Part shown: positions 1 to 64,000 of the stretch, one piece after another
Position numbering within the stretch: the first letter of the stretch is position 1
Layout: every line of letters begins with the position of its first letter
Made by a program: the position numbers and the translations under genes
Source of the DNA: a virus
DNA: 64,000 bases
IMG/VR virus record: IMGVR_UViG_3300037258_000046
Span: 1-64,000 of that record
Strand: one strand, 5' to 3'
The notes under the pieces: generated by a model
Seen by the model: the letters and a program-made list of their open reading frames with translations, nothing else
What the model was told of the DNA's origin: nothing
The model's database searches: none

Positions 1-1015
1 CGTCGATCACCAGTCCGCCCGACTGCGCCACGTAGCTGTAGACGCTCGACGCCGCCGCCGGGACGATCACGCCGCCGCCGAGCTGCCCCGTGTAGCCGTA
101 GGTCACGATCGCACCGCCCGGCACCGACACGGCCGCCGGAGCGCTCGCAGCGTAGCCATAGGTCACCGCCGCGGCCGCGCTCTCGCTCGCGATCGCGTTC
201 GCGCTCGCGGCGTAGGAGTAGACCGTCGAGCCCGCGGCCGGGACGATGCCCTGCGCACCCGCCGTCGAGGTATACCCGTAGATCGCCTGTCCCGCCGCCT
301 GCTCCAGCACGAGCGCTGTCGCGCTCGCCGCGTACGAGTAGACCACGCTCGCCGCACCCGAGACGCTCACGAGCCCGCCAGCCGTCCCCGAGTAGCCGTA
401 GACCACCACGGCACCGCCCGGCACCGTGACCGACCCCGGAGCGGTCGAGGAGTACGCGTAGACGACGCTCGCCGCCGCCACGCCCCCAACGACCGCCGCC
501 GCCGCCGCGCTGTAGAGATAGGTGCTACTCGCCGACGCCTCCACGACCACCCCCGCCGCCGCGCTCGCCGCATACGAGTAGCTCACCGACGCGGGCGCCG
601 GGACCGTGATGCTGCCGCTCGCCGACGCCGCATAGCTATAGACCCCGCCAGCGCCGCCCGGCACGATCACGCCGCCCGCGAGCGCGCCCGAATAGGCGTA
701 CACGACGGCAGACTGCGCCGGAACGGTCATCGAGCCCGCAGCGCTCGCGGAGTAGCTGTAGGCGCTCGACGCGGAGCCCGGCACCGTCACGCTCCCCGTC
801 GCGCTCGCGGAGTACAGGTAGGGCGAGCTGCCGCCGCCCGGCACCGACACCCCCGCCATCGCCGCCGCACTGTAGTTGTAGGTCGCTCCAGCAGCGCCCG
901 GGACCACCTCGACGCCAGCCGCCGTCGCCGAGTAGGAGTAGACAGAACTGCCCGCGCCGGAGATACTCGTGGCCCCCACCGACCCCGTCGCCGACGCCGA
1001 GTAGGAGTAGGTACT
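1..1015 (-). repeat. Tandem 60-nt (20-residue) repeat array coding Tyr-X-Tyr units
   Basis: TAC/TAT-NNN-TAC pairs on the minus strand recur at 32, 92, 152, 212 and so on to 932, in exact 60-nt register for 16 copies, with a 17th at 1001. Bases between copies have diverged strongly, while the Tyr-X-Tyr, Ser/Ala-rich arm and VPG-type turn are kept. This suggests selection on the protein rather than recent duplication. The array continues past the left edge. Confidence 0.9.
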
Positions 1016-3688
1016 TGCGCCGCTGTCGGTATCGGCGAACGTCCATCCGGTGTTATCGCTCACATTGGTCGAGTCGGCGCCCGCATAGAACGCCGCACCG
1101 CCGAGAGCGTGCGAGTCCTGGAGCACCATCCAGTCGCAGCTCACGAGCCCCGACGCCTGACTGATCGACGCCTGCGTGCCCGGCGCGGTCGACGTGATCT
1201 GCACGCGCCCGTCGCCGACGATCGCCGACACGCCCGTGATCGTCACCGTCGCCGCGTTCGTGCTCGCCTCCGTGAAGCTGTTGGCACCGAACGCCTTGAG
1301 CGTGAAGTTGGCGTCGAGGACGAGCGTGCCGGTGCCCTGGTAGCCGTTGTAGATGCGCGCCTCGTAGTAGGCGCCGGTCATTGGGAACACGCCGGTCGAT
1401 GCGGCACCGATCCCCAGGGCATCGGGTCCGGCCTGGATCGCGGTCCCTAGCGAGAGCGTCACGTTCGCGCCCAGCTGCGTCCACGTCACCCCGTCCGGCG
1501 ACGTGTAGAACTGCAAGATCCCCGTCGACTGCTTGCGCGTCGCGCGCACCCAACCCGCCTGGCCCGCCGAGAACACCGTGCCCGCGCTCACCGTCGCGTT
1601 CGCGGAATGCTGGCTCGTGCCGTCGCTAAAGCCCAGATTCAGGATGCCGGTGGCTCCTATGATCAGGCTGTAGGAGTCCGTGGCGACCACGTTGTTGCCG
1701 CTCTTGCTCACCAAGTCCATCGTCCCGCCCGGCGCGCTCCAGCTCGGCAGCGCAATGTGAGCGTCGATGGTGATGTCGCCCGTGATCTGCAAAGCCGACG
1801 TGCTCGGCGTCGTCGCGTAGTTGGCGGCCGCGCCGGGCAGCGAGAGATACCCGTAGTTCTGCCCAGCCCCGACGAACTGGCTCACCGTCTGAGTGGTCCC
1901 CGCAGTGAGCACGGCGCCCGCGCCCGGCTGCACGGTGAGCACGTTGAAGGTATTGGACCCGGAGAACGTGACCGTCGCCTGGCTGTTGACCGTGACGTTG
2001 TTGTAGGTCTTGCCGCCACCCGCGAATGTCTGCGCGAGCGTGCCAGCCAGCACGATCGTCGAAGTCCCCGCGACCACCGTGCCCGACGTGACGGCCCAGC
2101 CGGTGCTGAAGCTGCCGGTGTCGATCGCCCACGTCCCCGAACCCATGAGGACCGTGCCGCCCTGCACCGTGAAGCCACCGTTTATCCCGAGCCAGTTGAA
2201 GTTGTTGGCATCCCAAGTGCCGGTCGTGACCTGAACCGCGGTGCCCGACCCGTTGGTCGTGAAGTTGTCCTGCTGCTGGTAGGTGCCGGTCACCGCAAGG
2301 ATGGCCAGCGTGCCGATCACCTGGCCGTGCGTCGTGATCGTCTGCGACCCCCGGCCCGCCAGCGACGGCCGCTGATTCATTCCCCACGTCACCCCAGCCG
2401 CCCAGGTGATGTTGCCGTAGAACACGCCGGTCTGGCTCGGCATCGTGAGCGACCCGCCCGTCGAGCCGGTGCAGTCGATGTTCGCGCACAGCCGCGGCAT
2501 GTCGCACACCACCGTCGCCGACGTCAGCGCGTTGAAGGCAGCGGTGTCCTGCGGCAGCGGCACGCGGCTCGTCCACTTCGTAGCGTCAGACCAGTTGCCA
2601 GCCGTGTTGCCGGTCCAGGTCTGCGTCGTCTGCGCGTCGAAGGTGATCCCGGTGTTGCCCTGCCCATCGCCGAGACTCGTGCCGGTGAACGGCGACGCCG
2701 CGCCCGCGCCGGTCACGTCGATGAAGTCAACGTTGGTGATCGACGTGGCGGCGGCCGTGATCGTTACTGCCGTCCCGACCGACGACGTTTGTAAGAGCAG
2801 ACGGTTGATTGTGCTGTTTCCGGTGAGGGTGAGCGTGCCAGCGACCGTGACCGCCGCGTGGTTGGCCCCGATGAATTGGAAGCCAAGGGCGCTCGTCTTC
2901 GTCGCGGTCGCGTTGACTGTGATGTTGTTCGCCGTGATCGGCTGATGCTGCGCGACCTGCCACGTCCCGGGCGTCGACCACACCACGTTGTAGTAGGTCA
3001 GGCCCACCGTGGTGCTGAACTCGCCGGGCGAGAACGTCGCGCCGTTGACGATCGTGATCGTGCTCGTCCCGGCGTTGAGGGTGCAGCCGGACGCGCCGCT
3101 GCCGCAGTTCCAGCCATTCGCCCCGGCGGAGTTGGTGATGCTGATGCTCGACGCGCCCAGCGTCAGCGTCCGCGCGGTCCCGCCGGAGTTGGTGAACGTC
3201 CCCCAGGAGCACGTCTGCCCGTTCGTATTGAGGATCCCCGAGTTGAAGGTCACGATCGTCGAAGTGCCGACCGTGAAGCCATCAACGAGCAGCCACGACC
3301 CCTGCGTCGCCGACCCGGTGAAGCTCACAGCGGGCAGCGTTTTCCCGGCCGCCGTGATCTGTCCCTGCGTGGTGGACGTCGAGGAGAACGCGAGCACGCT
3401 CGTCGTCGCGGACCCCAGCACATACGTCATGCCCGACCCGAGCGCGAGCGCGAGCGACCCGTTGACCGTCGTGGTCCCGATCGTGACCGTGATCGCCGCG
3501 TTGTGAGTCAGCGTCGACGTGTACGCGCTCGCATCGAAGGACCGACACGCGAAGTTGGCGTTGAAGGTGATCGGCCCCGACGTGGCGGCCAAGATCACAT
3601 CGTCACTGGCGCCCGGCACGACACCACCAACCCATGCGCCGGTCGCGTTGCTGTTGCCGCCCGTGGCGCTCGCCGTGATCGTGGCCAC
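1..3688 (-). CDS. Giant tail-fibre-like protein, LamG domain plus Tyr-X-Tyr repeats (partial, runs off left edge)
   Basis: An uninterrupted frame of 1229 visible codons, starting with GTG at 3688 that shares one base with the TAG of the preceding gene, and still open at the edge. About the first 600 residues are Thr/Gly/Asn-rich beta-type sequence, as in phage fibres. About residues 605-795 resemble a concanavalin/LamG jelly roll (GYLSLPG near its start, then YTSPDGVTWT). From about residue 890 a 20-residue repeat begins, each copy with Tyr-X-Tyr followed by small residues and often a VPGG turn. Its place downstream of other virion-like genes fits a fibre or adhesin that meets the host or surroundings. 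The family of the N-terminal part is not recognised. Translation in this frame is low-complexity but codon-like, unlike the His/Asp-rich shadows in the other frames. Confidence 0.8.
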   Translation of the reverse strand, partial: MATITASATGGNSNATGAWVGGVVPGASDDVILAATSGPITFNANFACRSFDASAYTSTLTHNAAITVTIGTTTVNGSLALALGSGMTYVLGSATTSVLAFSSTSTTQGQITAAGKTLPAVSFTGSATQGSWLLVDGFTVGTSTIVTFNSGILNTNGQTCSWGTFTNSGGTARTLTLGASSISITNSAGANGWNCGSGASGCTLNAGTSTITIVNGATFSPGEFSTTVGLTYYNVVWSTPGTWQVAQHQPITANNITVNATATKTSALGFQFIGANHAAVTVAGTLTLTGNSTINRLLLQTSSVGTAVTITAAATSITNVDFIDVTGAGAASPFTGTSLGDGQGNTGITFDAQTTQTWTGNTAGNWSDATKWTSRVPLPQDTAAFNALTSATVVCDMPRLCANIDCTGSTGGSLTMPSQTGVFYGNITWAAGVTWGMNQRPSLAGRGSQTITTHGQVIGTLAILAVTGTYQQQDNFTTNGSGTAVQVTTGTWDANNFNWLGINGGFTVQGGTVLMGSGTWAIDTGSFSTGWAVTSGTVVAGTSTIVLAGTLAQTFAGGGKTYNNVTVNSQATVTFSGSNTFNVLTVQPGAGAVLTAGTTQTVSQFVGAGQNYGYLSLPGAAANYATTPSTSALQITGDITIDAHIALPSWSAPGGTMDLVSKSGNNVVATDSYSLIIGATGILNLGFSDGTSQHSANATVSAGTVFSAGQAGWVRATRKQSTGILQFYTSPDGVTWTQLGANVTLSLGTAIQAGPDALGIGAASTGVFPMTGAYYEARIYNGYQGTGTLVLDANFTLKAFGANSFTEASTNAATVTITGVSAIVGDGRVQITSTAPGTQASISQASGLVSCDWMVLQDSHALGGAAFYAGADSTNVSDNTGWTFADTDSGASTYSYSASATGSVGATSISGAGSSVYSYSATAAGVEVVPGAAGATYNYSAAAMAGVSVPGGGSSPYLYSASATGSVTVPGSASSAYSYSASAAGSMTVPAQSAVVYAYSGALAGGVIVPGGAGGVYSYAASASGSITVPAPASVSYSYAASAAAGVVVEASASSTYLYSAAAAAVVGGVAAASVVYAYSSTAPGSVTVPGGAVVVYGYSGTAGGLVSVSGAASVVYSYAASATALVLEQAAGQAIYGYTSTAGAQGIVPAAGSTVYSYAASANAIASESAAAAVTYGYAASAPAAVSVPGGAIVTYGYTGQLGGGVIVPAAASSVYSYVAQSGGLVID

Positions 3689-4089
3689 TAGCGGGCCCGC
3701 TTCTGCCGTGCGACCGCGCGCTGAGCCCGGCGCGACAACGCGATGCCCATAGCCTTCTTCGCGCGCACCGGGATCTCGACGCCGCCGCCGACGATCAGAC
3801 GGCCACCGCGACTGTCGGGCTCCTCCGCGCCATCTGGCGGGTCCGGGACCACCGGGACGCCCCAGCCGTCGGGCTGACCCGCGGGAACGCCCAGGACCGT
3901 CGCGAGCTTCGCGGCCGCCGTCTTGTTCGAGCTATCGACCCACACGGGCGCGATGCCGAGCGCACCGACAGCGGCCAAGACCGGCCCGTGCGCCGTACCC
4001 GACGTGACCGCAGCGGCAGGCGACACGCACGCAATCTCCTGCGCACCGCCGACGTCGAGGTAGCCGATCAGTACGTCGAACTGCGCCAC
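3688..4089 (-). CDS. Hypothetical virion-associated protein, 133 aa
   Basis: GTG start with GAGGG upstream; the next gene starts on the last base of its TAG. The protein begins AQFDVLIGYLDVGG, has an Ala/Gly-rich middle, a Pro-rich segment and a strongly basic Arg/Ala C-terminus. The family is not recognised. Its place in front of the giant fibre gene and behind other virion-like genes suggests a virion part or fibre-assembly factor. Confidence 0.6.
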   Translation of the reverse strand: MAQFDVLIGYLDVGGAQEIACVSPAAAVTSGTAHGPVLAAVGALGIAPVWVDSSNKTAAAKLATVLGVPAGQPDGWGVPVVPDPPDGAEEPDSRGGRLIVGGGVEIPVRAKKAMGIALSRRAQRAVARQKRAR

Positions 4090-4103
4090 CGCGGCGCCCT
4101 CGG

Positions 4104-4529
4104 CTACTTCTCGACGGGCGCGAGAGAGACGTCTGCGAGCTTCGGACCCGGATGCTTCATCTCGCCGATCAGCGCCTTCGGTAGCGGCTTCACGACCAGC
4201 ATGTCGGTCTTCGGGTCGCGCTCGCTGTAAACGTCGCCCTCCGCCCAGCGCTCCAGCAGACGGCCCGACGCATGATGCGCCTTGTGGATCGCGACATGCA
4301 ACGGGCCGACATGCTCGCGCTGCACAAGGATCCACTCGTCCGTCACGTCATAGGCAGCGTCGCCGACTGAGATCACGCCCGCGACCGGGCCGGTCAGCAT
4401 CGGCACGAGCACGCCATTCGCGACCTGCTCCTCCTCGTGCGCCTCAAGATCGTAGTGCGGCCGCGTCTCATACACCGGCTGCCGCTTGGCGTCGAAGCCG
4501 ACATGCACCATGCGCTCGGACTTTCTCAT
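4104..4529 (-). CDS. Hypothetical protein, 141 aa
   Basis: ATG at 4529 (MRKSERMVHV), eight bases after the upstream stop. A soluble protein without membrane segments, rich in His and acidic residues, with a DEWILVQREHVGPLHV core. Same transcription unit as the fibre gene; no family recognised. An in-frame upstream start exists, but this ATG avoids overlap with the preceding gene. Confidence 0.6.
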   Translation of the reverse strand: MRKSERMVHVGFDAKRQPVYETRPHYDLEAHEEEQVANGVLVPMLTGPVAGVISVGDAAYDVTDEWILVQREHVGPLHVAIHKAHHASGRLLERWAEGDVYSERDPKTDMLVVKPLPKALIGEMKHPGPKLADVSLAPVEK

Positions 4530-4536
4530 ACCAGCA

Positions 4537-4992
4537 TCACCCCTGAACCGCGTGAGAGAGAGCACCCGACGCGATCGCGACCGTCGCGCCAGACGGGACT
4601 GTCAGGCTCGCCGAAGTCGCGCCGCCCGTGATCTGCGAAGACGTCGCGAGCGTCGAGTTGATCGTGAAGTGATCGACCGTCGTCGCGGGCATCGAGACGA
4701 AGTTCTGAGCCGTGCTCGAAGCCATCGACCCCGACGACGCCGCCGCGAACTGAATGGTCTGCCGAGCGTAGGAGCCGCCCGAAACCTCGTTCGCGCCCGT
4801 GTTGCCCGGCGAGCCGTTGTGCAACCCGACGTAGTACGTCGTCGCTGCCGCCGTGACCGCCGTGATCGCCGCGTTCGCCGACGTCGCCGTCAGATAGGTC
4901 AGCGTGAACAGCCGCGACGCCAGCAGCGCCACGCACGTCGCTGCGAGCGCTAGCGCCCTACGCCACCGCCACAGCCGAAAGAGAGTCTTCAT
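4537..4992 (-). CDS. Virion/tail-associated protein, 151 aa
   Basis: ATG overlaps the stop of the membrane protein upstream. A basic N-terminus and one hydrophobic stretch (residues 13-27) precede a Ser/Thr/Ala-rich domain containing YVGLHNGSPGNTG and EVSGGSYAR. This YVGLHxGxPG...YAR pattern occurs in small phage tail and head-surface proteins. The hydrophobic N-terminus could be a signal or an assembly helix. Confidence 0.55.
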   Translation of the reverse strand: MKTLFRLWRWRRALALAATCVALLASRLFTLTYLTATSANAAITAVTAAATTYYVGLHNGSPGNTGANEVSGGSYARQTIQFAAASSGSMASSTAQNFVSMPATTVDHFTINSTLATSSQITGGATSASLTVPSGATVAIASGALSHAVQG

Positions 4993-5543
4993 GCTCCGCC
5001 ACCGCCTCCAGAGTTGCCGCTTGAGCTGCCACCCGAACCGCCGCCGCCACCGACGCCGGAAGCACCGCCGACCGCCATCGACGGCGCCCCAGCGCCTCCG
5101 ACGATCGTACGCGAGAAGCCGTGAGCGCCCGCGGCCGTGTTGCCGTGATGACGGACCACGCCGACGTCGAACTCGTCAGCGACCGGCCCGAAGCCGAGAT
5201 ACCCGAGCGCCGTGATCAGCCCGAACACGATGCCGCGAGCCGTCAGGTCCGGGATCTGCATAGCGCCGATCCCCGCGAGCGACAGCACGATCGTGATGGC
5301 CGTGCACACCTTCAAGGGAACGTGCAGCGCCGCGACGAACGCACTGCCTAACAGCGGCCCGGTGATCGCGCCGAGCGCGATGACGAGCATCGAGAGATCG
5401 TTCTGCCACTTCGGGCTCCACCCGAACACGCCGGACTGCAAGAGCGCGGTCGCGACGCCGCCCGCGATCGCGAGCAGGAACTTCGCACGCGACGGCAGGT
5501 TGAGCTGCTTCACGAACGCGAGGATCAGATTCCAGAGCTTCAT
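4989..5543 (-). CDS. Holin-like multi-span membrane protein, 184 aa
   Basis: About four hydrophobic segments (residues 22-42, 50-75, 82-98 and 105-122) are followed by a hydrophilic tail ending in a Gly/Ser-only stretch. ATG overlaps the preceding TGA. Size, topology and position after terminase and near fibre genes fit a holin or another phage membrane protein, but no holin family signature is visible. The Gly/Ser tail is unusual for holins. Confidence 0.45.
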   Translation of the reverse strand: MKLWNLILAFVKQLNLPSRAKFLLAIAGGVATALLQSGVFGWSPKWQNDLSMLVIALGAITGPLLGSAFVAALHVPLKVCTAITIVLSLAGIGAMQIPDLTARGIVFGLITALGYLGFGPVADEFDVGVVRHHGNTAAGAHGFSRTIVGGAGAPSMAVGGASGVGGGGGSGGSSSGNSGGGGGA

Positions 5544-5818
5544 TCGAGCCCCGAGATCGTCTGGAGCACCTCGACGCTCGCCGAGTCGCCGGATGCGCAG
5601 ATCCCGAAGAGCTGATCGCCGTTCAGCACGAACGGCACCGGAGCCATCGCCGCCGTCAGCGTCAACCCCGTCCCAGCGACGACATCGGCGCCCCCGATCG
5701 TGACGTCATCGCCGCCCGCGGCAACGCTCAGATAGAACGTCTGCGGCTGCGGCCCCTCGCCGTCGGCGAGCTTGACCGGCGCTGCATCCGTGACGGCAAT
5801 CGAAGCGGTCTTAGCCAC
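5540..5818 (-). CDS. Small virion-like protein, 92 aa
   Basis: GTG start. A beta-rich protein with the pattern TFYLSVAAGGDDVTIGG, then VVAGTGLTLTAA, then GDQLFGICASGDSASVEV, which is seen in small phage head or tail surface proteins. No Shine-Dalgarno is visible; a TAGGAT -10 box lies six bases before the start, so the message may be leaderless. Confidence 0.6.
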   Translation of the reverse strand: MAKTASIAVTDAAPVKLADGEGPQPQTFYLSVAAGGDDVTIGGADVVAGTGLTLTAAMAPVPFVLNGDQLFGICASGDSASVEVLQTISGLE

Positions 5819-5824
5819 GCAACC

Positions 5825-5830
5825 ATCCTA
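5825..5830 (-). promoter_or_regulatory. -10 box TAGGAT of a probable leaderless promoter
   Basis: TAGGAT on the minus strand, six bases (5819-5824) before the GTG at 5818. It sits in GGCGCGGCTAGGATGG, close to the sequences before 56590, 54189 and 60076. No good -35 at 19 nt. Confidence 0.5.
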
Positions 5831-5850
5831 GCCGCGCCAGCGACCACTAC

Positions 5851-6363
5851 TTAGATCGGCCACTCCTCGTCGCCGGGATACCAGCGCCGGAGCTGCAACC
5901 GGACAGCCTGCTTGAGCCGCGGCGTCATCGGCGAGTCGCTGCCGTGGCTCTGCAACGTCACGAGCGACATCGCCATGCGCCCGTCCGGCGTCTCCAGGAT
6001 GCCGACGCTTGCGCCGGGCGTGTCCTTCGCGAACCTGATGCGCGCCCCGCCGATCCGAGTCGACTGCGCCATCAGCCGCTCGATCACGTCGCGCTGCTGA
6101 CTCTCACGCTGCACCTGAGCCATCGCGGGAGGTGGCGGGCTCCAGATCCCCAGCAGCGGATCGACCCACTCACCCGCGATCGCCTTCGGCAGCCCGCGCT
6201 TCGGCGCGCGCCAGCTCGGGTCTTTCTCCGCGAGCCGCTCGCGCTCCGCCGGAGTCACAACGTCTTTGGATTCTTGAGATCCCGAGATCCCAGCATCTTG
6301 TGATCGGCGCTCGCGATGACGCTGCCGCTTCCCGTTGCGATTGCGAGCCGCCACCGACGCCAT
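5851..6363 (-). CDS. Hypothetical protein, 170 aa
   Basis: ATG overlaps the upstream stop as TGATG. The first 35 residues are very basic (RNRNGKRQRHRERR), followed by a Pro-rich linker (WSPPPPA) and a C-terminal domain ending RRWYPGDEEWPI. It lies in the cluster downstream of the terminase. No family recognised; the basic head suggests nucleic-acid contact. Confidence 0.6.
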   Translation of the reverse strand: MASVAARNRNGKRQRHRERRSQDAGISGSQESKDVVTPAERERLAEKDPSWRAPKRGLPKAIAGEWVDPLLGIWSPPPPAMAQVQRESQQRDVIERLMAQSTRIGGARIRFAKDTPGASVGILETPDGRMAMSLVTLQSHGSDSPMTPRLKQAVRLQLRRWYPGDEEWPI

Positions 6364-6464
6364 CAGCGCACCCACGGCCCGCGGCAGCACACGCTCCAGC
6401 AGCGCGCGAGCAGCCGCTTCCCGCACTCCGCGCAGTGCCGCGGCTCGAAGTAGTCGACGATCAC
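6363..6464 (-). CDS. Zinc-ribbon microprotein, 33 aa
   Basis: GTG directly follows the upstream TGA, and its own TGA overlaps the next ATG. The product has HCAECGKRL and CWSVCC, enough Cys/His for one small zinc-binding knuckle. The junctions on both sides are the couplings used by neighbouring genes, which supports it as real despite its length. Confidence 0.6.
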   Translation of the reverse strand: MIVDYFEPRHCAECGKRLLARCWSVCCRGPWVR

Positions 6465-6731
6465 TCAGAGATCCTCGGCGCGCACGAAGCCCACGTAGGT
6501 GATCTCCTGCGGCCGCCGCCCCTCGCCATACCGACGCCAGCCCGGCGCCTTCCCGCGATGCCGCCCACACGGCACATAGCGGCTCTCAGGATCGCTAGGC
6601 AGCGGAACGGTCCCGCGCCGTATCGCGCAGTTGTGCTGCCCCGTCAGATGGTCGAACACGAAGCGAGCCACGCAGCACCGCGGGAAGCCGTACCGGCGCC
6701 CGAGACGCCATTCCCGCCACGCCGCCCGCAT
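6465..6731 (-). CDS. Hypothetical basic Cys-containing protein, 88 aa
   Basis: ATG overlaps the stop of the gene before. Contains YGFPRCCVARFVFDHL and a later SRYVPCGRHRG; Cys/His residues (CC, H, H, C, CGRH) could bind a metal. Strongly basic. Not assigned to a family. Confidence 0.65.
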   Translation of the reverse strand: MRAAWREWRLGRRYGFPRCCVARFVFDHLTGQHNCAIRRGTVPLPSDPESRYVPCGRHRGKAPGWRRYGEGRRPQEITYVGFVRAEDL

Positions 6732-7261
6732 CAGCCCACCGCCTCCTGACGACGCAGGATCTCCGACGCAGCCTCACCCATCATCGCGGCCGCCATCTTC
6801 ATCGTCGAGATCGTAACCTCGTCGCCGGGCACGCCAATGATGTCCGCGCGCACCGTCGCGCCGATCGAGTGGATCTTCAAGTCGACGTGAACGTCGAACG
6901 TCGGCAGCCCCGCCTCGAACGCCTTCGACGCTCGCGCGCGCCGAGACAGGCCCTCCACCGACTCGCGCACATCGAACGGCGGCGCCTCCGTCCGCAACGT
7001 CACGACCGGCGTGAGATCGAACGGCGCGCTGCGCTCAGCCGTCGTCACGCTCGGCAGCGGCGCCCGGCACAGCCTGCCGATCGCGCGATCGAGCGCGTCG
7101 CACAGATCGTTCGGCAGCAGCCCCCAGCACAGCATGTCCGAGTCGTCGTCGACGCCGAACGCCACGACCACCATCGCGCTATCAGGCGCAGGCTCGACCG
7201 TCACCTCCGTCGCATGCCCGTGCGGCAGCTCGATCGCCGCGACCGTAGGCCCATCAGTCAT
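6731..7261 (-). CDS. Hypothetical protein, 176 aa
   Basis: AGGAGG Shine-Dalgarno at normal distance before ATG. A soluble, mixed alpha/beta protein beginning MTDGPTVAAIEL, with a DDDSDMLCWGLLP segment and a helical C-terminus. First gene after the terminase; no recognised domain. Confidence 0.65.
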   Translation of the reverse strand: MTDGPTVAAIELPHGHATEVTVEPAPDSAMVVVAFGVDDDSDMLCWGLLPNDLCDALDRAIGRLCRAPLPSVTTAERSAPFDLTPVVTLRTEAPPFDVRESVEGLSRRARASKAFEAGLPTFDVHVDLKIHSIGATVRADIIGVPGDEVTISTMKMAAAMMGEAASEILRRQEAVG

Positions 7262-7276
7262 CTCACCCTCCTGTCG

Positions 7277-9064
7277 TCATTGCCAGTCGCGACCCGTGCT
7301 CCAGTCGCCCTCCTCAAGCCCGCCGCCAGACTCGCCGATGTACTCCTCACCCGTCACCGGGCCCTCCTCCACCTCGCGCGTCGGATGCGGCGCTAGCTCC
7401 TGCTCAAGCGCCTGCTGACCCTTCCTGCGATACCAAAGCTCCCCGGCCATCAGGTCATACACCTCGGCCTGCGCAAAGTCGTCCGGGCCCGTCGAGCGGT
7501 AGTACACCTTGCGCCTGTCGAACTCGTCTCGCTCGGCCACGCGGATCAGGTTCCCAAGATGCTCCGGGTACTCCTCGGGCAGCTCGTCGAGCATCGGGAT
7601 CAGATTGCGCTGCTGCCGGAACGCGTCGAGCGTCGCGTCGATCGCGGTCGTGCGATGCACCGTCGCGTGATGCGTGATGTCGTCGACCTTCCACAGCTCG
7701 CTCGTCGGGTTCTGCGCCGTGTTGTACGCCACGAGAAACACCCGGCCGGGGAAGCTCTCGGCGAACGCTCGCGCCATCCGCGTCTCCGGCAGATGGTCGA
7801 TCGCCGCGATCTTCACGTCATACGTCGCCATCAGCGCGCCGAGCCGCTGGATGATCGCGCGCACCGCCTCCGGCGCGTCGATGTCCGGCAGGTCCGGCCA
7901 CTCGATCGTGCCGATCCACAGCGCCCGCTTGCGGTAGTCGTCGATGTGCTCGCTGATCCTCACATTGAACGCGCGGGCGCTCGCGACGTCGACGCCCATC
8001 GTCACGAGCTTCGGGCTGTGCCACACCGTCTCCTGATGAAGCTCCTGCCGCTGGCACGCCCGCAAAGCCTCGATCGACAGGCGGCCCTCAGCGGGCGCGT
8101 ACTCCTCGCCAAGGTCCCGGTTGAAATGCGTCTGACGATCCTCCGGCGCCGTCTTCCGGTGATTCTCGACAACGCGCTCCAGGTTCATACCCGGCACGAT
8201 GAACTTGCTCAGCCAATAGCCGCGCGTCGAGCGCTCCGGGTATGTCGCGACCCACTCGCCCGCCGCGACGTCGAGCGGCTTGCGGCATTTCCGGCACTCC
8301 AGCAGCGCCGTCGCCTCGTTCAGGTTGTCACGGTAAGTCGCTGACCCCACGATCGGCTGATGCTCGCCGCACCCGCACTTCACCATCCACACGTGCTGAG
8401 TCGTGCCCTCGTACAGCTTCGAGATCCCGTAGCCCGGAACCGTCGGCACGCCCACACGGCGGATCAGACCTTGCGACAGCGGGCCCGTCACGCGCTGCTC
8501 CGCCACGCCGATGTTCGCGGGCTCCAGCGAATCGTACTCGTCGAGCGCCAGCACGTCTGCCGCGATCGACTCCAGCCCCGTCGCCTCGACCGACCCGCGG
8601 AAGTAGACCCACCCCAGCCCGATGTTTCGCAGCTCGACGCGATTCACCTTGCCGACGCGAGTCGCGAGATACCCCTGCCGCAGCAGCGGCCCGATGCGCT
8701 CCTGCGAGAACGCGTTCAGCGTCGCGTTCGTCGGGAACACGTACAGCGCCACCGCGGCGCGCACGTCAGCCGACCAAAGCGCCCACCGCAGCAGCCACGT
8801 CGTCAGCCCGAGCTGCGTCGCCTTCTTCACGATCAGATCGCGCTCCGTCGTCGCCTTGTCCTCGTACAGCGGAAGCTGGAAAGCGAACCGCTCGAAGTCG
8901 AGCGGCCCGCGCGTCTCGGGAACACCGATCGCCCAATCGAGGAAGCCCAGCTCGTGAGCGCGCGCCGCCTGACGCCTGTCCGCCACGTGCAGATCCCACG
9001 GCTCCGCCGCGCCGACCTGCGACCCGTCGTCGAAGATCGACATGCGACGGCCGCGCTCAGCCAT
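7277..9064 (-). CDS. terL: Terminase large subunit (GpA-like)
   Basis: The 595-residue packaging motor. The ATPase region shows an atypical Walker A (IVKKATQLGLTTW, about residues 78-90) and a Walker B with adjacent Asp-Glu (ADVLALDEYD, 169-178). A CxC/CxxC zinc knuckle follows at about 230-265. The C-terminal part has acidic GVDVA and AAIDHLPETRMARAF segments, as in the nuclease domain of lambda GpA-type terminases. The lysine usual in the GpA Walker A is replaced in the LGLTT stretch. It lies some 50 kb from the capsid genes in this window. Confidence 0.9.
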   Translation of the reverse strand: MAERGRRMSIFDDGSQVGAAEPWDLHVADRRQAARAHELGFLDWAIGVPETRGPLDFERFAFQLPLYEDKATTERDLIVKKATQLGLTTWLLRWALWSADVRAAVALYVFPTNATLNAFSQERIGPLLRQGYLATRVGKVNRVELRNIGLGWVYFRGSVEATGLESIAADVLALDEYDSLEPANIGVAEQRVTGPLSQGLIRRVGVPTVPGYGISKLYEGTTQHVWMVKCGCGEHQPIVGSATYRDNLNEATALLECRKCRKPLDVAAGEWVATYPERSTRGYWLSKFIVPGMNLERVVENHRKTAPEDRQTHFNRDLGEEYAPAEGRLSIEALRACQRQELHQETVWHSPKLVTMGVDVASARAFNVRISEHIDDYRKRALWIGTIEWPDLPDIDAPEAVRAIIQRLGALMATYDVKIAAIDHLPETRMARAFAESFPGRVFLVAYNTAQNPTSELWKVDDITHHATVHRTTAIDATLDAFRQQRNLIPMLDELPEEYPEHLGNLIRVAERDEFDRRKVYYRSTGPDDFAQAEVYDLMAGELWYRRKGQQALEQELAPHPTREVEEGPVTGEEYIGESGGGLEEGDWSTGRDWQ

Positions 9065-9366
9065 CAGTGCATGCCGCCCGCGAACTCCAGCTCGACCCCA
9101 AGCGCGCCTTCGTCGTCCGGGCCGACAGGATCTCCGACCCCGTAGAACGCGATCAGCTTCTCCTCGTCGCGATCGTCGCGGCGCTCCTTGTAGACCGTCG
9201 ACTCCTTGAGCGGCGCCTTCTCCGGAATGAACGTCAGATGCCCGTCGCAGTTGTCTCGCGGGCAGCGGAACGCGTAGATCACCGCCTGCGGCAAGTCCGC
9301 ACCGATCGGCGATCCCAGCCCGTCGAACGGGCCGCCCTCAAGCTCGACTGTCCAGCCCCTAGCCAT
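9064..9366 (-). CDS. Hypothetical protein, 100 aa
   Basis: ATG start overlaps the IHF-like gene by 8 nt; its stop touches the terminase start. Contains GGPFDGLGSP at the N-terminus, a CPRDNCDGHLTF Cys pair and an acidic C-terminus. Sits where many phages keep a small terminase, but no DNA-binding helix-turn-helix is visible. Confidence 0.6.
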   Translation of the reverse strand: MARGWTVELEGGPFDGLGSPIGADLPQAVIYAFRCPRDNCDGHLTFIPEKAPLKESTVYKERRDDRDEEKLIAFYGVGDPVGPDDEGALGVELEFAGGMH

Positions 9367-9700
9367 TGCGAGAGCGTAGCGCCACGACAGCCTCCGAGAG
9401 CGCCTGCCGCTGCCGGATGGTCAGAGCGGCCAGCGGCTTGTTCTCGGGCAGCGGGAGCGCCGCCAGCAGCCTCACAGCACGCGCCCTGCCGACACGGTCG
9501 ACGCACCGCAGCAGCTCCATGACCTCCATCGACTCAAGGAACCACGGGAACCCGTTCGCGAGCAGCGTTTGGATCGCGTTGACCGCCTCCGGCGCAGTGC
9601 ACGCCCCGAGCGCCTGCCGAAAGTCCGAGCGCGCCTTGCGCACCTCGTTCGCTCGCGCGAGCGCCTGCATGTGCTGCGGAACCGCGACAGCATCAGCCAC
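9359..9700 (-). CDS. Integration-host-factor-like DNA-binding protein (actinobacterial mIHF type)
   Basis: GTG start, 113 residues. The order of motifs follows actinobacterial IHF: an N-terminal helix with ARANEVRKARSDFRQAL, a central MEVMELLRCVDRVGRARAVRLL resembling the helix-two-turn-helix of that family, then LTIRQRQALSEAV at the C-terminus. Such proteins bend DNA and are small and basic. Directly upstream of the terminase, it could act in packaging-site architecture, or as the functional stand-in for a small terminase; the latter is inference. Confidence 0.6.
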   Translation of the reverse strand: MADAVAVPQHMQALARANEVRKARSDFRQALGACTAPEAVNAIQTLLANGFPWFLESMEVMELLRCVDRVGRARAVRLLAALPLPENKPLAALTIRQRQALSEAVVALRSRNG

Positions 9701-9992
9701 GCCACCACCACCCCCTCGGAGAGATCCGAGCGCGCGTGCGGCGTCGCATCACGCGCTCCCGTTGCCAGTCAATCCCAGCTACCAGCCCAGCGAACCACGT
9801 GATGCGCGCCGTCATCTCCGCGTCCTGCCCCTCCTCAAGCGCCTTGCGCACGCCACGGATCACCGCGCCCGCGCTCGCGACCACCTCGTCATAGTCGAGC
9901 CCTCGCGCTTCGAGCAGCTCGCGGAACTCCTCCGCCGTCGGCGTGTACGCGCTCTCGTGGATGCCGCGCGCCACATGCTCGTCGAAGGTCAT
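9693..9992 (-). CDS. Hypothetical protein, 99 aa
   Basis: Start taken at the ATG that overlaps the upstream TGA (MTFDEHVARG); a longer version from 10007 would intrude into the neighbour. Mostly helical and acidic until a basic tail (QRERVMRRRTRARI) ending in three Trp. Unknown function. Confidence 0.65.
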   Translation of the reverse strand: MTFDEHVARGIHESAYTPTAEEFRELLEARGLDYDEVVASAGAVIRGVRKALEEGQDAEMTARITWFAGLVAGIDWQRERVMRRRTRARISPRGWWWRG

Positions 9993-10198
9993 TGAATAGA
10001 CCTCCACGGGATCGCGGGCCCAACCTCGACGATCGACGGCAGCTCCACGCGCACGACCTCGTGCTGCGTGAACTCGAACTCGCGATCGAAGATCACCACG
10101 CGCTCACCGACCTCGGGCATCGCCTCCTCCCACCGGCCGAACACAGCCCCGGCAGGAGCGATCGCCTCGCACAGCAGCGCCGACTGCACCGCCTTCAT
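9989..10198 (-). CDS. Hypothetical protein, 69 aa
   Basis: ATGA overlap with the gene before. The segment MPEVGERVVIFDREFEFTQHEVVRVELP looks like a small SH3/beta-barrel-type domain. No family assigned. Confidence 0.65.
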   Translation of the reverse strand: MKAVQSALLCEAIAPAGAVFGRWEEAMPEVGERVVIFDREFEFTQHEVVRVELPSIVEVGPAIPWRSIQ

Positions 10199-10413
10199 CG
10201 CTCGTAGATCCCGTCAGCGCGCAACCGCTCGCGATGCGGATGCTTCACCACGCTCTGCGACGGCGTGCCGTCGCGACGCACCTTCCGGCAGCGCTCACCG
10301 GCTGCCGCCTGACGCCGCGGGCACGCCACGCGCTCGTGGACCGTCTCCTGCCGCTCTACCAGCTCGCGCGCTACCCGCTCAAGCTGCTCGCCGAAGTCGT
10401 CGAGCGCACTCAC
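10195..10413 (-). CDS. Hypothetical basic protein, 72 aa
   Basis: GTG in a GTGA overlap with the upstream stop. N-terminal amphipathic helix (FGEQLERVARELVERQETVHERV) followed by an Arg/Lys-rich half with two Cys. May bind nucleic acid; not recognised. Confidence 0.6.
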   Translation of the reverse strand: MSALDDFGEQLERVARELVERQETVHERVACPRRQAAAGERCRKVRRDGTPSQSVVKHPHRERLRADGIYER

Positions 10414-10943
10414 GCCCGCGCGCGGTCAGCCGCCGCGTCCACCGACGCCATGCCAGCACCCGCGCGCATCGTCCCGTTCGCGATCGCCTCGCCGTCGCTG
10501 TCGAGCCCCATCGCGCCCAACGTCTCGCGCGCCAGCACCGCGACCGCCAGCGTGCGCGCCAGCTCGTCGAGTTCCTGCGCCGCCAGCTCCATCCGACCGG
10601 CATGCGTCGCCGCCATCGCCGCGACCATCTCCTGCGCCGTCGCCGGATTCGCGAGCATCAGCAGGAACCCGACCCAACCGTCGCGCATCATGTCCGGCAC
10701 AACGCGCTGCACCGACCGCGCGTCAGCCTCCAGCACCTCACGGCCGACACGCTTCGGGCCCGCAAGCCCGTCGTCGCCGATGATGCCGTCAGCCACCCCG
10801 AGCACCATCACCGCGCCGCGGCCCTGCTCGACCGGCGTCGAACGCTCCACATGCCACGTCTTGCGCTCGATCGACAGGTCCCCCGGAACGATCAGCTCCT
10901 CCGTCCCGTCCAGGTACGTCACGCGAAACATCTGACTAGCCAT
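10410..10943 (-). CDS. Hypothetical protein, 177 aa
   Basis: First gene after a motif-type promoter, with GAGGAGG five bases before ATG. Begins ASQMFRVTYLDGTEELIVPGDL, a beta-strand opening, then becomes helical and Ala/Met-rich with many acidic residues. The N-terminal strands and helical C-terminus would suit a structural or scaffolding role, but there is no direct evidence. Confidence 0.65.
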   Translation of the reverse strand: MASQMFRVTYLDGTEELIVPGDLSIERKTWHVERSTPVEQGRGAVMVLGVADGIIGDDGLAGPKRVGREVLEADARSVQRVVPDMMRDGWVGFLLMLANPATAQEMVAAMAATHAGRMELAAQELDELARTLAVAVLARETLGAMGLDSDGEAIANGTMRAGAGMASVDAAADRARA

Positions 10944-10960
10944 CGCTGCCTCCTCTAGGT

Positions 10961-10987
10961 CGCGGGTTGCGCGGCGCAGCGTAGCAC
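10961..10987 (-). promoter_or_regulatory. Recurring promoter motif copy (TACGCT variant)
   Basis: Reads TGCTACGCT then CGCAACCCGCG toward the gene at 10943; -10 hexamer at 10978-10983. Overlaps the end of the upstream gene. Confidence 0.55.
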
Positions 10988-11730
10988 TACACGCCGCTGA
11001 GCGCTCGCAGCGCAACCGCGCCGTCGCCGCGCAGCTCGACGTGGCGTCCCGGCCCGAGCAGCGTCGCCACAACGTCCGCGACGTCCTCGCGGTCAGCCTC
11101 AAGCTGCGTCGCCAGCTCAGCCTCCGTCATCGGCCCGCCACGGATCGCCGCGAGGATCTCGCCCTCCAGCCGCCGCAACCGTGCGGCGCGCTGATTGCCC
11201 ATCCCGCCGTTCGTCACACCGTTGCGCTCACGCTCGATCCGGTCCCGATCAGCCGTGATCCAATACCGGGTCGCAGCGGTCTTGCCCTCCGTCGTCACGA
11301 CCGACCTGTCGCGAAGCTCCTGGAGCGCCTTCGTCAGCCCACCCGAGCCCATCAGCTCACCCGCGTGCTCAAGCAGCGTCCGGAAGCTCGCGGGCTGATG
11401 CTCACGCACGAGCTGCTCGACCTTGTCGCGGCGCTCCTGCGTCAGCGCGTCCTGCTCGTCCGTCGACAGCGGCGAGCGCCTGCGCGTCACCGTCGAGCGC
11501 AACGGCGGCAACGCGAGCCCTGTCCCGCGCGTAGCCGTGTCCTGCGACGACGGCGCCGCATCCGACTGCACGTCATGCCGTGCCGCGGGCGCCGGAGCGG
11601 GTGACAGCACCTCGTACGCCGCGCGCAGCTTCTCCAGATGCCCGTCGAGCGCTTGCACCCGCTCGATCGCCAGCTCGCGCTTCTCTTCCGTCTCGGCGAT
11701 CTCCGCCGCCAAAGCCTCCACCGCGCCCAT
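10987..11730 (-). CDS. Coiled-coil and winged-helix protein, 247 aa
   Basis: GAGGAGG Shine-Dalgarno before ATG at 11730. Residues 1-45 form a coiled coil (AAEIAETEEKRELAIERVQ). The C-terminal third reads as a winged helix: RRLEGEILAAIRGGPM, then TEAELATQLEADREDVADVV, then GRHVELRGDG. A second helical unit in the middle (TDEQDALTQERRDKVEQLV...TEGKTAATRYWI) may be another winged helix. A DNA-binding regulator is likely; target unknown. Confidence 0.55.
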   Translation of the reverse strand: MGAVEALAAEIAETEEKRELAIERVQALDGHLEKLRAAYEVLSPAPAPAARHDVQSDAAPSSQDTATRGTGLALPPLRSTVTRRRSPLSTDEQDALTQERRDKVEQLVREHQPASFRTLLEHAGELMGSGGLTKALQELRDRSVVTTEGKTAATRYWITADRDRIERERNGVTNGGMGNQRAARLRRLEGEILAAIRGGPMTEAELATQLEADREDVADVVATLLGPGRHVELRGDGAVALRALSGV

Positions 11731-11752
11731 CGACCCGCCTCCTCGTCCACCG

Positions 11753-11778
11753 TCGGATTGCGCGACGCAACGTATCAG
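11753..11778 (-). promoter_or_regulatory. Recurring promoter motif copy (TACGTT variant)
   Basis: TGATACGTT followed by CGCGCAATCCGAC on the minus strand; -10 at 11769-11774. It overlaps the TGA of the membrane protein at 11775 and precedes the winged-helix gene. Confidence 0.5.
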
Positions 11779-12059
11779 CGCACAACGACAGTGCGCTTGC
11801 GCTCCGCGCCACACCGACGGCACTTGTCCAGCTCCACGAAGTAGCCCGGATGCGGACGCCGCATCAGCGCCACGATCCGCCAGTCATGGAACCCCGGCGG
11901 GCACTCCGGCGACGTCGCATTGAGCAGCGCGCTCACCCCCGCACCCGCGACAGCGACAGCGACAGCGAAGATCACGGCCTCGTTGTTCCACGTCGCCGAC
12001 AGGATCAGCACCGCGACCATCGTCGCTGCCAGCACGATCAGGCCAGCCCACCCTCGCAT
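11775..12059 (-). CDS. Membrane protein with C-terminal zinc ribbon, 94 aa
   Basis: Two hydrophobic segments (residues 4-22 and 29-46) are followed by a Cys/His-rich tail: CPPGFHDW and CRRCGAERKR. No Shine-Dalgarno is present; TAGGCT stands six bases before ATG, the spacing of a leaderless transcript. The cytoplasmic ribbon with a membrane anchor suggests a protein that acts at the inner membrane; role unknown. Confidence 0.65.
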   Translation of the reverse strand: MRGWAGLIVLAATMVAVLILSATWNNEAVIFAVAVAVAGAGVSALLNATSPECPPGFHDWRIVALMRRPHPGYFVELDKCRRCGAERKRTVVVR

Positions 12060-12065
12060 GCCGGG

Positions 12066-12097
12066 AGCCTACAACGCGCGAAGGCGCCTCTTGTCCA
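12066..12097 (-). promoter_or_regulatory. Leaderless promoter, TAGGCT -10
   Basis: TAGGCT (12066-12071) is six bases from the ATG at 12059. GGACAA lies 19 nt further upstream (TGGACA at 20 nt). Placed between the terminator of the collagen-like gene and the membrane-protein gene. Confidence 0.55.
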
Positions 12098-12164
12098 GAG
12101 ACGCCCTCGCTGACACCGGCTCCGCCGGGGTCGATCGCGCCACCATCGTGTCACGCGCCCCGGA

Positions 12165-12202
12165 CGCAAAGAGAGCCGCCCGCGTGCTCGCGCGGACGGC
12201 TC
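12165..12202 (-). terminator. Intrinsic terminator after the collagen-like gene
   Basis: A 12-bp stem with one G-U pair (12173-12184 with 12191-12202), six-base loop, then TCTCTTTGC on the minus strand. It lies about 30 bases after the stop of the gene ending at 12231. Confidence 0.75.
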
Positions 12203-12230
12203 CCTGAGTGTCTGAGACGACGCCTACAGC

Positions 12231-13208
12231 TTAGCCGTCGATGTTGCCCGTGCCCCCGTTGGCACCGCTCGGCGTGTTGCTATCGACCCACGACTCGTTC
12301 GCGTTCGCGTTCGAGTGATAGACGAAATCGTAGTTGTCGAGCGCGTACGTCGAGCCCGGGAAGTACGCCGCCTCGAACGCCGCGTTGCCCGCCTCGGCGC
12401 TAGACCCGCTCGTCGTGTGAGCATCGCACGCCGAGCAGCTCGCGACCGGATCGAAGTCCGCAGACTCGCCAGCAGCAGGCGCCGGAACGACCCACGACTC
12501 CGTGCCGTAGAACGTGCCAGTCACTCCACCGACCTGCGGCGGCCCCGGGCACGTCCCGGGATTCGGCTCGTCCACCGACGCGATCGTCGTGAACGTGCCC
12601 GTGATCAGCTCCGACACGTCGTAGCTGCCGTCCGGCAACGGGTTGACCTGGAAGGTCCGGCTGTAGCTGTCGTTCGCCCACGCGTTGCCACAGTCGCCGC
12701 TATCCGGCCCCGAGTTGCTCGCGTAGGTGTAGGTGAACGCGCCGTTGCTTCCCGGCGTGCCAGCGGGCCCCTGCGGGCCCTCAGCGCCGTCCGAGCCGTT
12801 GAAGCCACGCGGACCCTGCTCGCCCTGAACGCCCTGCGGTCCCTGAGCGCCCTGCGCGCCGGTAGCGCCAGTGTCGCCCTTGATGCCGTTCGCGTCCACG
12901 CCAGCCACGCCCTGCGGGCCCTGCGGGCCCTGCGGCCCGACGGCGCCCTGCGGACCAGCCGGGCCCTGCGGCCCGGGAGCACCCGTCGCACCCGTCAGAC
13001 CTGTAGCGCCCGTGTCGCCCTTCGGGCCCTGAATGCCGACCGTGATCGCGTTGCCCTCGAACTTCTTGAGCACGCTCGGCGCGACCTGCGACGTCGACGT
13101 GATCAGGTAGTGGTGCTTCTTCTTGCCCGCGGCCAGCGCCGCGCCTGTACAACCGAACGCCACGACGGCCACAGCCGCCAGCAGCGTCAGGATCTTTGAA
13201 ACTCGCAT
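12231..13208 (-). CDS. Secreted collagen-like protein with lipobox-type signal peptide
   Basis: 325 residues. Signal peptide [20 protein letters not shown], in which Cys20 could be lipidated; an ALA-AGKK cleavage is the alternative. Residues about 34-51 carry [18 protein letters not shown], a prelude that I associate with collagen-like proteins of actinobacteria such as Thermoleophilia. About 30 Gly-X-Y triplets follow (residues 58-156, broken once near 103-108), then a Cys-containing globular domain. It has its own promoter and terminator, so it is a stand-alone 'moron'. Possible roles are changing the infected cell surface or serving as an appendage; neither is shown. Confidence 0.8.
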
Positions 13209-13225
13209 CAGACCTGCTCCTTGTT

Positions 13226-13263
13226 CGGGTTGCCCTGCCTAGTAATGCGACACACTGTAGCAG
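13226..13263 (-). promoter_or_regulatory. Promoter motif copy before the collagen-like gene
   Basis: TGCTACAGTGTGTCGC with TACAGT at 13254-13259; here 11 extra bases separate it from the GGGCAACCCGAAC half. Begins two bases after the TGA of the gene at 13265. Confidence 0.6.
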
Positions 13264-13264
13264 C

Positions 13265-13489
13265 TCAGTGCGTCACGTAGCGACTCGTTCCCGTCGACGA
13301 ATCCCACACCCGCCACGGCGGCCCGAAGCTCGACGGCGGCGTCGCCAGCGTGCGAGCGTACTCGACCTGGAGCTGACACCGCCGCGAGCAGAACTCGACG
13401 CCCACGAGCGCGTGAGCGCCTTTCCAGCGCGACCCGAGCGCCAGCACGTCGAACGTGCGACGGCAGCCCGGGTTCGCGCACGCGGCCAC
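13265..13489 (-). CDS. Small zinc-ribbon protein, 74 aa
   Basis: GTG start just after the upstream TAG. CANPGCRRTF near the N-terminus and FCSRRC about 30 residues later make a four-Cys zinc ribbon of the MYM/TRASH-like spacing. The rest is short and soluble. Last gene of the accessory operon that began near 17415. Confidence 0.6.
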   Translation of the reverse strand: MAACANPGCRRTFDVLALGSRWKGAHALVGVEFCSRRCQLQVEYARTLATPPSSFGPPWRVWDSSTGTSRYVTH

Positions 13490-13491
13490 GA

Positions 13492-13779
13492 CTACAGCGC
13501 GCGAACCATCACGCGCAGCAGCAGCCACTCCCCGTCGACGAGCGCCTCCGCCACGTAGTCGCGCTTCTGCACCTCCAGCACGCGCATCGCCATCTCCGTG
13601 TTCTCGTAGTGGAGGTGATAGTCGAAGTCCTCGGGGATCCGCGCGCACATCTCCCACAGCCTGCCGATCTCGACGCCAAGCGTGAACTGCGGATCGTCGC
13701 TCTCGAACGGCAAGACCGGCACCTCGCCGTAGCTGCCGTGACCTTCCTGCTCCGTGAAGTCCTCGCCCTCGTCGCTCAC
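13492..13779 (-). CDS. Hypothetical acidic protein, 95 aa
   Basis: GTGA overlap start. An acidic N-terminus (SDEGEDFTEQEG) is followed by a compact domain with PEDFDYHLHYENTEMAMRVLEV. Function unknown. Confidence 0.6.
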   Translation of the reverse strand: MSDEGEDFTEQEGHGSYGEVPVLPFESDDPQFTLGVEIGRLWEMCARIPEDFDYHLHYENTEMAMRVLEVQKRDYVAEALVDGEWLLLRVMVRAL

Positions 13780-14114
13780 GACTTCACCCGCTGCGCGAGC
13801 CACTCGCGCGCCGCCTTGTCCGCCTCGCGCTCGACCGTCGTCGTGTGCCGCCAGTGCTCGTGACCCTCCGCGCACAGATTGCAGTCCGTCAGCCTCGCGC
13901 CATACACGAGCAGCTTGCGCCCAGCGTTCTCGACCCACTCAGCCTTCCGTGCCTCCATGTCCGCGAGCAGCTCCGGCGTCGGCTCGACACCCGCCGGATC
14001 GAGCCACCCGAACGTGCCGCCGCAATCCAAGCAGTAGAACTCCGCGCCCGAGAACGCGAGCGTCATCACGACCGGCACCCGGCACTTCGGACACATCGCG
14101 ATCCTGCGGCTCAC
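13776..14114 (-). CDS. Double zinc-ribbon protein, 112 aa
   Basis: GTGA overlap start. CPKC and CLDC form an N-terminal zinc ribbon (residues 8-31); a second CNLC with EGHEHW lies near residue 78. The C-terminal helix is basic. Typical of phage or host-takeover proteins that contact nucleic acid or RNA polymerase; target unknown. Confidence 0.6.
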   Translation of the reverse strand: MSRRIAMCPKCRVPVVMTLAFSGAEFYCLDCGGTFGWLDPAGVEPTPELLADMEARKAEWVENAGRKLLVYGARLTDCNLCAEGHEHWRHTTTVEREADKAAREWLAQRVKS

Positions 14115-14305
14115 TCCTCGACCTCCAGCGCCCTCGCGAACCCGAACGGCACGACACGCTTCCCGGCAGCCTTCGCGTCCTCAACGCGCTTGCGCTCAGC
14201 CTCCGTGGCCTTGGCGCTCGCGGGCTCCAGCACAGAGATCGACTGCACCGACGTCGGCGCCTTGAGCTTCCAGCGCCACATAGAACCGCCAGCGGGCCCG
14301 GGCAT
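14111..14305 (-). CDS. Hypothetical small protein, 64 aa
   Basis: TGATG overlap start. WRWKLKAP then a Lys/Glu helix (KATEAERKRVEDAKAAGKR). Unknown function. Confidence 0.55.
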   Translation of the reverse strand: MPGPAGGSMWRWKLKAPTSVQSISVLEPASAKATEAERKRVEDAKAAGKRVVPFGFARALEVEE

Positions 14306-14568
14306 CAGCGGATGCTCCACGTCAGCGGCTCGCCCAACCCACGCGGCCGCGTCGCCGTCACCGTGCGCCGGTAGCGCATGCGCTTCAGCGACAGCTCGAC
14401 GTCGTGCAAGCTCAGCCCAGCGATGCCCGGTGTCTGCTCCTCGTCGCGGGCGCGGAAGTAGCGCACGTGAAACGCCGTCACGCCATGCGTCCACGTCCGC
14501 CGCAGCAGCCACCGCAGCTCGGCGCGCACAGCGACGTCGATCGCGTCGCGCTCCGCCTTCGACGTCAT
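14305..14568 (-). CDS. Hypothetical basic protein, 87 aa
   Basis: ATGA overlap start. A basic helical protein with RAELRWLLRRTWTHGVTAFHVRYF and a later RRTVTATRPRGLG. Several Trp and Arg residues; not recognised. Confidence 0.6.
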   Translation of the reverse strand: MTSKAERDAIDVAVRAELRWLLRRTWTHGVTAFHVRYFRARDEEQTPGIAGLSLHDVELSLKRMRYRRTVTATRPRGLGEPLTWSIR

Positions 14569-15155
14569 CGCGCCTGATCCGCGTCGCGAGCAGCGATCAC
14601 GTCGCGGAAGTCCTCCGGCGCGCCGCCGTGATCGGGATGCGCGCGCTTGAGCGCCTCAGCGAGAGATCCCGCATCCTCGATCAGCTCGCGGCCGTGCGCG
14701 GCGTTGCCCTCACCCACAGCCGCTTCGAGCTGCTTCCACCCGGCATACTGCTCGCCGCGGCGCGTCACGCCGTACCTGTCGACCGCCCTGAGCGCCTCCA
14801 GCGCCAGCGCGACGCCTCGCACGTTGTCTCGCCAGTCGACGAACGTCGTGACCTCGTAGCGAAGCTGGGGATGCCCCACAACGCGCATCGCTTGGAAGCT
14901 CAGCACGATCCCCGCGCTGCGAGCGTTGCGAGCAGCTCGTGGCAGACCGTCTTGGCGCAGATCGCTCTCGCGGAAGTCCATCTCCAGCACCGCCGCGCGA
15001 GCGCCATGCAGATCCAGCTCGCGCGTCAGCAGCCGCACCGTCGAGCGCCAAGGCGCTTTGAACTGCGAGTGCATCGCGCCGTGCGCGAGCAGCGGACGCT
15101 CCAGCGGCCGGAACGTCACGAGCCTCGACAGCGCGAAGTAGTCCTCGCCGCTCAT
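14565..15155 (-). CDS. Protein with C-terminal J-domain-like segment, 196 aa
   Basis: ATGA overlap start. The last 35 residues read SLAEALKRAHPDHGG followed by EDFRDVIAARD, the helix II-HPD-helix III signature of DnaJ domains (HPD at about 173-175). Helix I may be the preceding KQLEAAVGEG region. The first 110 residues include an EMDFRESDLRQDG motif and a beta-rich FVDWRDNVRGV stretch without a known family. Suggests recruitment of host Hsp70; inferred. Confidence 0.6.
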   Translation of the reverse strand: MSGEDYFALSRLVTFRPLERPLLAHGAMHSQFKAPWRSTVRLLTRELDLHGARAAVLEMDFRESDLRQDGLPRAARNARSAGIVLSFQAMRVVGHPQLRYEVTTFVDWRDNVRGVALALEALRAVDRYGVTRRGEQYAGWKQLEAAVGEGNAAHGRELIEDAGSLAEALKRAHPDHGGAPEDFRDVIAARDADQAR

Positions 15156-15469
15156 GCTTGCTCCGCGCGCACGCGCTCGTCCTCCGAGCGCACGCGCTCG
15201 TTGCGCTTCGACGGCAGCTCGCGACCCTGCGCCCGAGCGCGAACGCCCATCACGCGCAGCATCCACGCGCAGCACTCCTCGCACAGATCGAGTGCCCACC
15301 GCTCGCTGCCGTGGCCGGGCCCGGGCGTGCGCACGAACTCGCCGAACGGCCAGCCCGTCGGCTTGAAGAGCGCGTCAGCGCCGCACACGTCGCAGCGCAG
15401 CTCGACGATCACGAGCGTCGACGTCGGCTTCATCAGCGTTCTGACTTCGCGCGTCGCGCTCACAGCCAT
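15152..15469 (-). CDS. Zinc-ribbon protein, 105 aa
   Basis: ATG at 15469 or, six bases in, a GTG that forms the usual GTGA junction. CDVC and CEECC (about 35 residues apart) make one zinc ribbon, with a basic, charged C-terminus (KRNERVRSEDERVR). Function unknown. Confidence 0.6.
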   Translation of the reverse strand: MAVSATREVRTLMKPTSTLVIVELRCDVCGADALFKPTGWPFGEFVRTPGPGHGSERWALDLCEECCAWMLRVMGVRARAQGRELPSKRNERVRSEDERVRAEQA

Positions 15470-15939
15470 CCCTGCCTTGCGGCCGAGCGCGTCAGCAGAT
15501 TCGCGAGCGCCTCCGGGATCTCGAAGCGCGTCGTGTTGATCGCGATTGACCGCAGCAGATCGCCGTCGTCGTGGCGCAGCGTTGCCGCCTTCCAGTCCGC
15601 GAGCATCTCGATCAGGTCGATCAGGTCCATCTCCTCGATGCCCGTCAGATGGTGCTCGGGATGGTGGCGATTGTGGGCGTAGTGGTGATCGAGCGCGTCC
15701 TGCATGTGCGCGAGCGCCTGCCGGTACTCCGGCGATCCGTACGTCAGCTTCCGCAGCTCCGGCGTGTACTGATCGAAGGCGCTCTTTTCGGGCTCCGCCA
15801 GCTTGCTCGCGTCGTGGTTCGCGGCGCGCTGTAGGAGCTGCTGCGCCATCTCGATCAGGAACGCCTGCACCACGGCGATGTGCTCCATCGTGTCGGCGCG
15901 CGAGTCGTAGTCGCTCTCGCGACGCTTCTCGACGGTCAT
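15460..15939 (-). CDS. DUF5662-like protein, HD-type His/Asp pattern, 159 aa
   Basis: ATGA overlap start. The run NHDASKL, PEKSAFDQYTPEL, then LDHHYAHNRHHPEHH and LIDLIEMLADWKAAT follows the DUF5662 family of phage and bacterial proteins. The ordered His/Asp residues are like those of metal-dependent HD phosphohydrolases, so a nucleotide or phosphoester substrate is possible. The substrate is unknown. Confidence 0.7.
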   Translation of the reverse strand: MTVEKRRESDYDSRADTMEHIAVVQAFLIEMAQQLLQRAANHDASKLAEPEKSAFDQYTPELRKLTYGSPEYRQALAHMQDALDHHYAHNRHHPEHHLTGIEEMDLIDLIEMLADWKAATLRHDDGDLLRSIAINTTRFEIPEALANLLTRSAARQGWL

Positions 15940-16199
15940 ACCTTCACCGCTCGAAAGCTCTCGGCCATGTCCGCGCCGTCGTGGCGCTGCGCGTAGTCCG
16001 CTAGCTCCTCGGCCGCGTCGTTCCACATCTTCACCATCTCCTCGCGCCACGCGGGCTCGTCGGTCAGCAGCTCGTCTCGCATCGACATCGCCAGCTCGCG
16101 CGCGTCGTGGTTCCAAAGCCACGTCGTCGCCGTCACGTAACCGGACACCGTGCCGCGATGCGTTGCCTCCGCGATCTCCTGGAAAGGTGTCAGCGTCAC
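15936..16199 (-). CDS. Hypothetical helical protein, 87 aa
   Basis: GTGA overlap start. All-helical look with several Trp (TATTWLWNHDARELAMSM, AWREEMVKMWNDAAEEL). Acidic; not recognised. Confidence 0.6.
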   Translation of the reverse strand: MTLTPFQEIAEATHRGTVSGYVTATTWLWNHDARELAMSMRDELLTDEPAWREEMVKMWNDAAEELADYAQRHDGADMAESFRAVKV

Positions 16200-16393
16200 A
16201 GCCCGTTCACCTCCACGCTGCCGTTCGACTGCGACCGCGGCACCACGACCACGCGCCACCCGTCAGCCGCGTAACCGCTCGCGCTCGCCTCGTTGCACAG
16301 CTCCTCGCGGCCATCCGGGAACGTCACGAGCCACAGCCCGTCCGTCGCCGTCGTGGCCGTGGAGCGCATGTAGAGCGTTCCCTTCGCGCTCAT
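16196..16393 (-). CDS. Hypothetical protein, 65 aa
   Basis: ATGA overlap start. Small beta-type fold: GLWLVTFPDGREELCNEASA then WRVVVVPRS. Possibly an SH3-like domain; function unknown. Confidence 0.55.
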   Translation of the reverse strand: MSAKGTLYMRSTATTATDGLWLVTFPDGREELCNEASASGYAADGWRVVVVPRSQSNGSVEVNGL

Positions 16394-16746
16394 GGCACCT
16401 TCACCTCCAAGATCGCCGTGATCGGCAGCCTGTCCACGAGCGCGTCGAGCACGATGCCGCGCGTATGCGCACGCTCGACCCTGCCGCGATCCAGCAGACG
16501 CACCCACCACGGAAGCTGAACCGTCACCGTGACTTTGTGCTCGCCTCCCAGCACACCCACACGGCAGCGCCCGACGATCGCTCGCACGATCAACCGCACA
16601 CCGCCAGCCGTCAGCGGCATGCCTTCGAGCGACAAGCTGTACGCCACGCGAGCGCGGAACTGCGGCATGCTCTCACCGGGCGCCGGAGTGAAGCCAAGAC
16701 GCCCAGCAGCATCGACGTCGAGCAGGTCTTCCTGAGCCGTGCTCAC
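16390..16746 (-). CDS. Hypothetical protein, 118 aa
   Basis: GTGA overlap start. Contains FTPAPGESMPQFRARVAYSL and a basic, beta-rich second half (VGRCRVGVLGGEHKVTVTVQLPWWVRLLD). No family recognised. Confidence 0.6.
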   Translation of the reverse strand: MSTAQEDLLDVDAAGRLGFTPAPGESMPQFRARVAYSLSLEGMPLTAGGVRLIVRAIVGRCRVGVLGGEHKVTVTVQLPWWVRLLDRGRVERAHTRGIVLDALVDRLPITAILEVKVP

Positions 16747-16979
16747 GACCGACCCGACACCTTGTCGGCGATGATCGCCAGCGAGTCCGCGGCATGCACC
16801 GCGAGCGCGAAGCACGTGAGCGCGATGCACGCCGCCAGCTCCGCCGTGTCGTCGTCCGTGATCCCTTCGTCCTCGACGTCCTGCGCCACGATCGCGAGCG
16901 CCCGATCCACGCAGGCCACCGCATAGCGCGTCGGGTGAGCGCGAAACTCTCCCGCGCTCGGCAGATCACTCAGAGCCAC
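16743..16979 (-). CDS. Hypothetical helical protein, 78 aa
   Basis: GTG six bases after GAGGAGG that lies inside the preceding gene (14-nt overlap). Ala-rich helices with two buried Cys and an acidic EDEGITDDDTAEL turn. Not recognised. Confidence 0.55.
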   Translation of the reverse strand: MALSDLPSAGEFRAHPTRYAVACVDRALAIVAQDVEDEGITDDDTAELAACIALTCFALAVHAADSLAIIADKVSGRS

Positions 16980-17415
16980 CGTCGACCTCCTCCGGGTTCG
17001 GCGGATTGTCGGCGCTGATGCCCTCGCCGCCCTCAGTGCCCGATCCCGCCGTCGACGTCATCAGCTCCTCGCCCGCAGGAACGATCTCCACCTCGCCGTC
17101 GGCCTGCTCGTTCACGACCGACACGATCCCGCTCGCCGTGATCGCCTCGTACTCGACTCTTTCGCCGTGCGCCTGACGCACGCCTCGCACGACGATCGCC
17201 CACCGCGTCGTGTGCTGCCGCAGCCCTTGCGTCTTGAGTCGATCGAGCGGAAGCGGCTCCGGCCGGTACACGAGCAGCATCGCGCGCTCGTTGTTCTCGC
17301 CCGTCTCGACCGCCGCATGCCCGATCAGCTTGCACGGCCTGCCGAGCTGCTCCTGGAGCTGCCCCATCGCGCTCTCAGCGTCAGCCTTCAACGCTGCCGC
17401 CTGCTCCTTCGTCAT
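16966..17415 (-). CDS. Hypothetical protein, 149 aa
   Basis: First gene behind a motif promoter, with GAGGAGG before ATG. An N-terminal helix (TKEQAAALKADAESAMGQL) precedes an alpha/beta core, and the last 40 residues are acidic and Gly-rich (likely disordered). Heads an operon of about 12 small genes down to 13265. Confidence 0.6.
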   Translation of the reverse strand: MTKEQAAALKADAESAMGQLQEQLGRPCKLIGHAAVETGENNERAMLLVYRPEPLPLDRLKTQGLRQHTTRWAIVVRGVRQAHGERVEYEAITASGIVSVVNEQADGEVEIVPAGEELMTSTAGSGTEGGEGISADNPPNPEEVDGGSE

Positions 17416-17431
17416 CGCATCCTCCTCAGTC

Positions 17432-17457
17432 GTCGGGTTGCGCGGCAGACTGTAGCA
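17432..17457 (-). promoter_or_regulatory. Promoter motif copy before the gene at 17415
   Basis: TGCTACAGTCTGCCGCGCAACCCGACG (split core and tail): TACAGT at 17449-17454, conserved CGCAACCCGAC tail. It lies in the gap after the stop at 17486. Confidence 0.65.
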
Positions 17458-17485
17458 CCCTGCCGAACGGAATAGCGACCGGAGG

Positions 17486-18058
17486 CTAGCGCGCTGCTCG
17501 GGCTGTACTGATCGACCGCACGTTGTCCGGCTGCTCCGGCAAATGCCGCCTCACGACGTCGTGGATCTTCGCCAACGTCTCCTCGCCCACGCCGTCCTTC
17601 TCCATCACGTCGAGCACCTCGCGCACGATCACGTTGAAGTCGGCCTCCGCACGCCAGCGCGTCAGATTGCGCGGCAGCTTCCCGATCGCCTGTAGCAGCG
17701 TCATGCGCTCAGCGTCGACCTCGCGCATCTCGCGCATCGCGCCGACCGCAGCCGACGGGTGCACATCGCGATTGGCCTGCCAGAACTCGTCCAGCTCCTC
17801 AAGCATCCGCTCGCGCAGCGCGATCGCGTCCTCGACCACCTCGTTCGGCACGACCGGCGCCGCGAGCTGCTCGCCGTCGCGCAGATAGCGCTGCGCCGTG
17901 TCCTCGCTGATGCCCAGCTCTTTCGCGATCTGCCGCCACGTCATCGGGCGCGAGCGGCCACGCGCATCGACGCGCGCGCGCATCTCCGCGATCTCGCGAG
18001 CGAGCTTCACGCGCCGGTAGAGAACTCCCCCCCGTGCCGCCGCAACCGTTGCGGCCAT
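17486..18058 (-). CDS. Helix-turn-helix protein, possibly terminase small subunit-like or regulator, 190 aa
   Basis: TGATG overlap start. Residues about 40-68 form a homeodomain-like helix-turn-helix (TWRQIAKELGISEDTAQRYL). The rest is long helices with many charged residues (AIALRERMLEELDEF, MREMREVDAERMTLLQAIG), an architecture seen both in small terminases and in oligomeric regulators. It is 8 kb from the large terminase, which weakens the terminase reading. Confidence 0.5.
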   Translation of the reverse strand: MAATVAAARGGVLYRRVKLAREIAEMRARVDARGRSRPMTWRQIAKELGISEDTAQRYLRDGEQLAAPVVPNEVVEDAIALRERMLEELDEFWQANRDVHPSAAVGAMREMREVDAERMTLLQAIGKLPRNLTRWRAEADFNVIVREVLDVMEKDGVGEETLAKIHDVVRRHLPEQPDNVRSISTARAAR

Positions 18059-18495
18059 CAGACGATCCCCTCGACCGGCCAGATGACGGAGCGGCCGAGC
18101 TGGACGCGCATAACGCCGACCGCCGATGCGAACCGCTCGAACGCGTCCTCGCCCAGCGCCTCGCGCAGGGATGCTCGCCGCGCGTCGATGTAGTCGTCGA
18201 GCGCGTCCGTCTGCTCGTCTAGCCAAGTCTCCAGGTCCCCGTCGATCGTGAACCACTCGTTATGCAGGCGGAGCGCGTCGAAGCGCGCGTGCAGCTCGCG
18301 CTCGCAGTGTCGTGGATCGTCGGCCGTGTAGAGCAGCGCGCGGAGCCTGAGGGGCACTGGCGAGTCCGCCTGAATCCCCGATGCTCGCCGCGTCAGCGCT
18401 AGGTGCGTCGGCGAGAAGACACAGCCGATCTTGACGCGCCCGAGCCCCTGAGCCTCAAGCGCGTAGACCTGGCCGACCGATGGCTCGAACTCCAT
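18058..18495 (-). CDS. T5orf172/MUG113-type (GIY-YIG-like) domain protein, 145 aa
   Basis: Starts GQVYALEAQGLGRVKIGCVF, then SGIQADSPVPLRLRALL, a CERELHARF helix and LHNEWFTI, which is the order of motifs in the T5orf172 family of GIY-YIG-related domains. The catalytic Tyr-Tyr core is only partly kept, so nuclease activity is uncertain. Probably a leaderless message: TAGCAT is seven bases before ATG. Confidence 0.7.
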   Translation of the reverse strand: MEFEPSVGQVYALEAQGLGRVKIGCVFSPTHLALTRRASGIQADSPVPLRLRALLYTADDPRHCERELHARFDALRLHNEWFTIDGDLETWLDEQTDALDDYIDARRASLREALGEDAFERFASAVGVMRVQLGRSVIWPVEGIV

Positions 18496-18502
18496 CGGCG
18501 TG

Positions 18503-18508
18503 ATGCTA
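18503..18508 (-). promoter_or_regulatory. -10 box TAGCAT, probable leaderless start
   Basis: TAGCAT on the minus strand, seven bases upstream of the ATG at 18495, overlapping the TAG of the upstream gene. No -35 match at 19 nt. Confidence 0.4.
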
Positions 18509-18685
18509 CCCGTTGCGTGGTCGTCTGCGTCCGTGTTCGTCGTAGTCGCGATCGGAGTGTCTTCCGATGCTTTCTACGCGCTTTGTGCGTCGTGGTGGGG
18601 CGCCTGAGCCGTACTTTCGGCCCATCTCCGGGCCCTGTCGCTTCACCCGTGGCTGTCCCGGGCGTACGCGTTCGTCGTCGGTCAC
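18506..18685 (-). CDS. Hypothetical basic microprotein, 59 aa
   Basis: GTGA overlap start. A low-complexity, strongly basic and polar sequence (QPRVKRQGPEMGRKYGSG, APPRRTKRVES). Uses more A-rich codons than its neighbours. Likely nucleic-acid-associated; otherwise unknown. Confidence 0.5.
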   Translation of the reverse strand: MTDDERVRPGQPRVKRQGPEMGRKYGSGAPPRRTKRVESIGRHSDRDYDEHGRRRPRNG

Positions 18686-19002
18686 GTCAACGGCTGCATG
18701 TTGATCGGGTGGTTCGCGCCGACGTCGGCGGGCAGTAGCGGGCACTGTCGCGTGAGCCGTCCCGCGTCCGTCTTCCTGCCCGGGTCGACGTGGTAGGTAT
18801 GGCAGACCGGGCACCACTCCTTCTCGCCGACCGGGATCGCTACCGGCTCCTCGATCAGCCTGCGGGCGCGCGCGAGCAGCTCCGGCTGCTCCGCGAGCAT
18901 GCCGCCCACGAACCGCTCGGCCGCGTCGAACGCTGTCGGGTTGAGCACCGCGAGCGCGTACAGCGCGTACTCGATCTTCGTGCGCACCGTGTCGCCGGTC
19001 AT
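18682..19002 (-). CDS. Hypothetical protein with Cys/His motif, 106 aa
   Basis: ATGA overlap start. A helical N-terminus (RTKIEYALYALAVLNPTAF) is followed by CPVCHTYHVDPGRK and a later Cys, enough for a zinc site. No family. Confidence 0.6.
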   Translation of the reverse strand: MTGDTVRTKIEYALYALAVLNPTAFDAAERFVGGMLAEQPELLARARRLIEEPVAIPVGEKEWCPVCHTYHVDPGRKTDAGRLTRQCPLLPADVGANHPINMQPLT

Positions 19003-19256
19003 GCCGTCTTCTCCGCCAGCGGCGTGTAGCGGCCGTTGTCGCCCATGACCTCGACCGACTCCAGATCGTGCGGGTAGATCGTCTTCCAGTGCGGGCCGCG
19101 CGCGCCGCCCGGGAAGCGCACGCGCGCTTGTTCTCCGAGCGTCGGATGCGTCTGTATGCCCATGACCGTGCCGACGATCCTACGGCCACGGAACGGCATC
19201 CGGACGCGCTCGCCGGGATGCTCGCGCGCCCACGCCACGAACTCCTCGTAGGTCAT
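18999..19256 (-). CDS. Hypothetical protein, 85 aa
   Basis: Start chosen at the ATG of the TGATG overlap. The YEEFVAWAREHPGERVRM helix precedes a beta region RIVGTVMGIQTHPTLGEQARV that resembles an SH3/KOW-like barrel. Not assigned. Confidence 0.6.
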   Translation of the reverse strand: MTYEEFVAWAREHPGERVRMPFRGRRIVGTVMGIQTHPTLGEQARVRFPGGARGPHWKTIYPHDLESVEVMGDNGRYTPLAEKTA

Positions 19257-19681
19257 CACACGCCCGCCGGGATCTTCGACAGCAGCCCGATCAGCGTCGC
19301 GTTGTCGATCGACGTCGTCCTCGCCCCGACCTCGGCGCCCCCCTCGTTGTCGTCGTCGCCGATGCCGAGCGCTGCCAGCATCGCGCGCAGGCGGTCGCGC
19401 TGCTCCAGTCGCGCCGCGAGTCGCGCCATTGCCTCCTCGTCCGCGTCCGTCCAGTCGTGGCGCACGTGCTGCGCGATCACGACAACCTTGTGGCCGACAG
19501 GGAGCATCACGCGGCGCCAGTCGCGCGTCTCGACCGGCGCGGCCAGCTCGAACTCGATGCCCTTCGCGCGGCCATACGGCATCCGCGCGTCCAGATCGGT
19601 CAGCGTCGCCTTCGCGACGGTGCGCCGATGGTCGACCTCGACGGCATAGACGCCGCCGACGATCATGTCCTTGCGCTGCAT
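19256..19681 (-). CDS. Hypothetical protein, 141 aa
   Basis: TGATG overlap start. Beta-rich first half (MIVGGVYAVEVDHRRTVAKA, VMLPVGHKVVVIAQHV), then a helical acidic half (DEEAMARLAARLEQRDRLRAML). Several phages carry proteins with a similar 'vggvYav' opening; function unknown. Confidence 0.6.
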   Translation of the reverse strand: MQRKDMIVGGVYAVEVDHRRTVAKATLTDLDARMPYGRAKGIEFELAAPVETRDWRRVMLPVGHKVVVIAQHVRHDWTDADEEAMARLAARLEQRDRLRAMLAALGIGDDDNEGGAEVGARTTSIDNATLIGLLSKIPAGV

Positions 19682-19884
19682 CAGTCCACCGTCCTCAGCT
19701 TCGAGATTGTCCGCTTCGCGCGCTTGCCGCTCGCGAGCCTCAGAGTCACCATCTGCCCATCGACCGCGATCACCACGCCGATCACGAGCGGCTGCCCCGC
19801 ACCGTGGCGGCCGCGGCTCGTGACCCACGCGCCGGGGACGATGCCACGCCCCCAGCGATCGTCTCTCGTGAGCAGCGAGCCCAT
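19681..19884 (-). CDS. Hypothetical protein, 67 aa
   Basis: TGATG overlap start. Small beta barrel-like sequence (PGAWVTSRGRHGAGQPLVIG, VIAVDGQMVTLRLASG) with a basic end. Not recognised. Confidence 0.55.
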   Translation of the reverse strand: MGSLLTRDDRWGRGIVPGAWVTSRGRHGAGQPLVIGVVIAVDGQMVTLRLASGKRAKRTISKLRTVD

Positions 19885-20636
19885 CAGAGCGCCGCCATCA
19901 CGCTGCGCCGCGTCGCCTTCTTCGCGACGTCGGCCCACACGTGGAAAGCGTTGTCGTAGCCCTTAGAGAACCGGCCGACCACCGTTGCGTCGTAGGCGGC
20001 GCGCCATGCGTCGGTCCCGTTGATCGTCGCCGTCACGTCGAGCCCGAACGCGTCTACCAGCTCGTCAACCTTGAGCGCCAGCGAGTGCGCGCGCGGCACC
20101 TTCGCCAGCTCCTTCTCCAGCTTGGCAGCCCCGCGTGCTGCCTTGCGCGCCTCGACCTCGGCGCGCGAGTGAGCCTTCCGCTGCTCCGTCGTCATCTGCG
20201 CGACCGGCGCCGTCGGATAGCAGACCGTGCACGCCGTCATCGCGATCTCGGCGATGATCTCCGCCTCGCTCTTGCCCGACAGCCACGTCTGCCACGTAAA
20301 GCTCGTATCCCACCGGCAGGTCGAGCAGTCCATCGTCCGGTGCACGTGGCCGCCGTGAGCGGTGCAGAAGAACGCGCGCTCCCAGCCGCCGCGGCGATCG
20401 AACTCTGCGTTGAGGGGAGCCATCTGCTCGCGCAGCTCCGCGAGCTTCGCGGCGTGCTCTTCGAGCCGTGCTGTGCGCTCCGCCAGCTCGCGCTCGCTCT
20501 CGGCGCGCCACGGCATCCGCGGCTTGCTGTCGGCTGCCTGCCATGCGCGTCGCTGCTGGACCTTCCCGTGCAGCTCCGCGAGCTGCTCGTCGATCTCGGG
20601 AGGGGTCTGCTCTGTGATCGGTGTCGTGGTGGTCAT
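19884..20636 (-). CDS. Coiled-coil and Cys/His zinc-binding protein, 250 aa
   Basis: Start at MTTTTPITEQ, behind AGGAGC (ten bases off) and downstream of a full promoter; the frame stays open through the promoter, which would give a false longer protein. Residues about 15-85 are charged coiled coil. Then come CTAHGGHVHRTMDCSTC and CTVC, a Cys/His set for two zinc knuckles, a second coil, and a domain ending YDNAFHVWADVAKKATRR. First gene of an operon down to about 17486. Unknown function. Confidence 0.65.
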   Translation of the reverse strand: MTTTTPITEQTPPEIDEQLAELHGKVQQRRAWQAADSKPRMPWRAESERELAERTARLEEHAAKLAELREQMAPLNAEFDRRGGWERAFFCTAHGGHVHRTMDCSTCRWDTSFTWQTWLSGKSEAEIIAEIAMTACTVCYPTAPVAQMTTEQRKAHSRAEVEARKAARGAAKLEKELAKVPRAHSLALKVDELVDAFGLDVTATINGTDAWRAAYDATVVGRFSKGYDNAFHVWADVAKKATRRSVMAAL

Positions 20637-20652
20637 CGTCTGCTCCTTAGTT

Positions 20653-20699
20653 CCGGGTTGCGTTGCAAACTGTAGCACAACGCGGCCCGGACGTGTCAA
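20653..20699 (-). promoter_or_regulatory. Strong promoter TTGACA-N19-TACAGT
   Basis: TTGACA at 20694-20699, TACAGT at 20669-20674 inside the extended TGTGCTACAGT, then the conserved CAACGCAACCCGG. The -35 overlaps the stop of the upstream gene. Confidence 0.85.
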
Positions 20700-20935
20700 G
20701 CAGATATCGGCGCTCCGTCGCCGTACTCCTCGATCGACTCGCGCACGAGATCCCCCCACGTCTGCCGTCGCGTCCAGCGCAGCATCCAGCCGTTCGGGAA
20801 CTGCGGCGATGTCACGCGCAGCTCGCGGATCGGGTCGCGGTAGCCCGCGCGCTCCAGGATCGCCGCGACGGCCTCCAGCGCCTCGTCCAGCTCGGCGTGA
20901 TGCTCGGCGAGAACGTCCTGCATGAAGTAGGCCAT
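20696..20935 (-). CDS. Hypothetical protein, 79 aa
   Basis: TGATG overlap start. Helical half (MQDVLAEHHAELDEALEAV) and a basic Trp-rich half (NGWMLRWTRRQTWGDLV). Not recognised. Confidence 0.6.
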   Translation of the reverse strand: MAYFMQDVLAEHHAELDEALEAVAAILERAGYRDPIRELRVTSPQFPNGWMLRWTRRQTWGDLVRESIEEYGDGAPISA

Positions 20936-21195
20936 CAGAGCGCCACCGCGTACGCGCTGCGCCGCACGAGTTCCTCGACCGCCTGCTTCCGCGTCGGCTC
21001 GGCGCACGCCTGCATCAGCGAGCCGTCGGCGAGCATGACCTGCCGCCACCAATGGCGATCGTGCGCGTAGCGCCGGTACACCTTCCCGAGCGGGCAGATC
21101 ACCGCGTCGCGGTCGTCGAGCACTCCGACGTTGCCGTCGACGTCGATCGAGACGCGCAGCCCCGGCCGTACGGTCAGCTTCGTGTAGCGCGCCAT
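20935..21195 (-). CDS. Hypothetical protein, 86 aa
   Basis: ATG one base after the upstream TGA. Opens with a beta segment (RYTKLTVRPGLRVSIDVDGN), and contains VICPLGKVYRRYAHDRHWW. Function unknown. Confidence 0.6.
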   Translation of the reverse strand: MARYTKLTVRPGLRVSIDVDGNVGVLDDRDAVICPLGKVYRRYAHDRHWWRQVMLADGSLMQACAEPTRKQAVEELVRRSAYAVAL

Positions 21196-21196
21196 G

Positions 21197-21508
21197 TCAG
21201 ATCCCCAGCGCGCGGCGCTCGGCCTGCCAGAAGCGGCAGATGGGCCCGGTGTACTTCTGCTCCGTGTAGAGCGGCGAGTCGACGATCGCGCGCACCGCCT
21301 CGTTGCCCTTCGCCAGATGGTTGTCGATCGCGCGGCGCGTCGCTGCCGCGTTGCGGCCGGTCAGCGAGCCGTTGCCCATGCGCCGGTCGATCGACGTCAG
21401 TCCGTTCGTCGCGCGCTGGAGCTGCCCTTCGAGCCGCAGCATCTCGCGGACGTCCTGGAAGCTCGGCTCGCTCGTCTGTGTCTGTGTCTGTGTCTGTGTC
21501 GTGGTCAT
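21197..21508 (-). CDS. Hypothetical protein with Thr-Gln repeat at the N-terminus, 103 aa
   Basis: AGGAGC before ATG at 21508. The first ten residues are a short TQ run coded by a CAGACA repeat. The rest has a helical SFQDVREMLRLEGQLQRA segment and a basic core. The TQ run is a microsatellite that could vary in length. Not recognised. Confidence 0.6.
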   Translation of the reverse strand: MTTTQTQTQTQTSEPSFQDVREMLRLEGQLQRATNGLTSIDRRMGNGSLTGRNAAATRRAIDNHLAKGNEAVRAIVDSPLYTEQKYTGPICRFWQAERRALGI

Positions 21509-21527
21509 CGTCTGCTCCTGTCGTCGT

Positions 21528-21563
21528 CGGGTTGCGTTGCAAACTGTAGCACAACGCAACCCG
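21528..21563 (-). promoter_or_regulatory. Promoter motif embedded in a perfect 12-bp inverted repeat
   Basis: CGGGTTGCGTTG (21528-21539) and CAACGCAACCCG (21552-21563) flank a 12-base loop that holds TACAGT (21543-21548). No TTGACA at 19 nt. The dyad may be an operator or an RNA hairpin. Confidence 0.7.
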
Positions 21564-21574
21564 CGATGCGTCCG

Positions 21575-21952
21575 TCAGCTCGCCCATCTCGGCGACTTCG
21601 GCTCGCCGACGGTCGAGTACTCGCCGTCCATCGGCCACGGGCTCCAGTCGCGCAGGTCCGGGTACGCCTCCAGAATCAGCTCGCGCGCCTCCGCGTACAG
21701 CGCGGCGCGGCGCAGCTCGCACGCCTCGACGCGCTCCGGAGATCCCGGGCGCATGCGCTCGATCTCCTCGGGCAGCGGCCGCGCCGTGACGAGCCCCCAG
21801 CGCTCGCCGTCGACGGTGCGGACGGTCGAGTGTCCCGCGTAGCGCTCCCACGCGCGGTACACGTGCACGCGCGTGGTGAGGATATGCGTGCGGGTCACGA
21901 GCCGCTCGCCGACAGCGACGTGGGAGGGGATCGAATCAGTGATGGTGGGCAT
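21575..21952 (-). CDS. Hypothetical protein, 125 aa
   Basis: AAGGAG ten bases before ATG (MPTITDSIPS). Beta-rich first half (GERLVTRTHILTTRVHVY), then a helical segment ERMRPGSPERVEACELRRAA. Soluble; unknown. Confidence 0.6.
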   Translation of the reverse strand: MPTITDSIPSHVAVGERLVTRTHILTTRVHVYRAWERYAGHSTVRTVDGERWGLVTARPLPEEIERMRPGSPERVEACELRRAALYAEARELILEAYPDLRDWSPWPMDGEYSTVGEPKSPRWAS

Positions 21953-21968
21953 GATTGGCAAGCTCCTT

Positions 21969-22439
21969 TCAGAACTCGTCGTGGTAGCAGGATGCGCGGT
22001 AGGCGGCTTCGCCGACCTCGTCGCAATACACGTTCGTGCGCTCGCCCTTGACCCACACCTTCGAGCCGCGCTTGAAGACGCGCCGGACGGTGTAGGTGTC
22101 ATCGAAGGCTAGGTCGACGGTCACGCTGTAGCCGTGAGCGACCGGGAGAGTAATCCCCGTCTCGCGGACGCCGACGCGGCCGCCGCTGATGCCGAGCACG
22201 TTCATGCGCCCGATCTGCGCGACGATCGTCTTGGCGTCGGCGCGATCGTCGAACTCCTGCGCCGCCGCCTCCTCCGTCTCGCCGACGAACTTCTTGTGGA
22301 TCGCCAGCGCGATGTCCTTCGTGTCGATCCCGGTCTGCTCGCTCGCGACGGCCAGCGCTTGCTCGACCGTGGCGCCCGCGTTGCGGCGGCTGTAGAAGTG
22401 ATCGACTGCGGCGGGGAGAAGGTTGCTAGTGATGGTCAT
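21969..22439 (-). CDS. Hypothetical protein, 156 aa
   Basis: AAGGAG before ATG (MTITSNLLPA), downstream of a full promoter. The helical N-terminal half includes SEQTGIDTKDIALAI, and the C-terminal half is beta-rich and contains VFKRGSKVWVKGERT. No family recognised. Confidence 0.6.
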   Translation of the reverse strand: MTITSNLLPAAVDHFYSRRNAGATVEQALAVASEQTGIDTKDIALAIHKKFVGETEEAAAQEFDDRADAKTIVAQIGRMNVLGISGGRVGVRETGITLPVAHGYSVTVDLAFDDTYTVRRVFKRGSKVWVKGERTNVYCDEVGEAAYRASCYHDEF

Positions 22440-22460
22440 GTCGGGCTCCTTGTCGTTCGT

Positions 22461-22508
22461 TCCGGGTTGCGTTGCAAACTGTAGCACATCTCCCGGCCGA
22501 GCTGTCAA
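22461..22508 (-). promoter_or_regulatory. Strong promoter TTGACA-N19-TACAGT
   Basis: TTGACA at 22503-22508 and TACAGT at 22478-22483 within TGTGCTACAGT, followed by CAACGCAACCCGG. Drives the gene at 22439. Confidence 0.85.
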
Positions 22509-22525
22509 GAGTCGCTCGACGAATT

Positions 22526-22559
22526 GCGGGCGCGCCGCAGACCATCGCGACGCGCCCGC
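22526..22559 (-). terminator. Terminator-like hairpin without T tract
   Basis: 9-bp arms GCGGGCGCG (22526-22534) and CGCGCCCGC (22551-22559), just after the stop at 22569 and just before the next promoter. Only AATTCG follows, so termination would be weak or need a factor. Confidence 0.45.
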
Positions 22560-22568
22560 TTCGCTACC

Positions 22569-22916
22569 TCAGCCGCCGCACTCCGGCACCGTGACCGGCC
22601 ACGCCAGCCGATGCCCCGGCTCCCAATAGTCGAACACGGCCACCTGCTCAGCAGGCGTCGCGACGACAGACCCCGCGAGCGGATCCTGCGGGTCGCTGCT
22701 CAACGGCCAATCCTCACCCATGTCGGCCGTCGCCTCGTCCCACGTCGACGGCTCGAACTGAAAGCCGCCCATGAATCCGTTCCCCGTGTTGATCGTCCAA
22801 TCGTCGGTGCTCTCGTGCTCGAAGACGCACGACGCGAGCGCCGACATCGACGGCGCCGCGTCAGTCTCGACAACGACGGCCGCCGCGTGAGCCTCTGCGC
22901 GAGCATCCGCGCGCAA
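22569..22916 (-). CDS. Rpf-like/lysozyme-fold muralytic domain protein (start uncertain)
   Basis: The domain LASCVFEHESTDDWTINTG, GFMGGFQFEPSTW and later FDYWEPGHRLAWPV follows resuscitation-promoting-factor (transglycosylase-like) domains; the Glu in FEHES is the expected catalytic acid. The listed start is a TTG. The same frame stays open upstream to 23143 and codes a plausible membrane/signal segment (LAFTFVALLAGFGVAGS), but no ATG or GTG exists there. So the 5' end is unresolved (unusual start, frameshift or sequence error). Likely acts on peptidoglycan. Confidence 0.65.
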   Translation of the reverse strand: MRADARAEAHAAAVVVETDAAPSMSALASCVFEHESTDDWTINTGNGFMGGFQFEPSTWDEATADMGEDWPLSSDPQDPLAGSVVATPAEQVAVFDYWEPGHRLAWPVTVPECGG

Positions 22917-23143
22917 CGCGATCCGACAATGCCAGCGGTCGAGGTGATGCGACCGACGGCAGGCGTGGCGTGCTACCCGAACGATGCAGCCCCGATGCGG
23001 GCCGCAGTGCTTCTCCTGATGATGAACGCTGCCAGCTACACCGAATCCGGCGAGCAGTGCAACGAATGTGAAAGCGAGTCGGTGGACTTCAACCGGCCTC
23101 CTCTTCGTTTTCGCGTCGTGACCACGACGCCGGGCGCCGAGCG

Positions 23144-23578
23144 CTAGTCGCTCGACCCTTCCGGGGTGACCTGCTCCCCCGAAGCTGTGATGGTGGCGCT
23201 GCCGTCTGTCAGCCGCTCAAGCCATGCCGAGCGGTGGGCGCGCATCTCCAGGATCAGGTTCGCGATCTGCTCCAGCTCGAAGCCGCTCGCTTTCAGGTAC
23301 GCGACGAACGCCGCATCGCGCTCAGCCTCGACCGCGGCGTCGAGCACGATCAGCGCGTGCATCCGCGCCTGCGGCGTCGACCACGACCACGACACCTCAC
23401 CGGAGCGCAAGTGCACCTCGGGCAGCAGGTCGGAGTCGCGCACGATCGGGTCGACCCTGATCATGTCGCCGATCCCGGGCGCCGCGTTCATCTGCTCCGC
23501 CAGCAGCGACTCCAGCGACCGCACGCGCGCGATCAGCTCCGCCTTCGACATGCCTCGCAGCTCGGCGCGCGCGCTCAT
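23144..23578 (-). CDS. Hypothetical coiled-coil protein, 144 aa
   Basis: ATGA overlap start. N-terminal helix KAELIARVRSLESLLAEQ, a middle part, then long helices (LDAAVEAERDAAFVAYLK, ELEQIANLILEMRAHRSAW). Soluble; unknown. Confidence 0.6.
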   Translation of the reverse strand: MSARAELRGMSKAELIARVRSLESLLAEQMNAAPGIGDMIRVDPIVRDSDLLPEVHLRSGEVSWSWSTPQARMHALIVLDAAVEAERDAAFVAYLKASGFELEQIANLILEMRAHRSAWLERLTDGSATITASGEQVTPEGSSD

Positions 23579-23706
23579 GCTTTGCGCTCCGCTCTCGGGC
23601 ATGCGAGCGCGAGCCGCAGCGCGTGCCACCATCGAGCCCGTCTCGGGAAGTTCGGGTGTCCGCGCACGTGGCGGAAGCACTCCCCACAGAAGCGCCGACT
23701 ATTCAT
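23575..23706 (-). CDS. Small basic Cys/His protein, 43 aa
   Basis: ATG inside the last codons of the cupin gene; its TGA overlaps the next ATG. CGECFRHVRGH gives a Cys/His cluster and the rest is basic and aromatic (RARWWHALRL). Couplings on both sides support it. Confidence 0.6.
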   Translation of the reverse strand: MNSRRFCGECFRHVRGHPNFPRRARWWHALRLALACPRAERKA

Positions 23707-24310
23707 CGCCGCACCGCATGCCGTGACCGAAGCGCCGCTCGAACTCGCGCCACGGCATCCAGACGCCGCTCTTGAAGAACCCCCACTCGCGCTGTAGCGC
23801 GCCCATCGCCACGATCGTCCACGCGCCGCTCGAATGCACGCGCGTCCGGTGCCGATGCTCCGCAGCCCGGTAGCGAACCATCCCCGCGCGCATCGTCTCG
23901 CGCAGCGTCACGCCGTCGCCGTCGCAGATCCCGCAGACCTTCTCCTCCCACCGCGGCTCCGTTCCGTACAGCCACATCGACCGGCACGAGCAGACCGGCA
24001 GACCGACGTCGGTGCGTCCCGGCATCGGCGGAGCGAGCTTGCACAGCGCGCAGACGCGCCAGCGCGCCTCCCCAGCGCAGAACGGACACGGCGCCATGTC
24101 GTCATAGGCGCCGCGCAGCACGAACGTCAGGAACGGCCGCGGGTGATCGTGCACCGCGCGATCGTCAGCGTTCGGCAGGAACCGATGAACCATCAGCTTC
24201 CCCACGCGCGGCCCGAGATTGAGCAGCGTCCAGCGATGCAGCAGCGGGCACTCCGGCGGCCCGATCACCTCGCGCCGCAGAGGCCAATACCCGGTCAGCG
24301 AATGGATCAC
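23699..24310 (-). CDS. Cupin-like protein with inserted DnaJ-type zinc ribbon, 203 aa
   Basis: GTGA overlap start. The cupin strands carry VHRFLPNADDRAVHDHP (His54, His56), FVLRGAYDD and a distal HRHRTRVHS...WTIVAMG, the usual metal-binding arrangement. Between them sit four Cys pairs: CPFC, CALC, CSC and CGICDGDG, the last like the CxxCxGxG units of DnaJ. So two metal sites are likely: a cupin centre and a zinc ribbon. Substrate unknown. Confidence 0.65.
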   Translation of the reverse strand: MIHSLTGYWPLRREVIGPPECPLLHRWTLLNLGPRVGKLMVHRFLPNADDRAVHDHPRPFLTFVLRGAYDDMAPCPFCAGEARWRVCALCKLAPPMPGRTDVGLPVCSCRSMWLYGTEPRWEEKVCGICDGDGVTLRETMRAGMVRYRAAEHRHRTRVHSSGAWTIVAMGALQREWGFFKSGVWMPWREFERRFGHGMRCGDE

Positions 24311-24543
24311 GGGAGCGGCCACCGCGCGATCACGCCGTCGGCCTCTTCGTCCGGTCGGTTGTAGTAGCGCGTCAGCATCGCCTTCACGTCCGCATCGGTC
24401 CAGCGCCGCTCGCCGCGGATCTCGTCCTCGGCGTCCAGGATCGCGTCGATCAGGGGATCGGCGAGCGTGCCGAGCCCCGGTGCGATGCCGTCGAGTCGAT
24501 CTCGCCACGCCGCACGCCGCGGCGCGTCGGTTGCTTGTGCCAT
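24307..24543 (-). CDS. Hypothetical helical protein, 78 aa
   Basis: AGGAGG before ATG. Contains LADPLIDAILDAEDEI and DADVKAMLTRYYNRPDEEADG. Acidic and soluble; unknown. A degenerate promoter motif lies upstream. Confidence 0.6.
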   Translation of the reverse strand: MAQATDAPRRAAWRDRLDGIAPGLGTLADPLIDAILDAEDEIRGERRWTDADVKAMLTRYYNRPDEEADGVIARWPLP

Positions 24544-24553
24544 CGTCGCCTCC

Positions 24554-24799
24554 TCAGTCGGGTTGCGCGACGGAAGGTAGCAGCTCCTCGATCGGCACGT
24601 CCTCCTGCGAGCGGCGCGCGACCATCCTCGAATTGTAGGTGCGCGTCTCGGCTTCCTTGTCGAGCGACACGCGGATCTCGTCCATCCGCTGCTTGCAGCC
24701 CGGGCACAAGAACGACTTCGGCGCGCGCTCGTTCTTGCAGTTGAAGCCGCCGCAGATGTTGCCCTTGCGCTTGCTCGGCGCGAATGCCCCGCGGCTCAC
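24554..24799 (-). CDS. Zinc-finger protein, 81 aa
   Basis: GTGA overlap start. ICGGFNCKNERAPKSFLCPGC holds four Cys of a compact zinc finger (that segment is about residues 15-35), followed by a charged helix. The last codons (VAQPD) are the CGCAACCCGAC part of the next promoter motif. Confidence 0.6.
   Translation of the reverse strand: MSRGAFAPSKRKGNICGGFNCKNERAPKSFLCPGCKQRMDEIRVSLDKEAETRTYNSRMVARRSQEDVPIEELLPSVAQPD
24557..24582 (-). promoter_or_regulatory. Degenerate promoter motif copy (TACCTT)
   Basis: TGCTACCTT replaces TGCTACAGT, while the CGCGCAACCCGACTG tail is kept. It lies inside the end of the zinc-finger gene and before the gene at 24543. Confidence 0.4.
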
Positions 24800-25098
24800 C
24801 CGGGCCCCAGCTCGTGAACGGTTCCCTTCTCCGCTTCCCGGTAGTGCGGGTGACAGAGCGGATGGCCGTGCGACGGGTGCACATGCCACGAGATCCTCTT
24901 GCAGCCGTCGACGTGACACTCGTGGAGCTGCTTCCAGTGAGAGAACGCCTTCCGCGCTCCCCACGCCACGACCGCCAGCGAGATCAGCCACTCGACCCAC
25001 TGCTGCGCGTCGCTCTCGACGCCGCTCCAGAGCTGATAGCCGTTGCCGTGCAGCGGGTGCGCGACGCCGCCGCCGAGGAATGCGAGCACGAGATGCAC
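24796..25098 (-). CDS. Membrane-anchored Cys/His protein, 100 aa
   Basis: N-terminal hydrophobic residues and a second hydrophobic stretch (WVEWLISLAVVAWGA) are followed by HECHVDGCKRISWHVHPSHG and CHPHY, a dense Cys/His cluster that should bind zinc. Function unknown. Confidence 0.6.
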   Translation of the reverse strand: MHLVLAFLGGGVAHPLHGNGYQLWSGVESDAQQWVEWLISLAVVAWGARKAFSHWKQLHECHVDGCKRISWHVHPSHGHPLCHPHYREAEKGTVHELGPG

Positions 25099-25127
25099 GC
25101 CCGCAGGGTAGACCGGGCCCCCGACGT

Positions 25128-25409
25128 CTAGAACAGCTTCGGGTGCTCCTCACGACCCACGTGCGCGCGCTTGCCGTACTCCTTGCAGGTCGAGTGATGC
25201 GGCGTCCAGGTCTGCGGCACCATCTCGTCAGCGACCGCGGCGAGCGCCTGCGCGTGGTTCGGCCACTTCCGCGCGAAGCCGTCCTCGCCGACCGTGACGG
25301 TCCCGGCCTCGTTGTTGGGCTCAGCGTCGAGCGGGATGCGGTTCTGATTGATCGTCGCGACCCACCGCATCATCAGCCCGCAGTCGCGGCACGGCTCCAT
25401 GCGCGCCAT
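25128..25409 (-). CDS. Small zinc-ribbon protein, 93 aa
   Basis: TGATG overlap start. CRDCG near the N-terminus and HHSTC near the C-terminus suggest a bipartite zinc site. The middle has NRIPLDAEPN, also found in small phage zinc proteins. Unknown role. Confidence 0.6.
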   Translation of the reverse strand: MARMEPCRDCGLMMRWVATINQNRIPLDAEPNNEAGTVTVGEDGFARKWPNHAQALAAVADEMVPQTWTPHHSTCKEYGKRAHVGREEHPKLF

Positions 25410-25633
25410 CAGCTCACCCGCACCCATCCCTCGACGAGCTGCTGCCGCGTCCGCCAGACCGCGCGGACGCCGCCGTACATCTGCCCGCCGCTCTGCGCGT
25501 CGCTCACGTCGAGCCCGAGCGGATACAGCCTGATCCCCCAGCGCGACTCCTCCACGGCCACGATCCGCCACAGACGCCCGCAGCCTCGCCGCGGGCGCCA
25601 TACCTGATGAAGCGCTGGACCGTCTGTCGTCAC
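25409..25633 (-). CDS. Hypothetical protein, 74 aa
   Basis: GTGA overlap start. Beta-rich, aromatic and basic (HQVWRPRRGCGRLWRIVAVE, SRWGIRLYPLG). Not recognised. Confidence 0.55.
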   Translation of the reverse strand: MTTDGPALHQVWRPRRGCGRLWRIVAVEESRWGIRLYPLGLDVSDAQSGGQMYGGVRAVWRTRQQLVEGWVRVS

Positions 25634-25920
25634 TGGCACATCTCGCAGCGATCGTCTGGCGGGCAGCCCACGCGCCCCGTCGCCGCCCAATGTTCGAGGG
25701 CGTAGGGATCGACGCCGAACGCGTCCGCCTCCGTCCACTCCTCCGGCGGCAGGTCAGCCCGACACACCGAAAACGCCGCGCCGAAGATCCCCACGCTCGG
25801 ATCGTCGGGCTCGAAGTCAATCACCTCGAAGCGTCCGGTGATCTTGCACGACAGGCCACCGGACGTCGTGGCCGGAAAGTCGACGAAGTCGAACTCGCGC
25901 CCGACGAGCGGCGCGCTCAT
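25630..25920 (-). CDS. Hypothetical protein, 96 aa
   Basis: ATGA overlap start. A beta-rich domain (FVDFPATTSGGLSCKITGRF, VIDFEPDD) and a C-terminal CPPDDRCEMC cluster. Unknown function. Confidence 0.6.
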   Translation of the reverse strand: MSAPLVGREFDFVDFPATTSGGLSCKITGRFEVIDFEPDDPSVGIFGAAFSVCRADLPPEEWTEADAFGVDPYALEHWAATGRVGCPPDDRCEMCQ

Positions 25921-26789
25921 GCGACCACCGCGACTTCCAGCAGCTCCGCCTTCGAGGGGCGCATGAAGAACCCGAAGCTCTCGTCGTCGCGGCTGGCCTC
26001 GACCGTCGCCGTGAACGTCACGCGCGAGCCCTTCTCGACGCCCGGGATCTCCTGATACATGCCGTCTGCGTCGTGGAAGCGCGACATCTCGATCGCGGCC
26101 GGAACGCTCCCCCACACCTTGAAGCCGCGGTCGTCACGGACGAGCATCTTGTGCTGCTCGCCGTAGTCGCTCGTCTGCCACTTCTCCGAGAGCACCTCGC
26201 CCGTGATCACGATGCGACCCTCGACCACCGGCGCCGTCGGCTCCGGCGCCACGTCCTCGGCGAGCAGGTCGCGAGCCATCGTGCGCATGATCGCCGCGAC
26301 GTAGCGGTCGCTCGTCGAGCCGTAGTTGCGGACCTTCTGCGCGAACTTGTGGCAGAACTCGGACGGGTGATCAGCGGCGAAGCCGAACGCCACCTCGCGG
26401 TCCGGGTCGATCGCGAACCACCGCAGCCGGATCGTCTTGATGCGCTGCGCTGCGCGGTCAAGCTCGGCGCGCTTGCGCATCGCGTGGAACTCGCCGGTCG
26501 CGCGCTCGAAGCGATTGTCTAGGCACGTCTCGCCGACGCGGATCAGCTCGCCCGTCGGCAGGTATTCCATCACCGCGTAGTAGCGGATGCGCGCGCCGCA
26601 GTGATAGCAGCTCCCCGCGCTGTAGTTCTCGCCGAACTTCTTGCCGTCTGCCGTCGCCGCGCGAATCGTCGGGTCGATGTAGGCAGGCTCGCCGTCAGCG
26701 CCGCCGAAGTCGCCGCAGCCGACGAACTCGTAATCCTCAGTGACTAGGTTCTTTGGGGCGTGGACGTCGGTGCGAATGTTGCGTGTCAT
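25917..26789 (-). CDS. Hypothetical zinc-binding protein, 290 aa
   Basis: Start at MTRNIRTDVH behind TGGAGC, downstream of a full promoter. A CYHCGARIRYYAVMEYL ribbon near residues 60-75, a long helical part with ATGEFHAMRKRAELDRAAQR, and a C-terminal OB-like part (VVEGRIVITGEVLSEKWQTS, GSRVTFTATVEAS) are visible. The last could bind single-stranded nucleic acid; this is an inference from strand order. Confidence 0.6.
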   Translation of the reverse strand: MTRNIRTDVHAPKNLVTEDYEFVGCGDFGGADGEPAYIDPTIRAATADGKKFGENYSAGSCYHCGARIRYYAVMEYLPTGELIRVGETCLDNRFERATGEFHAMRKRAELDRAAQRIKTIRLRWFAIDPDREVAFGFAADHPSEFCHKFAQKVRNYGSTSDRYVAAIMRTMARDLLAEDVAPEPTAPVVEGRIVITGEVLSEKWQTSDYGEQHKMLVRDDRGFKVWGSVPAAIEMSRFHDADGMYQEIPGVEKGSRVTFTATVEASRDDESFGFFMRPSKAELLEVAVVA

Positions 26790-27117
26790 CGTGGGCTCCA
26801 GTCGTCTCGGGTTGCGCTGCAAACTGTAGCACAACCGTCGGCGTGTGTGTCAAGTCCTCGATCGCCCCGCAGAGCGGGCACGGCGCGCGCTCTCTCCCGC
26901 CCTCCGGGTTGCGCATCCGGGCCCCACACTCGCACTCCCGCCACGCATGCCCGGCGTACACGTACGCGCCGCGCACGAGCCGATACAGGGCCCTCCCGGG
27001 CCCCGGCCGGTCGAAGCACATGCCGCCCGAGCGCCGCTCGCCAATCCAGACGAACGGCGCCCGAGCGCACGCATCAAGCCCGTCGTGCGGGCCGCCCACT
27101 ACAGCGACCCGCGGCAC
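26737..27117 (-). CDS. Zinc-ribbon protein, 126 aa
   Basis: GTG two bases after the peptidase stop. Begins PRVAVVGGPHDGLD; CECGARMRNPEGG with CPLCG makes the zinc ribbon at about residues 65-90. The frame continues through the next promoter and the start of the next gene (52-nt overlap), so the last 40 residues double as regulatory DNA. That makes the true C-terminus less certain. Confidence 0.55.
   Translation of the reverse strand: MPRVAVVGGPHDGLDACARAPFVWIGERRSGGMCFDRPGPGRALYRLVRGAYVYAGHAWRECECGARMRNPEGGRERAPCPLCGAIEDLTHTPTVVLQFAAQPETTGAHDDTQHSHRRPRPKEPSH
26807..26853 (-). promoter_or_regulatory. Strong promoter TTGACA-N19-TACAGT
   Basis: TTGACA at 26848-26853, TACAGT at 26823-26828 in TGTGCTACAGT, then CAGCGCAACCCGAG. 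Lies inside the 3' end of the zinc-ribbon gene and drives the gene at 26789. Confidence 0.85.
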
Positions 27118-27118
27118 C

Positions 27119-27994
27119 TCAGCTCGCCGGGACCGACGGCACCTTCGCCGCGTCCGCCAGCAGCTTCGACCAGTCCACGCCGTTGATCGTCCGCGACTTC
27201 TGGCCGAGCTGGTCATGCGTGAGCACAAAAAATCCCTGCACCGCGTACGCGTGGTCGAAGTCGTTGTCCTCGACCAGCTCCGAGCCCCACGTCACGACCA
27301 GCAGCCCGTTCTGATCGTAGGAGCGCAACGGAATGTCGTGATAGCCCCACGAGCCGACCGCGCTGTCGCCCTTGAGCTTCGGATCGACCAGCTCCCACTC
27401 GCCGCTCGCCGTCTGCTTCTGCGCCGTCATCGGCAGCCCGACCGCCCGGAAGCAGACCATGAACTCGTAGATCGCGAGCTGCGTCAGCGCGAGCTGCGAC
27501 GGGTCGACATAGACGGAGACGGGCGCCTTGTGCCGCGTCTTGTTCGCCTGACAGTAGATCCCCGGGTTCTTCCAATACTGCGAGAGCACCTTGTTATCGG
27601 TGCCCTGATCGGTGTCCGGATCACCGGGCACGTAGCCGCCCACGTGCTCGTAGAGCCGCTCCGCGTCCTCGTCGACGAACTGCACGTGCGCCTCGCCCTC
27701 GATCGCGCGCATCGCCTCGATGCCGTGGCAGGCCATCGCCTCGCCGCAGTCGCCGAGCGTGTCGTTCATCAGCATTCCCCACGGGTAGCCCGGCAGGTCG
27801 CGATGCACCGCGGGCGGCAGCGTCTCGGCGATGTTGTCGGGGTCCGCCGTCAGGTAGTCCGACAGGTCCAGGTCGGGCTCGTGCGGCTTCGTGATCGGCC
27901 CGTTCACACGCAGGCGCTCCGGATGCTTGAGCGCCGGGTGAAGCGTGCGGTCGATGCTGCGCAGGGAGAAAGATGCGTCGCGCTCGCCACTCAT
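27119..27994 (-). CDS. Putative papain-like cysteine peptidase, 291 aa
   Basis: Contains MLMNDTLGDCGEAMACHGIE (candidate nucleophile Cys83), then TDQGTDNKVLSQYWKNPGI, then GSWGYHDIPL (candidate His219) and VVTWGSEL. This order (GDC, TDxG, WxxxGI, GxH, VTWG) recurs in a family of actinobacterial and phage proteins that look like papain-fold peptidases. The ATG at 27994 has GAGGAG 11 bases before it. Could process phage or host proteins; no lysis partner is visible beside it. Confidence 0.5.
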   Translation of the reverse strand: MSGERDASFSLRSIDRTLHPALKHPERLRVNGPITKPHEPDLDLSDYLTADPDNIAETLPPAVHRDLPGYPWGMLMNDTLGDCGEAMACHGIEAMRAIEGEAHVQFVDEDAERLYEHVGGYVPGDPDTDQGTDNKVLSQYWKNPGIYCQANKTRHKAPVSVYVDPSQLALTQLAIYEFMVCFRAVGLPMTAQKQTASGEWELVDPKLKGDSAVGSWGYHDIPLRSYDQNGLLVVTWGSELVEDNDFDHAYAVQGFFVLTHDQLGQKSRTINGVDWSKLLADAAKVPSVPAS

Positions 27995-28034
27995 TGCAGG
28001 TATGGCTCCTCGTACTCGATGGTGGGCGGCGCGC

Positions 28035-28259
28035 CTAGTTCTCGGGCGCCGCGCTGATGATCTGCTCGATCGCGCCGACCGCTGACGCGGGCACGACCAC
28101 CTCTTCGTAATGCTCGGAGTCCGGATTCGCAATGCTGATCCGAAGCTCCGGCGCCGACCCGTCGGGCTCGGCCCAAATCCCGATCGTCAGGTCACGCTCG
28201 CGCTGCTCGTGATTGAGCGTGCGAATCGTTGTCGCTTGGCCTGTTTGCTCTAGCGCCAT
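28035..28259 (-). CDS. Hypothetical protein, 74 aa
   Basis: GGAAGG before ATG. Beta-strand-rich (DLTIGIWAEP, ELRISIANPDSEHYEEVVVP) with a final helix. Unknown. Confidence 0.6.
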   Translation of the reverse strand: MALEQTGQATTIRTLNHEQRERDLTIGIWAEPDGSAPELRISIANPDSEHYEEVVVPASAVGAIEQIISAAPEN

Positions 28260-28309
28260 GCCTCACCTTCCGCTGTCGTGGTCGCGCTCAGTGTACCCCG
28301 AACGCAGAC

Positions 28310-28333
28310 GGGACCGGCATCCGTGCCGGTCCC
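28310..28333 (-). terminator. Perfect 10-bp hairpin after the acidic microprotein gene
   Basis: GGGACCGGCA (28310-28319) pairs with TGCCGGTCCC (28324-28333) around a four-base loop. No T tract on either side; may be an attenuator or RNA-stabilising stem. Confidence 0.45.
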
Positions 28334-28359
28334 GATTCACAGCCTACGCTCAGACGGCG

Positions 28360-28515
28360 CTACTCGCCGTCGACGTCCTCGCCTTGCTCGCCCTGCTCGG
28401 CGTCGCCCTGCTCCGTCTCCGGCGTCTCCGGCGTCTCGGCGGGCTCCTGCGTGATCTCCACATCGCCGTCGCCGTGCTGCTCGACGTGCACTCCGTCTCG
28501 CTGCTCTTCCGTCAT
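28360..28515 (-). CDS. Acidic microprotein, 51 aa
   Basis: AAGGAG before ATG, downstream of a motif copy. Extremely acidic, repeating Glu/Gln/Thr/Pro units (PAETPETPETEQGDAEQGE). Isoelectric point must be very low; could mimic nucleic acid, as DNA-mimic phage proteins do. That role is speculation. Confidence 0.6.
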   Translation of the reverse strand: MTEEQRDGVHVEQHGDGDVEITQEPAETPETPETEQGDAEQGEQGEDVDGE

Positions 28516-28529
28516 CGCCTGCTCCTTCG

Positions 28530-28556
28530 TCGGGTTGACCGCCCGGGAGACTACCC
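28530..28556 (-). promoter_or_regulatory. Divergent promoter motif copy (TAGTCT)
   Basis: GGGTAGTCT then GGTCAACCCGACG; -10-like hexamer at 28548-28553. Spacing of the tail matches the other copies. Confidence 0.4.
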
Positions 28557-28563
28557 GGACGGT

Positions 28564-29355
28564 CTACGCCTCTACCGGCTCGGCTTCGCGCGGCGCCAGC
28601 CCGGCCGCAGCAGCAGCAGCGCCGAACTGCGCCAGATGCAGCTCTTCGACGTACGCCAGCCGCGCGTCGACGGCCGTGTCCGATGCCGTGTCGACCGCGG
28701 GCGCGTCGCCGCGCTTGCGCGCGAACGCGTTGACCAGCTCGATCGCGGTCCCGACCGCCTGCTCCGTGACCGCGACGTCGTCGAGACGCACGTCGGCGCC
28801 GGGCTCGGCGAAGTCGTTGAAGAACGCCAGCTCGCACAGCATCAGCGCGTTCCCGCCGCGGCGCGGCCGCAGCACGCCGAGCTTCTCGCGCGACGTCGAG
28901 ATCCACTTCACGACCGCCACGCGGTCGGTCTTGTGCAGCGCTTGCGTGAGCAGCTTGAGCGCCGGGCCCGTGCCGTTGCGCGGCTGAACCCAATACGAGC
29001 CGACGATGCGCTCCGTCGGCACCGATCGGTAGTCGATCGTCTCCAGCACCTCCATCGCCGGATGCGCCTCGACCGACGCCTCCGTGATCGCCGCGAGCCG
29101 CTCAGGGTCGAGCTTGATCACGCGGCTGTCGCTGACGCGCACCGCCTTGTAGACGCCATCTGCGGGCGTCCGCGAGCCGCCGCCGCCGCCGCCCATGGTC
29201 GACGTGACCGGCACCGCCTCGCCCGTCTCCGGGTCGACCTCGTCGCGAACGTACTCCGTCTTCGGCTCACGGCTGTGCACCGTCTTCGCGAACGAAACCT
29301 CAAGCTGAAAGTCGCCAAATGCGATCGCCGTGTTCCGTGCTCCACGTCCTGCCAT
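28564..29355 (-). CDS. ku: Ku-family DNA end-binding protein
   Basis: AGGAGG five bases before ATG at 29355; 263 residues, near bacterial Ku length. RNTAIAFGDFQLEVSFAKTV aligns with the Ku opening (WKGxISFGLVxVPVxLYxAT). Later come VIKLDPERLAAI, MEVLETIDYRSVPTERI, GSYWVQPRNGTGPALKLL and TQALHKTDRVAVVKWI, the successive strands and helix of the Ku beta barrel, then a shorter C-terminus. Ku rings thread onto double-strand ends and recruit a ligase. No LigD-like ligase is in this window, so it may use a host ligase, protect phage ends, or act alone. It has its own promoter motif. Confidence 0.9.
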   Translation of the reverse strand: MAGRGARNTAIAFGDFQLEVSFAKTVHSREPKTEYVRDEVDPETGEAVPVTSTMGGGGGGSRTPADGVYKAVRVSDSRVIKLDPERLAAITEASVEAHPAMEVLETIDYRSVPTERIVGSYWVQPRNGTGPALKLLTQALHKTDRVAVVKWISTSREKLGVLRPRRGGNALMLCELAFFNDFAEPGADVRLDDVAVTEQAVGTAIELVNAFARKRGDAPAVDTASDTAVDARLAYVEELHLAQFGAAAAAAGLAPREAEPVEA

Positions 29356-29369
29356 CACTGCCTCCTGTC

Positions 29370-29396
29370 TGTCGGGTTGCGCGACAGACTGTAGCA
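29370..29396 (-). promoter_or_regulatory. Promoter motif copy before ku
   Basis: TGCTACAGT (TACAGT at 29388-29393) then CTGTCGCGCAACCCGAC. It begins immediately after the TAG of the upstream gene; no TTGACA at 19 nt. Confidence 0.65.
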
Positions 29397-29397
29397 G

Positions 29398-29904
29398 CTA
29401 CGGGGACGCCGCGGGCGCCGGGCCGATGCCGACGCGCGCGTTGCAATCCTCGTGCGGCTGGAGCGTGTTGATCAGCGCGACCGTGAACGCGCGCGTGCCC
29501 GCGAGCTGCCTGCTCACCGCCTGCCGCTGCGACGGCGGCGTCTGCGCGATGACCGCCGCGAACTGCTGATTGAGCACCTTGAGCGTGTTCGCGTTGCGCG
29601 TGTTCTGCGCGTTGCACGAGTCCAACCGCGACGCCTGAATCTCCCCGATCGCCTTCTGATTCTGCACGCTCGCGTGCCGCGCGTCGTCGCTCGCATGACG
29701 CGCACCCTCGACGCCCACCGCCGCGAGCGCCACTCCCCCGAGCGCCAGCACCGACACGATCAGCACCCCCCACAGCAGCCGCCGCGAGAGCTGCGCCCAC
29801 GCGTTGCGCATGTCGTGGAAGCGCGCATCGAACTCCTCGTGCGTCACATGGCTCTTGGGGTCCCGATCGAACGGCAGAGTGTCATGCGGGGGCATCGTCG
29901 TCAC
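29398..29904 (-). CDS. Single-span membrane protein, 168 aa
   Basis: GTGA overlap start. About 40 cytoplasmic residues, one transmembrane segment (RRLLWGVLIVSVLALGGVAL), then a helical outer part with two Cys (LDSCNAQNT and HEDCNARVG). Such a layout is seen in phage spanin or holin neighbourhoods but no known family is evident. Confidence 0.6.
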   Translation of the reverse strand: MTTMPPHDTLPFDRDPKSHVTHEEFDARFHDMRNAWAQLSRRLLWGVLIVSVLALGGVALAAVGVEGARHASDDARHASVQNQKAIGEIQASRLDSCNAQNTRNANTLKVLNQQFAAVIAQTPPSQRQAVSRQLAGTRAFTVALINTLQPHEDCNARVGIGPAPAASP

Positions 29905-30077
29905 GGCCGTCTCCTCAGATGGTAGAGACACAGCGTCACCACGCACACGATGTAAGCCGCGATCGCCGGGCGCGCCGCGCTCGCGTCGACGCGATACCAG
30001 CAGTACACGCCGATCGTGCCCGCCGCCGTTAGCAGCGTGATCTTCGCCTGAGTGAACAGCGAGCGCATCGCGCTCAC
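29901..30077 (-). CDS. Two-span small membrane protein, 58 aa
   Basis: GTGA overlap start (an ATG three codons in is possible). Two hydrophobic segments (ITLLTAAGTIGVYCWY, AAYIVCVVTLCLYHL) and a basic tail. Small two-span proteins of this kind include holins and superinfection proteins; unproven. Confidence 0.55.
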   Translation of the reverse strand: MSAMRSLFTQAKITLLTAAGTIGVYCWYRVDASAARPAIAAYIVCVVTLCLYHLRRRP

Positions 30078-30331
30078 CGCTCGCCCTCGGCATCCTCGCC
30101 CGGGTGCCGCGCCTGATGCGTGCGGTCGATCTTCTCGAACACCCGAGCCACGCTGTCCCACGTCTGCCCGGTCGCGACGAGCCCGCCCGAAGCAAAGATC
30201 AAATCCGCGTCCTCGCGACCCGTCACGAACCACAAAACGGCGAATGCGATCAGCAGCGCGAGCCCGATGATCTGGATGGTCCGCGGCGAAAGCGGGCGCG
30301 GCGGATCTCTGCGTGGCGGCTGCGTCGGCAT
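30074..30331 (-). CDS. Small membrane protein, 85 aa
   Basis: Pro/Arg-rich start, one strong transmembrane segment (IIGLALLIAFAVLWFV), then a hydrophilic part with DRTHQARHPGEDAEG. No Shine-Dalgarno is clear. Likely inner membrane. Confidence 0.55.
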   Translation of the reverse strand: MPTQPPRRDPPRPLSPRTIQIIGLALLIAFAVLWFVTGREDADLIFASGGLVATGQTWDSVARVFEKIDRTHQARHPGEDAEGER

Positions 30332-30402
30332 TCATCGACTGCGCTCTACGTGAAGGGGACGCACCCCTCCGATCGTACCCGCACGCGCGGGCAGCCCCTA
30401 GA

Positions 30403-30663
30403 TCACGCAGGCGCAGCCGTCGCGCGCTTGCGCTTCGGCTTGCTCGGCGCCGGACCATGCGGCCGCGGCGCACGACGCTCGGCGAACTCCTCGATGTCGT
30501 CGCGCGTCCAGACCGGCGTCCTGCCGACCTTCGCGGGCTCGATCGTGAAGTACCCCGAAGACTGCCAGCGATAGAACGTCATCCGGTCGATGCCGAAGAT
30601 TGTCGCTACCTCGTTGATGCCGACCAGCGGCGGGAGATCCTTCGTCCGCCTCAACCTAGCCAC
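30403..30663 (-). CDS. AlpA/MerR-like excisionase-type DNA-binding protein, 86 aa
   Basis: GTG overlaps the upstream stop by 8 nt. PPLVGINEVATIFGIDRMTFYRWQSSGYFT is a winged helix-turn-helix of the MerR/AlpA/excisionase group, followed by RTPVWTRDDIEEF, the standard end of that fold, and a basic tail. Could regulate phage transcription or direct recombination. Confidence 0.75.
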   Translation of the reverse strand: MARLRRTKDLPPLVGINEVATIFGIDRMTFYRWQSSGYFTIEPAKVGRTPVWTRDDIEEFAERRAPRPHGPAPSKPKRKRATAAPA

Positions 30664-30751
30664 GCCGCATCACCTTCGACGCGAGCCACATCGCCACGAA
30701 CGGCGCAGCGGCCAGCGCTCCGTACCACCATGTCGAGAAGTCTCTGTGCAT
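30656..30751 (-). CDS. Single-span microprotein, 31 aa
   Basis: AAGGAG before ATG. HRDFSTWWYGALAAAPFVAM is one transmembrane helix ending KVMRRG. Shortest gene of a promoter-headed unit, placed between the RusA promoter and the AlpA-like gene. Confidence 0.55.
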   Translation of the reverse strand: MHRDFSTWWYGALAAAPFVAMWLASKVMRRG

Positions 30752-30764
30752 CGCCAGCTCCTTA

Positions 30765-30791
30765 GTCGGGTTGCGCGACACACTGTAGCAG
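30765..30791 (-). promoter_or_regulatory. Promoter motif copy before the 31-aa membrane gene
   Basis: TGCTACAGTGTGTCGC with TACAGT at 30782-30787 and the GCGCAACCCGAC tail, two bases after the TGA of the RusA-like gene. Confidence 0.65.
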
Positions 30792-30792
30792 C

Positions 30793-31425
30793 TCAGTCCG
30801 CGAGCGCGAGCCGCGGCTGCTCGCCTTCGGCCGACACGAGCCCGACGGCCTCCGGCAGCGTGAAGATCGACACCTCCGCGCGCGGGCGCCCGAAGTCGAC
30901 CATCCACACGCCGCGCACGAAGCGCTTGTCGTCGAACACGAGAAACTTGTTCAGCGCATCCTCGACGGCGCGCAGCAGCTTCGTCCCGTCACCCGTCTGC
31001 CGACGATGCGGGAACCGCGGCGCCGACGGCTTGAGCACCCCCGCGTTGCGCCCTGTCCCGTAGTGGCTCGCGCTGCGCGCGACGTACGTGTGCAGCACGA
31101 TCACGAGTGGCCCGTCGAGCAGCTCGTGGATCTCGCCCAGCTCGACGAGCACAGCGTCGCGCACATCGCCGCGCCACGTCTTGCCCGCAGCGCCGACGTC
31201 GTCCTTCGTGAACGTCACGTAGCGGCCGCCGCGCATGACCGGCTCCTTCTTGCCGGTCGTCGGGTTCTTGCGCATCGCGACACCCGACACCTTCGAGCCC
31301 GCGGGCTTCGCGTCGCCCCATGCCGTGAACGTGATCGCGTGGTCGGTCCCGGCAGGCAGCAGCATGCGCCCGAGCGACTGACGCGCCAGCGACACCTCGT
31401 CGACGAACTCGCCCTCCTCGATCAC
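30793..31425 (-). CDS. rusA: RusA-like Holliday-junction resolvase
   Basis: ATGA overlap start, 210 residues. ITFTAWGDAKPAGSKV opening, then TGDGTKLLRAVEDALNKFLVFDDKRFV, which follows the RusA DNLxKxxxDAL...DDxxV block (the acidic residues are the metal ligands). RusA enzymes resolve junctions in phage recombination, here last in the replication/recombination operon. Confidence 0.85.
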   Translation of the reverse strand: MIEEGEFVDEVSLARQSLGRMLLPAGTDHAITFTAWGDAKPAGSKVSGVAMRKNPTTGKKEPVMRGGRYVTFTKDDVGAAGKTWRGDVRDAVLVELGEIHELLDGPLVIVLHTYVARSASHYGTGRNAGVLKPSAPRFPHRRQTGDGTKLLRAVEDALNKFLVFDDKRFVRGVWMVDFGRPRAEVSIFTLPEAVGLVSAEGEQPRLALAD

Positions 31426-32177
31426 GACACCCTCCGATCCGGGCCGCCGAGCTGAATCGACGCGCAGTAGCCGACGAGCCGCGAGACGATCGCCTCGCCG
31501 AACGGCTCCGGCAACCGGGTCGCCAGCTCCGTCGGCGTCGTGTTCATCGTGACCAGCAGCCGCGCCCCGTGGTTCACGCGATTGTCGATCGCCGCCAAGA
31601 GCTGCTCCGCCACGTGCTCCGTCGGGCGCGCCTTATCCAAGTCGTCGAGCACGAGTGCACCGTGCCCCGCCACGAGCGCCATCGCCCGCGCGCGCGCCTC
31701 CGTGCCGAAGCCACTGTCGATCGACGTCACGAGCGCCGACGCCGACGTCCACCGCAAGTTCTCGAACCGCAGCCGATACCACGCCGCCGCCGCCGCCGCG
31801 TACGTCTTGCCACGCCCGACAGCACCCGCCAGCAGCAGCCCCTTCGGCGCGTCCTCGCCGCCCTCAGCCCACAGCCGCACGAGCGCAATCGACCGCTCCC
31901 GCCCGACGGTGTCCAGCTCGTCGAGCTTGATCCGGCGCAACCCGACCGGCAGCCCGCATTCACGCTCGCGGCCCTGCACGAGCGCCGCCATCCGCGCCAT
32001 CTCCGCCTCGCGATCCGCGGCCGCCCACGCAGCCTCCGCCTCGACGCGATGCGCCGGGCACCGCCGCGGGATCTTCCGCAAGAACTCGCCGAAGATCCCC
32101 TCGTCCTCGGGCAGTTCGATCTCGACCGCGACACCGCAGTCGACGCACGTCGTCTTGTGGATCGTGGTGGACGTCAT
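31422..32177 (-). CDS. DnaC-like helicase loader (AAA+ ATPase)
   Basis: TGATG-type overlap start, 251 residues. CVDC and CPAH give an N-terminal zinc site. Walker A GAVGRGKTY at about 118-126, Walker B HGALVLDDLD at about 173-182, and a sensor/arginine region MNTTPTELATRLPEPFGEAI. The layout is that of DnaC/DnaI/phage helicase loaders, which deliver DnaB-type helicase. The replisome organiser gene is directly upstream; no helicase was found in this window. Confidence 0.85.
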   Translation of the reverse strand: MTSTTIHKTTCVDCGVAVEIELPEDEGIFGEFLRKIPRRCPAHRVEAEAAWAAADREAEMARMAALVQGRERECGLPVGLRRIKLDELDTVGRERSIALVRLWAEGGEDAPKGLLLAGAVGRGKTYAAAAAAWYRLRFENLRWTSASALVTSIDSGFGTEARARAMALVAGHGALVLDDLDKARPTEHVAEQLLAAIDNRVNHGARLLVTMNTTPTELATRLPEPFGEAIVSRLVGYCASIQLGGPDRRVS

Positions 32178-32968
32178 CAGTCAGTCACCATCGGCTTCTC
32201 GTAGGCGCTCAAGTCCTGCTGACTATGAGCTAAGCGCGTCTGTCGGACGTTACCGTTTGTCGCACGACGCGCGATCTCGCCCATCCGGTCGATCGTCGCA
32301 TCCGGGCTCGGCGACTTCCCGCCACCCTTGAGCGCGTAGCTGATGTCGCGGTACTCGTGCTGGACGTGATAGTCGCTCACCGCGAGCCCGTCGATCGCAG
32401 CGCAGCACTCCACGGTCGTCCGCACCTTGAGCGCGTCGCGGATGATCTTCCGGCGCCGAGCGTCGAGCACGAAGCGACTGCCGAACACCTCCAGGTATGT
32501 CGCCCACACTGTCGCGATCTGATCCTCGTCGCTTGACGGGGGGGAGGGGGGGGCTTCTTCTTCCTTAGCTCTAGGTAGTTCGGACGTCTCACCTGCGCGC
32601 GTGAGTCCGCCACTTTGGCGGGCTGTCACTCCGCCACTTTGGCGGTTGGCGGGCTCGACTTCGCCAAGTTGGCGGACTCGCTCGATCAAGACCCTGTAGC
32701 TCAGCCCGCGATCCCACGCGTCGCCCTGCTCCGACACCTCGATTAGCTCCAGCTCGCGCAGCTTCGCGAGCACTCGTTCGGTCGTGCGCTTGCTCCAGAA
32801 CGGGAAGATCTCGCGCCACGCCGCGACCGTGTTGCGTACCCATCCGTCGTCGGAGCGCTCGCCCATCCAGAAGACCTGCTGGAGCGCGATCGCCTCGTTC
32901 AGCCCGATCTCCACGGCGAGCGACGGGATCACCTGTAGCGGCGGCTCAGAGATCAGCAGCTTGCTCAC
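32177..32968 (-). CDS. Replisome organiser / initiator with winged helix (lambda O or DnaD-like)
   Basis: GTG start in a GTGA overlap with a 15-codon leader. Residues 10-75 form a winged helix (LAVEIGLNEAIALQQVFWM, WVRNTVAAWREIFPFWSKR, TTERVLAKLRELELI). Middle linker is Gln/Gly-rich (RQSGGVTARQSGGL) with a Pro/Ser stretch. The C-terminal domain begins ATVWATYLEVFGSRFVL. This is the usual organisation of phage initiators. With the loader next door, it probably opens phage replication. Confidence 0.75.
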   Translation of the reverse strand: MSKLLISEPPLQVIPSLAVEIGLNEAIALQQVFWMGERSDDGWVRNTVAAWREIFPFWSKRTTERVLAKLRELELIEVSEQGDAWDRGLSYRVLIERVRQLGEVEPANRQSGGVTARQSGGLTRAGETSELPRAKEEEAPPSPPSSDEDQIATVWATYLEVFGSRFVLDARRRKIIRDALKVRTTVECCAAIDGLAVSDYHVQHEYRDISYALKGGGKSPSPDATIDRMGEIARRATNGNVRQTRLAHSQQDLSAYEKPMVTD

Positions 32969-33012
32969 CGGCCCACCCCGGCCCGCGACGACACCGACAG
33001 CGATAGCTGCAT
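32965..33012 (-). CDS. 15-codon leader ORF before the initiator
   Basis: AGGAGGGTGAG directly precedes an ATG; product MQLSLSVSSRAGVGR. Its TGA overlaps the GTG of the initiator, so translation is likely coupled. The initiator itself has no other ribosome-binding site. Confidence 0.55.
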   Translation of the reverse strand: MQLSLSVSSRAGVGR

Positions 33013-33033
33013 CTCACCCTCCTGCGATCGAAG

Positions 33034-33066
33034 TTGAAAGGGAGCCGCCAGACCACGACGGCTCCC
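33034..33066 (-). terminator. Weak terminator or attenuator hairpin
   Basis: 8-bp arms 33040-33047 and 33059-33066 (GGGAGCCG with CGGCTCCC), followed on the minus strand by TTTCAACTT. Sits between the stop at 33073 and the initiator leader, so it could reduce read-through. Confidence 0.5.
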
Positions 33067-33072
33067 CACTGC

Positions 33073-33528
33073 TCAGCCCGTCGCGGACGCCGGGTCTGCC
33101 GCTGCGTCGGCGATCGCCTCGACGAACGTCGGGCGAAGCACCTGCCGGATCTTGTAGCCGACGATCCGGCCCTCCTTGCGCTTCACCACGACCTGCGCCG
33201 CCGTCGCGATCTCGTAGCTGACCATCACGCGGCCCGGACTGTCCGGGTCGATCATGCCCGCGCTGACCGGCACCTCCGCCGACATCAGCGACGCCGTGAC
33301 CTCGACCGGCAGGCCCGGCTTGATCAGGTTCTTGAGCGTCTTCTTTGGATCGCCCTCGACCGTCCCGAGCGGGAACAGCTCCTCCTGCTCGTCGTCGTCG
33401 GCCATCTCCGCGATCGACTTGCCGTCAGCCGCCGCGGCTTCTGCGGCTTCGCGGTCTTGGCGCTCCTGCCGCCGCCGCGCTATCTCGTTGTCCGCTGATG
33501 TTGCCTCGTTCTCGTCTTCCACCGTCAT
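33073..33528 (-). CDS. Hypothetical protein, 151 aa
   Basis: GGAGGAAG before ATG. The N-terminal 50 residues are charged and Ala-rich (likely disordered or coiled); the rest is compact beta-type (DPDSPGRVMVSYEIATAAQ, VVKRKEGRIVGYKIRQVL). In the recombination operon; unknown function. Confidence 0.6.
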   Translation of the reverse strand: MTVEDENEATSADNEIARRRQERQDREAAEAAAADGKSIAEMADDDEQEELFPLGTVEGDPKKTLKNLIKPGLPVEVTASLMSAEVPVSAGMIDPDSPGRVMVSYEIATAAQVVVKRKEGRIVGYKIRQVLRPTFVEAIADAAADPASATG

Positions 33529-33754
33529 CGGTGTCTTCCTCCTCGGGTTGCTTGAGATGGACGCGCACCACGGGCCCGAGCCCGGGCACCACGTTCGCCG
33601 CGACCGATCCGACAGCCTCGATCAGCAGCGCCTTCCTACCTTCCTGCAACAGCTCGCCTTCTGTGACGATCACCACGTCGATGATCGCCACGTCGAGCGG
33701 TTCACTGTACGCCTCGCCGGGCGCGAGAGTGATCCTCAGCTCACCCGTCGACAT
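33425..33754 (-). CDS. Hypothetical protein, 109 aa
   Basis: ATG overlaps the upstream gene by 14 nt; the reading frame then overlaps the next gene for about 100 nt. LRITLAPGEAYSEPLDVAII and VVIVTEGELLQEGRKALLI are beta-strand rich; the last 40 residues are low-complexity and may be a by-product of the overlap. Unknown. Confidence 0.5.
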   Translation of the reverse strand: MSTGELRITLAPGEAYSEPLDVAIIDVVIVTEGELLQEGRKALLIEAVGSVAANVVPGLGPVVRVHLKQPEEEDTDDGGRRERGNISGQRDSAAAAGAPRPRSRRSRGG

Positions 33755-34130
33755 CGACTTTGCGGCGATCTTCGAGCACCTGCAATGGCTCGTCGACCGT
33801 GACCGTCCCCTTCCACGCCGACCACGCCACCGCGCGGAACTGCCCGGGCACCGCGCCCTCACCCTTGCCGGTATATGACTCGATCGCGAGCGCCTGCGAC
33901 CGCGCGACGACAGGCACCTTCACGCCCGCCACGGCCGCCCACACGCCGTCCTGGAGCAGCGGGAACTCCGCCGAGCGGACGTTCTCGAACACCTCCGTGT
34001 AGTCGCTCACGGGCTGCACATGCAGCAGCTTCAACACGACATAGCGCGTCGGCTCCGCCTCGGGCTTAGGCTCCTCCTGCTGCGCCTTTCGCGTCCGCTT
34101 CGAGCCCTGCGACCCGTCTGTTTCGGCCAT
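33741..34130 (-). CDS. Hypothetical protein, 129 aa
   Basis: GGAAGG before ATG, inside the 3' end of the HNH gene (65-nt overlap). Basic, Lys-rich N-terminus, then a beta-rich core (RYVVLKLLHVQPVSDYTEVF, GVKVPVVARSQALAIE). The EVFENVRSAEFPLL segment recalls phage accessory proteins near recombinases; not assigned. Confidence 0.55.
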   Translation of the reverse strand: MAETDGSQGSKRTRKAQQEEPKPEAEPTRYVVLKLLHVQPVSDYTEVFENVRSAEFPLLQDGVWAAVAGVKVPVVARSQALAIESYTGKGEGAVPGQFRAVAWSAWKGTVTVDEPLQVLEDRRKVDVDG

Positions 34131-34659
34131 ACCTCCGCCTTCCTGATTGTGGATAGAGACGCTCCAGGAGCGCCACGAATGGCTCGCCCAGCTCGGCCGC
34201 GAACGCGCGCGCCGACGCCGGAACGTCCTGAGCCAAGAATGGATCGCGCGGCATCGGCGCCTCGTGGTCGACGTGGCACTCCCCGCAGACCGGCGACACG
34301 TTGCGCGGGTCGTTGATCAGCTTCCGCGTCAGCCTGCGCTCCTCGTTCTCGTCGAGCCGCTCCGCGGCCGCGTGACGGCGAAGCGCCTGCTGCGGCACCC
34401 AATGGTGCCAAGACCTCGCGCGTCGCTTCCTGGCGCGCCGCTCGCACCTCACGCAGTACAGCTCGCGCGCCGCGCCCGGCGCTTTGAACTCGACGCGCGC
34501 ACGCTTCGCGGGCGCCGCCTGCGCCGGAGCATCGAACGCCGTCGCCGACGGCCGCAGCCTCTTGCCGTACCACGGCTTCAAGCAGTGCGGGCAGAGCTGC
34601 TGCCGCGCGTCGGTAATCCAGATCCCGCCGCAATGCTTGCACCCGGCTGTGACCGTCAC
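34066..34659 (-). CDS. HNH endonuclease with zinc knuckles, 197 aa
   Basis: GTGA overlap start. CKHC and CPHC (zinc ribbon, residues 7-26), CVRC (69-72), then SWHHWVPQQALRR (catalytic His pair 85-86) and NDPRNVSPVCGECHVDHE (Asn120, Cys125, Cys128, His129), the beta-beta-alpha HNH fold. Placed between the PD-(D/E)XK nuclease and small proteins. Could be a packaging or recombination nuclease, or a homing enzyme. Confidence 0.8.
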   Translation of the reverse strand: MTVTAGCKHCGGIWITDARQQLCPHCLKPWYGKRLRPSATAFDAPAQAAPAKRARVEFKAPGAARELYCVRCERRARKRRARSWHHWVPQQALRRHAAAERLDENEERRLTRKLINDPRNVSPVCGECHVDHEAPMPRDPFLAQDVPASARAFAAELGEPFVALLERLYPQSGRRRYGRNRRVAGLEADAKGAAGGA

Positions 34660-35999
34660 TCGCCGTTACGCCGTCGAGCAGCGCGCGTCCGTGCGCCCTT
34701 CCGTGCGCTGACCGACCGCCGCGTCGCTGCGGCAAGCATCTTCTCCGTCGCCACGACCTCGTCGAGCATCGGCGGCGCGTCCTTCGGGTTGTACGCCTCG
34801 AACTTCGTGACCGACCTCGTGCGATACAGCTTCGTCGGATCGAGCCCCTGCGCGATCGCCTCGCGCATCTCCGCCTCGCTCGGCCTCGTCGTCTGCTGCC
34901 GGATCACCGGGCCCCACAGCCGCGTCCGCTTCGAGTCCTTGATCGCGAGCGGCCCGTGCATATTCGTCCACGGCCGCAGCGACTCGCTCAACCGGCGCTT
35001 CACCGCATCGACGACGGCGAACATCTTCCCAACGCGCTCGGCCTCCTCAAGCGACGCGATGCGCCCGTCTCGACGCAAGCTCGGCAGGATCGGACAGTGC
35101 TCCGGCTGCGCGCAATTCCAGCAGTGAGATCCCGGCGACGGCTTCCACACGCCCTCTTCGTATGAGCGGTCGAAGCGCTCGACGATCTGCGTGAACTCCG
35201 ACAGCAGCTCCGGCATCTTGTAGCGGTGGATCGACGCCTCGCGCGTCGGCTTCTGCGACGTCGACGTCATGTAGCGCACGTACACCTCGCGCAGCGTCAC
35301 GCGCTGAATGCCCGGGAACGTCAAGAACACGAGCAGCGCGTAGAACCGCTGCTGGAAGTAGCCCTCCTCGCTGATCGGCTCGTCGTCCGGGTCAGCGCCG
35401 TCCGGGAGATCCTCCGCCGCCACCCGCTCCGGCGGCAGACCCCACCCGCTCTTGAAATCCGGCACGATCGCGTGCCACCCGTTGCGCTCGATCAGCAGCA
35501 GATCCGGGCGGCCCGTGATCGTGCGCTGCACCATCAGGTCCCCGGGCGCCGGGTACGGCTTCGCCGGGTACTCGATCACCGCCTCCATGCGCTGCTCGAT
35601 CCCCGCGATGTCTCGCACGTCCCACTCACTCCCGAGCGCCCACGTGATCACACACACCCGCGCTTCGGCGATCCACCGCAGCGGCAGCGGCGCGACGCTG
35701 TCCTCGTCGCCGAGCATCGGCACGTCGGCCTGCCTGATCGTCCGCTCGAACTCCTGAATCGCGATCTCGACCGGGCAGCGCGTCTCGCCCCGCGCCAGCA
35801 TCAGCCGCATGCACCGCGCGATCGTCCGGTGCACGATCGTGCCCGCCGCCGCCGGGAAGCTAGAGAACTGATGATCCTCGAACTGCATCGACCACCGCGC
35901 GCTCAACGGGCACGCGTCGAACGCCGCGAGCTGCGACTGCCGCAGCCTCGGGAACGCCGCCATCGCCCGCGGGAACGGGACCACCTCCGTGCTCGTCAT
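34656..35999 (-). CDS. PD-(D/E)XK exonuclease with Fe-S cysteines (Cas4/AddB-like, RecE analogue)
   Basis: 447 residues. GRPDLLLIERNGWHAIVPDF then KSGW gives the nuclease core (Asp166, Asp181, Lys183). One Cys at residue 30 and CWNC...CP at 293, 296 and 302 form the four-Cys Fe-S cluster of Cas4/AddB nucleases. It follows the RecT gene in the same unit, the usual pairing of a resecting nuclease with an annealase for phage recombination. Confidence 0.85.
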   Translation of the reverse strand: MTSTEVVPFPRAMAAFPRLRQSQLAAFDACPLSARWSMQFEDHQFSSFPAAAGTIVHRTIARCMRLMLARGETRCPVEIAIQEFERTIRQADVPMLGDEDSVAPLPLRWIAEARVCVITWALGSEWDVRDIAGIEQRMEAVIEYPAKPYPAPGDLMVQRTITGRPDLLLIERNGWHAIVPDFKSGWGLPPERVAAEDLPDGADPDDEPISEEGYFQQRFYALLVFLTFPGIQRVTLREVYVRYMTSTSQKPTREASIHRYKMPELLSEFTQIVERFDRSYEEGVWKPSPGSHCWNCAQPEHCPILPSLRRDGRIASLEEAERVGKMFAVVDAVKRRLSESLRPWTNMHGPLAIKDSKRTRLWGPVIRQQTTRPSEAEMREAIAQGLDPTKLYRTRSVTKFEAYNPKDAPPMLDEVVATEKMLAAATRRSVSARKGARTRAARRRNGE

Positions 36000-36010
36000 C
36001 GCGCCGGAGT

Positions 36011-37210
36011 CTAGAAGTCGACTGAATCGTCGCCGCTGCTACGCGGACGCCACCCGAGCGGCACGCCGAGCGTCGTGAGCTGCTGATCGAGCCAATTCAG
36101 CTCGTCGACCAGCTCGGCGTCCTGCTTCTCGTTCGCGTTCTCGCGCAGCTCGTCGATCGCCGTCAGGCGCTCTAGGAACGGGTGCACCTGCGCACGCCAC
36201 GTCGCGTCGCTCTCCCACCGCGCCTGCGCCGCAGTCCAGTCCGCGCCCGTCTCCTCGCCCGCCTCGGGCTCCACGTCGCCGGAGACGGCCTCCTGCGCGC
36301 CCTCGACGCCGTTCTCGGCCATCGCAGCCTCAGCGCTCGGCGACACATCGTCAGCCACGACGACGGCATCCTCCGGCTCGTTCTCGGCAAGCCACTGCTC
36401 CAGCTCGCGCTTCACCTGAGCGAGCTGCACCGGAGTCGCGCCCTGCGTCCTCGCGCGCAGCACGCCCTCCGTGAACGCCGTCGGGTCCAAGTCGCGGATG
36501 CGCTCATACAGCGGAGCGATCTCCGGATCGAGCGGCTGAAAGTCACCGACGTCGGCGGCGCCAAGGCCACCGCTTGCGCCCGGCAGGTCGAGCCCAGCGC
36601 CCAGCTCGTCGAAGGGCACTGGCCCGGACACGCCATAGGTGATTCGCGTGATGTAGCTCGTCGCGGCTTTGACCATCATCGCGTGCAGAAATGACCATGC
36701 CGACCTCGCAGCGTCTTTGGCGTACTCCGCCCTCGGGGCGTAGAAGTAGCGATCCGGCTTGCCCTGACGGCGCAGGATCGCGTACGCGCCCACGACCTCG
36801 CCCCGCTTGCTCGGGTGGTCGTACTCGTGCACGATCGTGCGCTTGCCGTTCTCGGCGCGCCGAACGCGAAAGACGTCGTTCTCGCACACGACGTCGGCGT
36901 CGACGTCGATGAAGTGCTCGTCGCGGCGCGCGATCTTGAGGTAGCCATCACGGCCGACCATGACCGCGAGCCTCCCCGGCGCGCCGTTCTTGCCCGGCAT
37001 CTGCGCCAGCCAAATCTCGTTCAGCAGCGGATTCAGGTCGAGCGCCGCCGCCTCTTCGAGATAGCGCTGGAGCAGCGCCGTGTCGTTGATCGCGGGCGCG
37101 CCAACCGTGGCGGCAATCGTCGAGACGAGCGCCGGACTAAAAGTGCGCTTCGCCGCGGCGGAGAGACGGACTACGTTCGTGCCCGGAGCGGGCGGAGATT
37201 GCGTTGGCAT
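36011..37210 (-). CDS. recT: RecT-family single-strand annealing protein
   Basis: 399 residues. LDLNPLLNEIWLAQMPG, RLAVMVGRDGYLKIARRDE, VHEYDHPSKRGEVVGAYAIL and DRYFYAPRAEYAKD are the conserved blocks of RecT. The C-terminal 130 residues are acidic and variable (EPEDAVVVADDVSPSAEAAM). First gene after a promoter and terminator; starts the recombination operon. Confidence 0.9.
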   Translation of the reverse strand: MPTQSPPAPGTNVVRLSAAAKRTFSPALVSTIAATVGAPAINDTALLQRYLEEAAALDLNPLLNEIWLAQMPGKNGAPGRLAVMVGRDGYLKIARRDEHFIDVDADVVCENDVFRVRRAENGKRTIVHEYDHPSKRGEVVGAYAILRRQGKPDRYFYAPRAEYAKDAARSAWSFLHAMMVKAATSYITRITYGVSGPVPFDELGAGLDLPGASGGLGAADVGDFQPLDPEIAPLYERIRDLDPTAFTEGVLRARTQGATPVQLAQVKRELEQWLAENEPEDAVVVADDVSPSAEAAMAENGVEGAQEAVSGDVEPEAGEETGADWTAAQARWESDATWRAQVHPFLERLTAIDELRENANEKQDAELVDELNWLDQQLTTLGVPLGWRPRSSGDDSVDF

Positions 37211-37219
37211 CGTGGACTC

Positions 37220-37250
37220 CGTTCGGGTTGCAGTGCGAGCACCCTAGCAG
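37220..37250 (-). promoter_or_regulatory. Promoter motif copy before recT (TAGGGT)
   Basis: TGCTAGGGT with -10 at 37241-37246 and the GCAACCCGAAC tail. It directly follows the terminator of the structural operon. Confidence 0.6.
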
Positions 37251-37262
37251 CCGTGCCAAACG

Positions 37263-37302
37263 AAAAAACGGGCCGCCCGGGGAAGGTGTTCCGGGCGGCC
37301 CG
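37263..37302 (-). terminator. Strong intrinsic terminator of the structural operon
   Basis: 12-bp perfect GC stem: CGGGCCGCCCGG (37269-37280) with CCGGGCGGCCCG (37291-37302), ten-base loop, then six T on the minus strand (37268-37263). It lies 78 bases after the stop of the collar fibre gene. Confidence 0.95.
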
Positions 37303-37379
37303 TGAGTGCAGCACCCCGACAATGACCAGTGCAACCCGGACGTAGGAGGGGGCGCCGCTTCCTACGCATCATAGCCGCT

Positions 37380-38504
37380 CTACGCCTTGATGATGAAGCT
37401 GCGAACCGTCAGGTACGGCGGAAGGTTGTTATGCGCCGCACCACCGCCCTGCGAGCTGATCGACAGCGCCCCCACCGACAGCGACGGGATCGACAGCGCA
37501 GGGATCGTGACCGCCGGGATCGCGTGCGTGTGCCCGAACCCCGTGAACTTGCGAAAGTCGTTCGAGATGAACGTGCCGCCCTCGACCGCGGAGGTGCCCG
37601 CGAGAATGAACGGCTCCCACTCGTTGCCCGACATCGCGCCGTTCGGGTTGTAGACGCCACCGTCCTCCCACGTCGGCTCGCCCGTCGGGCCCACCGACGC
37701 CGATCCGCCGCCCGTCGACCCGCTGCCCGTCGAGCCTGAGCCCGTCGCGCCGCCGTGGTTGTGCGACGGCGCCTCGCCGATCGTCAGCACATGCGTCGCC
37801 TCGCCACCGCCCGCGCCAGCAGTCAGCGCCGTCGCTCGACCGGCCGCGCCCGCCGAGCCCATGTTGTCCGGGCCGACCGCCGTGCGCGCCCGCATGTCCG
37901 GCAGCGCGAAGTTCCCCGCCGACACCGCCGTGCCGTGCGTCGCGAGATAGTCCGCGTTGTAGAGCGTCCCGATCACGCCATACAGCGCCGGGTAGGTCGC
38001 CTGCGCCACCTGCGACCCGTCGCAGATCAGCCACCCCGTCGGCGCGGCCGAGCCGCTCCACGGCAGCGGGCCGAGCCCCGTCGGCAGGATCGGCGACGCG
38101 AGCAGGCTCGCGAGGTTCGGCTGCCCCACGAGCTGCGTGAGCTGCGTGATCGCCGTCCCGTTCCACGCGACCGTCGCGACCTTGCGATACGCGTAGACGC
38201 CCGTCGGCGTCGAGCCCGACGCCACGCTCACCATCGAGAAGCCCGCGGGCGAACTGTCGACGCTCGCCGTGTACGAGTTCGCTCCCGACGTCGTCACGAA
38301 GATGTCGTAGTTGCCCGCGGCACCCGACACGGTGCACGTCACCGTGCCCGAGTTCACGTAGCGGTAGAGCCCGCCGATCGAGATGCTGACCTGCTGATCG
38401 CCCGTCCCCGGGTTGTTTCCCTGCTGATTGACCGCGGAGAGCTGCGTCGTCCCGATGACCGCGAGCTGAAAGTTCGGCGCGGAGCCCGAGAGCATCTCCT
38501 GCAC
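37380..38504 (-). CDS. Tail-collar-domain fibre protein, 374 aa
   Basis: The central segment GPLPWSGSAAPTGWLICDG, then QATYPALYGVIGTLYN and NFALPDMRARTAVGPDN is the phage tail collar domain. It is followed by a Gly/Ser-rich loop (TGSGSTGSGSTGGGSA) and a His-rich beta tip (HTHAIPAVTIPALSIPSL). GTG at 38504 (or an ATG three codons on) is used here. The frame continues upstream for about 20 protein-like codons (ITQDVPLSYSQAAAARFFEA) after a stop but without ATG/GTG, so the true start may differ. Last gene of the structural operon. Confidence 0.8.
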   Translation of the reverse strand: MQEMLSGSAPNFQLAVIGTTQLSAVNQQGNNPGTGDQQVSISIGGLYRYVNSGTVTCTVSGAAGNYDIFVTTSGANSYTASVDSSPAGFSMVSVASGSTPTGVYAYRKVATVAWNGTAITQLTQLVGQPNLASLLASPILPTGLGPLPWSGSAAPTGWLICDGSQVAQATYPALYGVIGTLYNADYLATHGTAVSAGNFALPDMRARTAVGPDNMGSAGAAGRATALTAGAGGGEATHVLTIGEAPSHNHGGATGSGSTGSGSTGGGSASVGPTGEPTWEDGGVYNPNGAMSGNEWEPFILAGTSAVEGGTFISNDFRKFTGFGHTHAIPAVTIPALSIPSLSVGALSISSQGGGAAHNNLPPYLTVRSFIIKA

Positions 38505-38614
38505 CGCCTCGAAGAACCGCGCCGCGGCCGCCTGCGAATAGCTGAGGGGAACGTCCTGTGTGATCCCTCAAGGGTACGGCGCCCAGCGGCAGCGACGTAG
38601 ATTCTAGAATTGTC

Positions 38615-39166
38615 CTAGATCACGTCGCCGACGGCCGAGATGCCGACGATGAAGTGGCCGGTCCCCGAGCCGCCACCCGAGCCGCCCGACGCGCCCGCGA
38701 TCAGATAGTTCGCCGGGATCAACCGGCGCGCGATCACCGCGATCACGCCCTGAAAGTAAGACGTCGACGGGAACGTCGTCGTAATCGTGATCTCGCCCGT
38801 CGACGGCACGCCCACCTGATAGCTCCACGTCGTCGAGCCCAGCAGCGTGTTCATCGCGTTGACCCACTCCGCCGTCGTGCGACACCTGCGCCCGACCATC
38901 GCCGCCTGCACCGCCTGCTGCCTCACCGCCAGCGACTCGCTCGGCGGCGCGATCGGCAACCCCAAGATGCCCTCCCAAATCGACAGCATCCCCAGCGAGT
39001 CGTCGGCGAGCGTCGGCACGAGCCCGTTCTGCACGCTGATCAGATACGCCTCGCAGCGGTCGATCTCGTTCGCGATGCCCTGCACGATCCGCGCGAGCGT
39101 CGGATCGCCCCCATAGTAAGGAGGGAGACTGTCGAAGATGCGCGCCGCGGTCGGAGAGAGCGCCAT
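38615..39166 (-). CDS. Baseplate wedge protein, gpI/DUF2313 (XkdU-like), 183 aa
   Basis: Starts RIFDSLPPYYGGDPTLARIV, a helical N-domain with IDRCEAYLISVQNGL, then a beta C-domain and a Gly/Ser tail (GGSGGGSGTG). This is the usual companion directly downstream of baseplate J in XkdT/XkdU order. Confidence 0.75.
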   Translation of the reverse strand: MALSPTAARIFDSLPPYYGGDPTLARIVQGIANEIDRCEAYLISVQNGLVPTLADDSLGMLSIWEGILGLPIAPPSESLAVRQQAVQAAMVGRRCRTTAEWVNAMNTLLGSTTWSYQVGVPSTGEITITTTFPSTSYFQGVIAVIARRLIPANYLIAGASGGSGGGSGTGHFIVGISAVGDVI

Positions 39167-39170
39167 GCGC

Positions 39171-40370
39171 CTAGCTCAGCGTCGCCGTCGAGAACAGCGC
39201 CACGTCCGCCGAGCTGATCGGCAGATCCGCCGCCGTCCCGTTGAGCTTGAGCGCACTCGATCCCGCCACGCTCACGTTCGCGACACCCTCGACGTCGAGG
39301 ATCGCCGCCAGCACCTTGTTCAGGATCACGTAGCCGCCAGCCGGAAGCGAGCTGATGTAAGCCTGAATCGCCGCGACGATGTTCGCACGGATCGCCCGCG
39401 TGCCCGCCGTCCCGTCGTAGCTGTACCCCGAGTTGAAGGTGACCGTCGCCGCGACCGTCACCGCCAGCCCGACCGGCGTAGCGATCGTGAGGATATGCCC
39501 GATCGGCCCGAGCCCCGACCCGTCGCCGTTCGCGTTCGGATCCCAAGCCGCCTGCTGCGCCGCGATGAACGCCGTCGACAGCGGGTTGTTGTTCTCGTCG
39601 GTCACCATCACGCGCACCGTGCACGTGCCCGCCCAATTCGACTGCACCGACACGTTGCCGACACCCGGGATCGCAAGGAACCACCGCTGATAGTCGGAGA
39701 TCGTGCCCGCCCCCTGCGTGCCCGCCAGCGCGTTCCCGAGCCGGTCCTGGAGCTGCGAGTCGCTCTCGACGTCGGCACCGCCCGACATCGGCAGCGCGTT
39801 CGTGACGGCCGTGATCCCGCCGACGCCCGTGTTGAGCTGCGAGATCGCGCCCGAGAGCACGTTCCCCGCCGACCCCGCGAGCTGCGCCACGACCGGCAGC
39901 ATCACGACGCCCTGCCCGCCGCCGAGACTCGAATCGACAGTGCCGCCCGCCGTCGTCTGGAAAGCCTGCCCGTTCGCGTCGGGCGCCGGAGCCTCCGTCG
40001 CGACCACCACGCCCGTGTTCACGATCGTCCCCGCCGCACCCGTGAAGGTCACGAGCCCGTCCGCCGGATTGGCCTCCTTGCGCGCCAGCCCATTCGCCTC
40101 CGCATGCGCGTCCAGGAACGGGCCCTGCGCCAGCGTCGGGATTCCCGTGCGCGGCACCTCGTTGCTCGCGAAGTCGCGCAGCCGGTCAATCTCGATCGAG
40201 AAGGCCACGTCGAAGTCGTTCGCGATCGCGCCCGGCGTCAGGTCCAGGAACGACGGATCGTTGGGGTCGATGCCCGCGTTCTGATCGGCGACGATCCGGC
40301 CCAGGATCGTCTCGACCGTGTCCACGCTGAGCGGCGGAGCGGCCTGCTGAAAATAGTCCAAGCTGCTCAT
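39171..40370 (-). CDS. Baseplate J-like protein (XkdT/gp47 type), 399 aa
   Basis: ATGA overlap with the HNH gene. Helical N-terminus (ILGRIVADQNAGI, DFDVAFSIEIDRLRDFA), then NALAGTQGAGTISDYQRWFL, VGNVSVQSNWAGTCTVRVMV and a C-terminal domain with ILDVEGVANVSVAG. These are the blocks of the baseplate J family, which joins the wedge to the hub. Confidence 0.85.
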   Translation of the reverse strand: MSSLDYFQQAAPPLSVDTVETILGRIVADQNAGIDPNDPSFLDLTPGAIANDFDVAFSIEIDRLRDFASNEVPRTGIPTLAQGPFLDAHAEANGLARKEANPADGLVTFTGAAGTIVNTGVVVATEAPAPDANGQAFQTTAGGTVDSSLGGGQGVVMLPVVAQLAGSAGNVLSGAISQLNTGVGGITAVTNALPMSGGADVESDSQLQDRLGNALAGTQGAGTISDYQRWFLAIPGVGNVSVQSNWAGTCTVRVMVTDENNNPLSTAFIAAQQAAWDPNANGDGSGLGPIGHILTIATPVGLAVTVAATVTFNSGYSYDGTAGTRAIRANIVAAIQAYISSLPAGGYVILNKVLAAILDVEGVANVSVAGSSALKLNGTAADLPISSADVALFSTATLS

Positions 40371-40816
40371 GCGGCAGCCCTCCTCTCGCGCTGCCGTTCA
40401 CGGTCGCAACGACGGCATCGCCGCTGTCCGCCGCGGATGGATAGGTTCAGGCCCGCGTAAGCGTGCCCCCACGGACAGTGCGTCTTTCGCGCGTTGATCG
40501 CGGCGGCCGTGTCGCTCAGATGCACATGCTCGGCCCGCGTCACTGGCCGCAGATGCGCCGGGTTGACGCACGGCTCGTTCTCGCAGAGATGGTGAAGCTC
40601 GTGCCCGTTCGGGACAGGGCCCACGTTCAGCTCGTAGGAGACGATGTGCGCGAGCGCCATCGTGCGCGGCACGCCCCGCTGAATCTGTCCGTACCCCGTC
40701 GGTTGACAGGATGCGGTCCAGAGCCAGCACGGTCCCAGCTCCGGCTTGAGCGTCGGCCCGTCCTTGTCGACCTTCGACCAAAACCGCACCTCCAGCGAGC
40801 CGTTCACGCGAGCCAT
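40367..40816 (-). CDS. HNH homing endonuclease, 149 aa
   Basis: RFWSKVDKDG opening, then CWLWTAS, GYGQIQ, LAHIVSYELNVGPVPNG, HELHHLC (catalytic His 75-76) and CVNPAHLRPVTRAEHV. This is the HNH_3 homing family. A second Cys/His module follows (THCPWGHAY, CRRC). It interrupts the baseplate wedge and J genes with a short gap on one side and an ATGA overlap on the other. Confidence 0.9.
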   Translation of the reverse strand: MARVNGSLEVRFWSKVDKDGPTLKPELGPCWLWTASCQPTGYGQIQRGVPRTMALAHIVSYELNVGPVPNGHELHHLCENEPCVNPAHLRPVTRAEHVHLSDTAAAINARKTHCPWGHAYAGLNLSIRGGQRRCRRCDRERQRERRAAA

Positions 40817-40819
40817 TCG

Positions 40820-41395
40820 TCAGCCTCCTTGGACCGATGGGCCCGGGGTTGTAAGGGGGTAGCGCGTCACCTGGAGCGGGTCAAGATCGTTGCCCTCCGG
40901 CACCACGACAAAGCTCACGAACATCGCATCGTCAGGCGTGTTGCCCGACTCCAGCCCGTCGTCGTAGTCCACCTCGAAGTCAGTGATCGCGGAGATCCGC
41001 GGGTGCTGCGTCAGCGCGTCGGAGATCAGCGCCTCAAGCTCCGCCGCTCGCGCCGCGTCGAACGGCGTGCCGTCGATGAACTCGTTCGCGCCATCCAACC
41101 CGTAGTCGTTCGCCATGTGCACCGGAGCGGCCGCGCGATCGGTGATCAACGTCTTGCCGATCCACTGCTTGAGCGCGTCGAGCCCGTACGCCATCAGCGG
41201 CCCGCCCGCGATCGTCGGCACGAGCGTCTGATTCACGAAGTCGAAGACGTAGGTGCGCCCGAGCGGCGGAGGCTCCTGCGCCTGCGTGACCGGCGACGCC
41301 GGGTCCGCGAGCTGATCGAGCAGCGAGAGCTGATCCGCGGGGAGCGCCGGATCGGTCACGTCCGGGATCAGGCTGTATCCGGTGTTATCGGCCAT
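40820..41395 (-). CDS. Baseplate wedge protein, gp25-like/XkdS-like, 191 aa
   Basis: DALKQWIGKTLITDRAAAPV, then NDYGLDGANEFIDGTPFD and LISDALTQHPRISAITDFEV follow the gp25/XkdS pattern (lysozyme-like baseplate wedge). N-terminal 40 residues are a Pro/Leu-rich arm. Upstream of baseplate J save for the inserted HNH gene. Confidence 0.75.
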   Translation of the reverse strand: MADNTGYSLIPDVTDPALPADQLSLLDQLADPASPVTQAQEPPPLGRTYVFDFVNQTLVPTIAGGPLMAYGLDALKQWIGKTLITDRAAAPVHMANDYGLDGANEFIDGTPFDAARAAELEALISDALTQHPRISAITDFEVDYDDGLESGNTPDDAMFVSFVVVPEGNDLDPLQVTRYPLTTPGPSVQGG

Positions 41396-41411
41396 CGTTC
41401 GATCCTACGAG

Positions 41412-43220
41412 CTACGCGGTCCCGTTGTTTGCCGTCGGGCGCATGATCTCCTCGATCGTGAACGAATCGCCGAAGCTCGCCGCCCCGTTGAGAATCGTGG
41501 CGCCAGTGCTCGCCAACCATCCCGGCTGATAGAGGTGCGATCCGGCGCCCACCGCCATCTCCTCGTCGATCAGGAAAAGCCCATAGGCGCCCACGACCGG
41601 AAGCTGGACCACCGTCACGTTGCCGGTTGCCGTGTTGTCGATGAACGCCACCGACTCGTAGACGCCGCCCGAAGCATTCGCCGTCACGTTGATGGTCGCG
41701 ATGTAGCGAAAGCGCACCTCGCTCCCGCCGGACTCGAAGCGCAGCGAAAGGTGCGTCGTGTCGATGGGCGCGTAGCTCGAACCGCTCGAACTCGCGTTAG
41801 TGCCCGAGCTCTGGATCTTCGCCCTCCCGCCCATCGCCCACGGCCGTCGATCGCGCCCCGATGCAGGGATCGGCGAGCCGGTAGCGGGCGTGCCTGCGAT
41901 CAGGCTGTAGTTGACGCCGGTCACCTGGCCGATGCCGTCCCACATCATCACGTTCGTCCCGTTGTTGGACGCGAGGCGCTGATCGCCCGCGGCCGTCGCT
42001 CCGGTGCTGCGGTTCCCGAAGAAGTAGAGGCTCGCCGTCGCCGTGCCGCCCGGCGTCGGAGTCGCAGTCAGCACCACCCCCACGTACATGCAGTCCCCGG
42101 TCGTGATGCCCGCCGCCGTCAGCGACAGCGCCGGAGCGGACGGCACGACGTTGCGCACGAGCAACCCGCTCGGCAACGGCAGCCACACCGCGTCGCCCGT
42201 CGGCCAGTGAGTGAACGTCAGCGCCCCGCCGCTCGCGACCGACGCGGAGATCACGCCCGGGTTCGTGATGCCGACGACGCCCGCCCGAATCGCATCCGGG
42301 TAGGCGTAGGGCGCGCCCGGCGCCGTGTAGCTCAGCACGAGATCCCCGGCCGTCGTCGCGAATGTGCCGTTGATCGCGATGTTCACGATGTCGAGTTCGT
42401 AATAGCCGGTATGGCTCACCACGCCGCTGAGCTGCGCGAGCAGGAAGTGCGCCGGGTTCGAGTTCGAGAACAGCTTGATGACGCCGCCCGCGAGCATCTC
42501 GCTGATCCACACGCCCACATTGATCCCGGCCGCGTCGATCTGATCAACGTAGATCGCGGTCACGCTCGCCAGCGTCGCGTTGTTCACCCGCAGCTTCCCC
42601 GACCCCGGGTCCGCGTTCGTGACGCCCGTGTCGAACGTCCACGCGAAGCTGTCGCCGCCAGCCTGCCCGTTCGCGCCAGCAGGCCCCGAGAGCGCCCCAG
42701 CGGCCACCGCAGCATCGACGTACGCCGTCGACGCCGCCTGCACGTTGTCGGTCAGCGGCGCCGCCGTCGGCACCGTCGGCGTGCCCGTCAGCGACGCGTT
42801 ATTGAGTGGCGCGGCGCCCGTCACCTGGCCGACCGTGTAGTCGCCGCTCACCGGCGCCACGGCGCCCTTGCGGCCGTTGAAGCTGATCACCGCGCGCCCC
42901 GAGAGCGGCGCGACGTCGGTGTCGCCCTGCACGTCCGTGGCAACCCACTCCCCGACGTCCGTCTCGACGAGCAGCAGCGTGTCCCCGACCGCGAGCCCGC
43001 TCAGCACGTCGTAGGTGTAGACGTTCTGCCCGAGGATCACGTGCGTCTCGTCGAGCGAATAGTCAGCGTCGAACGGCTGGAGCGTGAACGTGCGGTTGCC
43101 CGCCGACCCGCCGAGCGCCGTGATGTTGGCGCGGCTCGTCTGCTTGCCGTGGCGGCGCACGTGCGACTCGATGACCGGCCGCATCGCGCGCACGAACTCT
43201 CTAGCGACCGCGCGGCTCAT
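41412..43220 (-). CDS. Baseplate spike/fibre-like protein, 602 aa
   Basis: ATGA overlap start. The N-terminal 100 residues (FVRAMRPVIESHVRRHGKQT, then VILGQNVYTYDVLSGLAVGD) resemble an OB-fold spike domain. FNGRKGAVAPVSGDYT with LNNASLTGTPTVPTA is the short motif that starts phage fibre shafts. The remainder is beta-rich and includes TGDCMYVGVVLTATPTPGG. Position between the hub and the gp25-like wedge matches XkdR; the long fibre-like extension suggests a receptor-facing spike. Confidence 0.6.
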   Translation of the reverse strand: MSRAVAREFVRAMRPVIESHVRRHGKQTSRANITALGGSAGNRTFTLQPFDADYSLDETHVILGQNVYTYDVLSGLAVGDTLLLVETDVGEWVATDVQGDTDVAPLSGRAVISFNGRKGAVAPVSGDYTVGQVTGAAPLNNASLTGTPTVPTAAPLTDNVQAASTAYVDAAVAAGALSGPAGANGQAGGDSFAWTFDTGVTNADPGSGKLRVNNATLASVTAIYVDQIDAAGINVGVWISEMLAGGVIKLFSNSNPAHFLLAQLSGVVSHTGYYELDIVNIAINGTFATTAGDLVLSYTAPGAPYAYPDAIRAGVVGITNPGVISASVASGGALTFTHWPTGDAVWLPLPSGLLVRNVVPSAPALSLTAAGITTGDCMYVGVVLTATPTPGGTATASLYFFGNRSTGATAAGDQRLASNNGTNVMMWDGIGQVTGVNYSLIAGTPATGSPIPASGRDRRPWAMGGRAKIQSSGTNASSSGSSYAPIDTTHLSLRFESGGSEVRFRYIATINVTANASGGVYESVAFIDNTATGNVTVVQLPVVGAYGLFLIDEEMAVGAGSHLYQPGWLASTGATILNGAASFGDSFTIEEIMRPTANNGTA

Positions 43221-44119
43221 GTAGGCAGCGGCAAGACGTCGCAGGTCACGGTGTCCTGCGCCCACCCGCTGATCGCAAGGAACGCGCGGCGCGTCAGCGA
43301 AATGTCCTCGTCCTGCGTCTCGTCCGGGAAGTTGCGCGCCGCGTACAGCAGCACCGCGGCCGTCGCCTGATAGACGCCGTAGCGGCGGATGACCAGGATG
43401 CGCTCGCCGACGTAGCCCTCCATCGCGCCGCCGATGCGCGCGAGCGCGAACGCTCCCGTCTCGACGTCGAAGTTCACGCCATGCCAGCCGACCACGACCT
43501 CGGGGATCTCGCCGAGGTTGCCGCGCGGGATCGCCCCGGCCGCCCCGAACGCGCGCTGCGACAGCTCCCACGGCAGCCGCCCCAGGTAGACGTCGGTCAC
43601 GTTGTCGGGCGCGCTCCACGACTCGAACAGCGTCGCGTAGAACGGCAGCCCGTCGCTGATGCCCGTCCACGCGCCCGGGCTCGCGAGGCTGCCCGGCAGC
43701 GTCTCGTCCTCCGGCGTCGTCACCGCGGCGTAGCCCGCGTTCTCGTTCGCGTGGAGCACCCCGAGGATGCGCGCCGCGTTGCCGCCCGGCAGCCCGTAGA
43801 GCGCGATCGTGTAGGTGTCCGGGTTCAGCAGCATCCCGGTCAGCGTCGGCGACAGGAAGTCGACCCACCCGGCCGCCTGCCCCGGCACGATCGTGACCGG
43901 CAAGCTCGTCGCGAGCAGCACGTCGCCCGTCGCACCGCCGCGGTAGAACAGCGCAATCACCTGCTGCGCGCCGCCGCCACCGCCGCCGTCCATGTAGACG
44001 CTGATCTTCGAGAGCGCCTGCGTCACCGTCCCCGACGGGATCGAGCAGCGCAGCCCATACAGCTCGCTCGACCCGACCGCGATCGGATCGGTCCCCGCCT
44101 GCGGCAACCCCAGCAGCAT
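43217..44119 (-). CDS. Baseplate-region protein, 300 aa
   Basis: Start ATG at 44119, three bases after the upstream TAG. The N-terminal half is jelly-roll-like (SKISVYMDGGGGGGAQQVIA, LPVTIVPGQAAGWVDF). The C-terminal half has GWHGVNFDVETGAFALARI and EDISLTRRAFLAISGWA, which loosely recalls double-psi barrel proteins of baseplates. Family not certain. Confidence 0.55.
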   Translation of the reverse strand: MLLGLPQAGTDPIAVGSSELYGLRCSIPSGTVTQALSKISVYMDGGGGGGAQQVIALFYRGGATGDVLLATSLPVTIVPGQAAGWVDFLSPTLTGMLLNPDTYTIALYGLPGGNAARILGVLHANENAGYAAVTTPEDETLPGSLASPGAWTGISDGLPFYATLFESWSAPDNVTDVYLGRLPWELSQRAFGAAGAIPRGNLGEIPEVVVGWHGVNFDVETGAFALARIGGAMEGYVGERILVIRRYGVYQATAAVLLYAARNFPDETQDEDISLTRRAFLAISGWAQDTVTCDVLPLPT

Positions 44120-44121
44120 CG

Positions 44122-45429
44122 CTAGCCCTTCGTCTTCCCGGCGTGCACGACCGCCTTCGCCGTCTTCGGCCGAGCCGACGCCGCGAGATAGTGCGAGCCC
44201 TTCTGATTGTGCAGGCCACGGATCCGCGTCGACCCCGTCTTGCTCGACTGATCCTCCAGCCACGGATCGTTATAGCCGCACACGATGTCCATGCTGTAGG
44301 TCCCCGCACTGACCGCGTGCGTCACCGACTGCACGTAAACCATCTGATTGAACTTGATCTCCGGGATCGTCAGGAGCAGCGCGTCGCCGACGTCGACCCA
44401 CGGGATACCCGGATGCGTGACCTCGATGCTCGGATGCGGCGTCGCGTAGCGCGCGAGGTACTTGAGCCCATAGTCGTAGAGCCCGGCGCTCGTGTTGATG
44501 TTCGACGGCGCCGTGATCACCTTCTGCACGTAGCCGAAGCGCTTGATCCCGAGGTGATTCACGACCGTCATCTGCACCGAACTCGACCCGCGCCGCGCGT
44601 TCCCCGCCGACGTCTTCCCCGTGTTCTTCGCGTGCCCCTCAACCACGACCGCGTTCGCGTAGTAGCTGCCCGTGAAGCTCGACTTGACCGCCTCCATCAG
44701 CGCCGGGCCCAGCGGCAGCATGTAGCGCGGCTTGCTCACCTCCGTGACCTCCAGGTTCCCGCGGTCGTCGTCGATGACGTACCGGCGGCCGGTCAGCACG
44801 CGCTCCTGCTGCCACGCCTTGATGATCACGTCATAGGCGCTCGCGTTGTCCTTGATCGCCGAGAGCTTTGCCGTCGACGGCGCGATCTTCCCGATCGGCG
44901 CATTGAAGCGATTGCACGCGTAGACCGTGATCTCCGGCGCCGTCCACCCGCCCGGATGCTGCTTGTCCGGCGAGAACAACCACTTAGCCTTCGACTGCGT
45001 GAGCGACGCAATGTTGATCGTCTCCAGCGTCAGGTCCGTCACCCCTGCCACGACCGACTCCTGCGGGTTGCTCACGCCCAGCCGGAGAAACTGATACCAC
45101 GGGCCCTTCGGGCCGGTCAGCGAGACGTCAATCTCGATCTGATCGGCCTGCTGAATCGTGTCGGCCTCGTCGTACCCCAGCGGCCGGTAGAACTCCAGCG
45201 TGCCCGTCCGCGGCGCCGCGCCGTTGCGCTCCCACCCGATCTGATCGACGAGCTGATCGAGGCTCACCGTCGGGCGCTGCTTGCGATACGCCGTCACCCG
45301 GAAGCTCTCGCGGCCGAACACGTAGTTAGTCATCTTCGGCTGCCAGTAGTTCTGCGCCGTCGTCGGCGGGAACGGGTCCGCATGCTTCGCGCCCGTCGCC
45401 GTCGCCGCGTACGCGGTAGCGCCGCTCAC
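44122..45429 (-). CDS. Baseplate hub, XkdQ/gpD-like, 435 aa
   Basis: GTGA overlap start. MTNYVFGRESFRVTAYRKQR near residue 30, QADQIEIDVSLTG, VYACNRFNAPIG, NASAYDVIIKAWQQERVLTG, HPSIEVTHPGIPWVDVGDAL and VQSVTHAVSAGTYSMDI are the order seen in XkdQ-type hub proteins, which form the barrel that carries the spike. Follows the LysM protein as in PBSX-type phages. Confidence 0.8.
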   Translation of the reverse strand: MSGATAYAATATGAKHADPFPPTTAQNYWQPKMTNYVFGRESFRVTAYRKQRPTVSLDQLVDQIGWERNGAAPRTGTLEFYRPLGYDEADTIQQADQIEIDVSLTGPKGPWYQFLRLGVSNPQESVVAGVTDLTLETINIASLTQSKAKWLFSPDKQHPGGWTAPEITVYACNRFNAPIGKIAPSTAKLSAIKDNASAYDVIIKAWQQERVLTGRRYVIDDDRGNLEVTEVSKPRYMLPLGPALMEAVKSSFTGSYYANAVVVEGHAKNTGKTSAGNARRGSSSVQMTVVNHLGIKRFGYVQKVITAPSNINTSAGLYDYGLKYLARYATPHPSIEVTHPGIPWVDVGDALLLTIPEIKFNQMVYVQSVTHAVSAGTYSMDIVCGYNDPWLEDQSSKTGSTRIRGLHNQKGSHYLAASARPKTAKAVVHAGKTKG

Positions 45430-46373
45430 TGACCGGCCGCCGACGGCGTCGAGGAGTGCTTCACCTTCGGCGGCAGCAGCAGCGTCGTCTTGTGATGCGC
45501 CTGCATCCACGCCTGCAACTGCCCCGCGTCGCTCGCCGACACGTTCGTGATGCCGTTCAGCGCCGCGACGTTGCGCCAGTCGCTCGGCGAGCCCATCTGC
45601 TTGCGCGCGACGTCGTAGAGCGAATCGGTACTCAGTACCCGGTACGCGACCGGCATGACCCCGGCACCATGCCCCGGGCTCGGGCCGCCCGACCCTCCCG
45701 AGCTGCCAGCGCCCGGCGTCGACCCCGACCGCGCGCGGCGCGTGCCGTCGGCCGTCAGCTCCCGGTACTGCTGAAAGGTGACCGTCACGTACTCCGTGCC
45801 GATCTCGCCCGCCTTCTGCGTCGGCGACACGCCCGTGAGCGTCGCGAGCGAGTTCACGATCGGCTTGCTCCATATCTTCGGCTCGTCAGCGAGCAGCCGG
45901 AAGATCCCGTTAGCCTCGGCGATCGCCTCCAGCTCCGCGATGAAAGCCTGCGGCTCGAAGAACCCGTTTTTGGCGTTCGCGGGCCGCTGATCGGTGCCCT
46001 TCCAGACCACGAACGGCTCGTTGTCCCACACGAAGAGCGTGTCGAACTGCCACTGCCGCAGCGACGCTCCCTGCGGCCGCGACTGCTCCCTCGCGCTCAG
46101 CGTCTCGAACGGATTCCACGGCGCCAGCAGCGGGCGCGTGAACTCGTTCAGCGGCGGGCACTGAAACCGAAATGGCGTCTTGAGGATGCCGTCGGCCGTG
46201 ACGCCCTTCTCCGCCCGCAGCGTCACGCGGATCCCGCCGTCCTTGTCAAAGCCCACGTTCTGACGGTTGCTCCCGTCGCTCGCTGACTTCTTGCCCGACT
46301 GCGTCGACGTCGGATACTTCGACGTCGGCTGCGTCTGCCCCTGCCCCGGCGCGTAGCTATTCGCCGGGCTCAC
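45426..46373 (-). CDS. LysM baseplate protein, XkdP-like, 315 aa
   Basis: GTGA overlap with the tape measure stop. A basic, Gln/Ser-rich N-terminus, then a baseplate domain with FQCPPLNEFTRPLLAPWNPF and LRQWQFDTLFVWDNEPFVVW. The C-terminal LysM reads VMPVAYRVLSTDSLYDVARK, then WRNVAALNGI and LLLP. LysM may bind peptidoglycan at entry or help locate the hub. Confidence 0.8.
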   Translation of the reverse strand: MSPANSYAPGQGQTQPTSKYPTSTQSGKKSASDGSNRQNVGFDKDGGIRVTLRAEKGVTADGILKTPFRFQCPPLNEFTRPLLAPWNPFETLSAREQSRPQGASLRQWQFDTLFVWDNEPFVVWKGTDQRPANAKNGFFEPQAFIAELEAIAEANGIFRLLADEPKIWSKPIVNSLATLTGVSPTQKAGEIGTEYVTVTFQQYRELTADGTRRARSGSTPGAGSSGGSGGPSPGHGAGVMPVAYRVLSTDSLYDVARKQMGSPSDWRNVAALNGITNVSASDAGQLQAWMQAHHKTTLLLPPKVKHSSTPSAAGQ

Positions 46374-49300
46374 CGCAGCAGACTCAATTCGCTCTCGAAG
46401 CTCACGCGCTCGTGCTCCTCGGCGATCTCGCTCGCGAGCTGCCGCAGCTCCGCCTCGACCGCCGCACGCACCTCGCGGTGCAAGTCGCCCGGGCGCTTCC
46501 ACTCGATGTTCTGAATCGTCACCTGCACGATCACATCACCACGGCCGGTCGAGCTGCTCCCACTCGCCGGGCTGATCGACACCGTCTCCGGCACATCACC
46601 GACGCCGATCAGCGTCGGCCGGTCATAGGTGAACTCGCCGCCCGCGGCATGCCAGCCACCCCACTTCGGGCGCCCGCCCTTCGCGTACCAGCCGTCGGCC
46701 TCCTCGTGGCCCCACGCCGCGCCCGGCGAGCCGTAGCGCTGCCTGATGTACCCAAGCCCCCAAGCGATCTGCCCGGCCGCGTCTCCGAGCGCCACGGGCC
46801 CGTGCCCGAGGCTCTGAGCGATCCCGGCCGCGCCGCTAGTGGGATTGACCGCCGTGTCGCTCCAGCCGCTCTCACGCGTCCACAGCGCGTTCAGGTACGG
46901 CCACTGAGACGCAGGCCACCCGGCCGAGATCATCATGCGCCGCCCGATCTGCTGATTCACGCTCGGCGCCGTCCCCATCCCGCCGGGCACCGCGCCACCG
47001 CCGCCGCCTAGTGAGTTCATCCCGCTGAGGAGCGCCATCAGCTCCTTGATCAGCGGCGAGTTCACGAGCGCCCCCGCGATGCCGCCCGCCGCGCTCGACG
47101 TCTTCACGCCCACGCCAGCGAAGATGTTGCCGCCCGTCGCGTACCCCGGCGCCATGTGCGCGCTCGTCTCCCCCGCCACGAGCTGCCCGAGCGTCTTGCC
47201 GTACGCCGCCATCGTCGCGGCGCTCGCGCGCGCCTCCGTGTGCCGGTTCGCGATCAGCAGCTCGCCACCGCCGACGAACCCCGCGACGTTGCCGGACGGG
47301 TCGAGGATCGACCACGTGTCGCCCGAGATCGCGCCCGGCACGCGCATGCCCGTCGCCGCCGACGGCGGCGCCAGCCCGACGTAGTTCGTCGACCCTGCCT
47401 TCGCCACGAGCCCCGGGCTCCCCGGCTTCGCGGGCAGGCCCGTGTTCGTGCTCTTGCTCGACGAGAGCTGCGACACGTACTTCGACGCCTGCGCCGGGCT
47501 GTAGCCCATCGCCTCAAGTGCCCCCAGCGCCTCGCTCTTCATTGTCGCGAAATCCCCGGCCAGCTTCGCCTGAGCCCGGTCGATCGGGTTCGAGATGGCC
47601 GTGCTGATCTGGCTCCACTGCTGAGTCGACCCGTCGAGCACCTGGCCGTTGACCACCTTGATATTCGAGCCGAGGGTATGCATGTCCTGAGTGATCCCGG
47701 CCTGCAAATCGTCCATCGGCTTTTTGACGGCCGGGTTCTTCTGCTGCATCTGCTGAGCCCACGAATCCATCGCCTGCGCGAGCGACAGCCGCCCCGTCGG
47801 CGTCAGGTCATCGAGCTGCTGCTTGATCCCGGCGGCGAGCGCCGTCGTCTGCCGCTGCACCATCGAAGCTCGCGTGTCCGGCGTCGCCGCGTCATAGCCG
47901 GAGAGCCCCTTCATAAACGCATCGGTCCAGCTCTTCGCCGCCGAGCGGCCCTCACCCTCGACCGCGGCGATCGCGACGCCATGGACCCACTTACCCATCT
48001 GATGCTGCGCCGGAGTGTCGGAGTCCGAGCTAGTGACGCGCGCCAGCTCCGCCTCGTGGATCGCCTGCGTCCACAGCCCCTTCGCCAGATCCGAGGTGGC
48101 CTTCTTTGCCTGCGCCTTGAGCGCCGCGTCCTGCTGCGCCCCGCCGCCAGCGGACCCCTCGTAAAGACCCATCGTCGCCGCCACCGGGATCGTGACCGGC
48201 AGCAGCGCCGCGCCCAGCCCCGCACCGACCGCGCGGCCCACGGACCCGCCGATGACTCGCTGCCCGAGATTCGCGCCGCCGCGGATCGGCACCGCCGCGC
48301 CAGCCGCGATGTCGGTCCCCTCGCCGCTCGCCGTCTGCGTCGACCCGAGCCCCTTCAAGATCGCCTGCGTCGCCATCCCGACCACCGCACCGATGATCGG
48401 ATTGCCGCCGCTCAACACCGTCCCCGCGACCGCGCCGAGCGCCGACCCAGCGCCGAGGCCGCCGACCGTCTTCCCGAGCTGCCCCGGGAGAAGCTGCCCG
48501 AGGATCTGCGTCGCCGCGTACGCCATGCCAGCCGACGTCCCCGCCCGCAGCAGCGTCGCCGCACCACCCGCCAAGCCCCCAAGCGCCGACCGGCCAAGCG
48601 CCGAGATCCCGCCCGTCGTCTCCGCGCCGACGATGCCCTCCACGCCAGCCCCGCCCGCAGCCTCCGCCGCGGGCAGCGCCGCGCGCTCCGCCGCCACCGA
48701 CTCCGGCACCAACAGGCCCGAGTTGACGCGCGCGAACCCCGGCGTCAGCAGCGCAGCCTCCTCAGCACCCGTCGCCGACGCCGCAGTCGCCGCAGGCATC
48801 GCCGACGTCCGCGCGACCGTCGCATCAGTCGCCGCCGTCTCCTCAGCCGTCGCCGCCACCCCGGCCGGAGTGAACGGCACGCCGCCCGGGCCCGCGACCA
48901 CCATCACCGCCAGTGGATTCTCGATCGACCCCGGCCCGACGAACGACTTGTAACCCCACCCGAGCGCCGACGTCCCCGCCGACGTCCCCGCCGCCGCCGT
49001 GGCCGCCCCGCCGCCGCCAGCGTAGGCATCGAGCTTGTTCGCCATCTGGAAGGGGAAGCTCGCGACGCTCTTGCCGAACTCCGCGAAGGTCTTGACCGCC
49101 CCACCGATCCGGCGCGCCACGTTCACCCCGAGCGCCACGACGCTCGCGACCAGCACCCCACCGATCACGGCCGCCAGCGCCTCCGCCGCGGTCTTGTTCT
49201 CCGTGAACCAGTGAAACACCTCCTTCCCGTCGTCGATGACCTTCTCGACCTCCGGGATCAAAACGTCGCCGAGCCGGACGCCCAGCGACTCCGCGGCCCC

Positions 49301-50587
49301 CTCGAACTGATGGAACTGCACGCCCAGGGTGCCGTACGCCTTCGTGACGTCGGTATTGAATCGGCTCGCGGTCTGCCCGAGCTGCTCGTACTTGCCCTGG
49401 AGCTTGTCCTGAGACTGGAAGAGGTTCTCGACGATCGTCGCGCCGCGAATGCCGCCGAAGGACCGCGAGATCACCGCCGCCGCGCCGCTCGCCGACAACC
49501 CCGACGCCTCCATGTGCTTCTGCAAATCGCGCAGCGCCACGAGCACGCCATCCGGCTTGCGCAGATCGTCAGCGACCCGCGTCGTCGACACGCCCGCCTT
49601 CTCCAGCAGCGCCGACATCTGCGCGCTCGCCGAGAGCGCCTGCGTCGGCGTCAGCCCGATCTGCTCCAAGATCCCGGCCGCCATCTTCGGCGGCGCCGCC
49701 ATCTCCACGAGCGCCGTGCGCAGCAGCGTCGCCGCGCGCTGCGCAGGCTGCCCCTTGTCGGTCAGCACGTCGAGCGCCGCGCCGACGCTCTGCATCGAGA
49801 TGCCGAAGTTCCGCGCCGTCGGCACGATCCCGGTCGAGAGCGCATTCATCAAATCCTGCATGTGCATGTCGCCAGCGCCGACGATCGCGTTGAGCATCGC
49901 CATGCTCTTGTGCGCTTGCGGGATCGTGGTCTGCCCGAGCGCGTTCATCAACGACGACAGCACGTAGGTGGTCTGCGTCAGATTCGAGCCGCCGACGGTC
50001 GCGCCCTCAGCTGCGATCCGCAAGATCCCCAGCTCCGTTCGCGCCCGCCCAACGGACGGGATCAGGTTGTTCATCGACGAGACGATGTGATACATGCCGC
50101 CCGCCAGTTCGTCCGGCGTCTGGCCGACCGCCCCCGCCATGTCGAGAATGCCCTTGCGCAGCTTGTCGGTCGCGGCCACCCCGACGTTCGCCTGAGTCTC
50201 GAACTGCGTCGTCATGCTCTGAAACTTCGTCGCGAGATCCACCCCGGCCGCAGCGACGCCAACCATCGTCGCGATCGTCGCCTTCCCGGTCGTGACCATC
50301 GCGCTGCCGCTATCAGCCCACGCCTTAGTCACCCGCCCCGCCGCGGCCTCGTGAGTCGCCGCAGCCCGAGTCGCCGTCGCCGCGCTCGCGCCAGCCGCGG
50401 CATCCATCTCCCCGAACGCCACAGCGCCCTTCCGCGTCCCGGCCGACACCTGAGCCATCGACTCGTCGGCCGTGACGCCCAGCACCTTGAGCCGCTCTTC
50501 CGTCTTGTCGGCGGCCGCGTTGATCTCGCCCAGCAGCTCGGGAGCGTTCGAGACAAGCTCGAAGGTGCCCGTGATCACCGCAGTCAT
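46370..50587 (-). CDS. Tail tape measure protein with SLT transglycosylase domain, 1405 aa
   Basis: AGGGGG before ATG. Long alternating helices, an Ala/Gly-rich middle with hydrophobic segments, and coiled coils in the N-terminal third (LLGEINAAADKTEERLKVLG). Near residues 1205-1300: WPYLNALWTRESGWSD, then NPTSGAAGIAQSLG, the soluble lytic transglycosylase fold with its catalytic Glu (RES). So it sets tail length and carries a peptidoglycan-cutting module for DNA entry. Confidence 0.95.
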   Translation of the reverse strand: MTAVITGTFELVSNAPELLGEINAAADKTEERLKVLGVTADESMAQVSAGTRKGAVAFGEMDAAAGASAATATRAAATHEAAAGRVTKAWADSGSAMVTTGKATIATMVGVAAAGVDLATKFQSMTTQFETQANVGVAATDKLRKGILDMAGAVGQTPDELAGGMYHIVSSMNNLIPSVGRARTELGILRIAAEGATVGGSNLTQTTYVLSSLMNALGQTTIPQAHKSMAMLNAIVGAGDMHMQDLMNALSTGIVPTARNFGISMQSVGAALDVLTDKGQPAQRAATLLRTALVEMAAPPKMAAGILEQIGLTPTQALSASAQMSALLEKAGVSTTRVADDLRKPDGVLVALRDLQKHMEASGLSASGAAAVISRSFGGIRGATIVENLFQSQDKLQGKYEQLGQTASRFNTDVTKAYGTLGVQFHQFEGAAESLGVRLGDVLIPEVEKVIDDGKEVFHWFTENKTAAEALAAVIGGVLVASVVALGVNVARRIGGAVKTFAEFGKSVASFPFQMANKLDAYAGGGGAATAAAGTSAGTSALGWGYKSFVGPGSIENPLAVMVVAGPGGVPFTPAGVAATAEETAATDATVARTSAMPAATAASATGAEEAALLTPGFARVNSGLLVPESVAAERAALPAAEAAGGAGVEGIVGAETTGGISALGRSALGGLAGGAATLLRAGTSAGMAYAATQILGQLLPGQLGKTVGGLGAGSALGAVAGTVLSGGNPIIGAVVGMATQAILKGLGSTQTASGEGTDIAAGAAVPIRGGANLGQRVIGGSVGRAVGAGLGAALLPVTIPVAATMGLYEGSAGGGAQQDAALKAQAKKATSDLAKGLWTQAIHEAELARVTSSDSDTPAQHQMGKWVHGVAIAAVEGEGRSAAKSWTDAFMKGLSGYDAATPDTRASMVQRQTTALAAGIKQQLDDLTPTGRLSLAQAMDSWAQQMQQKNPAVKKPMDDLQAGITQDMHTLGSNIKVVNGQVLDGSTQQWSQISTAISNPIDRAQAKLAGDFATMKSEALGALEAMGYSPAQASKYVSQLSSSKSTNTGLPAKPGSPGLVAKAGSTNYVGLAPPSAATGMRVPGAISGDTWSILDPSGNVAGFVGGGELLIANRHTEARASAATMAAYGKTLGQLVAGETSAHMAPGYATGGNIFAGVGVKTSSAAGGIAGALVNSPLIKELMALLSGMNSLGGGGGAVPGGMGTAPSVNQQIGRRMMISAGWPASQWPYLNALWTRESGWSDTAVNPTSGAAGIAQSLGHGPVALGDAAGQIAWGLGYIRQRYGSPGAAWGHEEADGWYAKGGRPKWGGWHAAGGEFTYDRPTLIGVGDVPETVSISPASGSSSTGRGDVIVQVTIQNIEWKRPGDLHREVRAAVEAELRQLASEIAEEHERVSFESELSLLR

Positions 50588-50597
50588 CCGGCGCCCC

Positions 50598-50882
50598 CTA
50601 CGGCCGCGGCATAGCCCCTCTCGCGTGCGGCGAGCGCTCCAGCGGCGTCACGTCCACCTCGACCAGCTCCTCGTCGCGCAGCCCCGCGTAGCGGCCGCAC
50701 GCATACATGAAATGGCGATAGGCAGGCAGCCGGGGGAACTGCGGCGGCAGTTCCGGATGACCGATCGGCCGGAGATCCGCCCCGAGCCCGTTGAAGACCC
50801 GAAACGGCTCCAGCCAATCGCCCCCGCCCGTACGCCAGACGTGGTACGCCAGCCACGCCTCGCGACGGGCCCCGATCAGGAC
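50598..50882 (-). CDS. Tail assembly chaperone -1 frameshift extension (GT-like), 94 codons
   Basis: No start of its own; entered by a -1 shift on GGGAAAG at 50882-50888. The extension begins VLIGARREAWLAYHVWRTGG, with LPAYRHFMYACGRYAGLRDE and a TAG stop at 50598. Fused to the upstream frame it gives about 287 residues. This is the tail chaperone pair kept in contractile and long-tailed phages, which ushers the tape measure into the tail. Confidence 0.85.
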   Translation of the reverse strand, partial: VLIGARREAWLAYHVWRTGGGDWLEPFRVFNGLGADLRPIGHPELPPQFPRLPAYRHFMYACGRYAGLRDEELVEVDVTPLERSPHARGAMPRP

Positions 50883-51460
50883 TTTCCCGCACTGACCTCC
50901 CTGATCGCGCTCTCGTTGATCGCCAGACGCGACAGGCGCAGGATCTCCGTTTCGAGCTGCAAGATCACGCCCGGGTTCTTGCGAAAGAAGTCGCGCAACA
51001 TCTGCGCCGTATCAGCCGGACGCACGTCGCTGTCGATGCCCATACGAACCTCGCCCAGGTCCGGCTTGACGATCCCGTACGCGCACACGTAGCTCGCGCG
51101 CTTGAGCGCCTCCAGCTCGTCGACGCCGCGCTCGCGCTTCACGCCGAGCTTCTGCGCCGCCTGCCACTGATCCCACGTGATCGGCGCACACTTGATCCGC
51201 CACAGCTCCGCATCGGTGCCGGTCGGGCCGATCTCGACGTCGAACTCCTTCTCGTCCTGCGGCGTCTCGCCCGGCCGCGCACGCCGATCGCCGAGAAAGT
51301 ACGCCGTCAGCGCATCCTGCTCAACGGCCCCGAGCTTCTCGCCGTCAGCCGCCCGGCCGATCAGCTCGTCATCGGTAGACCGCGGACGCTCCTCGCCGCG
51401 CTCGGAACCCTCTAGGGCAGCGGAGAGCCCGCTGCGATCATCTGCCTGCTCTTCTGACAT
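50876..51460 (-). CDS. Tail assembly chaperone (XkdN-like), 0 frame, 194 aa
   Basis: GGAGGA before ATG. The first 60 residues are acidic, then EFDVEIGPTGTDAELWRIKC, QWQAAQKLGVKRERGVDELE, ASYVCAYGIVKPDLGEVRMG and AQMLRDFFRKNPGVI match XkdN-type tail assembly chaperones. Its last codons carry the slippery heptamer, so part of the ribosomes continue into the extension below. Confidence 0.85.
   Translation of the reverse strand: MSEEQADDRSGLSAALEGSERGEERPRSTDDELIGRAADGEKLGAVEQDALTAYFLGDRRARPGETPQDEKEFDVEIGPTGTDAELWRIKCAPITWDQWQAAQKLGVKRERGVDELEALKRASYVCAYGIVKPDLGEVRMGIDSDVRPADTAQMLRDFFRKNPGVILQLETEILRLSRLAINESAIREVSAGKS
50882..50888 (-). promoter_or_regulatory. Programmed -1 ribosomal frameshift site GGGAAAG
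   Basis: GGGAAAG with the 0-frame codons GGA-AAG, two codons before the UGA stop at 50876-50878. After slippage the next codon is GUC, the first of a 94-codon open frame. The same heptamer is used by lambda G/GT. Confidence 0.9.
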
Positions 51461-51759
51461 GACTCCTCCGAGTCTCGTTGGCTACGAAGGTGAGGTGCCC
51501 CACCATCGCCAGCGCCGTCCCGTGGATCGGCGCCCGCGAGCGGGTCGGTTGCCTCGTGGTTCTCGGGCAGGAGCCCAAGAAGACTGTCGTAGAAGTGATG
51601 CGACACCTGCCGCAACCACGACTCAAACTGATCGGCCTCGATCGAGTACTCGACCTCAAGCGCCGCGAGCTTCGCCAGCAGAGCGTCCCGCCCATGCGAA
51701 GGCTTCGACGCGATCTCGCGCTTGATCTCCAGCAGCACCCGCTCGACATCGACGAGCAC
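51412..51759 (-). CDS. Hypothetical tail-region protein, 115 aa
   Basis: GTG start behind GGAAGGG, after the tail tube stop; overlaps the chaperone gene by 49 nt. Helical: VLVDVERVLLEIKREI, RDALLAKLAALEVEYSI, then WLRQVSHHFYDSLLGLL. Small helical proteins between tube and chaperone are common in contractile tails; not assigned. Confidence 0.55.
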   Translation of the reverse strand: MLVDVERVLLEIKREIASKPSHGRDALLAKLAALEVEYSIEADQFESWLRQVSHHFYDSLLGLLPENHEATDPLAGADPRDGAGDGGAPHLRSQRDSEESCQKSRQMIAAGSPLP

Positions 51760-51773
51760 CCGGCTCGCCCTTC

Positions 51774-52328
51774 CTACTGCGTCGGCGAGTCGAGGTAGGT
51801 GATCAGCGGCAGACCCGTCGTCGGGTCGACCTGCTGTCCCTGAATCTCGTACAGGTAGATCGGCGTCTCGTCTTCCCAGCGGAAGTCGTACGTCCGCGAC
51901 TCCAGATCGTTCGCCGTCTGGAAGCCCAGCGGCAAGTTGAAGAGACGGCACCCGTCGAGCTGCCACGCCTCGATGCCGAGCGCACCCGGATCGTCGAGGT
52001 AGACCTGCATCGAGAACGTCCGATTGAACGGCGTCCCGGCGTCGCGCATCTTCCGCAGCGTCGCAAGGTCCGTCCCAATGAAGCCGTAGATGTCGTTCTC
52101 CCAGCGGCCGTCGATCTTCTGGATCGTGAGCTGCCCGCCGGTACGCGTGATCATGCCGTCCTTCACGCCGTTACGGTTCGTCCCGGCCAGCGGCACGTCG
52201 ACCTGAGCGATCGTCACGGTCGCGGTCACGCCCGTGACCTCCATGAGCTGAACGCCGTCGCGCCACGCCTCGCCGTACTTGCCGGAGATCCGGTAGGAGC
52301 CCTGATTGATCACGCTCGAAGCTGCCAT
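51774..52328 (-). CDS. Tail tube protein (XkdM-like), 184 aa
   Basis: TGATG overlap with the sheath gene. VINQGSYRISGKYGEAWRDG, VDVPLAGTNRNGVKDGM, TGGQLTIQKIDGRWENDIYG and EAWQLDGCRLFNLPLGF are the blocks of the XkdM/gp19-type tube. Order sheath, tube, chaperone, tape measure is standard. Confidence 0.85.
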   Translation of the reverse strand: MAASSVINQGSYRISGKYGEAWRDGVQLMEVTGVTATVTIAQVDVPLAGTNRNGVKDGMITRTGGQLTIQKIDGRWENDIYGFIGTDLATLRKMRDAGTPFNRTFSMQVYLDDPGALGIEAWQLDGCRLFNLPLGFQTANDLESRTYDFRWEDETPIYLYEIQGQQVDPTTGLPLITYLDSPTQ

Positions 52329-53836
52329 CAGACCGCCACCGCAATCGAGTTGAAGACCTGGCGCAGCGACGGCGAGAACCGGAAGCCGTACTTGATCGCC
52401 ACGAAGTCCTGATCATCGCTCGGCGGCCCAAACGTGCTCGTGTCGATCACGACCGTCGGGTTCGCCTGAATGATGCCCGCGCTCGCACGCTGCCCCGCGA
52501 GCTTGCGGCCCTCACCGATCAGGAAGTCGCGCGTGCGATCGTTCACGTTCAGATCGCCGATGTTGCCGTCGGACTCCTCCAGGAGCGCCTGTAGGTCGCT
52601 CTCGAAGCCCGCCATGATCATCAGGTACTTCACGACGCCGTAGACGTTCGTGCCGTTGAAGAGCGACGGATTGCGCGGATCGAGAGCGCCCGTCGGCTGC
52701 GTGAACGTCGTGCAGCCCTGAGCGATCCTCACGGGCGCGTCCTGACGGCCATCGGCCGAGAACACCGTGAGCCCGAAGCTCGGCGCCTGCTGCTGATCGG
52801 ACGGCTGCGGAGCGTCGCTCTTGAGCTTGACCCCCGCGAAGCGCGCCATGATCAGGTCCGCCTTCTCGCCGCGAGCAGCGATCACGCCCGCGACACGCGG
52901 CGCGAACTGCGCCGTCGAAAGATCGACCGGGATCCCCGGAGTGATGTTGCCGACATCGGTGATCGTGCCGACGCCGATGCGAACCACGAACGGATCGTTG
53001 AGCCCCGACGCCGCCGTCTCGGCCGTGTTGACCGACTCGCCGAGAGCGCCGCCCAAGACCAGCTCGCAGCGCAGCCCGGACGTGTTCTGCGTGTCGACCC
53101 ACGCCTGCACCGACGCCGCGATCGACGGGTCGCTCAGGTTCGCGAACGCGAGCACCCGAAACTCCTGATTGGCCAGCGCCGCCAGAGCGCTCGTGTAGTC
53201 GCCCGCGATGTAGGTCGTCCCGTCGTTGCCGCCCGAGAGCGCAGCGGCCGAGACGTTCGCGAGCGCCACGCCGTCGATCGTCAGCGACGCCGACACATAG
53301 GCCGACACCGCGTTGATCTGAGCGACGAGCGAGCTGATCGACGTCGACGTGTAGGTGTACTTCTCGACGACAGCGCCGCCGAGCAGCACGAGAAGCTGAG
53401 AGGTGCCGCCGACCGCACCGGCCTGCACCGTGAGCGTCAGCGAGTTGCCGAGCGTGCCCGGATAGCGCGCGGTCAGCGCGATCGCGGCCGCCGGGGTCGC
53501 ATTCTGGAGCGAGTGCGCCGCCGAAGCGATCGCGCTCGACAGACCCATGCGCACGGCGAGCACGGCGCTCGCTCCGCCCTTGCCCGAGACGCCCTCGCCG
53601 ACGAAAGCCTGTAGCACCGCGCGACGCAGCTCCGTGTCCCCGGAGCCGAACTTCGCGACGAAGTCGTCGTAGCTGTCGCACAGCGTCGCCTCGTCGTAGG
53701 GGCCCCAATCATGCAGGCCCGCGACTGCGACGATGCCGCCCGGGCTCGGCGCGATGTTCGGCGCCGACTGAGCGACGAAGTCGGTGTACTCGCCCGGCAG
53801 CACCGGACGCGCGCCCTGAGTGAACGTGCCCGCCAT
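52328..53836 (-). CDS. Contractile tail sheath protein, 502 aa
   Basis: TGATG overlap start (MAGTFTQGARPVLPGEYTD). N-terminal VPG/E-type opening, ATLCDSYDDFVAKFGSG, ASAVLAVRMGLSSAIASA, then a C-terminal core with QGCTTFTQPTG, YLMIMAGFESDLQ, GNIGDLNVNDRTRDFLIGEG and YGFRFSPSLRQVFNSIAV. These blocks are those of phage sheath proteins. It fixes the morphology as myovirus-like. Confidence 0.9.
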   Translation of the reverse strand: MAGTFTQGARPVLPGEYTDFVAQSAPNIAPSPGGIVAVAGLHDWGPYDEATLCDSYDDFVAKFGSGDTELRRAVLQAFVGEGVSGKGGASAVLAVRMGLSSAIASAAHSLQNATPAAAIALTARYPGTLGNSLTLTVQAGAVGGTSQLLVLLGGAVVEKYTYTSTSISSLVAQINAVSAYVSASLTIDGVALANVSAAALSGGNDGTTYIAGDYTSALAALANQEFRVLAFANLSDPSIAASVQAWVDTQNTSGLRCELVLGGALGESVNTAETAASGLNDPFVVRIGVGTITDVGNITPGIPVDLSTAQFAPRVAGVIAARGEKADLIMARFAGVKLKSDAPQPSDQQQAPSFGLTVFSADGRQDAPVRIAQGCTTFTQPTGALDPRNPSLFNGTNVYGVVKYLMIMAGFESDLQALLEESDGNIGDLNVNDRTRDFLIGEGRKLAGQRASAGIIQANPTVVIDTSTFGPPSDDQDFVAIKYGFRFSPSLRQVFNSIAVAV

Positions 53837-54189
53837 CAGACAGACGCCTTCTCGGCAGAGCCGGTCGGGTTGTCGACCTTCACCGGAGTATCGAGCCACT
53901 TCTTGACGCGGCCCGCGATGTAGGAGCGACTCACGCTGCGCAGCTTGGCGTCGGGATTCGCGCGGAGCTTGAGCCAATCGTCGTAGAACGCGCCGACGAG
54001 CACGTGATGCCCGAAGCGCGTGATCTCCGGGCCCTCCGACCCGAGAACGCGACGAAGCTCGAACTGCTCCTCGTCCGCACTCGCGTCAGCCTGCGGCTCG
54101 TCGCGATCCTCGTGCTCCGTCTCCGTCTCGTCGCGCTCTTCATCGTCGCGCTCGACGTCATCGGATGGCTTGACTCGCGGGGCGGGCAT
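53836..54189 (-). CDS. Small protein between neck and sheath genes, 117 aa
   Basis: ATG with GGAG close upstream and a separate TTGACT-N19-TATCCT promoter. An N-terminal run of Asp/Glu/Arg (DDVERDDEERDETETEHEDR), then a helical domain ITRFGHHVLVGAFYDDWLKL and SYIAGRVKKWLD. Possibly a tail completion or gating factor; not assigned. Confidence 0.5.
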   Translation of the reverse strand: MPAPRVKPSDDVERDDEERDETETEHEDRDEPQADASADEEQFELRRVLGSEGPEITRFGHHVLVGAFYDDWLKLRANPDAKLRSVSRSYIAGRVKKWLDTPVKVDNPTGSAEKASV

Positions 54190-54200
54190 GACTCCATCTC

Positions 54201-54231
54201 AGGATAGCCGCGCTCCGAGAACCAAAGTCAA
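54201..54231 (-). promoter_or_regulatory. Promo­ter TTGACT-N19-TATCCT
   Basis: TTGACT at 54226-54231 and TATCCT at 54201-54206, 19 nt apart as in the strongest accessory promoters. It reads GCGGCTATCCTGAG into the small gene before the sheath. Confidence 0.7.
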
Positions 54232-54238
54232 TGTCGCC

Positions 54239-54817
54239 CTAGCGGTCGAATATCTCCGCCGCGACCGGCGTCGCCTTGATCCCCGACAGCACCGTCGACC
54301 CGCGATCAGCGACCGCCCCCGCGCGAAACCACGCCAGCCGCATATCGGCCGCGACCGTCATCAGCCGCGGGTTCACATCGTCAGGGATCGAGCGCGTCGC
54401 CCAAGACGTGATCGTCGCGACGTCCGGCGCGTTGCGCGGCGGGTTGTCCTCGCCGGTCGTGTCGTTCACAAAGTCCCACAGCGGGATCACGCCGCCGCGA
54501 CGCACGACCGGCGGCTGCACGAGCACCCCCGCACGAAGGCCAGCGAACAGCACCTCCTCAAGCTCCGCCGCCACCTGCTCGACCTCGGCGCGCGAGCGGC
54601 CCTCCGCCGGGTACAGATGCACCGTCGCCGCGAGCTGCTTGCGCAGCGAATGCTCCCCGTAGCTGCCGATCGTCATGCTCGGCCCGTTCTGCGTCACGAG
54701 CGCGTACGGCCGCTCCGGCGTCGCGTTCTCAAGCGTCACCCGAATATCCCACGGGGCGCCCAGCATCAGCGCCGCATAGCGCTGCACCGACTTGATGACG
54801 TCCCAATCCGTCCTCAC
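54239..54817 (-). CDS. Neck/tail-terminator-like protein, 192 aa
   Basis: Starts WDVIKSVQRYAALMLGAPWD, with RVTLENATPERPYALVTQNG, KQLAATVHLYPAEGRSRAEV and IPLWDFVND. Located between gp10-like completion protein and the sheath, the place of tail terminator or connector proteins. Family placement is by order and size. Confidence 0.55.
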   Translation of the reverse strand: MRTDWDVIKSVQRYAALMLGAPWDIRVTLENATPERPYALVTQNGPSMTIGSYGEHSLRKQLAATVHLYPAEGRSRAEVEQVAAELEEVLFAGLRAGVLVQPPVVRRGGVIPLWDFVNDTTGEDNPPRNAPDVATITSWATRSIPDDVNPRLMTVAADMRLAWFRAGAVADRGSTVLSGIKATPVAAEIFDR

Positions 54818-55353
54818 GCCTCAGCCCCCACAAGCTCCTCCGCGCCGACCTCTTCGCCAGCGACCGCCTCGACCGCGCCACCCGCAGCCCACGCGTCGAG
54901 GATGCCACGCCCGATCATCGGCCACTCGCTATCGGTGATCAGCGTCCCGATCGCGAACATATGCTGCCCGTGCGTGCCCGGATGAAAGACGCTGTCGCGG
55001 AACACGAGTGCGCCCTTGTAGGGGAACCGCAGCTGCATCGCATAGCGCGGGTAGATGTAGTGAGCCGTCGTGTCCCACTCGACGTACTCCGCGATCGGAT
55101 CGTCCGTCGCCGCGGTCACCTCCCAGCCCTTCGGCGTCCGCAACACCGGCAGCCTGTAGATCGACTTGCGAAGCGTCCCCGGCTTGCGGACCTGCACATA
55201 GCCCGGAACGTCGATCACCGGCCCGACCGGCGTGTTCTGCCTGATGTTCAGCCACAGCCGATCGCCCACCGCGTCCGTGATCGCATGCCCGACCGCCAGC
55301 GTGCGCTCCGTCGGAACGAGCATCGACAGCGCCCCCGACTGCTTGTAGGCCAT
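54814..55353 (-). CDS. Tail completion protein, HK97 gp10-like, 179 aa
   Basis: TGATG overlap start. RLWLNIRQNTPVGPVIDVPG, YVQVRKPGTLRKSIY, EYVEWDTTAHYIYPRYAMQL and HPGTHGQHMFAIG follow the gp10-type head-tail joining protein. Confidence 0.65.
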   Translation of the reverse strand: MAYKQSGALSMLVPTERTLAVGHAITDAVGDRLWLNIRQNTPVGPVIDVPGYVQVRKPGTLRKSIYRLPVLRTPKGWEVTAATDDPIAEYVEWDTTAHYIYPRYAMQLRFPYKGALVFRDSVFHPGTHGQHMFAIGTLITDSEWPMIGRGILDAWAAGGAVEAVAGEEVGAEELVGAEA

Positions 55354-55763
55354 CAGCCGTTCGCCGCCTCTTCGACGAGCACGCCGAAGCCGTACCAGCC
55401 GATGATGTAGACGCCGTTGTTCAGCAGTTCCGGCTGCCCGTCGACGTCGATCGTCGGCGAGCCCAGCGGGCCCGCGTCGATGAAGCGAATGCGGTCCGAC
55501 GGGCCGATCGTCACCGGGTTGCCCTCGACGTCGACGGGCTGCGCGAGAAACTCGTAGCGCACCGTCACCTCGCGCGCCGTGTCCCCCGCAGCGTTGCCCG
55601 CATCCGCCCGCGGCCGCGTCGGCGCCGGGAACATCAGCCGGGCCGCGAACTGCGGGCCCAGCACCTCGCTCAGCTCGCCGTAGGACCCCTGCGGCGAGCG
55701 CACCAGCGACCGCGACCGCTCGACGAGCTGCGCGACGTGGATCGTCGCCGACTCCATCGGCAT
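55353..55763 (-). CDS. Head completion/stopper-like protein, 136 aa
   Basis: Starts ESATIHVAQLVERSRSLVRS. Has FAARLMFPAPTRPRADAG and RIRFIDAGPLGSPTIDVDGQ, and a beta C-terminus. Between the adaptor and gp10-like protein, where the head-tail stopper is usual; ATG at 55763 or two codons later. Confidence 0.55.
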   Translation of the reverse strand: MPMESATIHVAQLVERSRSLVRSPQGSYGELSEVLGPQFAARLMFPAPTRPRADAGNAAGDTAREVTVRYEFLAQPVDVEGNPVTIGPSDRIRFIDAGPLGSPTIDVDGQPELLNNGVYIIGWYGFGVLVEEAANG

Positions 55764-55767
55764 GCGC

Positions 55768-55905
55768 TCACCTCGCCTTCACGCTCGCCGGGACCGGATG
55801 GCAGACCATGCACACCGGCCTACCCGTCCACGGATGCGCCACATGACGCCCAGCATGCTTGAGCGGCCACGAGCAATCCGCCCGCGGCTCACTCTCCCCA
55901 GCCAC
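55768..55905 (-). CDS. Cys/His microprotein inside the head-completion block, 45 aa
   Basis: GTG with GGGGAG before it, starting within the end of the adaptor gene. DCSWPLKHAGRHVAHPW with VCMVCHP makes a three-Cys, multi-His zinc-like motif. The frame holds until just before the next ATG. Too small to be obvious but coding-like and coupled. Confidence 0.55.
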   Translation of the reverse strand: MAGESEPRADCSWPLKHAGRHVAHPWTGRPVCMVCHPVPASVKAR

Positions 55906-56590
55906 CCGCGCTCCCCGGCCACAGCATGTCGCCGCCCATCCCGGGCGGCCCGAAGCCGGGCAGCGAGCCGGGCAGAGCCCCCGGCATGTCCCACGTGTCG
56001 CGGAAGTCCTGCTCGACCATCATGCTCGCGGGCATCGGCGATCCGAGCCGCATCATCCAGTAGTCGAACTGCTCGGCCGTCAGCAGCAGCCACAGCAGAT
56101 CCGACAGCTCCGTCCACGAGTTGATCTGAGGATTGCTCACCGACCCGCGCGAGCGAAGCACCGTCTGCGGATCGCGACGCACCTCCGCGTAGGAGCCCGC
56201 CTTGAAGCTCTGGAGGTAGTCCTGCGACACGACGGCCGTCATGTATCCGGCGCTCTCGTGCACGGCCTCCTGCACCGCCCGAAGGATCACCGCACGCCAC
56301 CCCACGATCCCCAGGTCAAGCTCCGCGCCGTAGCTGTCGAGCGCGAGGATCGGATCGAGCCCCTCGAACACCTCGACCGCCCAATCCGTCGGCTGCACGT
56401 TCGGCAACGTCGAGTCGATCGTGCGACCCGTCGTCGCCTCCACATAGCCGATCGCCGACGCCGCGAAGCTATCGAGCGGGTCGGGATCTCCACCCGCGGG
56501 CGCCGGAAACCCGAGGTTCGCTAGAAACTGCGCCGGGATGCGCGACCTGATGTCGACGCCCGCCGGAGGCAACGTGTAGGTGAACGCCAC
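55889..56590 (-). CDS. Head-tail adaptor-like protein, 233 aa
   Basis: GTG start. Helical body (LDSFAASAIGYVEATTGRTI, AVILRAVQEAVHESAGYM, NSWTELSDLLWLLLTAEQFD), then a Gly/Pro/Met-rich tail. Follows the capsid gene set, where the head-tail adaptor is normal. TAGGAT is seven bases before the GTG, suggesting a leaderless message. Confidence 0.6.
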   Translation of the reverse strand: MAFTYTLPPAGVDIRSRIPAQFLANLGFPAPAGGDPDPLDSFAASAIGYVEATTGRTIDSTLPNVQPTDWAVEVFEGLDPILALDSYGAELDLGIVGWRAVILRAVQEAVHESAGYMTAVVSQDYLQSFKAGSYAEVRRDPQTVLRSRGSVSNPQINSWTELSDLLWLLLTAEQFDYWMMRLGSPMPASMMVEQDFRDTWDMPGALPGSLPGFGPPGMGGDMLWPGSAGGWGE

Positions 56591-56597
56591 TCAGCCC

Positions 56598-56603
56598 ATC
56601 CTA
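56598..56603 (-). promoter_or_regulatory. -10 box TAGGAT, probable leaderless start
   Basis: TAGGAT seven bases before the GTG at 56590, in GGCGCGGGTAGGATGGG, similar to the boxes before 5818 and 60076. No clear -35 at 19 nt. Confidence 0.45.
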
Positions 56604-56631
56604 CCCGCGCCCACGACCGCCCCTAGATGCA

Positions 56632-56657
56632 CGAAGCGCCCCGTGAGGGGCGCTTCG
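56632..56657 (-). terminator. 11-bp GC hairpin after the capsid-distal gene
   Basis: CGAAGCGCCCC (56632-56642) and GGGGCGCTTCG (56647-56657) around a four-base loop. Sits in the gap after the stop at 56695 and before the head-completion genes. No T tract, so possibly a partial terminator or mRNA end-stabiliser that sets a high capsid mRNA level. Confidence 0.55.
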
Positions 56658-56694
56658 CAGCTCAGGCGGACAGAGCGTGTGGCGGGGGAGAAGA

Positions 56695-57237
56695 TCAGTC
56701 GTCGGCGCCGTCGCCGTCATCGGCGGCCGGAGCCTTGCGCGTGCGGCGCGTGCTCGTGTGCGCCTCGCTCTCGCGCTGCGCGTCCGCGCGATCCGCAAGA
56801 CGCTGCCCCATCTCGCTCTCAGCGAACGCCTCGGCCTCGCTGACGTGCTGCTTGGACTTGCCCGACCCCTTGAGATCGGAGAACGGGAACGCGCCCTTGT
56901 AGGCAGCCCCGCGGGCATCCTCGGCGACGTACACGACCCACGCATCGGCGAGCGTGCGGCCGCGAATCGCGGCGGCAACGACCTCGTGCTCTTCGAGCCC
57001 GGCGACCTTCGCGACCTTCGCGAGATCGAGCTTCGGCGACTCCTCGATCTCGTGCTCGGCGCCCGAGTTGACCGCCTGCGCACGCAGACGAGCGTGATGC
57101 GGAAGATGCGTGGCCTTGAGCAGCGGCCCCGGCCGCGAGTCGTAGACCGCGTTGATCAGATCGCCAGCGACGCTCGCGGTGCCACCGGCACCGACGATGT
57201 CCGCGATCCGCGGGCTGACTTCTGCCGTCTCGGCCAT
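56695..57237 (-). CDS. Hypothetical head-region protein, 180 aa
   Basis: ATG directly after the capsid TAA. Opens ETAEVSPRIADIVGAGG; the middle has EHEIEESPKLDLAKVAKVAG and RGRTLADAWVVYVAEDARGA; the C-terminus is charged and disordered (STRRTRKAPAADDGDGADD). Follows the capsid gene; could be a head accessory or connector part. Confidence 0.5.
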   Translation of the reverse strand: MAETAEVSPRIADIVGAGGTASVAGDLINAVYDSRPGPLLKATHLPHHARLRAQAVNSGAEHEIEESPKLDLAKVAKVAGLEEHEVVAAAIRGRTLADAWVVYVAEDARGAAYKGAFPFSDLKGSGKSKQHVSEAEAFAESEMGQRLADRADAQRESEAHTSTRRTRKAPAADDGDGADD

Positions 57238-58380
57238 TTAGGCCACCACCGATCGGTAGGTTCCGCGCGGGTCGACCGGCGCAGAGCCGAAGTCGAACTC
57301 CGTGATGTACTCCAGCGCCCGCAGATCCCACGAGTACGGGTCGCTGTCCGGGCCGACGATCGAGCGGATCTCGGGATTGCGCATCCCGAGGAAAGGCGTC
57401 TCGTCGCCGTCGAGGAAGCTGATCGTGAACGCCGGGATCTGCGACGGATCCGCGAACAGATACCAGTCGTTCGGGTCCGGCAGGAAGTTGTCGACCACCA
57501 CGCCCCCGGGCAGCAGCCCGGAGTCGGCTAGCGGGTTCACGTTGCCCGCGGCCATCTGCCCCGCCGCCATGTCGGTGGTATCGGTGCGGATGCCCGTGAT
57601 CTGCGAGTTCAGGATGCGACGCGCGATCGCGGCCATGCGGTCGTTCTGCACGACCAGCACGCTCGCCTTCGACACGATCGGCCGGTTCAGGTCATCGCGC
57701 TGCGTCTGGAGCCACACGATCCCGTCCAGCAGCGAGTCCTCAGACAGCGCCGCCGTAGCCGAGTTGCCGACCACGCCGCCGTTCGTCGGCCGCGAGCTGG
57801 AGTACACCGGGTTGCCGTCGGGCGCCGTCGGGTTCGCGACGATCAGAGCGATCACGGCCTGCTGGATGAACACCCCAGCGGAGTAGCCCATCTCGTCAGG
57901 CGTCCGCGACAGGATCTCGTTCGTGTCGTCGTTGCGAAGCGCCTGCCGCGTGATCTTGTACTCCGCGCCATAGGTGTCGACCATGATCGACGCCTCCGGG
58001 CGGAACGTCCAGCGCATCCCGGGACGCGTCCCAAGCTCGCCGACGTAGCCGATGCCGGTCATACCGGCGAAGCCCTTGATGCGCTTCTCGCGGAAGTCCT
58101 GCGCCGAGTCCTTCGCGGCGTAGCGCTTCCACTGGAAGGCCGCGCGCTCATACCCGGCGTAGAACGCGATGCGCACCGTGCCGTAAAGGAAGCTCGCGAA
58201 GTCGGCGCGCGTGTCCGGCGACGCCTCCTCCAGCAGCATCAGCGCAAGACGCTGATCCTCGTCGAGGTTCTCGGACGCCAGCGTCGCACCGGCCTCCTGT
58301 AGCTCGATGCACGTGTCGCGCCAGTCCTCGTACATATCGAAGGTGCGGAGCGGCTTGCCCCATCGGCCGTAGTCGCGCAT
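57238..58380 (-). CDS. Major capsid protein (Mu gpT-like), 380 aa
   Basis: TGATG overlap start (MRDYGRWGKPLR). FASFLYGTVRIAFYAGYE, RWTFRPEASIMVDTYGAEYK and ITRQALRNDDTNEILSRTP, then VANPTAPDGNPVYSSSRPTN, and VVVDNFLPDPNDWYLFADPS are the pattern of gpT-type HK97-fold capsid proteins. It follows the protease/scaffold and decoration genes. Confidence 0.85.
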   Translation of the reverse strand: MRDYGRWGKPLRTFDMYEDWRDTCIELQEAGATLASENLDEDQRLALMLLEEASPDTRADFASFLYGTVRIAFYAGYERAAFQWKRYAAKDSAQDFREKRIKGFAGMTGIGYVGELGTRPGMRWTFRPEASIMVDTYGAEYKITRQALRNDDTNEILSRTPDEMGYSAGVFIQQAVIALIVANPTAPDGNPVYSSSRPTNGGVVGNSATAALSEDSLLDGIVWLQTQRDDLNRPIVSKASVLVVQNDRMAAIARRILNSQITGIRTDTTDMAAGQMAAGNVNPLADSGLLPGGVVVDNFLPDPNDWYLFADPSQIPAFTISFLDGDETPFLGMRNPEIRSIVGPDSDPYSWDLRALEYITEFDFGSAPVDPRGTYRSVVA

Positions 58381-58766
58381 CAGAGCGTGTCCTTCGCGTC
58401 GAGGTTGACCCACATCAGGCCCGTCGGGCAGCCGTAGGTTCCGGGAAGCGCCACGATGCGGCCGACCTTGACCTGCCCGGTCGACGGTGCGCCAAGACCA
58501 ACGACGCCCGTGGCCGTCGTGATGTAGACCTCTTCGCCGAACGTTGCGCCGCCGATCGCGGCCACCTCGACGACGCCGGTCGTGATCAGGAAGAACGGCT
58601 CGCTGACGGCGATGACGTTGATGTTCGCGCGAGCGGTCGCGATCGTGTAGCCCTGCTGCTTGACAGCAGTGCCGACGTACCCGCCCTCATAGGTCAGATC
58701 GCCGTGGCTGCATGACCGGGTGGCAGCGGGGACGTGTACCCCGCGGCTGGAGACGTTCAGCGGCAT
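58380..58766 (-). CDS. Capsid decoration protein, DUF2190-like, 128 aa
   Basis: Starts PLNVSSRGVHVPAATRSCSH. The pattern GGYVGTAVKQQGYTIATARA, ISEPFFLITTGVVEVA and EEVYITTATGVVGLG, GQVKVGRIVALPG is the DUF2190-type beta sandwich placed next to capsid genes in many phages. Confidence 0.65.
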   Translation of the reverse strand: MPLNVSSRGVHVPAATRSCSHGDLTYEGGYVGTAVKQQGYTIATARANINVIAVSEPFFLITTGVVEVAAIGGATFGEEVYITTATGVVGLGAPSTGQVKVGRIVALPGTYGCPTGLMWVNLDAKDTL

Positions 58767-60076
58767 TACTCAGCGCCTCCCCGCGCCGGAGCGGGCTCAC
58801 CCGTCAGGCGCTTCGTGTCGACTCCGGCAGACCGCAGGCCAGTCGCGAAGCTCGCGCGACCGCGGGAACGAGTTCCGTGCGCCGGAGGAGTTCCCCCGTC
58901 GCCCGTGGTGGCCGCACCCTGCCCGCGCACGCGGGTGGGCTGCGCCTCCGCGAGCTTCAAGCGCTCGCGTGCGATGTCGGCGTCCAGAGCCTCCTGGAGC
59001 ACCTTGAGCGCAGGCTTCGTGACCGCACCCTCGCCGTCGCGCTCGGCGACGACATCGAGAGCGGCGCTCGGACGCGCCTCGCCCGACTCCTCGATCGAGA
59101 GCCGGTAGCGAAGGTTCAGATCGTCCTGGAAGGTGGGCGGCAGCTTCGACTCCGAGATGACGCGCTTGGCCTCGGCGTGCAGGTCACGAATCTCGACCTG
59201 ACGACGCGACTCCGAGCGGATCTCCGTCTCCAGCGACTCGCGGATCTCGGCGGTCTGCGCCTTCACCTTCGTCTCGACGATCGTGTCGATGGCAGTCGCG
59301 AACTCCGTGGACGCGAGTGCCTCTTCGAGCGTGATGGGCTTGGCGTCGTCGGTCACGAGTGGCTCCGGTTCAGGCGGCTCAGGGGGAGCTGCGGCTTCGA
59401 GCAGATGCGGCCGATGCTCACGGAGGTGAAAGACGAGATCATCGTCTCCCAGCCCCGACAACGTGCGCTCTGCATCACCATGTTCACGATCATAGTCGGC
59501 CTCTGCGAGTGCAAGTACATGCCCGCCCGCTCCGGCGCGCGTCACGAAGTCGACGCTCGACTCGTCCGCGCCATCGAAGCCCTCGACCAGCTCGGACGGC
59601 TTGCCGCGGTAGTTCGCGCGGCGCACCCCGGTCGCGAAAGTGCGGACGCTCAGCTTCACCGCGTTGGGCACCGCCTCGATCAGCTCGCGCATCTCGCGCG
59701 TCGGCATAGCGCGGCCGATGACCGCGCCCTTCTCGTGGCCAAGCTCCGTGTCCTGCGGCGTCTCGAAGTCCGGATCCCAGCTCGTCTCGCGGATCTCGCC
59801 GCGCAGATCGCCGGTCGGTCGCGGCAGCCCGCCGCGCAGCTTCTTGATCGCCGGGCTCTCGTGGTTGTCGAACATCGGCAACCCCTTGAAGAACGAGTGC
59901 TGCGACTCCAGCAGCTCGCGAGGATAGACGCGCTTCCCGCGGCCGCGCGCCTGCCCCGGCCGGATCAGCACCACGTTCACGGTGCCGTCCTCGTTGAACG
60001 GGCCGCCGCCGTCCGTGCTCTCCTGGAGCAGCAGGGGGATCGTCTCAACGACGTCCGGCGTGCGAGTTCCGGTCAC
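58766..60076 (-). CDS. Prohead protease fused to scaffold, 436 aa
   Basis: GTG start. The N-domain reads GRGKRVYPRELLESQHSFF, PMFDNHES (candidate catalytic His), RGEIRETSWDPD and PNAVKLSVRTFATGVRR (candidate Ser), as in phage prohead proteases. From about residue 245 the protein is charged coiled coil with EIRESLETEIRSESRRQVEI, a scaffold part. It precedes the decoration and capsid genes. TATCCT is six bases before the start. Confidence 0.8.
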   Translation of the reverse strand: MTGTRTPDVVETIPLLLQESTDGGGPFNEDGTVNVVLIRPGQARGRGKRVYPRELLESQHSFFKGLPMFDNHESPAIKKLRGGLPRPTGDLRGEIRETSWDPDFETPQDTELGHEKGAVIGRAMPTREMRELIEAVPNAVKLSVRTFATGVRRANYRGKPSELVEGFDGADESSVDFVTRAGAGGHVLALAEADYDREHGDAERTLSGLGDDDLVFHLREHRPHLLEAAAPPEPPEPEPLVTDDAKPITLEEALASTEFATAIDTIVETKVKAQTAEIRESLETEIRSESRRQVEIRDLHAEAKRVISESKLPPTFQDDLNLRYRLSIEESGEARPSAALDVVAERDGEGAVTKPALKVLQEALDADIARERLKLAEAQPTRVRGQGAATTGDGGTPPAHGTRSRGRASFATGLRSAGVDTKRLTGEPAPARGGAE

Positions 60077-60082
60077 ACGGTC

Positions 60083-60113
60083 AGGATAGCCGCGCCAGCC
60101 GGACGTTCATCAA
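60083..60113 (-). promoter_or_regulatory. Late promoter TTGATG-N19-TATCCT, leaderless for the protease gene
   Basis: TTGATG at 60108-60113, TATCCT at 60083-60088, then six bases to GTG at 60076. Same 19-nt spacing as the accessory promoters. It heads the structural operon. Confidence 0.75.
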
Positions 60114-60383
60114 TCAGTGCTTTGCGTGCCCGTTCGTCGCCTTGTCGCGATCGGCGCGCCACAGCTCGATGATCTCCCGCCGCGCCTGCGGGTCACCGCG
60201 CAGCTCCGGCGCCGACGCGTCAACCCACGGCGGCAGCGGAGCGTTCGTCTTGTGGCGCCCGCGCGCCACGTAGTCGAGGTTCCGCCACATCTGCATCAGG
60301 AACCCCGCGGCGATCGAGCACGCCATGCCGAACGCAGCGAGCGCCAGCACGGCGAGCACGATCAGAAGCAGCAGCGCGATCAT
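60114..60383 (-). CDS. Small membrane protein, 89 aa
   Basis: TGATG overlap start. N-terminal transmembrane segment (IALLLLIVLAVLALAAFGM) and a second weak one, then a hydrophilic tail with RGRHKTNAPLPPWVDASAPE. Unknown function. Confidence 0.6.
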   Translation of the reverse strand: MIALLLLIVLAVLALAAFGMACSIAAGFLMQMWRNLDYVARGRHKTNAPLPPWVDASAPELRGDPQARREIIELWRADRDKATNGHAKH

Positions 60384-60637
60384 CAGAACGGCAGATCGTC
60401 GGCGTGGTCGACGATCGCGACGGCCGGGCGAATCACACGCACGAGCTTGTAGTCAGCGACCACCGCGCGAGCCTCGCGAATGCCCTCCGGCTCCGGGCCC
60501 TGCTCCCAGCTATGAACGGCCATCGCGTCGTACGGGTCGAAGCCCATCGACACCGCGCCCATGCCCACCTCGGCCGCGATCTCGCTCGCCTGCTCCTCCC
60601 ACTCCTCGATCGTGGTGAAGGCTTCATCTACGGTCAT
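60383..60637 (-). CDS. Hypothetical acidic protein, 84 aa
   Basis: AGGAGC before ATG (MTVDEAFTTI), behind a promoter motif. Helical: EWEEQASEIAAEVGMG, then a mixed segment. Soluble; unknown. Confidence 0.6.
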   Translation of the reverse strand: MTVDEAFTTIEEWEEQASEIAAEVGMGAVSMGFDPYDAMAVHSWEQGPEPEGIREARAVVADYKLVRVIRPAVAIVDHADDLPF

Positions 60638-60656
60638 CGTCTGCTCCTGTCGGTCG

Positions 60657-60690
60657 GTTCGGGTTGCGCCGCAAACTGTAGCACAACGCG
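60657..60690 (-). promoter_or_regulatory. Promoter motif copy before the gene at 60637
   Basis: TGTGCTACAGT (TACAGT at 60675-60680) and GCGGCGCAACCCGAAC. A weak GACGCA lies 19 nt upstream instead of TTGACA. Confidence 0.65.
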
Positions 60691-60696
60691 AACCGC

Positions 60697-61737
60697 CTAT
60701 GCGTCCCCGTACGTCGACAGCACATACTCGGAGACTTCCCCCCAATTCTCAGTCGCGAGCGTCAACACCGTCCGCTGCTCCTCCTCCTCCTGCACCTTCT
60801 CCTGCCACTGATGCCCGTCACGCAGCAGCCCGATCTCAGTACGGATCAACCGGACTAGCGTCTGCGGGTCGAGCGCGTCCAGCTCCCATGAGCTGCTCCC
60901 GTAGCGCTTCACGTAGCCGTGGCCGCGCGAGTCCGACAGCTTCGCCGGGTTCGGCGGAGGGTTGTGCTCCTGGATCTGCTCCCAGGTCAACGCGATGCGC
61001 TTCACCTCCAGCTTCTCCCACAGCTCCGCCTTCATCGTGTCGACGTCGTCGCCGAGATCGCACAGATCCAAGTCGACCGACAGGAACCGCGCGAGCCGAT
61101 CTTCGATGTCGCGGGTCATGTCGATGCCCGACGGATCGTGGTCCCCGAGATGCAAGATCACGCACCGCTTGCCCTGCTCGATCTTCCCGCGCAACCGCTG
61201 CGCCGAAGACCAAATCTCCGATAGCGACGTGTACCCGCGGCACGACAGATAGGTGACGTCCTCGATCGGGCAGCTCCGCTCAAGCATCCCCACGAGCGCG
61301 TCCTTCTCGATCCACACCTCGACGTGAGTGTCCTGCGGCGCCCACTTGTCGATCGCGAACGCCTGCGCGGCCGCCTCGATCAGCTCCGTCGGCGAGTCCC
61401 AATGCGGCGGGCTCTCCGCCTTGCGCGTGCGGTCGACGATGTAGTCCCAATCGAGCTGCCCGGCCAGCCGCGCGTCGGCGACGATGTCGCCCAGCCACTT
61501 GTAGTTCGGCTCCGCGTTCTTCGTGCCGTTCTCGTCGCGAACCCACTTCCCCGCGGCCGTCTGCGACCACGTGCGCGCGTCCGGAAAGTAGTCGTGCGCG
61601 ACGAACTGGTAGTAGAGCTGCCGCAGCGTCAAGTCGTAGCGCTGCGCCGCGAACTCCGCGCATATCTGGCGGGCCCGAGCGATCACCCGCCGCGCCTCCG
61701 GCGGGAACGACTTCGACACGTACTGAATCTCAGGCAT
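60697..61737 (-). CDS. Topoisomerase VI A/Spo11-like protein, orphan (Mini-A type), 346 aa
   Basis: GGAGG before ATG at 61737, chosen over a longer frame because the gene upstream overlaps it. N-terminal winged helix with LTLRQLYYQFVAHDYFPD (candidate nucleophile Tyr42/43). The TOPRIM region has VEVWIEKDALVGM (Glu144), SCRGYTSLSEI and LHLGDHDPSGIDM (Asp199, Asp201), the same order as TopVI A/Spo11 (Glu, GxGY, DxDxxG). No B subunit (GHKL ATPase) is found in this window, so it may act alone, as is known for some MGE-encoded A-type proteins. Confidence 0.7.
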   Translation of the reverse strand: MPEIQYVSKSFPPEARRVIARARQICAEFAAQRYDLTLRQLYYQFVAHDYFPDARTWSQTAAGKWVRDENGTKNAEPNYKWLGDIVADARLAGQLDWDYIVDRTRKAESPPHWDSPTELIEAAAQAFAIDKWAPQDTHVEVWIEKDALVGMLERSCPIEDVTYLSCRGYTSLSEIWSSAQRLRGKIEQGKRCVILHLGDHDPSGIDMTRDIEDRLARFLSVDLDLCDLGDDVDTMKAELWEKLEVKRIALTWEQIQEHNPPPNPAKLSDSRGHGYVKRYGSSSWELDALDPQTLVRLIRTEIGLLRDGHQWQEKVQEEEEQRTVLTLATENWGEVSEYVLSTYGDA

Positions 61738-62095
61738 CACTACCTCCTCGCAGCTCGGCCGCCTTCGCCAAGTAGACCGCGGCCTCCTCCGGCGTGCGGC
61801 CCGCGACATTCTCCAGCGCCGCGATGCGACGCTCCCGCGGGAACCGCGCCAGCAGCGCGCTCACGTGATCGCGCAGATGCTCAAGCTGCCAGACGATCTC
61901 CTCCTCGTAGGCTTCGCGCGCCAGCGACGAGAACTCCGAGCCCTCCTCGAACAGAAGGTGCGCGAGCCGCATGATCGCTAGCGGAGCGTCTTCGAGCGCC
62001 TTCTGCGCGAGCCTCCAGCGTTCCGGCACCGGCTTCGTCGACCACGAGCCCGCACGCACCCGGCCGACGCCTTGGACGTAGGTCATCTTCGGCAT
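61730..62095 (-). CDS. Hypothetical helical protein, 121 aa
   Basis: ATG in a TGATG overlap. All helical: ERWRLAQKALEDAPLAIM, LAREAYEEEIVWQLEHLR, IAALENVAGRTPEEAAVYL. Soluble and acidic. Its stop overlaps the start of the Spo11-like gene by 8 nt, so the two may be co-produced. Confidence 0.55.
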   Translation of the reverse strand: MPKMTYVQGVGRVRAGSWSTKPVPERWRLAQKALEDAPLAIMRLAHLLFEEGSEFSSLAREAYEEEIVWQLEHLRDHVSALLARFPRERRIAALENVAGRTPEEAAVYLAKAAELRGGSDA

Positions 62096-62253
62096 CAGCG
62101 CCACAACCTTCGCCACACGCCGACCTTGCCGAGCCCGCGCCCCACCGCGATGTTCTTCGCGCGCCGCGGCACGTTGCCCGTCCTGATCGCCCTGCCGGTC
62201 GCGCTCGCGCGCGCCGCCCGGTACAGCGTCCCCGTCACCGTGAACTTGCCCAT
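62095..62253 (-). CDS. Basic microprotein, 52 aa
   Basis: TGATG overlaps on both sides. A very basic sequence, GTLYRAARASATGRAIR and RAKNIAVGRGLGKVGVW, rich in Arg/Gly. Likely DNA- or RNA-associated; too short to place. Confidence 0.55.
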   Translation of the reverse strand: MGKFTVTGTLYRAARASATGRAIRTGNVPRRAKNIAVGRGLGKVGVWRRLWR

Positions 62254-62954
62254 CACTGCACCTTCCTTTCAGCCGCGCGGCGGGCTGCCTGCCAGATCCG
62301 CGCGTCCATGTCGTAGGTTCGTCCGTCGTTGCGCACGCCGTCCAGCGCGCCCGGCCAAAGCTCTCTCGCGGCCCGCAGCAGCGTCACCCTGAACTGCGTG
62401 CCGTGGTGCTCGTGGTAGTTGCAGATCACATGGACCAGCTCGTGCAGGATCAGCTCTTGCGCGCGCTCCAGCGGCACCGTCGGCCCGAACCGCAGCACCA
62501 TCCGGTCGTACCACCACGCCCGCCCCGAGCACCCGCTGCCGATCGCCTTCGAGCGGATGATCTTCACCTCGGGCCGCCATGACGGCGGCTCCGGGTTGAC
62601 CAGCTCGTCGCGCGTCGCGGCCCACCGCTCGCGGATCTCCGGCAGCCGCATGCACCGCTCGATGAACGCGAAGACGTCCAGCTCGACGCGCTCGCCATCG
62701 GCCGCGACAGCCCACACGATCCATCGCTCGCGCTCGCGCTGACGTGCCGCCTTCTCCGCCGTCGCGCGCTTCTCGCTGCTGCGCAGCGCCGACGCGGCGC
62801 GCTTGCGCTCAAGCGACGGCGCCGTGCGCTTCACTAGACGGCCCTCCGCCTGCGAGCACGGCAAGCAGTAGCGCACCACCGCATCGGCGCGCGGACGCGT
62901 CGAGCCGAGCACACCCGGATGCTTGCCGTTCGGGCACTCCCACCGCACGCTCAC
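62253..62954 (-). CDS. SprT-like zinc metalloprotein, 233 aa
   Basis: ATGA overlap start. An N-terminal zinc site (CPNGKH...CLPC, residues 7-33), a charged helix, then HELVHVICNYHEHHG (His171, Glu172, His175, His184), the SprT metalloprotease-like core. Such proteins act on DNA-bound or cell-wall proteins; a role in processing is inferred. Confidence 0.7.
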   Translation of the reverse strand: MSVRWECPNGKHPGVLGSTRPRADAVVRYCLPCSQAEGRLVKRTAPSLERKRAASALRSSEKRATAEKAARQRERERWIVWAVAADGERVELDVFAFIERCMRLPEIRERWAATRDELVNPEPPSWRPEVKIIRSKAIGSGCSGRAWWYDRMVLRFGPTVPLERAQELILHELVHVICNYHEHHGTQFRVTLLRAARELWPGALDGVRNDGRTYDMDARIWQAARRAAERKVQ

Positions 62955-63169
62955 GTGACCGGCCCTCCCGCCTCGCGCGAGAACGACGCGAGCACGCGCG
63001 GCAGAAGCACCGTCTCCTCCGTCGCCTCGATCGTGAAGTCAGCCACGCCGCGCAGGCGTAGCTCCATCGCCAGCTTCTCGGCGATCACGGCAACGGCGCC
63101 CGCCGCCTCCTGCTCGCCGTCGTCCGCCTCCGTAGCGCGGACCTCAATCGTGTACTTCGCTGTCGCCAT
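62951..63169 (-). CDS. Hypothetical protein, 72 aa
   Basis: AAGGAG before ATG, below a motif promoter. Alternating charged strands (ATAKYTIEVRATEADDGE) and an acidic, beta-type core (DFTIEATEETVLLPRVLAS). Unknown. Confidence 0.55.
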   Translation of the reverse strand: MATAKYTIEVRATEADDGEQEAAGAVAVIAEKLAMELRLRGVADFTIEATEETVLLPRVLASFSREAGGPVT

Positions 63170-63183
63170 CGTTCACTCCTTCG

Positions 63184-63210
63184 TTCGGGTTGCGCTACAC
63201 AGTGTAGCAG
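63184..63210 (-). promoter_or_regulatory. Promoter motif copy (TACACT)
   Basis: TGCTACACT with the hexamer at 63201-63206 and a GCGCAACCCGAACG tail. Drives the genes from 63169 down. Confidence 0.6.
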
Positions 63211-63239
63211 TCCCCGTTACGGAGTGTCGCGCGACTAGG

Positions 63240-63338
63240 TCAGCGGATGGCCTTGATGATCCACACGAACAGCGCCACCGCTGCCAGTGCGAGCACCGCG
63301 ATCAGGAGATCCCCCGCGACGGTCCCGAGCGCCAACAT
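63240..63338 (-). CDS. Single-span membrane microprotein, 32 aa
   Basis: ATG in a TGATG overlap with the peptidoglycan-binding gene. GDLLIAVLALAAVALFVWII is one transmembrane helix. Small phage helices like this are candidate lysis or membrane adaptors; unproven. Confidence 0.55.
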   Translation of the reverse strand: MLALGTVAGDLLIAVLALAAVALFVWIIKAIR

Positions 63339-63682
63339 CAGGTCACGAACTCCGTGTTTGAGTTCGAGTCGAGCGCCTCAAGCGTCGGCGGATCGAGATG
63401 GCCATGCGCGCGCAACCCGACCGACCGCTGGAAGCCCTGCACCGCTCCCACCGTGCTCGCACCGTAGTGGCCGGGCGTGTCGCTGTGCGGGAACCCCTTC
63501 GCCGCGAGCTTGCGCTGAGCCGTCCGCACATGCGGGCCCGTCGACCCCGGCGGGATCGACGCAGGCTCCGCATCCGTCGGCCCGTTGTAGGCGCCCATCG
63601 CCGTCTCGCCATCGCCGCCGCCGCCCGGCAGGAACGCCTCTTCGACGACACCGCGGACCAGCGGACGATTCAACGCGCTCAC
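63338..63682 (-). CDS. Peptidoglycan-binding domain protein, 114 aa
   Basis: GTG start. GSTGPHVRTAQRKLAAKGFP, GHYGASTVGAVQGFQRSVGL and DPPTLEALDS follow the PG_binding_1 repeat at about residues 46-105. The N-terminal 35 residues have no domain. TAGGCT stands six bases before the GTG, so it is probably leaderless. May be a virion or lysis accessory; no catalytic domain is attached. Confidence 0.75.
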   Translation of the reverse strand: MSALNRPLVRGVVEEAFLPGGGGDGETAMGAYNGPTDAEPASIPPGSTGPHVRTAQRKLAAKGFPHSDTPGHYGASTVGAVQGFQRSVGLRAHGHLDPPTLEALDSNSNTEFVT

Positions 63683-63688
63683 GCTCTC

Positions 63689-63694
63689 AGCCTA
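63689..63694 (-). promoter_or_regulatory. -10 box TAGGCT, probable leaderless start
   Basis: TAGGCT six bases (63683-63688) before the GTG at 63682. Same hexamer and spacing as before the gene at 12059. Confidence 0.45.
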
Positions 63695-63731
63695 CTCACC
63701 GCCAACCATCCCATGTGCATCCCGCGGAATG

Positions 63732-63980
63732 TCATCCGAGCGCGAGCGCGAGCACGACACCCTCGTCGGGCTCCAGCTCCTCCAGATCCTCAAGCGCCGC
63801 CATCAACGAAGCGCTCACCCGCTGAAACCGCGACGGCGCACCCGACCAGCACCGCTCGAACTCGTCCTTAGTCGCCTCCAGCACCGCACGCCACTCACGC
63901 CGCTCGACCGTCGCATGCGGCCAGCTCTTCTCGCTCACCATCCGCTGCCAGCTCGCGGCCCACGCCGCCTCGAAGTCCAC
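63732..63980 (-). CDS. Hypothetical helical protein, 82 aa
   Basis: GTG just after the TGA (63982-63984) of a gene that lies mostly beyond the right edge. Helices DFEAAWAASWQRMVSEK and LEATKDEFERCWSG, then SLMAALEDLEELEPDE. No family recognised. Confidence 0.55.
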   Translation of the reverse strand: MDFEAAWAASWQRMVSEKSWPHATVERREWRAVLEATKDEFERCWSGAPSRFQRVSASLMAALEDLEELEPDEGVVLALALG

Positions 63981-64000
63981 CTCACCCGCAGCGCGCGCCT

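Follow-up and report, generated by a model that had tools for sequence, protein, structure and literature searches.

The window analysed here, a stretch of 64,000 nucleotides, belongs to a 74,208-base virus contig and carries on its minus strand a gene (60697..61737) for a predicted Mini-A, a Topo VI-A/Spo11-like protein of 346 amino acids. The reading frame opens with an ATG at 61737 and its stop codon ends at 60697, and a strong ribosome binding site precedes it (GAGGAGGTAGTGATG, with GAGGAGG just ahead of the start). The frame overlaps by 8 bases the stop of the gene directly upstream (61730..62116, minus strand), which is what would be predicted for a member of an operon; this upstream gene has a weak DUF2786-like match (E=0.0025, below the cut-off). 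A chance open reading frame is excluded by the match of the protein to the PHROG 6247 family, "DNA topoisomerase" (E=1.9e-91), and by hundreds of full-length homologues.

The order of genes around the locus is portal (record positions 64758-66851, upstream of Mini-A and beyond the window), several small genes, a SprT-like gene, the DUF2786-like gene, Mini-A, small genes, a gene for a 436-residue protein, a cement-like gene and the major capsid protein (57238..58413), the last downstream of Mini-A and on the minus strand. The tail sheath (52328-53977), the tape measure (46370-50587) and baseplate and tail-fibre genes are also on the minus strand, and the terminase lies at 7277-9064. Together with the capsid and portal genes, these identify the virus as a contractile-tailed phage. 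The SprT-like product, a putative zinc metallopeptidase (HELVH...H), is coded two genes upstream of Mini-A (62253..62954, minus strand) and has a weak Pfam match (E=0.0012). Such a protease was considered as a general remover of Mini-A-DNA crosslinks and rejected, as about 119 other Mini-A loci yielded neither a homologue of this gene nor a second SprT-type HExxH, and its own assignment to the family is weak.

Other features of the genome were recorded along the way. A long repetitive protein with VYSYSASA-type repeats spans both ends of the record (2-3688 of the window, minus strand, and near 74182 at the record end), and 126 identical bases stand at or near both ends inside this repeat-coding gene, so the genome may be circular and complete or the assembly may have broken at the repeat. 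A cysteine-dioxygenase-like gene (23699-24508, minus strand; PHROG E=2.9e-26) is an unusual metabolic function to find in a phage. A replication and recombination block (30793-37210, minus strand) codes for RusA-like, DnaC-like and DnaD-like proteins, a PD-(D/E)XK nuclease and RecT; RusA is probable (PHROG E=1.3e-5, Pfam below cut-off). A clear Ku homologue is encoded at 28564-29358 on the minus strand; its Pfam Ku match (E=8.8e-15) passes the cut-off, and its NCBIfam Ku_bact match (E=5.4e-17) stays under the one set for that family. A tblastn search of 50,697 phage records gave no match to it, and phage Ku is already known from Corndog (PMC4351075).

Direct comparison with gp49 of Pseudomonas phage NP1, a published example of Mini-A (PMC7614492), identifies the 346-residue protein by sequence as a Mini-A homologue, with 37% identity over 329 aligned positions (BLASTP, E=9e-68); the NP1 record, NC_031058, was also found by tblastn. 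Mini-A was defined by Takahashi et al. 2020, whose work two reviews summarise (PMC7614492 and PMC8185306), and the features by which membership was judged here were taken from reviews of the family. It is therefore an already named and common family, of which this protein is one further member. Homologues were found in 75 phage records by tblastn, and relatives in at least 588 viral stretches, in 204 stretches of bacterial or archaeal DNA that cover many phyla, three archaeal assemblies among them, and in 38 plasmids, a distant Streptomyces group included. Encoding by a virus or mobile element is evident both in these relatives and in the terminase, portal, capsid and sheath genes of the record itself. 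Among the plasmids, distant Mini-A-like proteins of about 27% identity are coded in a Streptomyces plasmid (L230, 5007-5837) and a Rubrobacter plasmid (L231, 4959-5888), where a gene annotated as DNA polymerase III beta comes next in the former and lies about 3 kb away in the latter. One further relative (L036, 9371-10347) is broken across two overlapping frames, which reflects a frameshift or a sequencing error.

NP1 gp49 and the window protein share near full-length homology, the YY pair, the Glu, RGY, GDHDPSG, the C-terminal PPPNPAK-DSR...SWELDAL, a phage origin and the lack of a B subunit. In contrast to gp49, the window protein is longer by about 19 residues (55-73) behind the Tyr helix, an addition common to 14 of 125 relatives, and has a second insertion around residues 222-242. 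The YY pair is Y42-Y43 (LTLRQLYYQ; codons at 61609..61614, minus strand) in a winged-helix/5Y-CAP domain, and it is followed by E144 (VEVWIEKDAL), CRGY at 166-169 and GDHDPSG at 198-204; the TOPRIM core, from E144 via CRGY to D199 and D201, is coded at 61126..61308 on the minus strand. Twelve residues never vary in 126 diverse relatives (R39, Y43, E140, E144, K145, G168, D199, H200, D201, P202, S203 and G204), whereas position 42 is Tyr in 122 and Phe in 4 of them; Y43 rather than Y42 is therefore the expected nucleophile. The winged-helix segment with its invariant Y43 and the predicted TOPRIM metal site (E144, D199 and D201) keep the order seen in Topo VI-A sequences. The original prediction had read a Tyr-Tyr segment, a TOPRIM Glu, CRGY and GDHDPSG in this order and had proposed kinship to TopVI A/Spo11, with Mini-A as a precedent; all four elements were located as described, and the identity to NP1 gp49 together with the PHROG 6247 match bears out the kinship.

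Similarity between Mini-A and Topo VI-A is very remote at the sequence level. The 346-residue protein alone returned nothing meaningful in a Pfam search and nothing significant in a single-sequence search of PDB; profile searches of PDB sequences (A1 and A6) gave chance matches alone, and a guessed Topo VI-A DNA pattern had no match in viral contigs. Alignment of profiles was more informative. Against a Topo VI-A set gathered from archaeal genomes and confirmed by matches to PDB entries 2q2e and 1d3y, hhalign placed the Tyr, Glu and DxD regions and the subsequent segment in colinear order (E=0.016), and the Tyr, Glu and DxD regions were matched once more against a broader Topo VI-A set (E=0.0046), pairing LTLRQLYYQ with STLRELYYI and GDHDPSG with TDGDPWS. 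These scores are weak: column-shuffled controls equalled them in 1 of 150 runs for the former set and 1 of 100 for the broader one, and narrower or badly trimmed alignments matched the TOPRIM stretch alone or nothing. The register of the tyrosines, on which the original prediction depended, held when checked: Y42-Y43 align with the archaeal YY, which is 107/108 in the archaeal sequence L206. As numbering in L206 runs two ahead of that in Methanosarcina mazei (M. mazei), the second Tyr is equivalent to Y106 of M. mazei, the catalytic Tyr of its Topo VI-A (PMC11302465).

Searches in the reverse direction agree with this placement. When a Topo VI-A HMM was run over 13,445 open reading frames, Mini-A proteins, which make up 1.5% of them, took 8 of the ten highest ranks and 17 of the highest 25, with the proviso that Mini-As are mutually related and not independent and that no single match was significant by itself. 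TP6A_N, of the type IIB topoisomerases, was the Pfam family most often matched by relatives (10 of 126; the best match, E=0.0013, did not reach the Pfam cut-off), the next most frequent family reaching 2 of 126, and weak TP6A_N matches in open frames of three archaeal assemblies turned out to be their Mini-A genes. A structural comparison pointed the same way. An AF2 model built from a 126-sequence alignment (pLDDT 94.9, pTM 0.88) contains the TOPRIM beta-alpha-beta order, and its best Foldseek match among 350,542 PDB chains was the M. mazei Topo VI-A/DNA complex (E=2.1e-4, prob 1.00, 336 columns), at a TM-score of just 0.30; another entry of M. mazei Topo VI-A ranked second, and small TOPRIM proteins stood lower in the list. 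This model replaced a first, shallower one (26 sequences, pLDDT 88.4), which was dropped as it gave no fold match. The PHROG topoisomerase label, the prevalence of TP6A_N among relatives and the leading structural match do not direct the protein to another TOPRIM family, and the hhalign register, the Foldseek match and the invariant residues describe a truncated Topo VI-A with a Tyr/winged-helix part and a TOPRIM. Taken together, the protein is probably a Mini-A that acts through Tyr-based cleavage, a free-standing protein related to Spo11 and to the A subunit with which Topo VI cleaves DNA.

The Topo VI-A proteins of M. mazei and M. jannaschii, which present the catalytic Tyr, the TOPRIM Glu and the DxD in the same succession as Mini-A and include its best fold match in PDB, differ in having about 60 residues more ahead of the Tyr domain (Y106 against Y43), a Topo VI-B partner and very low sequence similarity. 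The original prediction had noted no GHKL B subunit in 64 kb, and this holds for the rest of the genome: a HATPase_c (GHKL) search gave no match in the full 74,208-base record, nor in the Mini-A records of 20 relatives, all of which may be incomplete, while the identical search was positive in 14 of 14 control genomes. The missing B subunit is thus normal for the Mini-A family and not peculiar to the window phage. Neither the A + B heterotetramer of Topo VI, for which the record has no GHKL match, nor the ATPase part that Topo VIII carries itself, usually within a single polypeptide, for which the 346 residues have no HATPase_c match, describes what was found here. Spo11 also has the Topo VI-A core, with which it makes breaks, and it has in common with Mini-A the predicted Tyr-based chemistry; it is through that core that kinship to Spo11 is drawn here. 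Unlike Mini-A, Spo11 acts together with accessory factors and a B-like partner (PMC11302465).

The location of the gene is what sets the window phage apart from most relatives. Outside its clade, the commonest PHROG neighbours of Mini-A are DNA polymerase and helicase, followed by integrase, HNH and methylase, and NP1, RcSimone-Hastad and Delta are examples with Mini-A beside replication genes; in NP1 it sits in a replication/recombination block, whereas in the window phage it sits in the head block. The window Mini-A falls in a tree clade of 13 (support 0.895). In four members of this clade (L003, L006, L007 and L067), Mini-A is flanked on its own strand by a terminase 3-8 kb upstream and a portal at 0.9-1.4 kb in the downstream direction, so that the gene lies between terminase and portal there and between portal and capsid in the window phage. 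A portal near Mini-A was also found in L008, L086 and L115, and a terminase in L033, which is outside the tree; in all, 7 of 76 neighbour proteins in the clade match portal. Terminase/portal synteny was searched for and not found in L001 and L050, the two closest relatives, and the position of Mini-A thus varies even inside the clade. The window Mini-A travels with late head and packaging genes, and no earlier description of a Mini-A clade in a head/packaging block was found as far as the literature could be searched.

The function of Mini-A is stated as unknown in PMC8084294, none of the archaeal members has been characterised according to PMC8185306, and no published account of activity or function was found as far as these sources were searched. 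By analogy with Topo VI-A and Spo11, Mini-A would dimerise and, in the presence of Mg2+, each Tyr would attack one strand, so that the duplex would be broken across both strands, leaving short 5' overhangs and a Tyr held covalently on each 5' end. With no ATPase, ATP-powered strand passage would not be expected, and the enzyme might act on phage DNA as a controlled cleaver and resealer or as a Spo11-like break maker; these last steps are the weaker part of the analogy. The best reading of the analysis is that Mini-A may be an ATP-independent, Spo11-like dimeric DNA-cleaving enzyme of replicating or packaging phage DNA. In the window phage, since Mini-A is embedded in the head-gene block, the target could be late, concatemeric or branched DNA around the time of packaging. 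Taken by itself and judged from gene position, a packaging-time role is tentative, possible rather than probable.

The main rival to a role on late or concatemeric DNA is that the same enzyme starts recombination or recombination-dependent replication as a phage analogue of Spo11, its breaks being processed by a PD-(D/E)XK nuclease, RecT and a RusA-like resolvase, and Ku as well. The window phage carries RecT, the nuclease, a probable RusA and a clear Ku, the NP1 gene adjoins a Sak4-like annealing protein with a Cas4-type exonuclease near, a Cas4 exonuclease is also near Mini-A in RcSimone-Hastad, and the polymerases and helicases that surround most other Mini-A genes fit such a role. However, in the window phage about 24 kb separate Mini-A, within the head block, from the recombination genes. 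Ku was present in just 2 of 50 Mini-A records and was accordingly dropped as a standing partner of Mini-A, though the other record belongs to L050, which with one further relative stands nearest in the tree. From its location in the head/packaging block, packaging nicks are no less plausible than recombination breaks, both being putative. For this clade we favour the late-DNA role and regard break-initiated recombination as possible but somewhat less likely.

It seems improbable that Mini-A is instead a regulated nuclease akin to MksG/JetD of the Wadjet systems, in which the TOPRIM would cut DNA, for instance that of the host or a competitor, with no covalent Tyr intermediate. MksG does have a Topo VI-A-like TOPRIM fold and cleaves DNA free of ATP (PMC10123090), which may be possible for Mini-A too, and DUF2399, whose function is unknown, is matched by a small number of relatives (5 of 35, with E=1.6e-4 at best; 2 of 126). 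But the N-terminal, 5Y-CAP-equivalent domain of MksG lacks a catalytic Tyr (PMC10123090), whereas Y43 is invariant in 126 of 126 relatives and aligned with the Topo VI-A Tyr, and none of the annotated genes of the window was recognised as a Mks/Wadjet partner. Least likely of all is a Topo VI-type topoisomerase that performs strand passage with a host-encoded or too-divergent ATPase subunit: Topo VI-A needs Topo VI-B, the eukaryotic B-like partners of Spo11 resemble Topo VI-B only to a limited degree (PMC11302465), and the family is labelled a DNA topoisomerase in databases, but 21 Mini-A records gave no HATPase_c match, clustering of the genes around Mini-A revealed no conserved B-like neighbour, and the relatives come mostly from bacterial hosts spread over many phyla, where Topo VI occurs only sporadically (PMC11302465).

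An ATP-independent, Spo11-like cleavage enzyme is thus the reading that we carry forward for the window phage. In its most specific form, one Mini-A clade would have been recruited to a packaging/head operon (terminase - Mini-A - portal), where it would cooperate with terminase, for example to cut, unlink or debranch concatemers during packaging; this is speculative and quite improbable as it stands, and if true it would make a Spo11-type enzyme serve as a packaging factor. More generally, Mini-A represents a small, B-less version of the Topo VI-A/Spo11 cleavage module, and whether it cuts DNA alone bears on the derivation of Spo11 from a topoisomerase. The clade found in the packaging block offers a concrete and testable hint at the role that Mini-A may have in phages.
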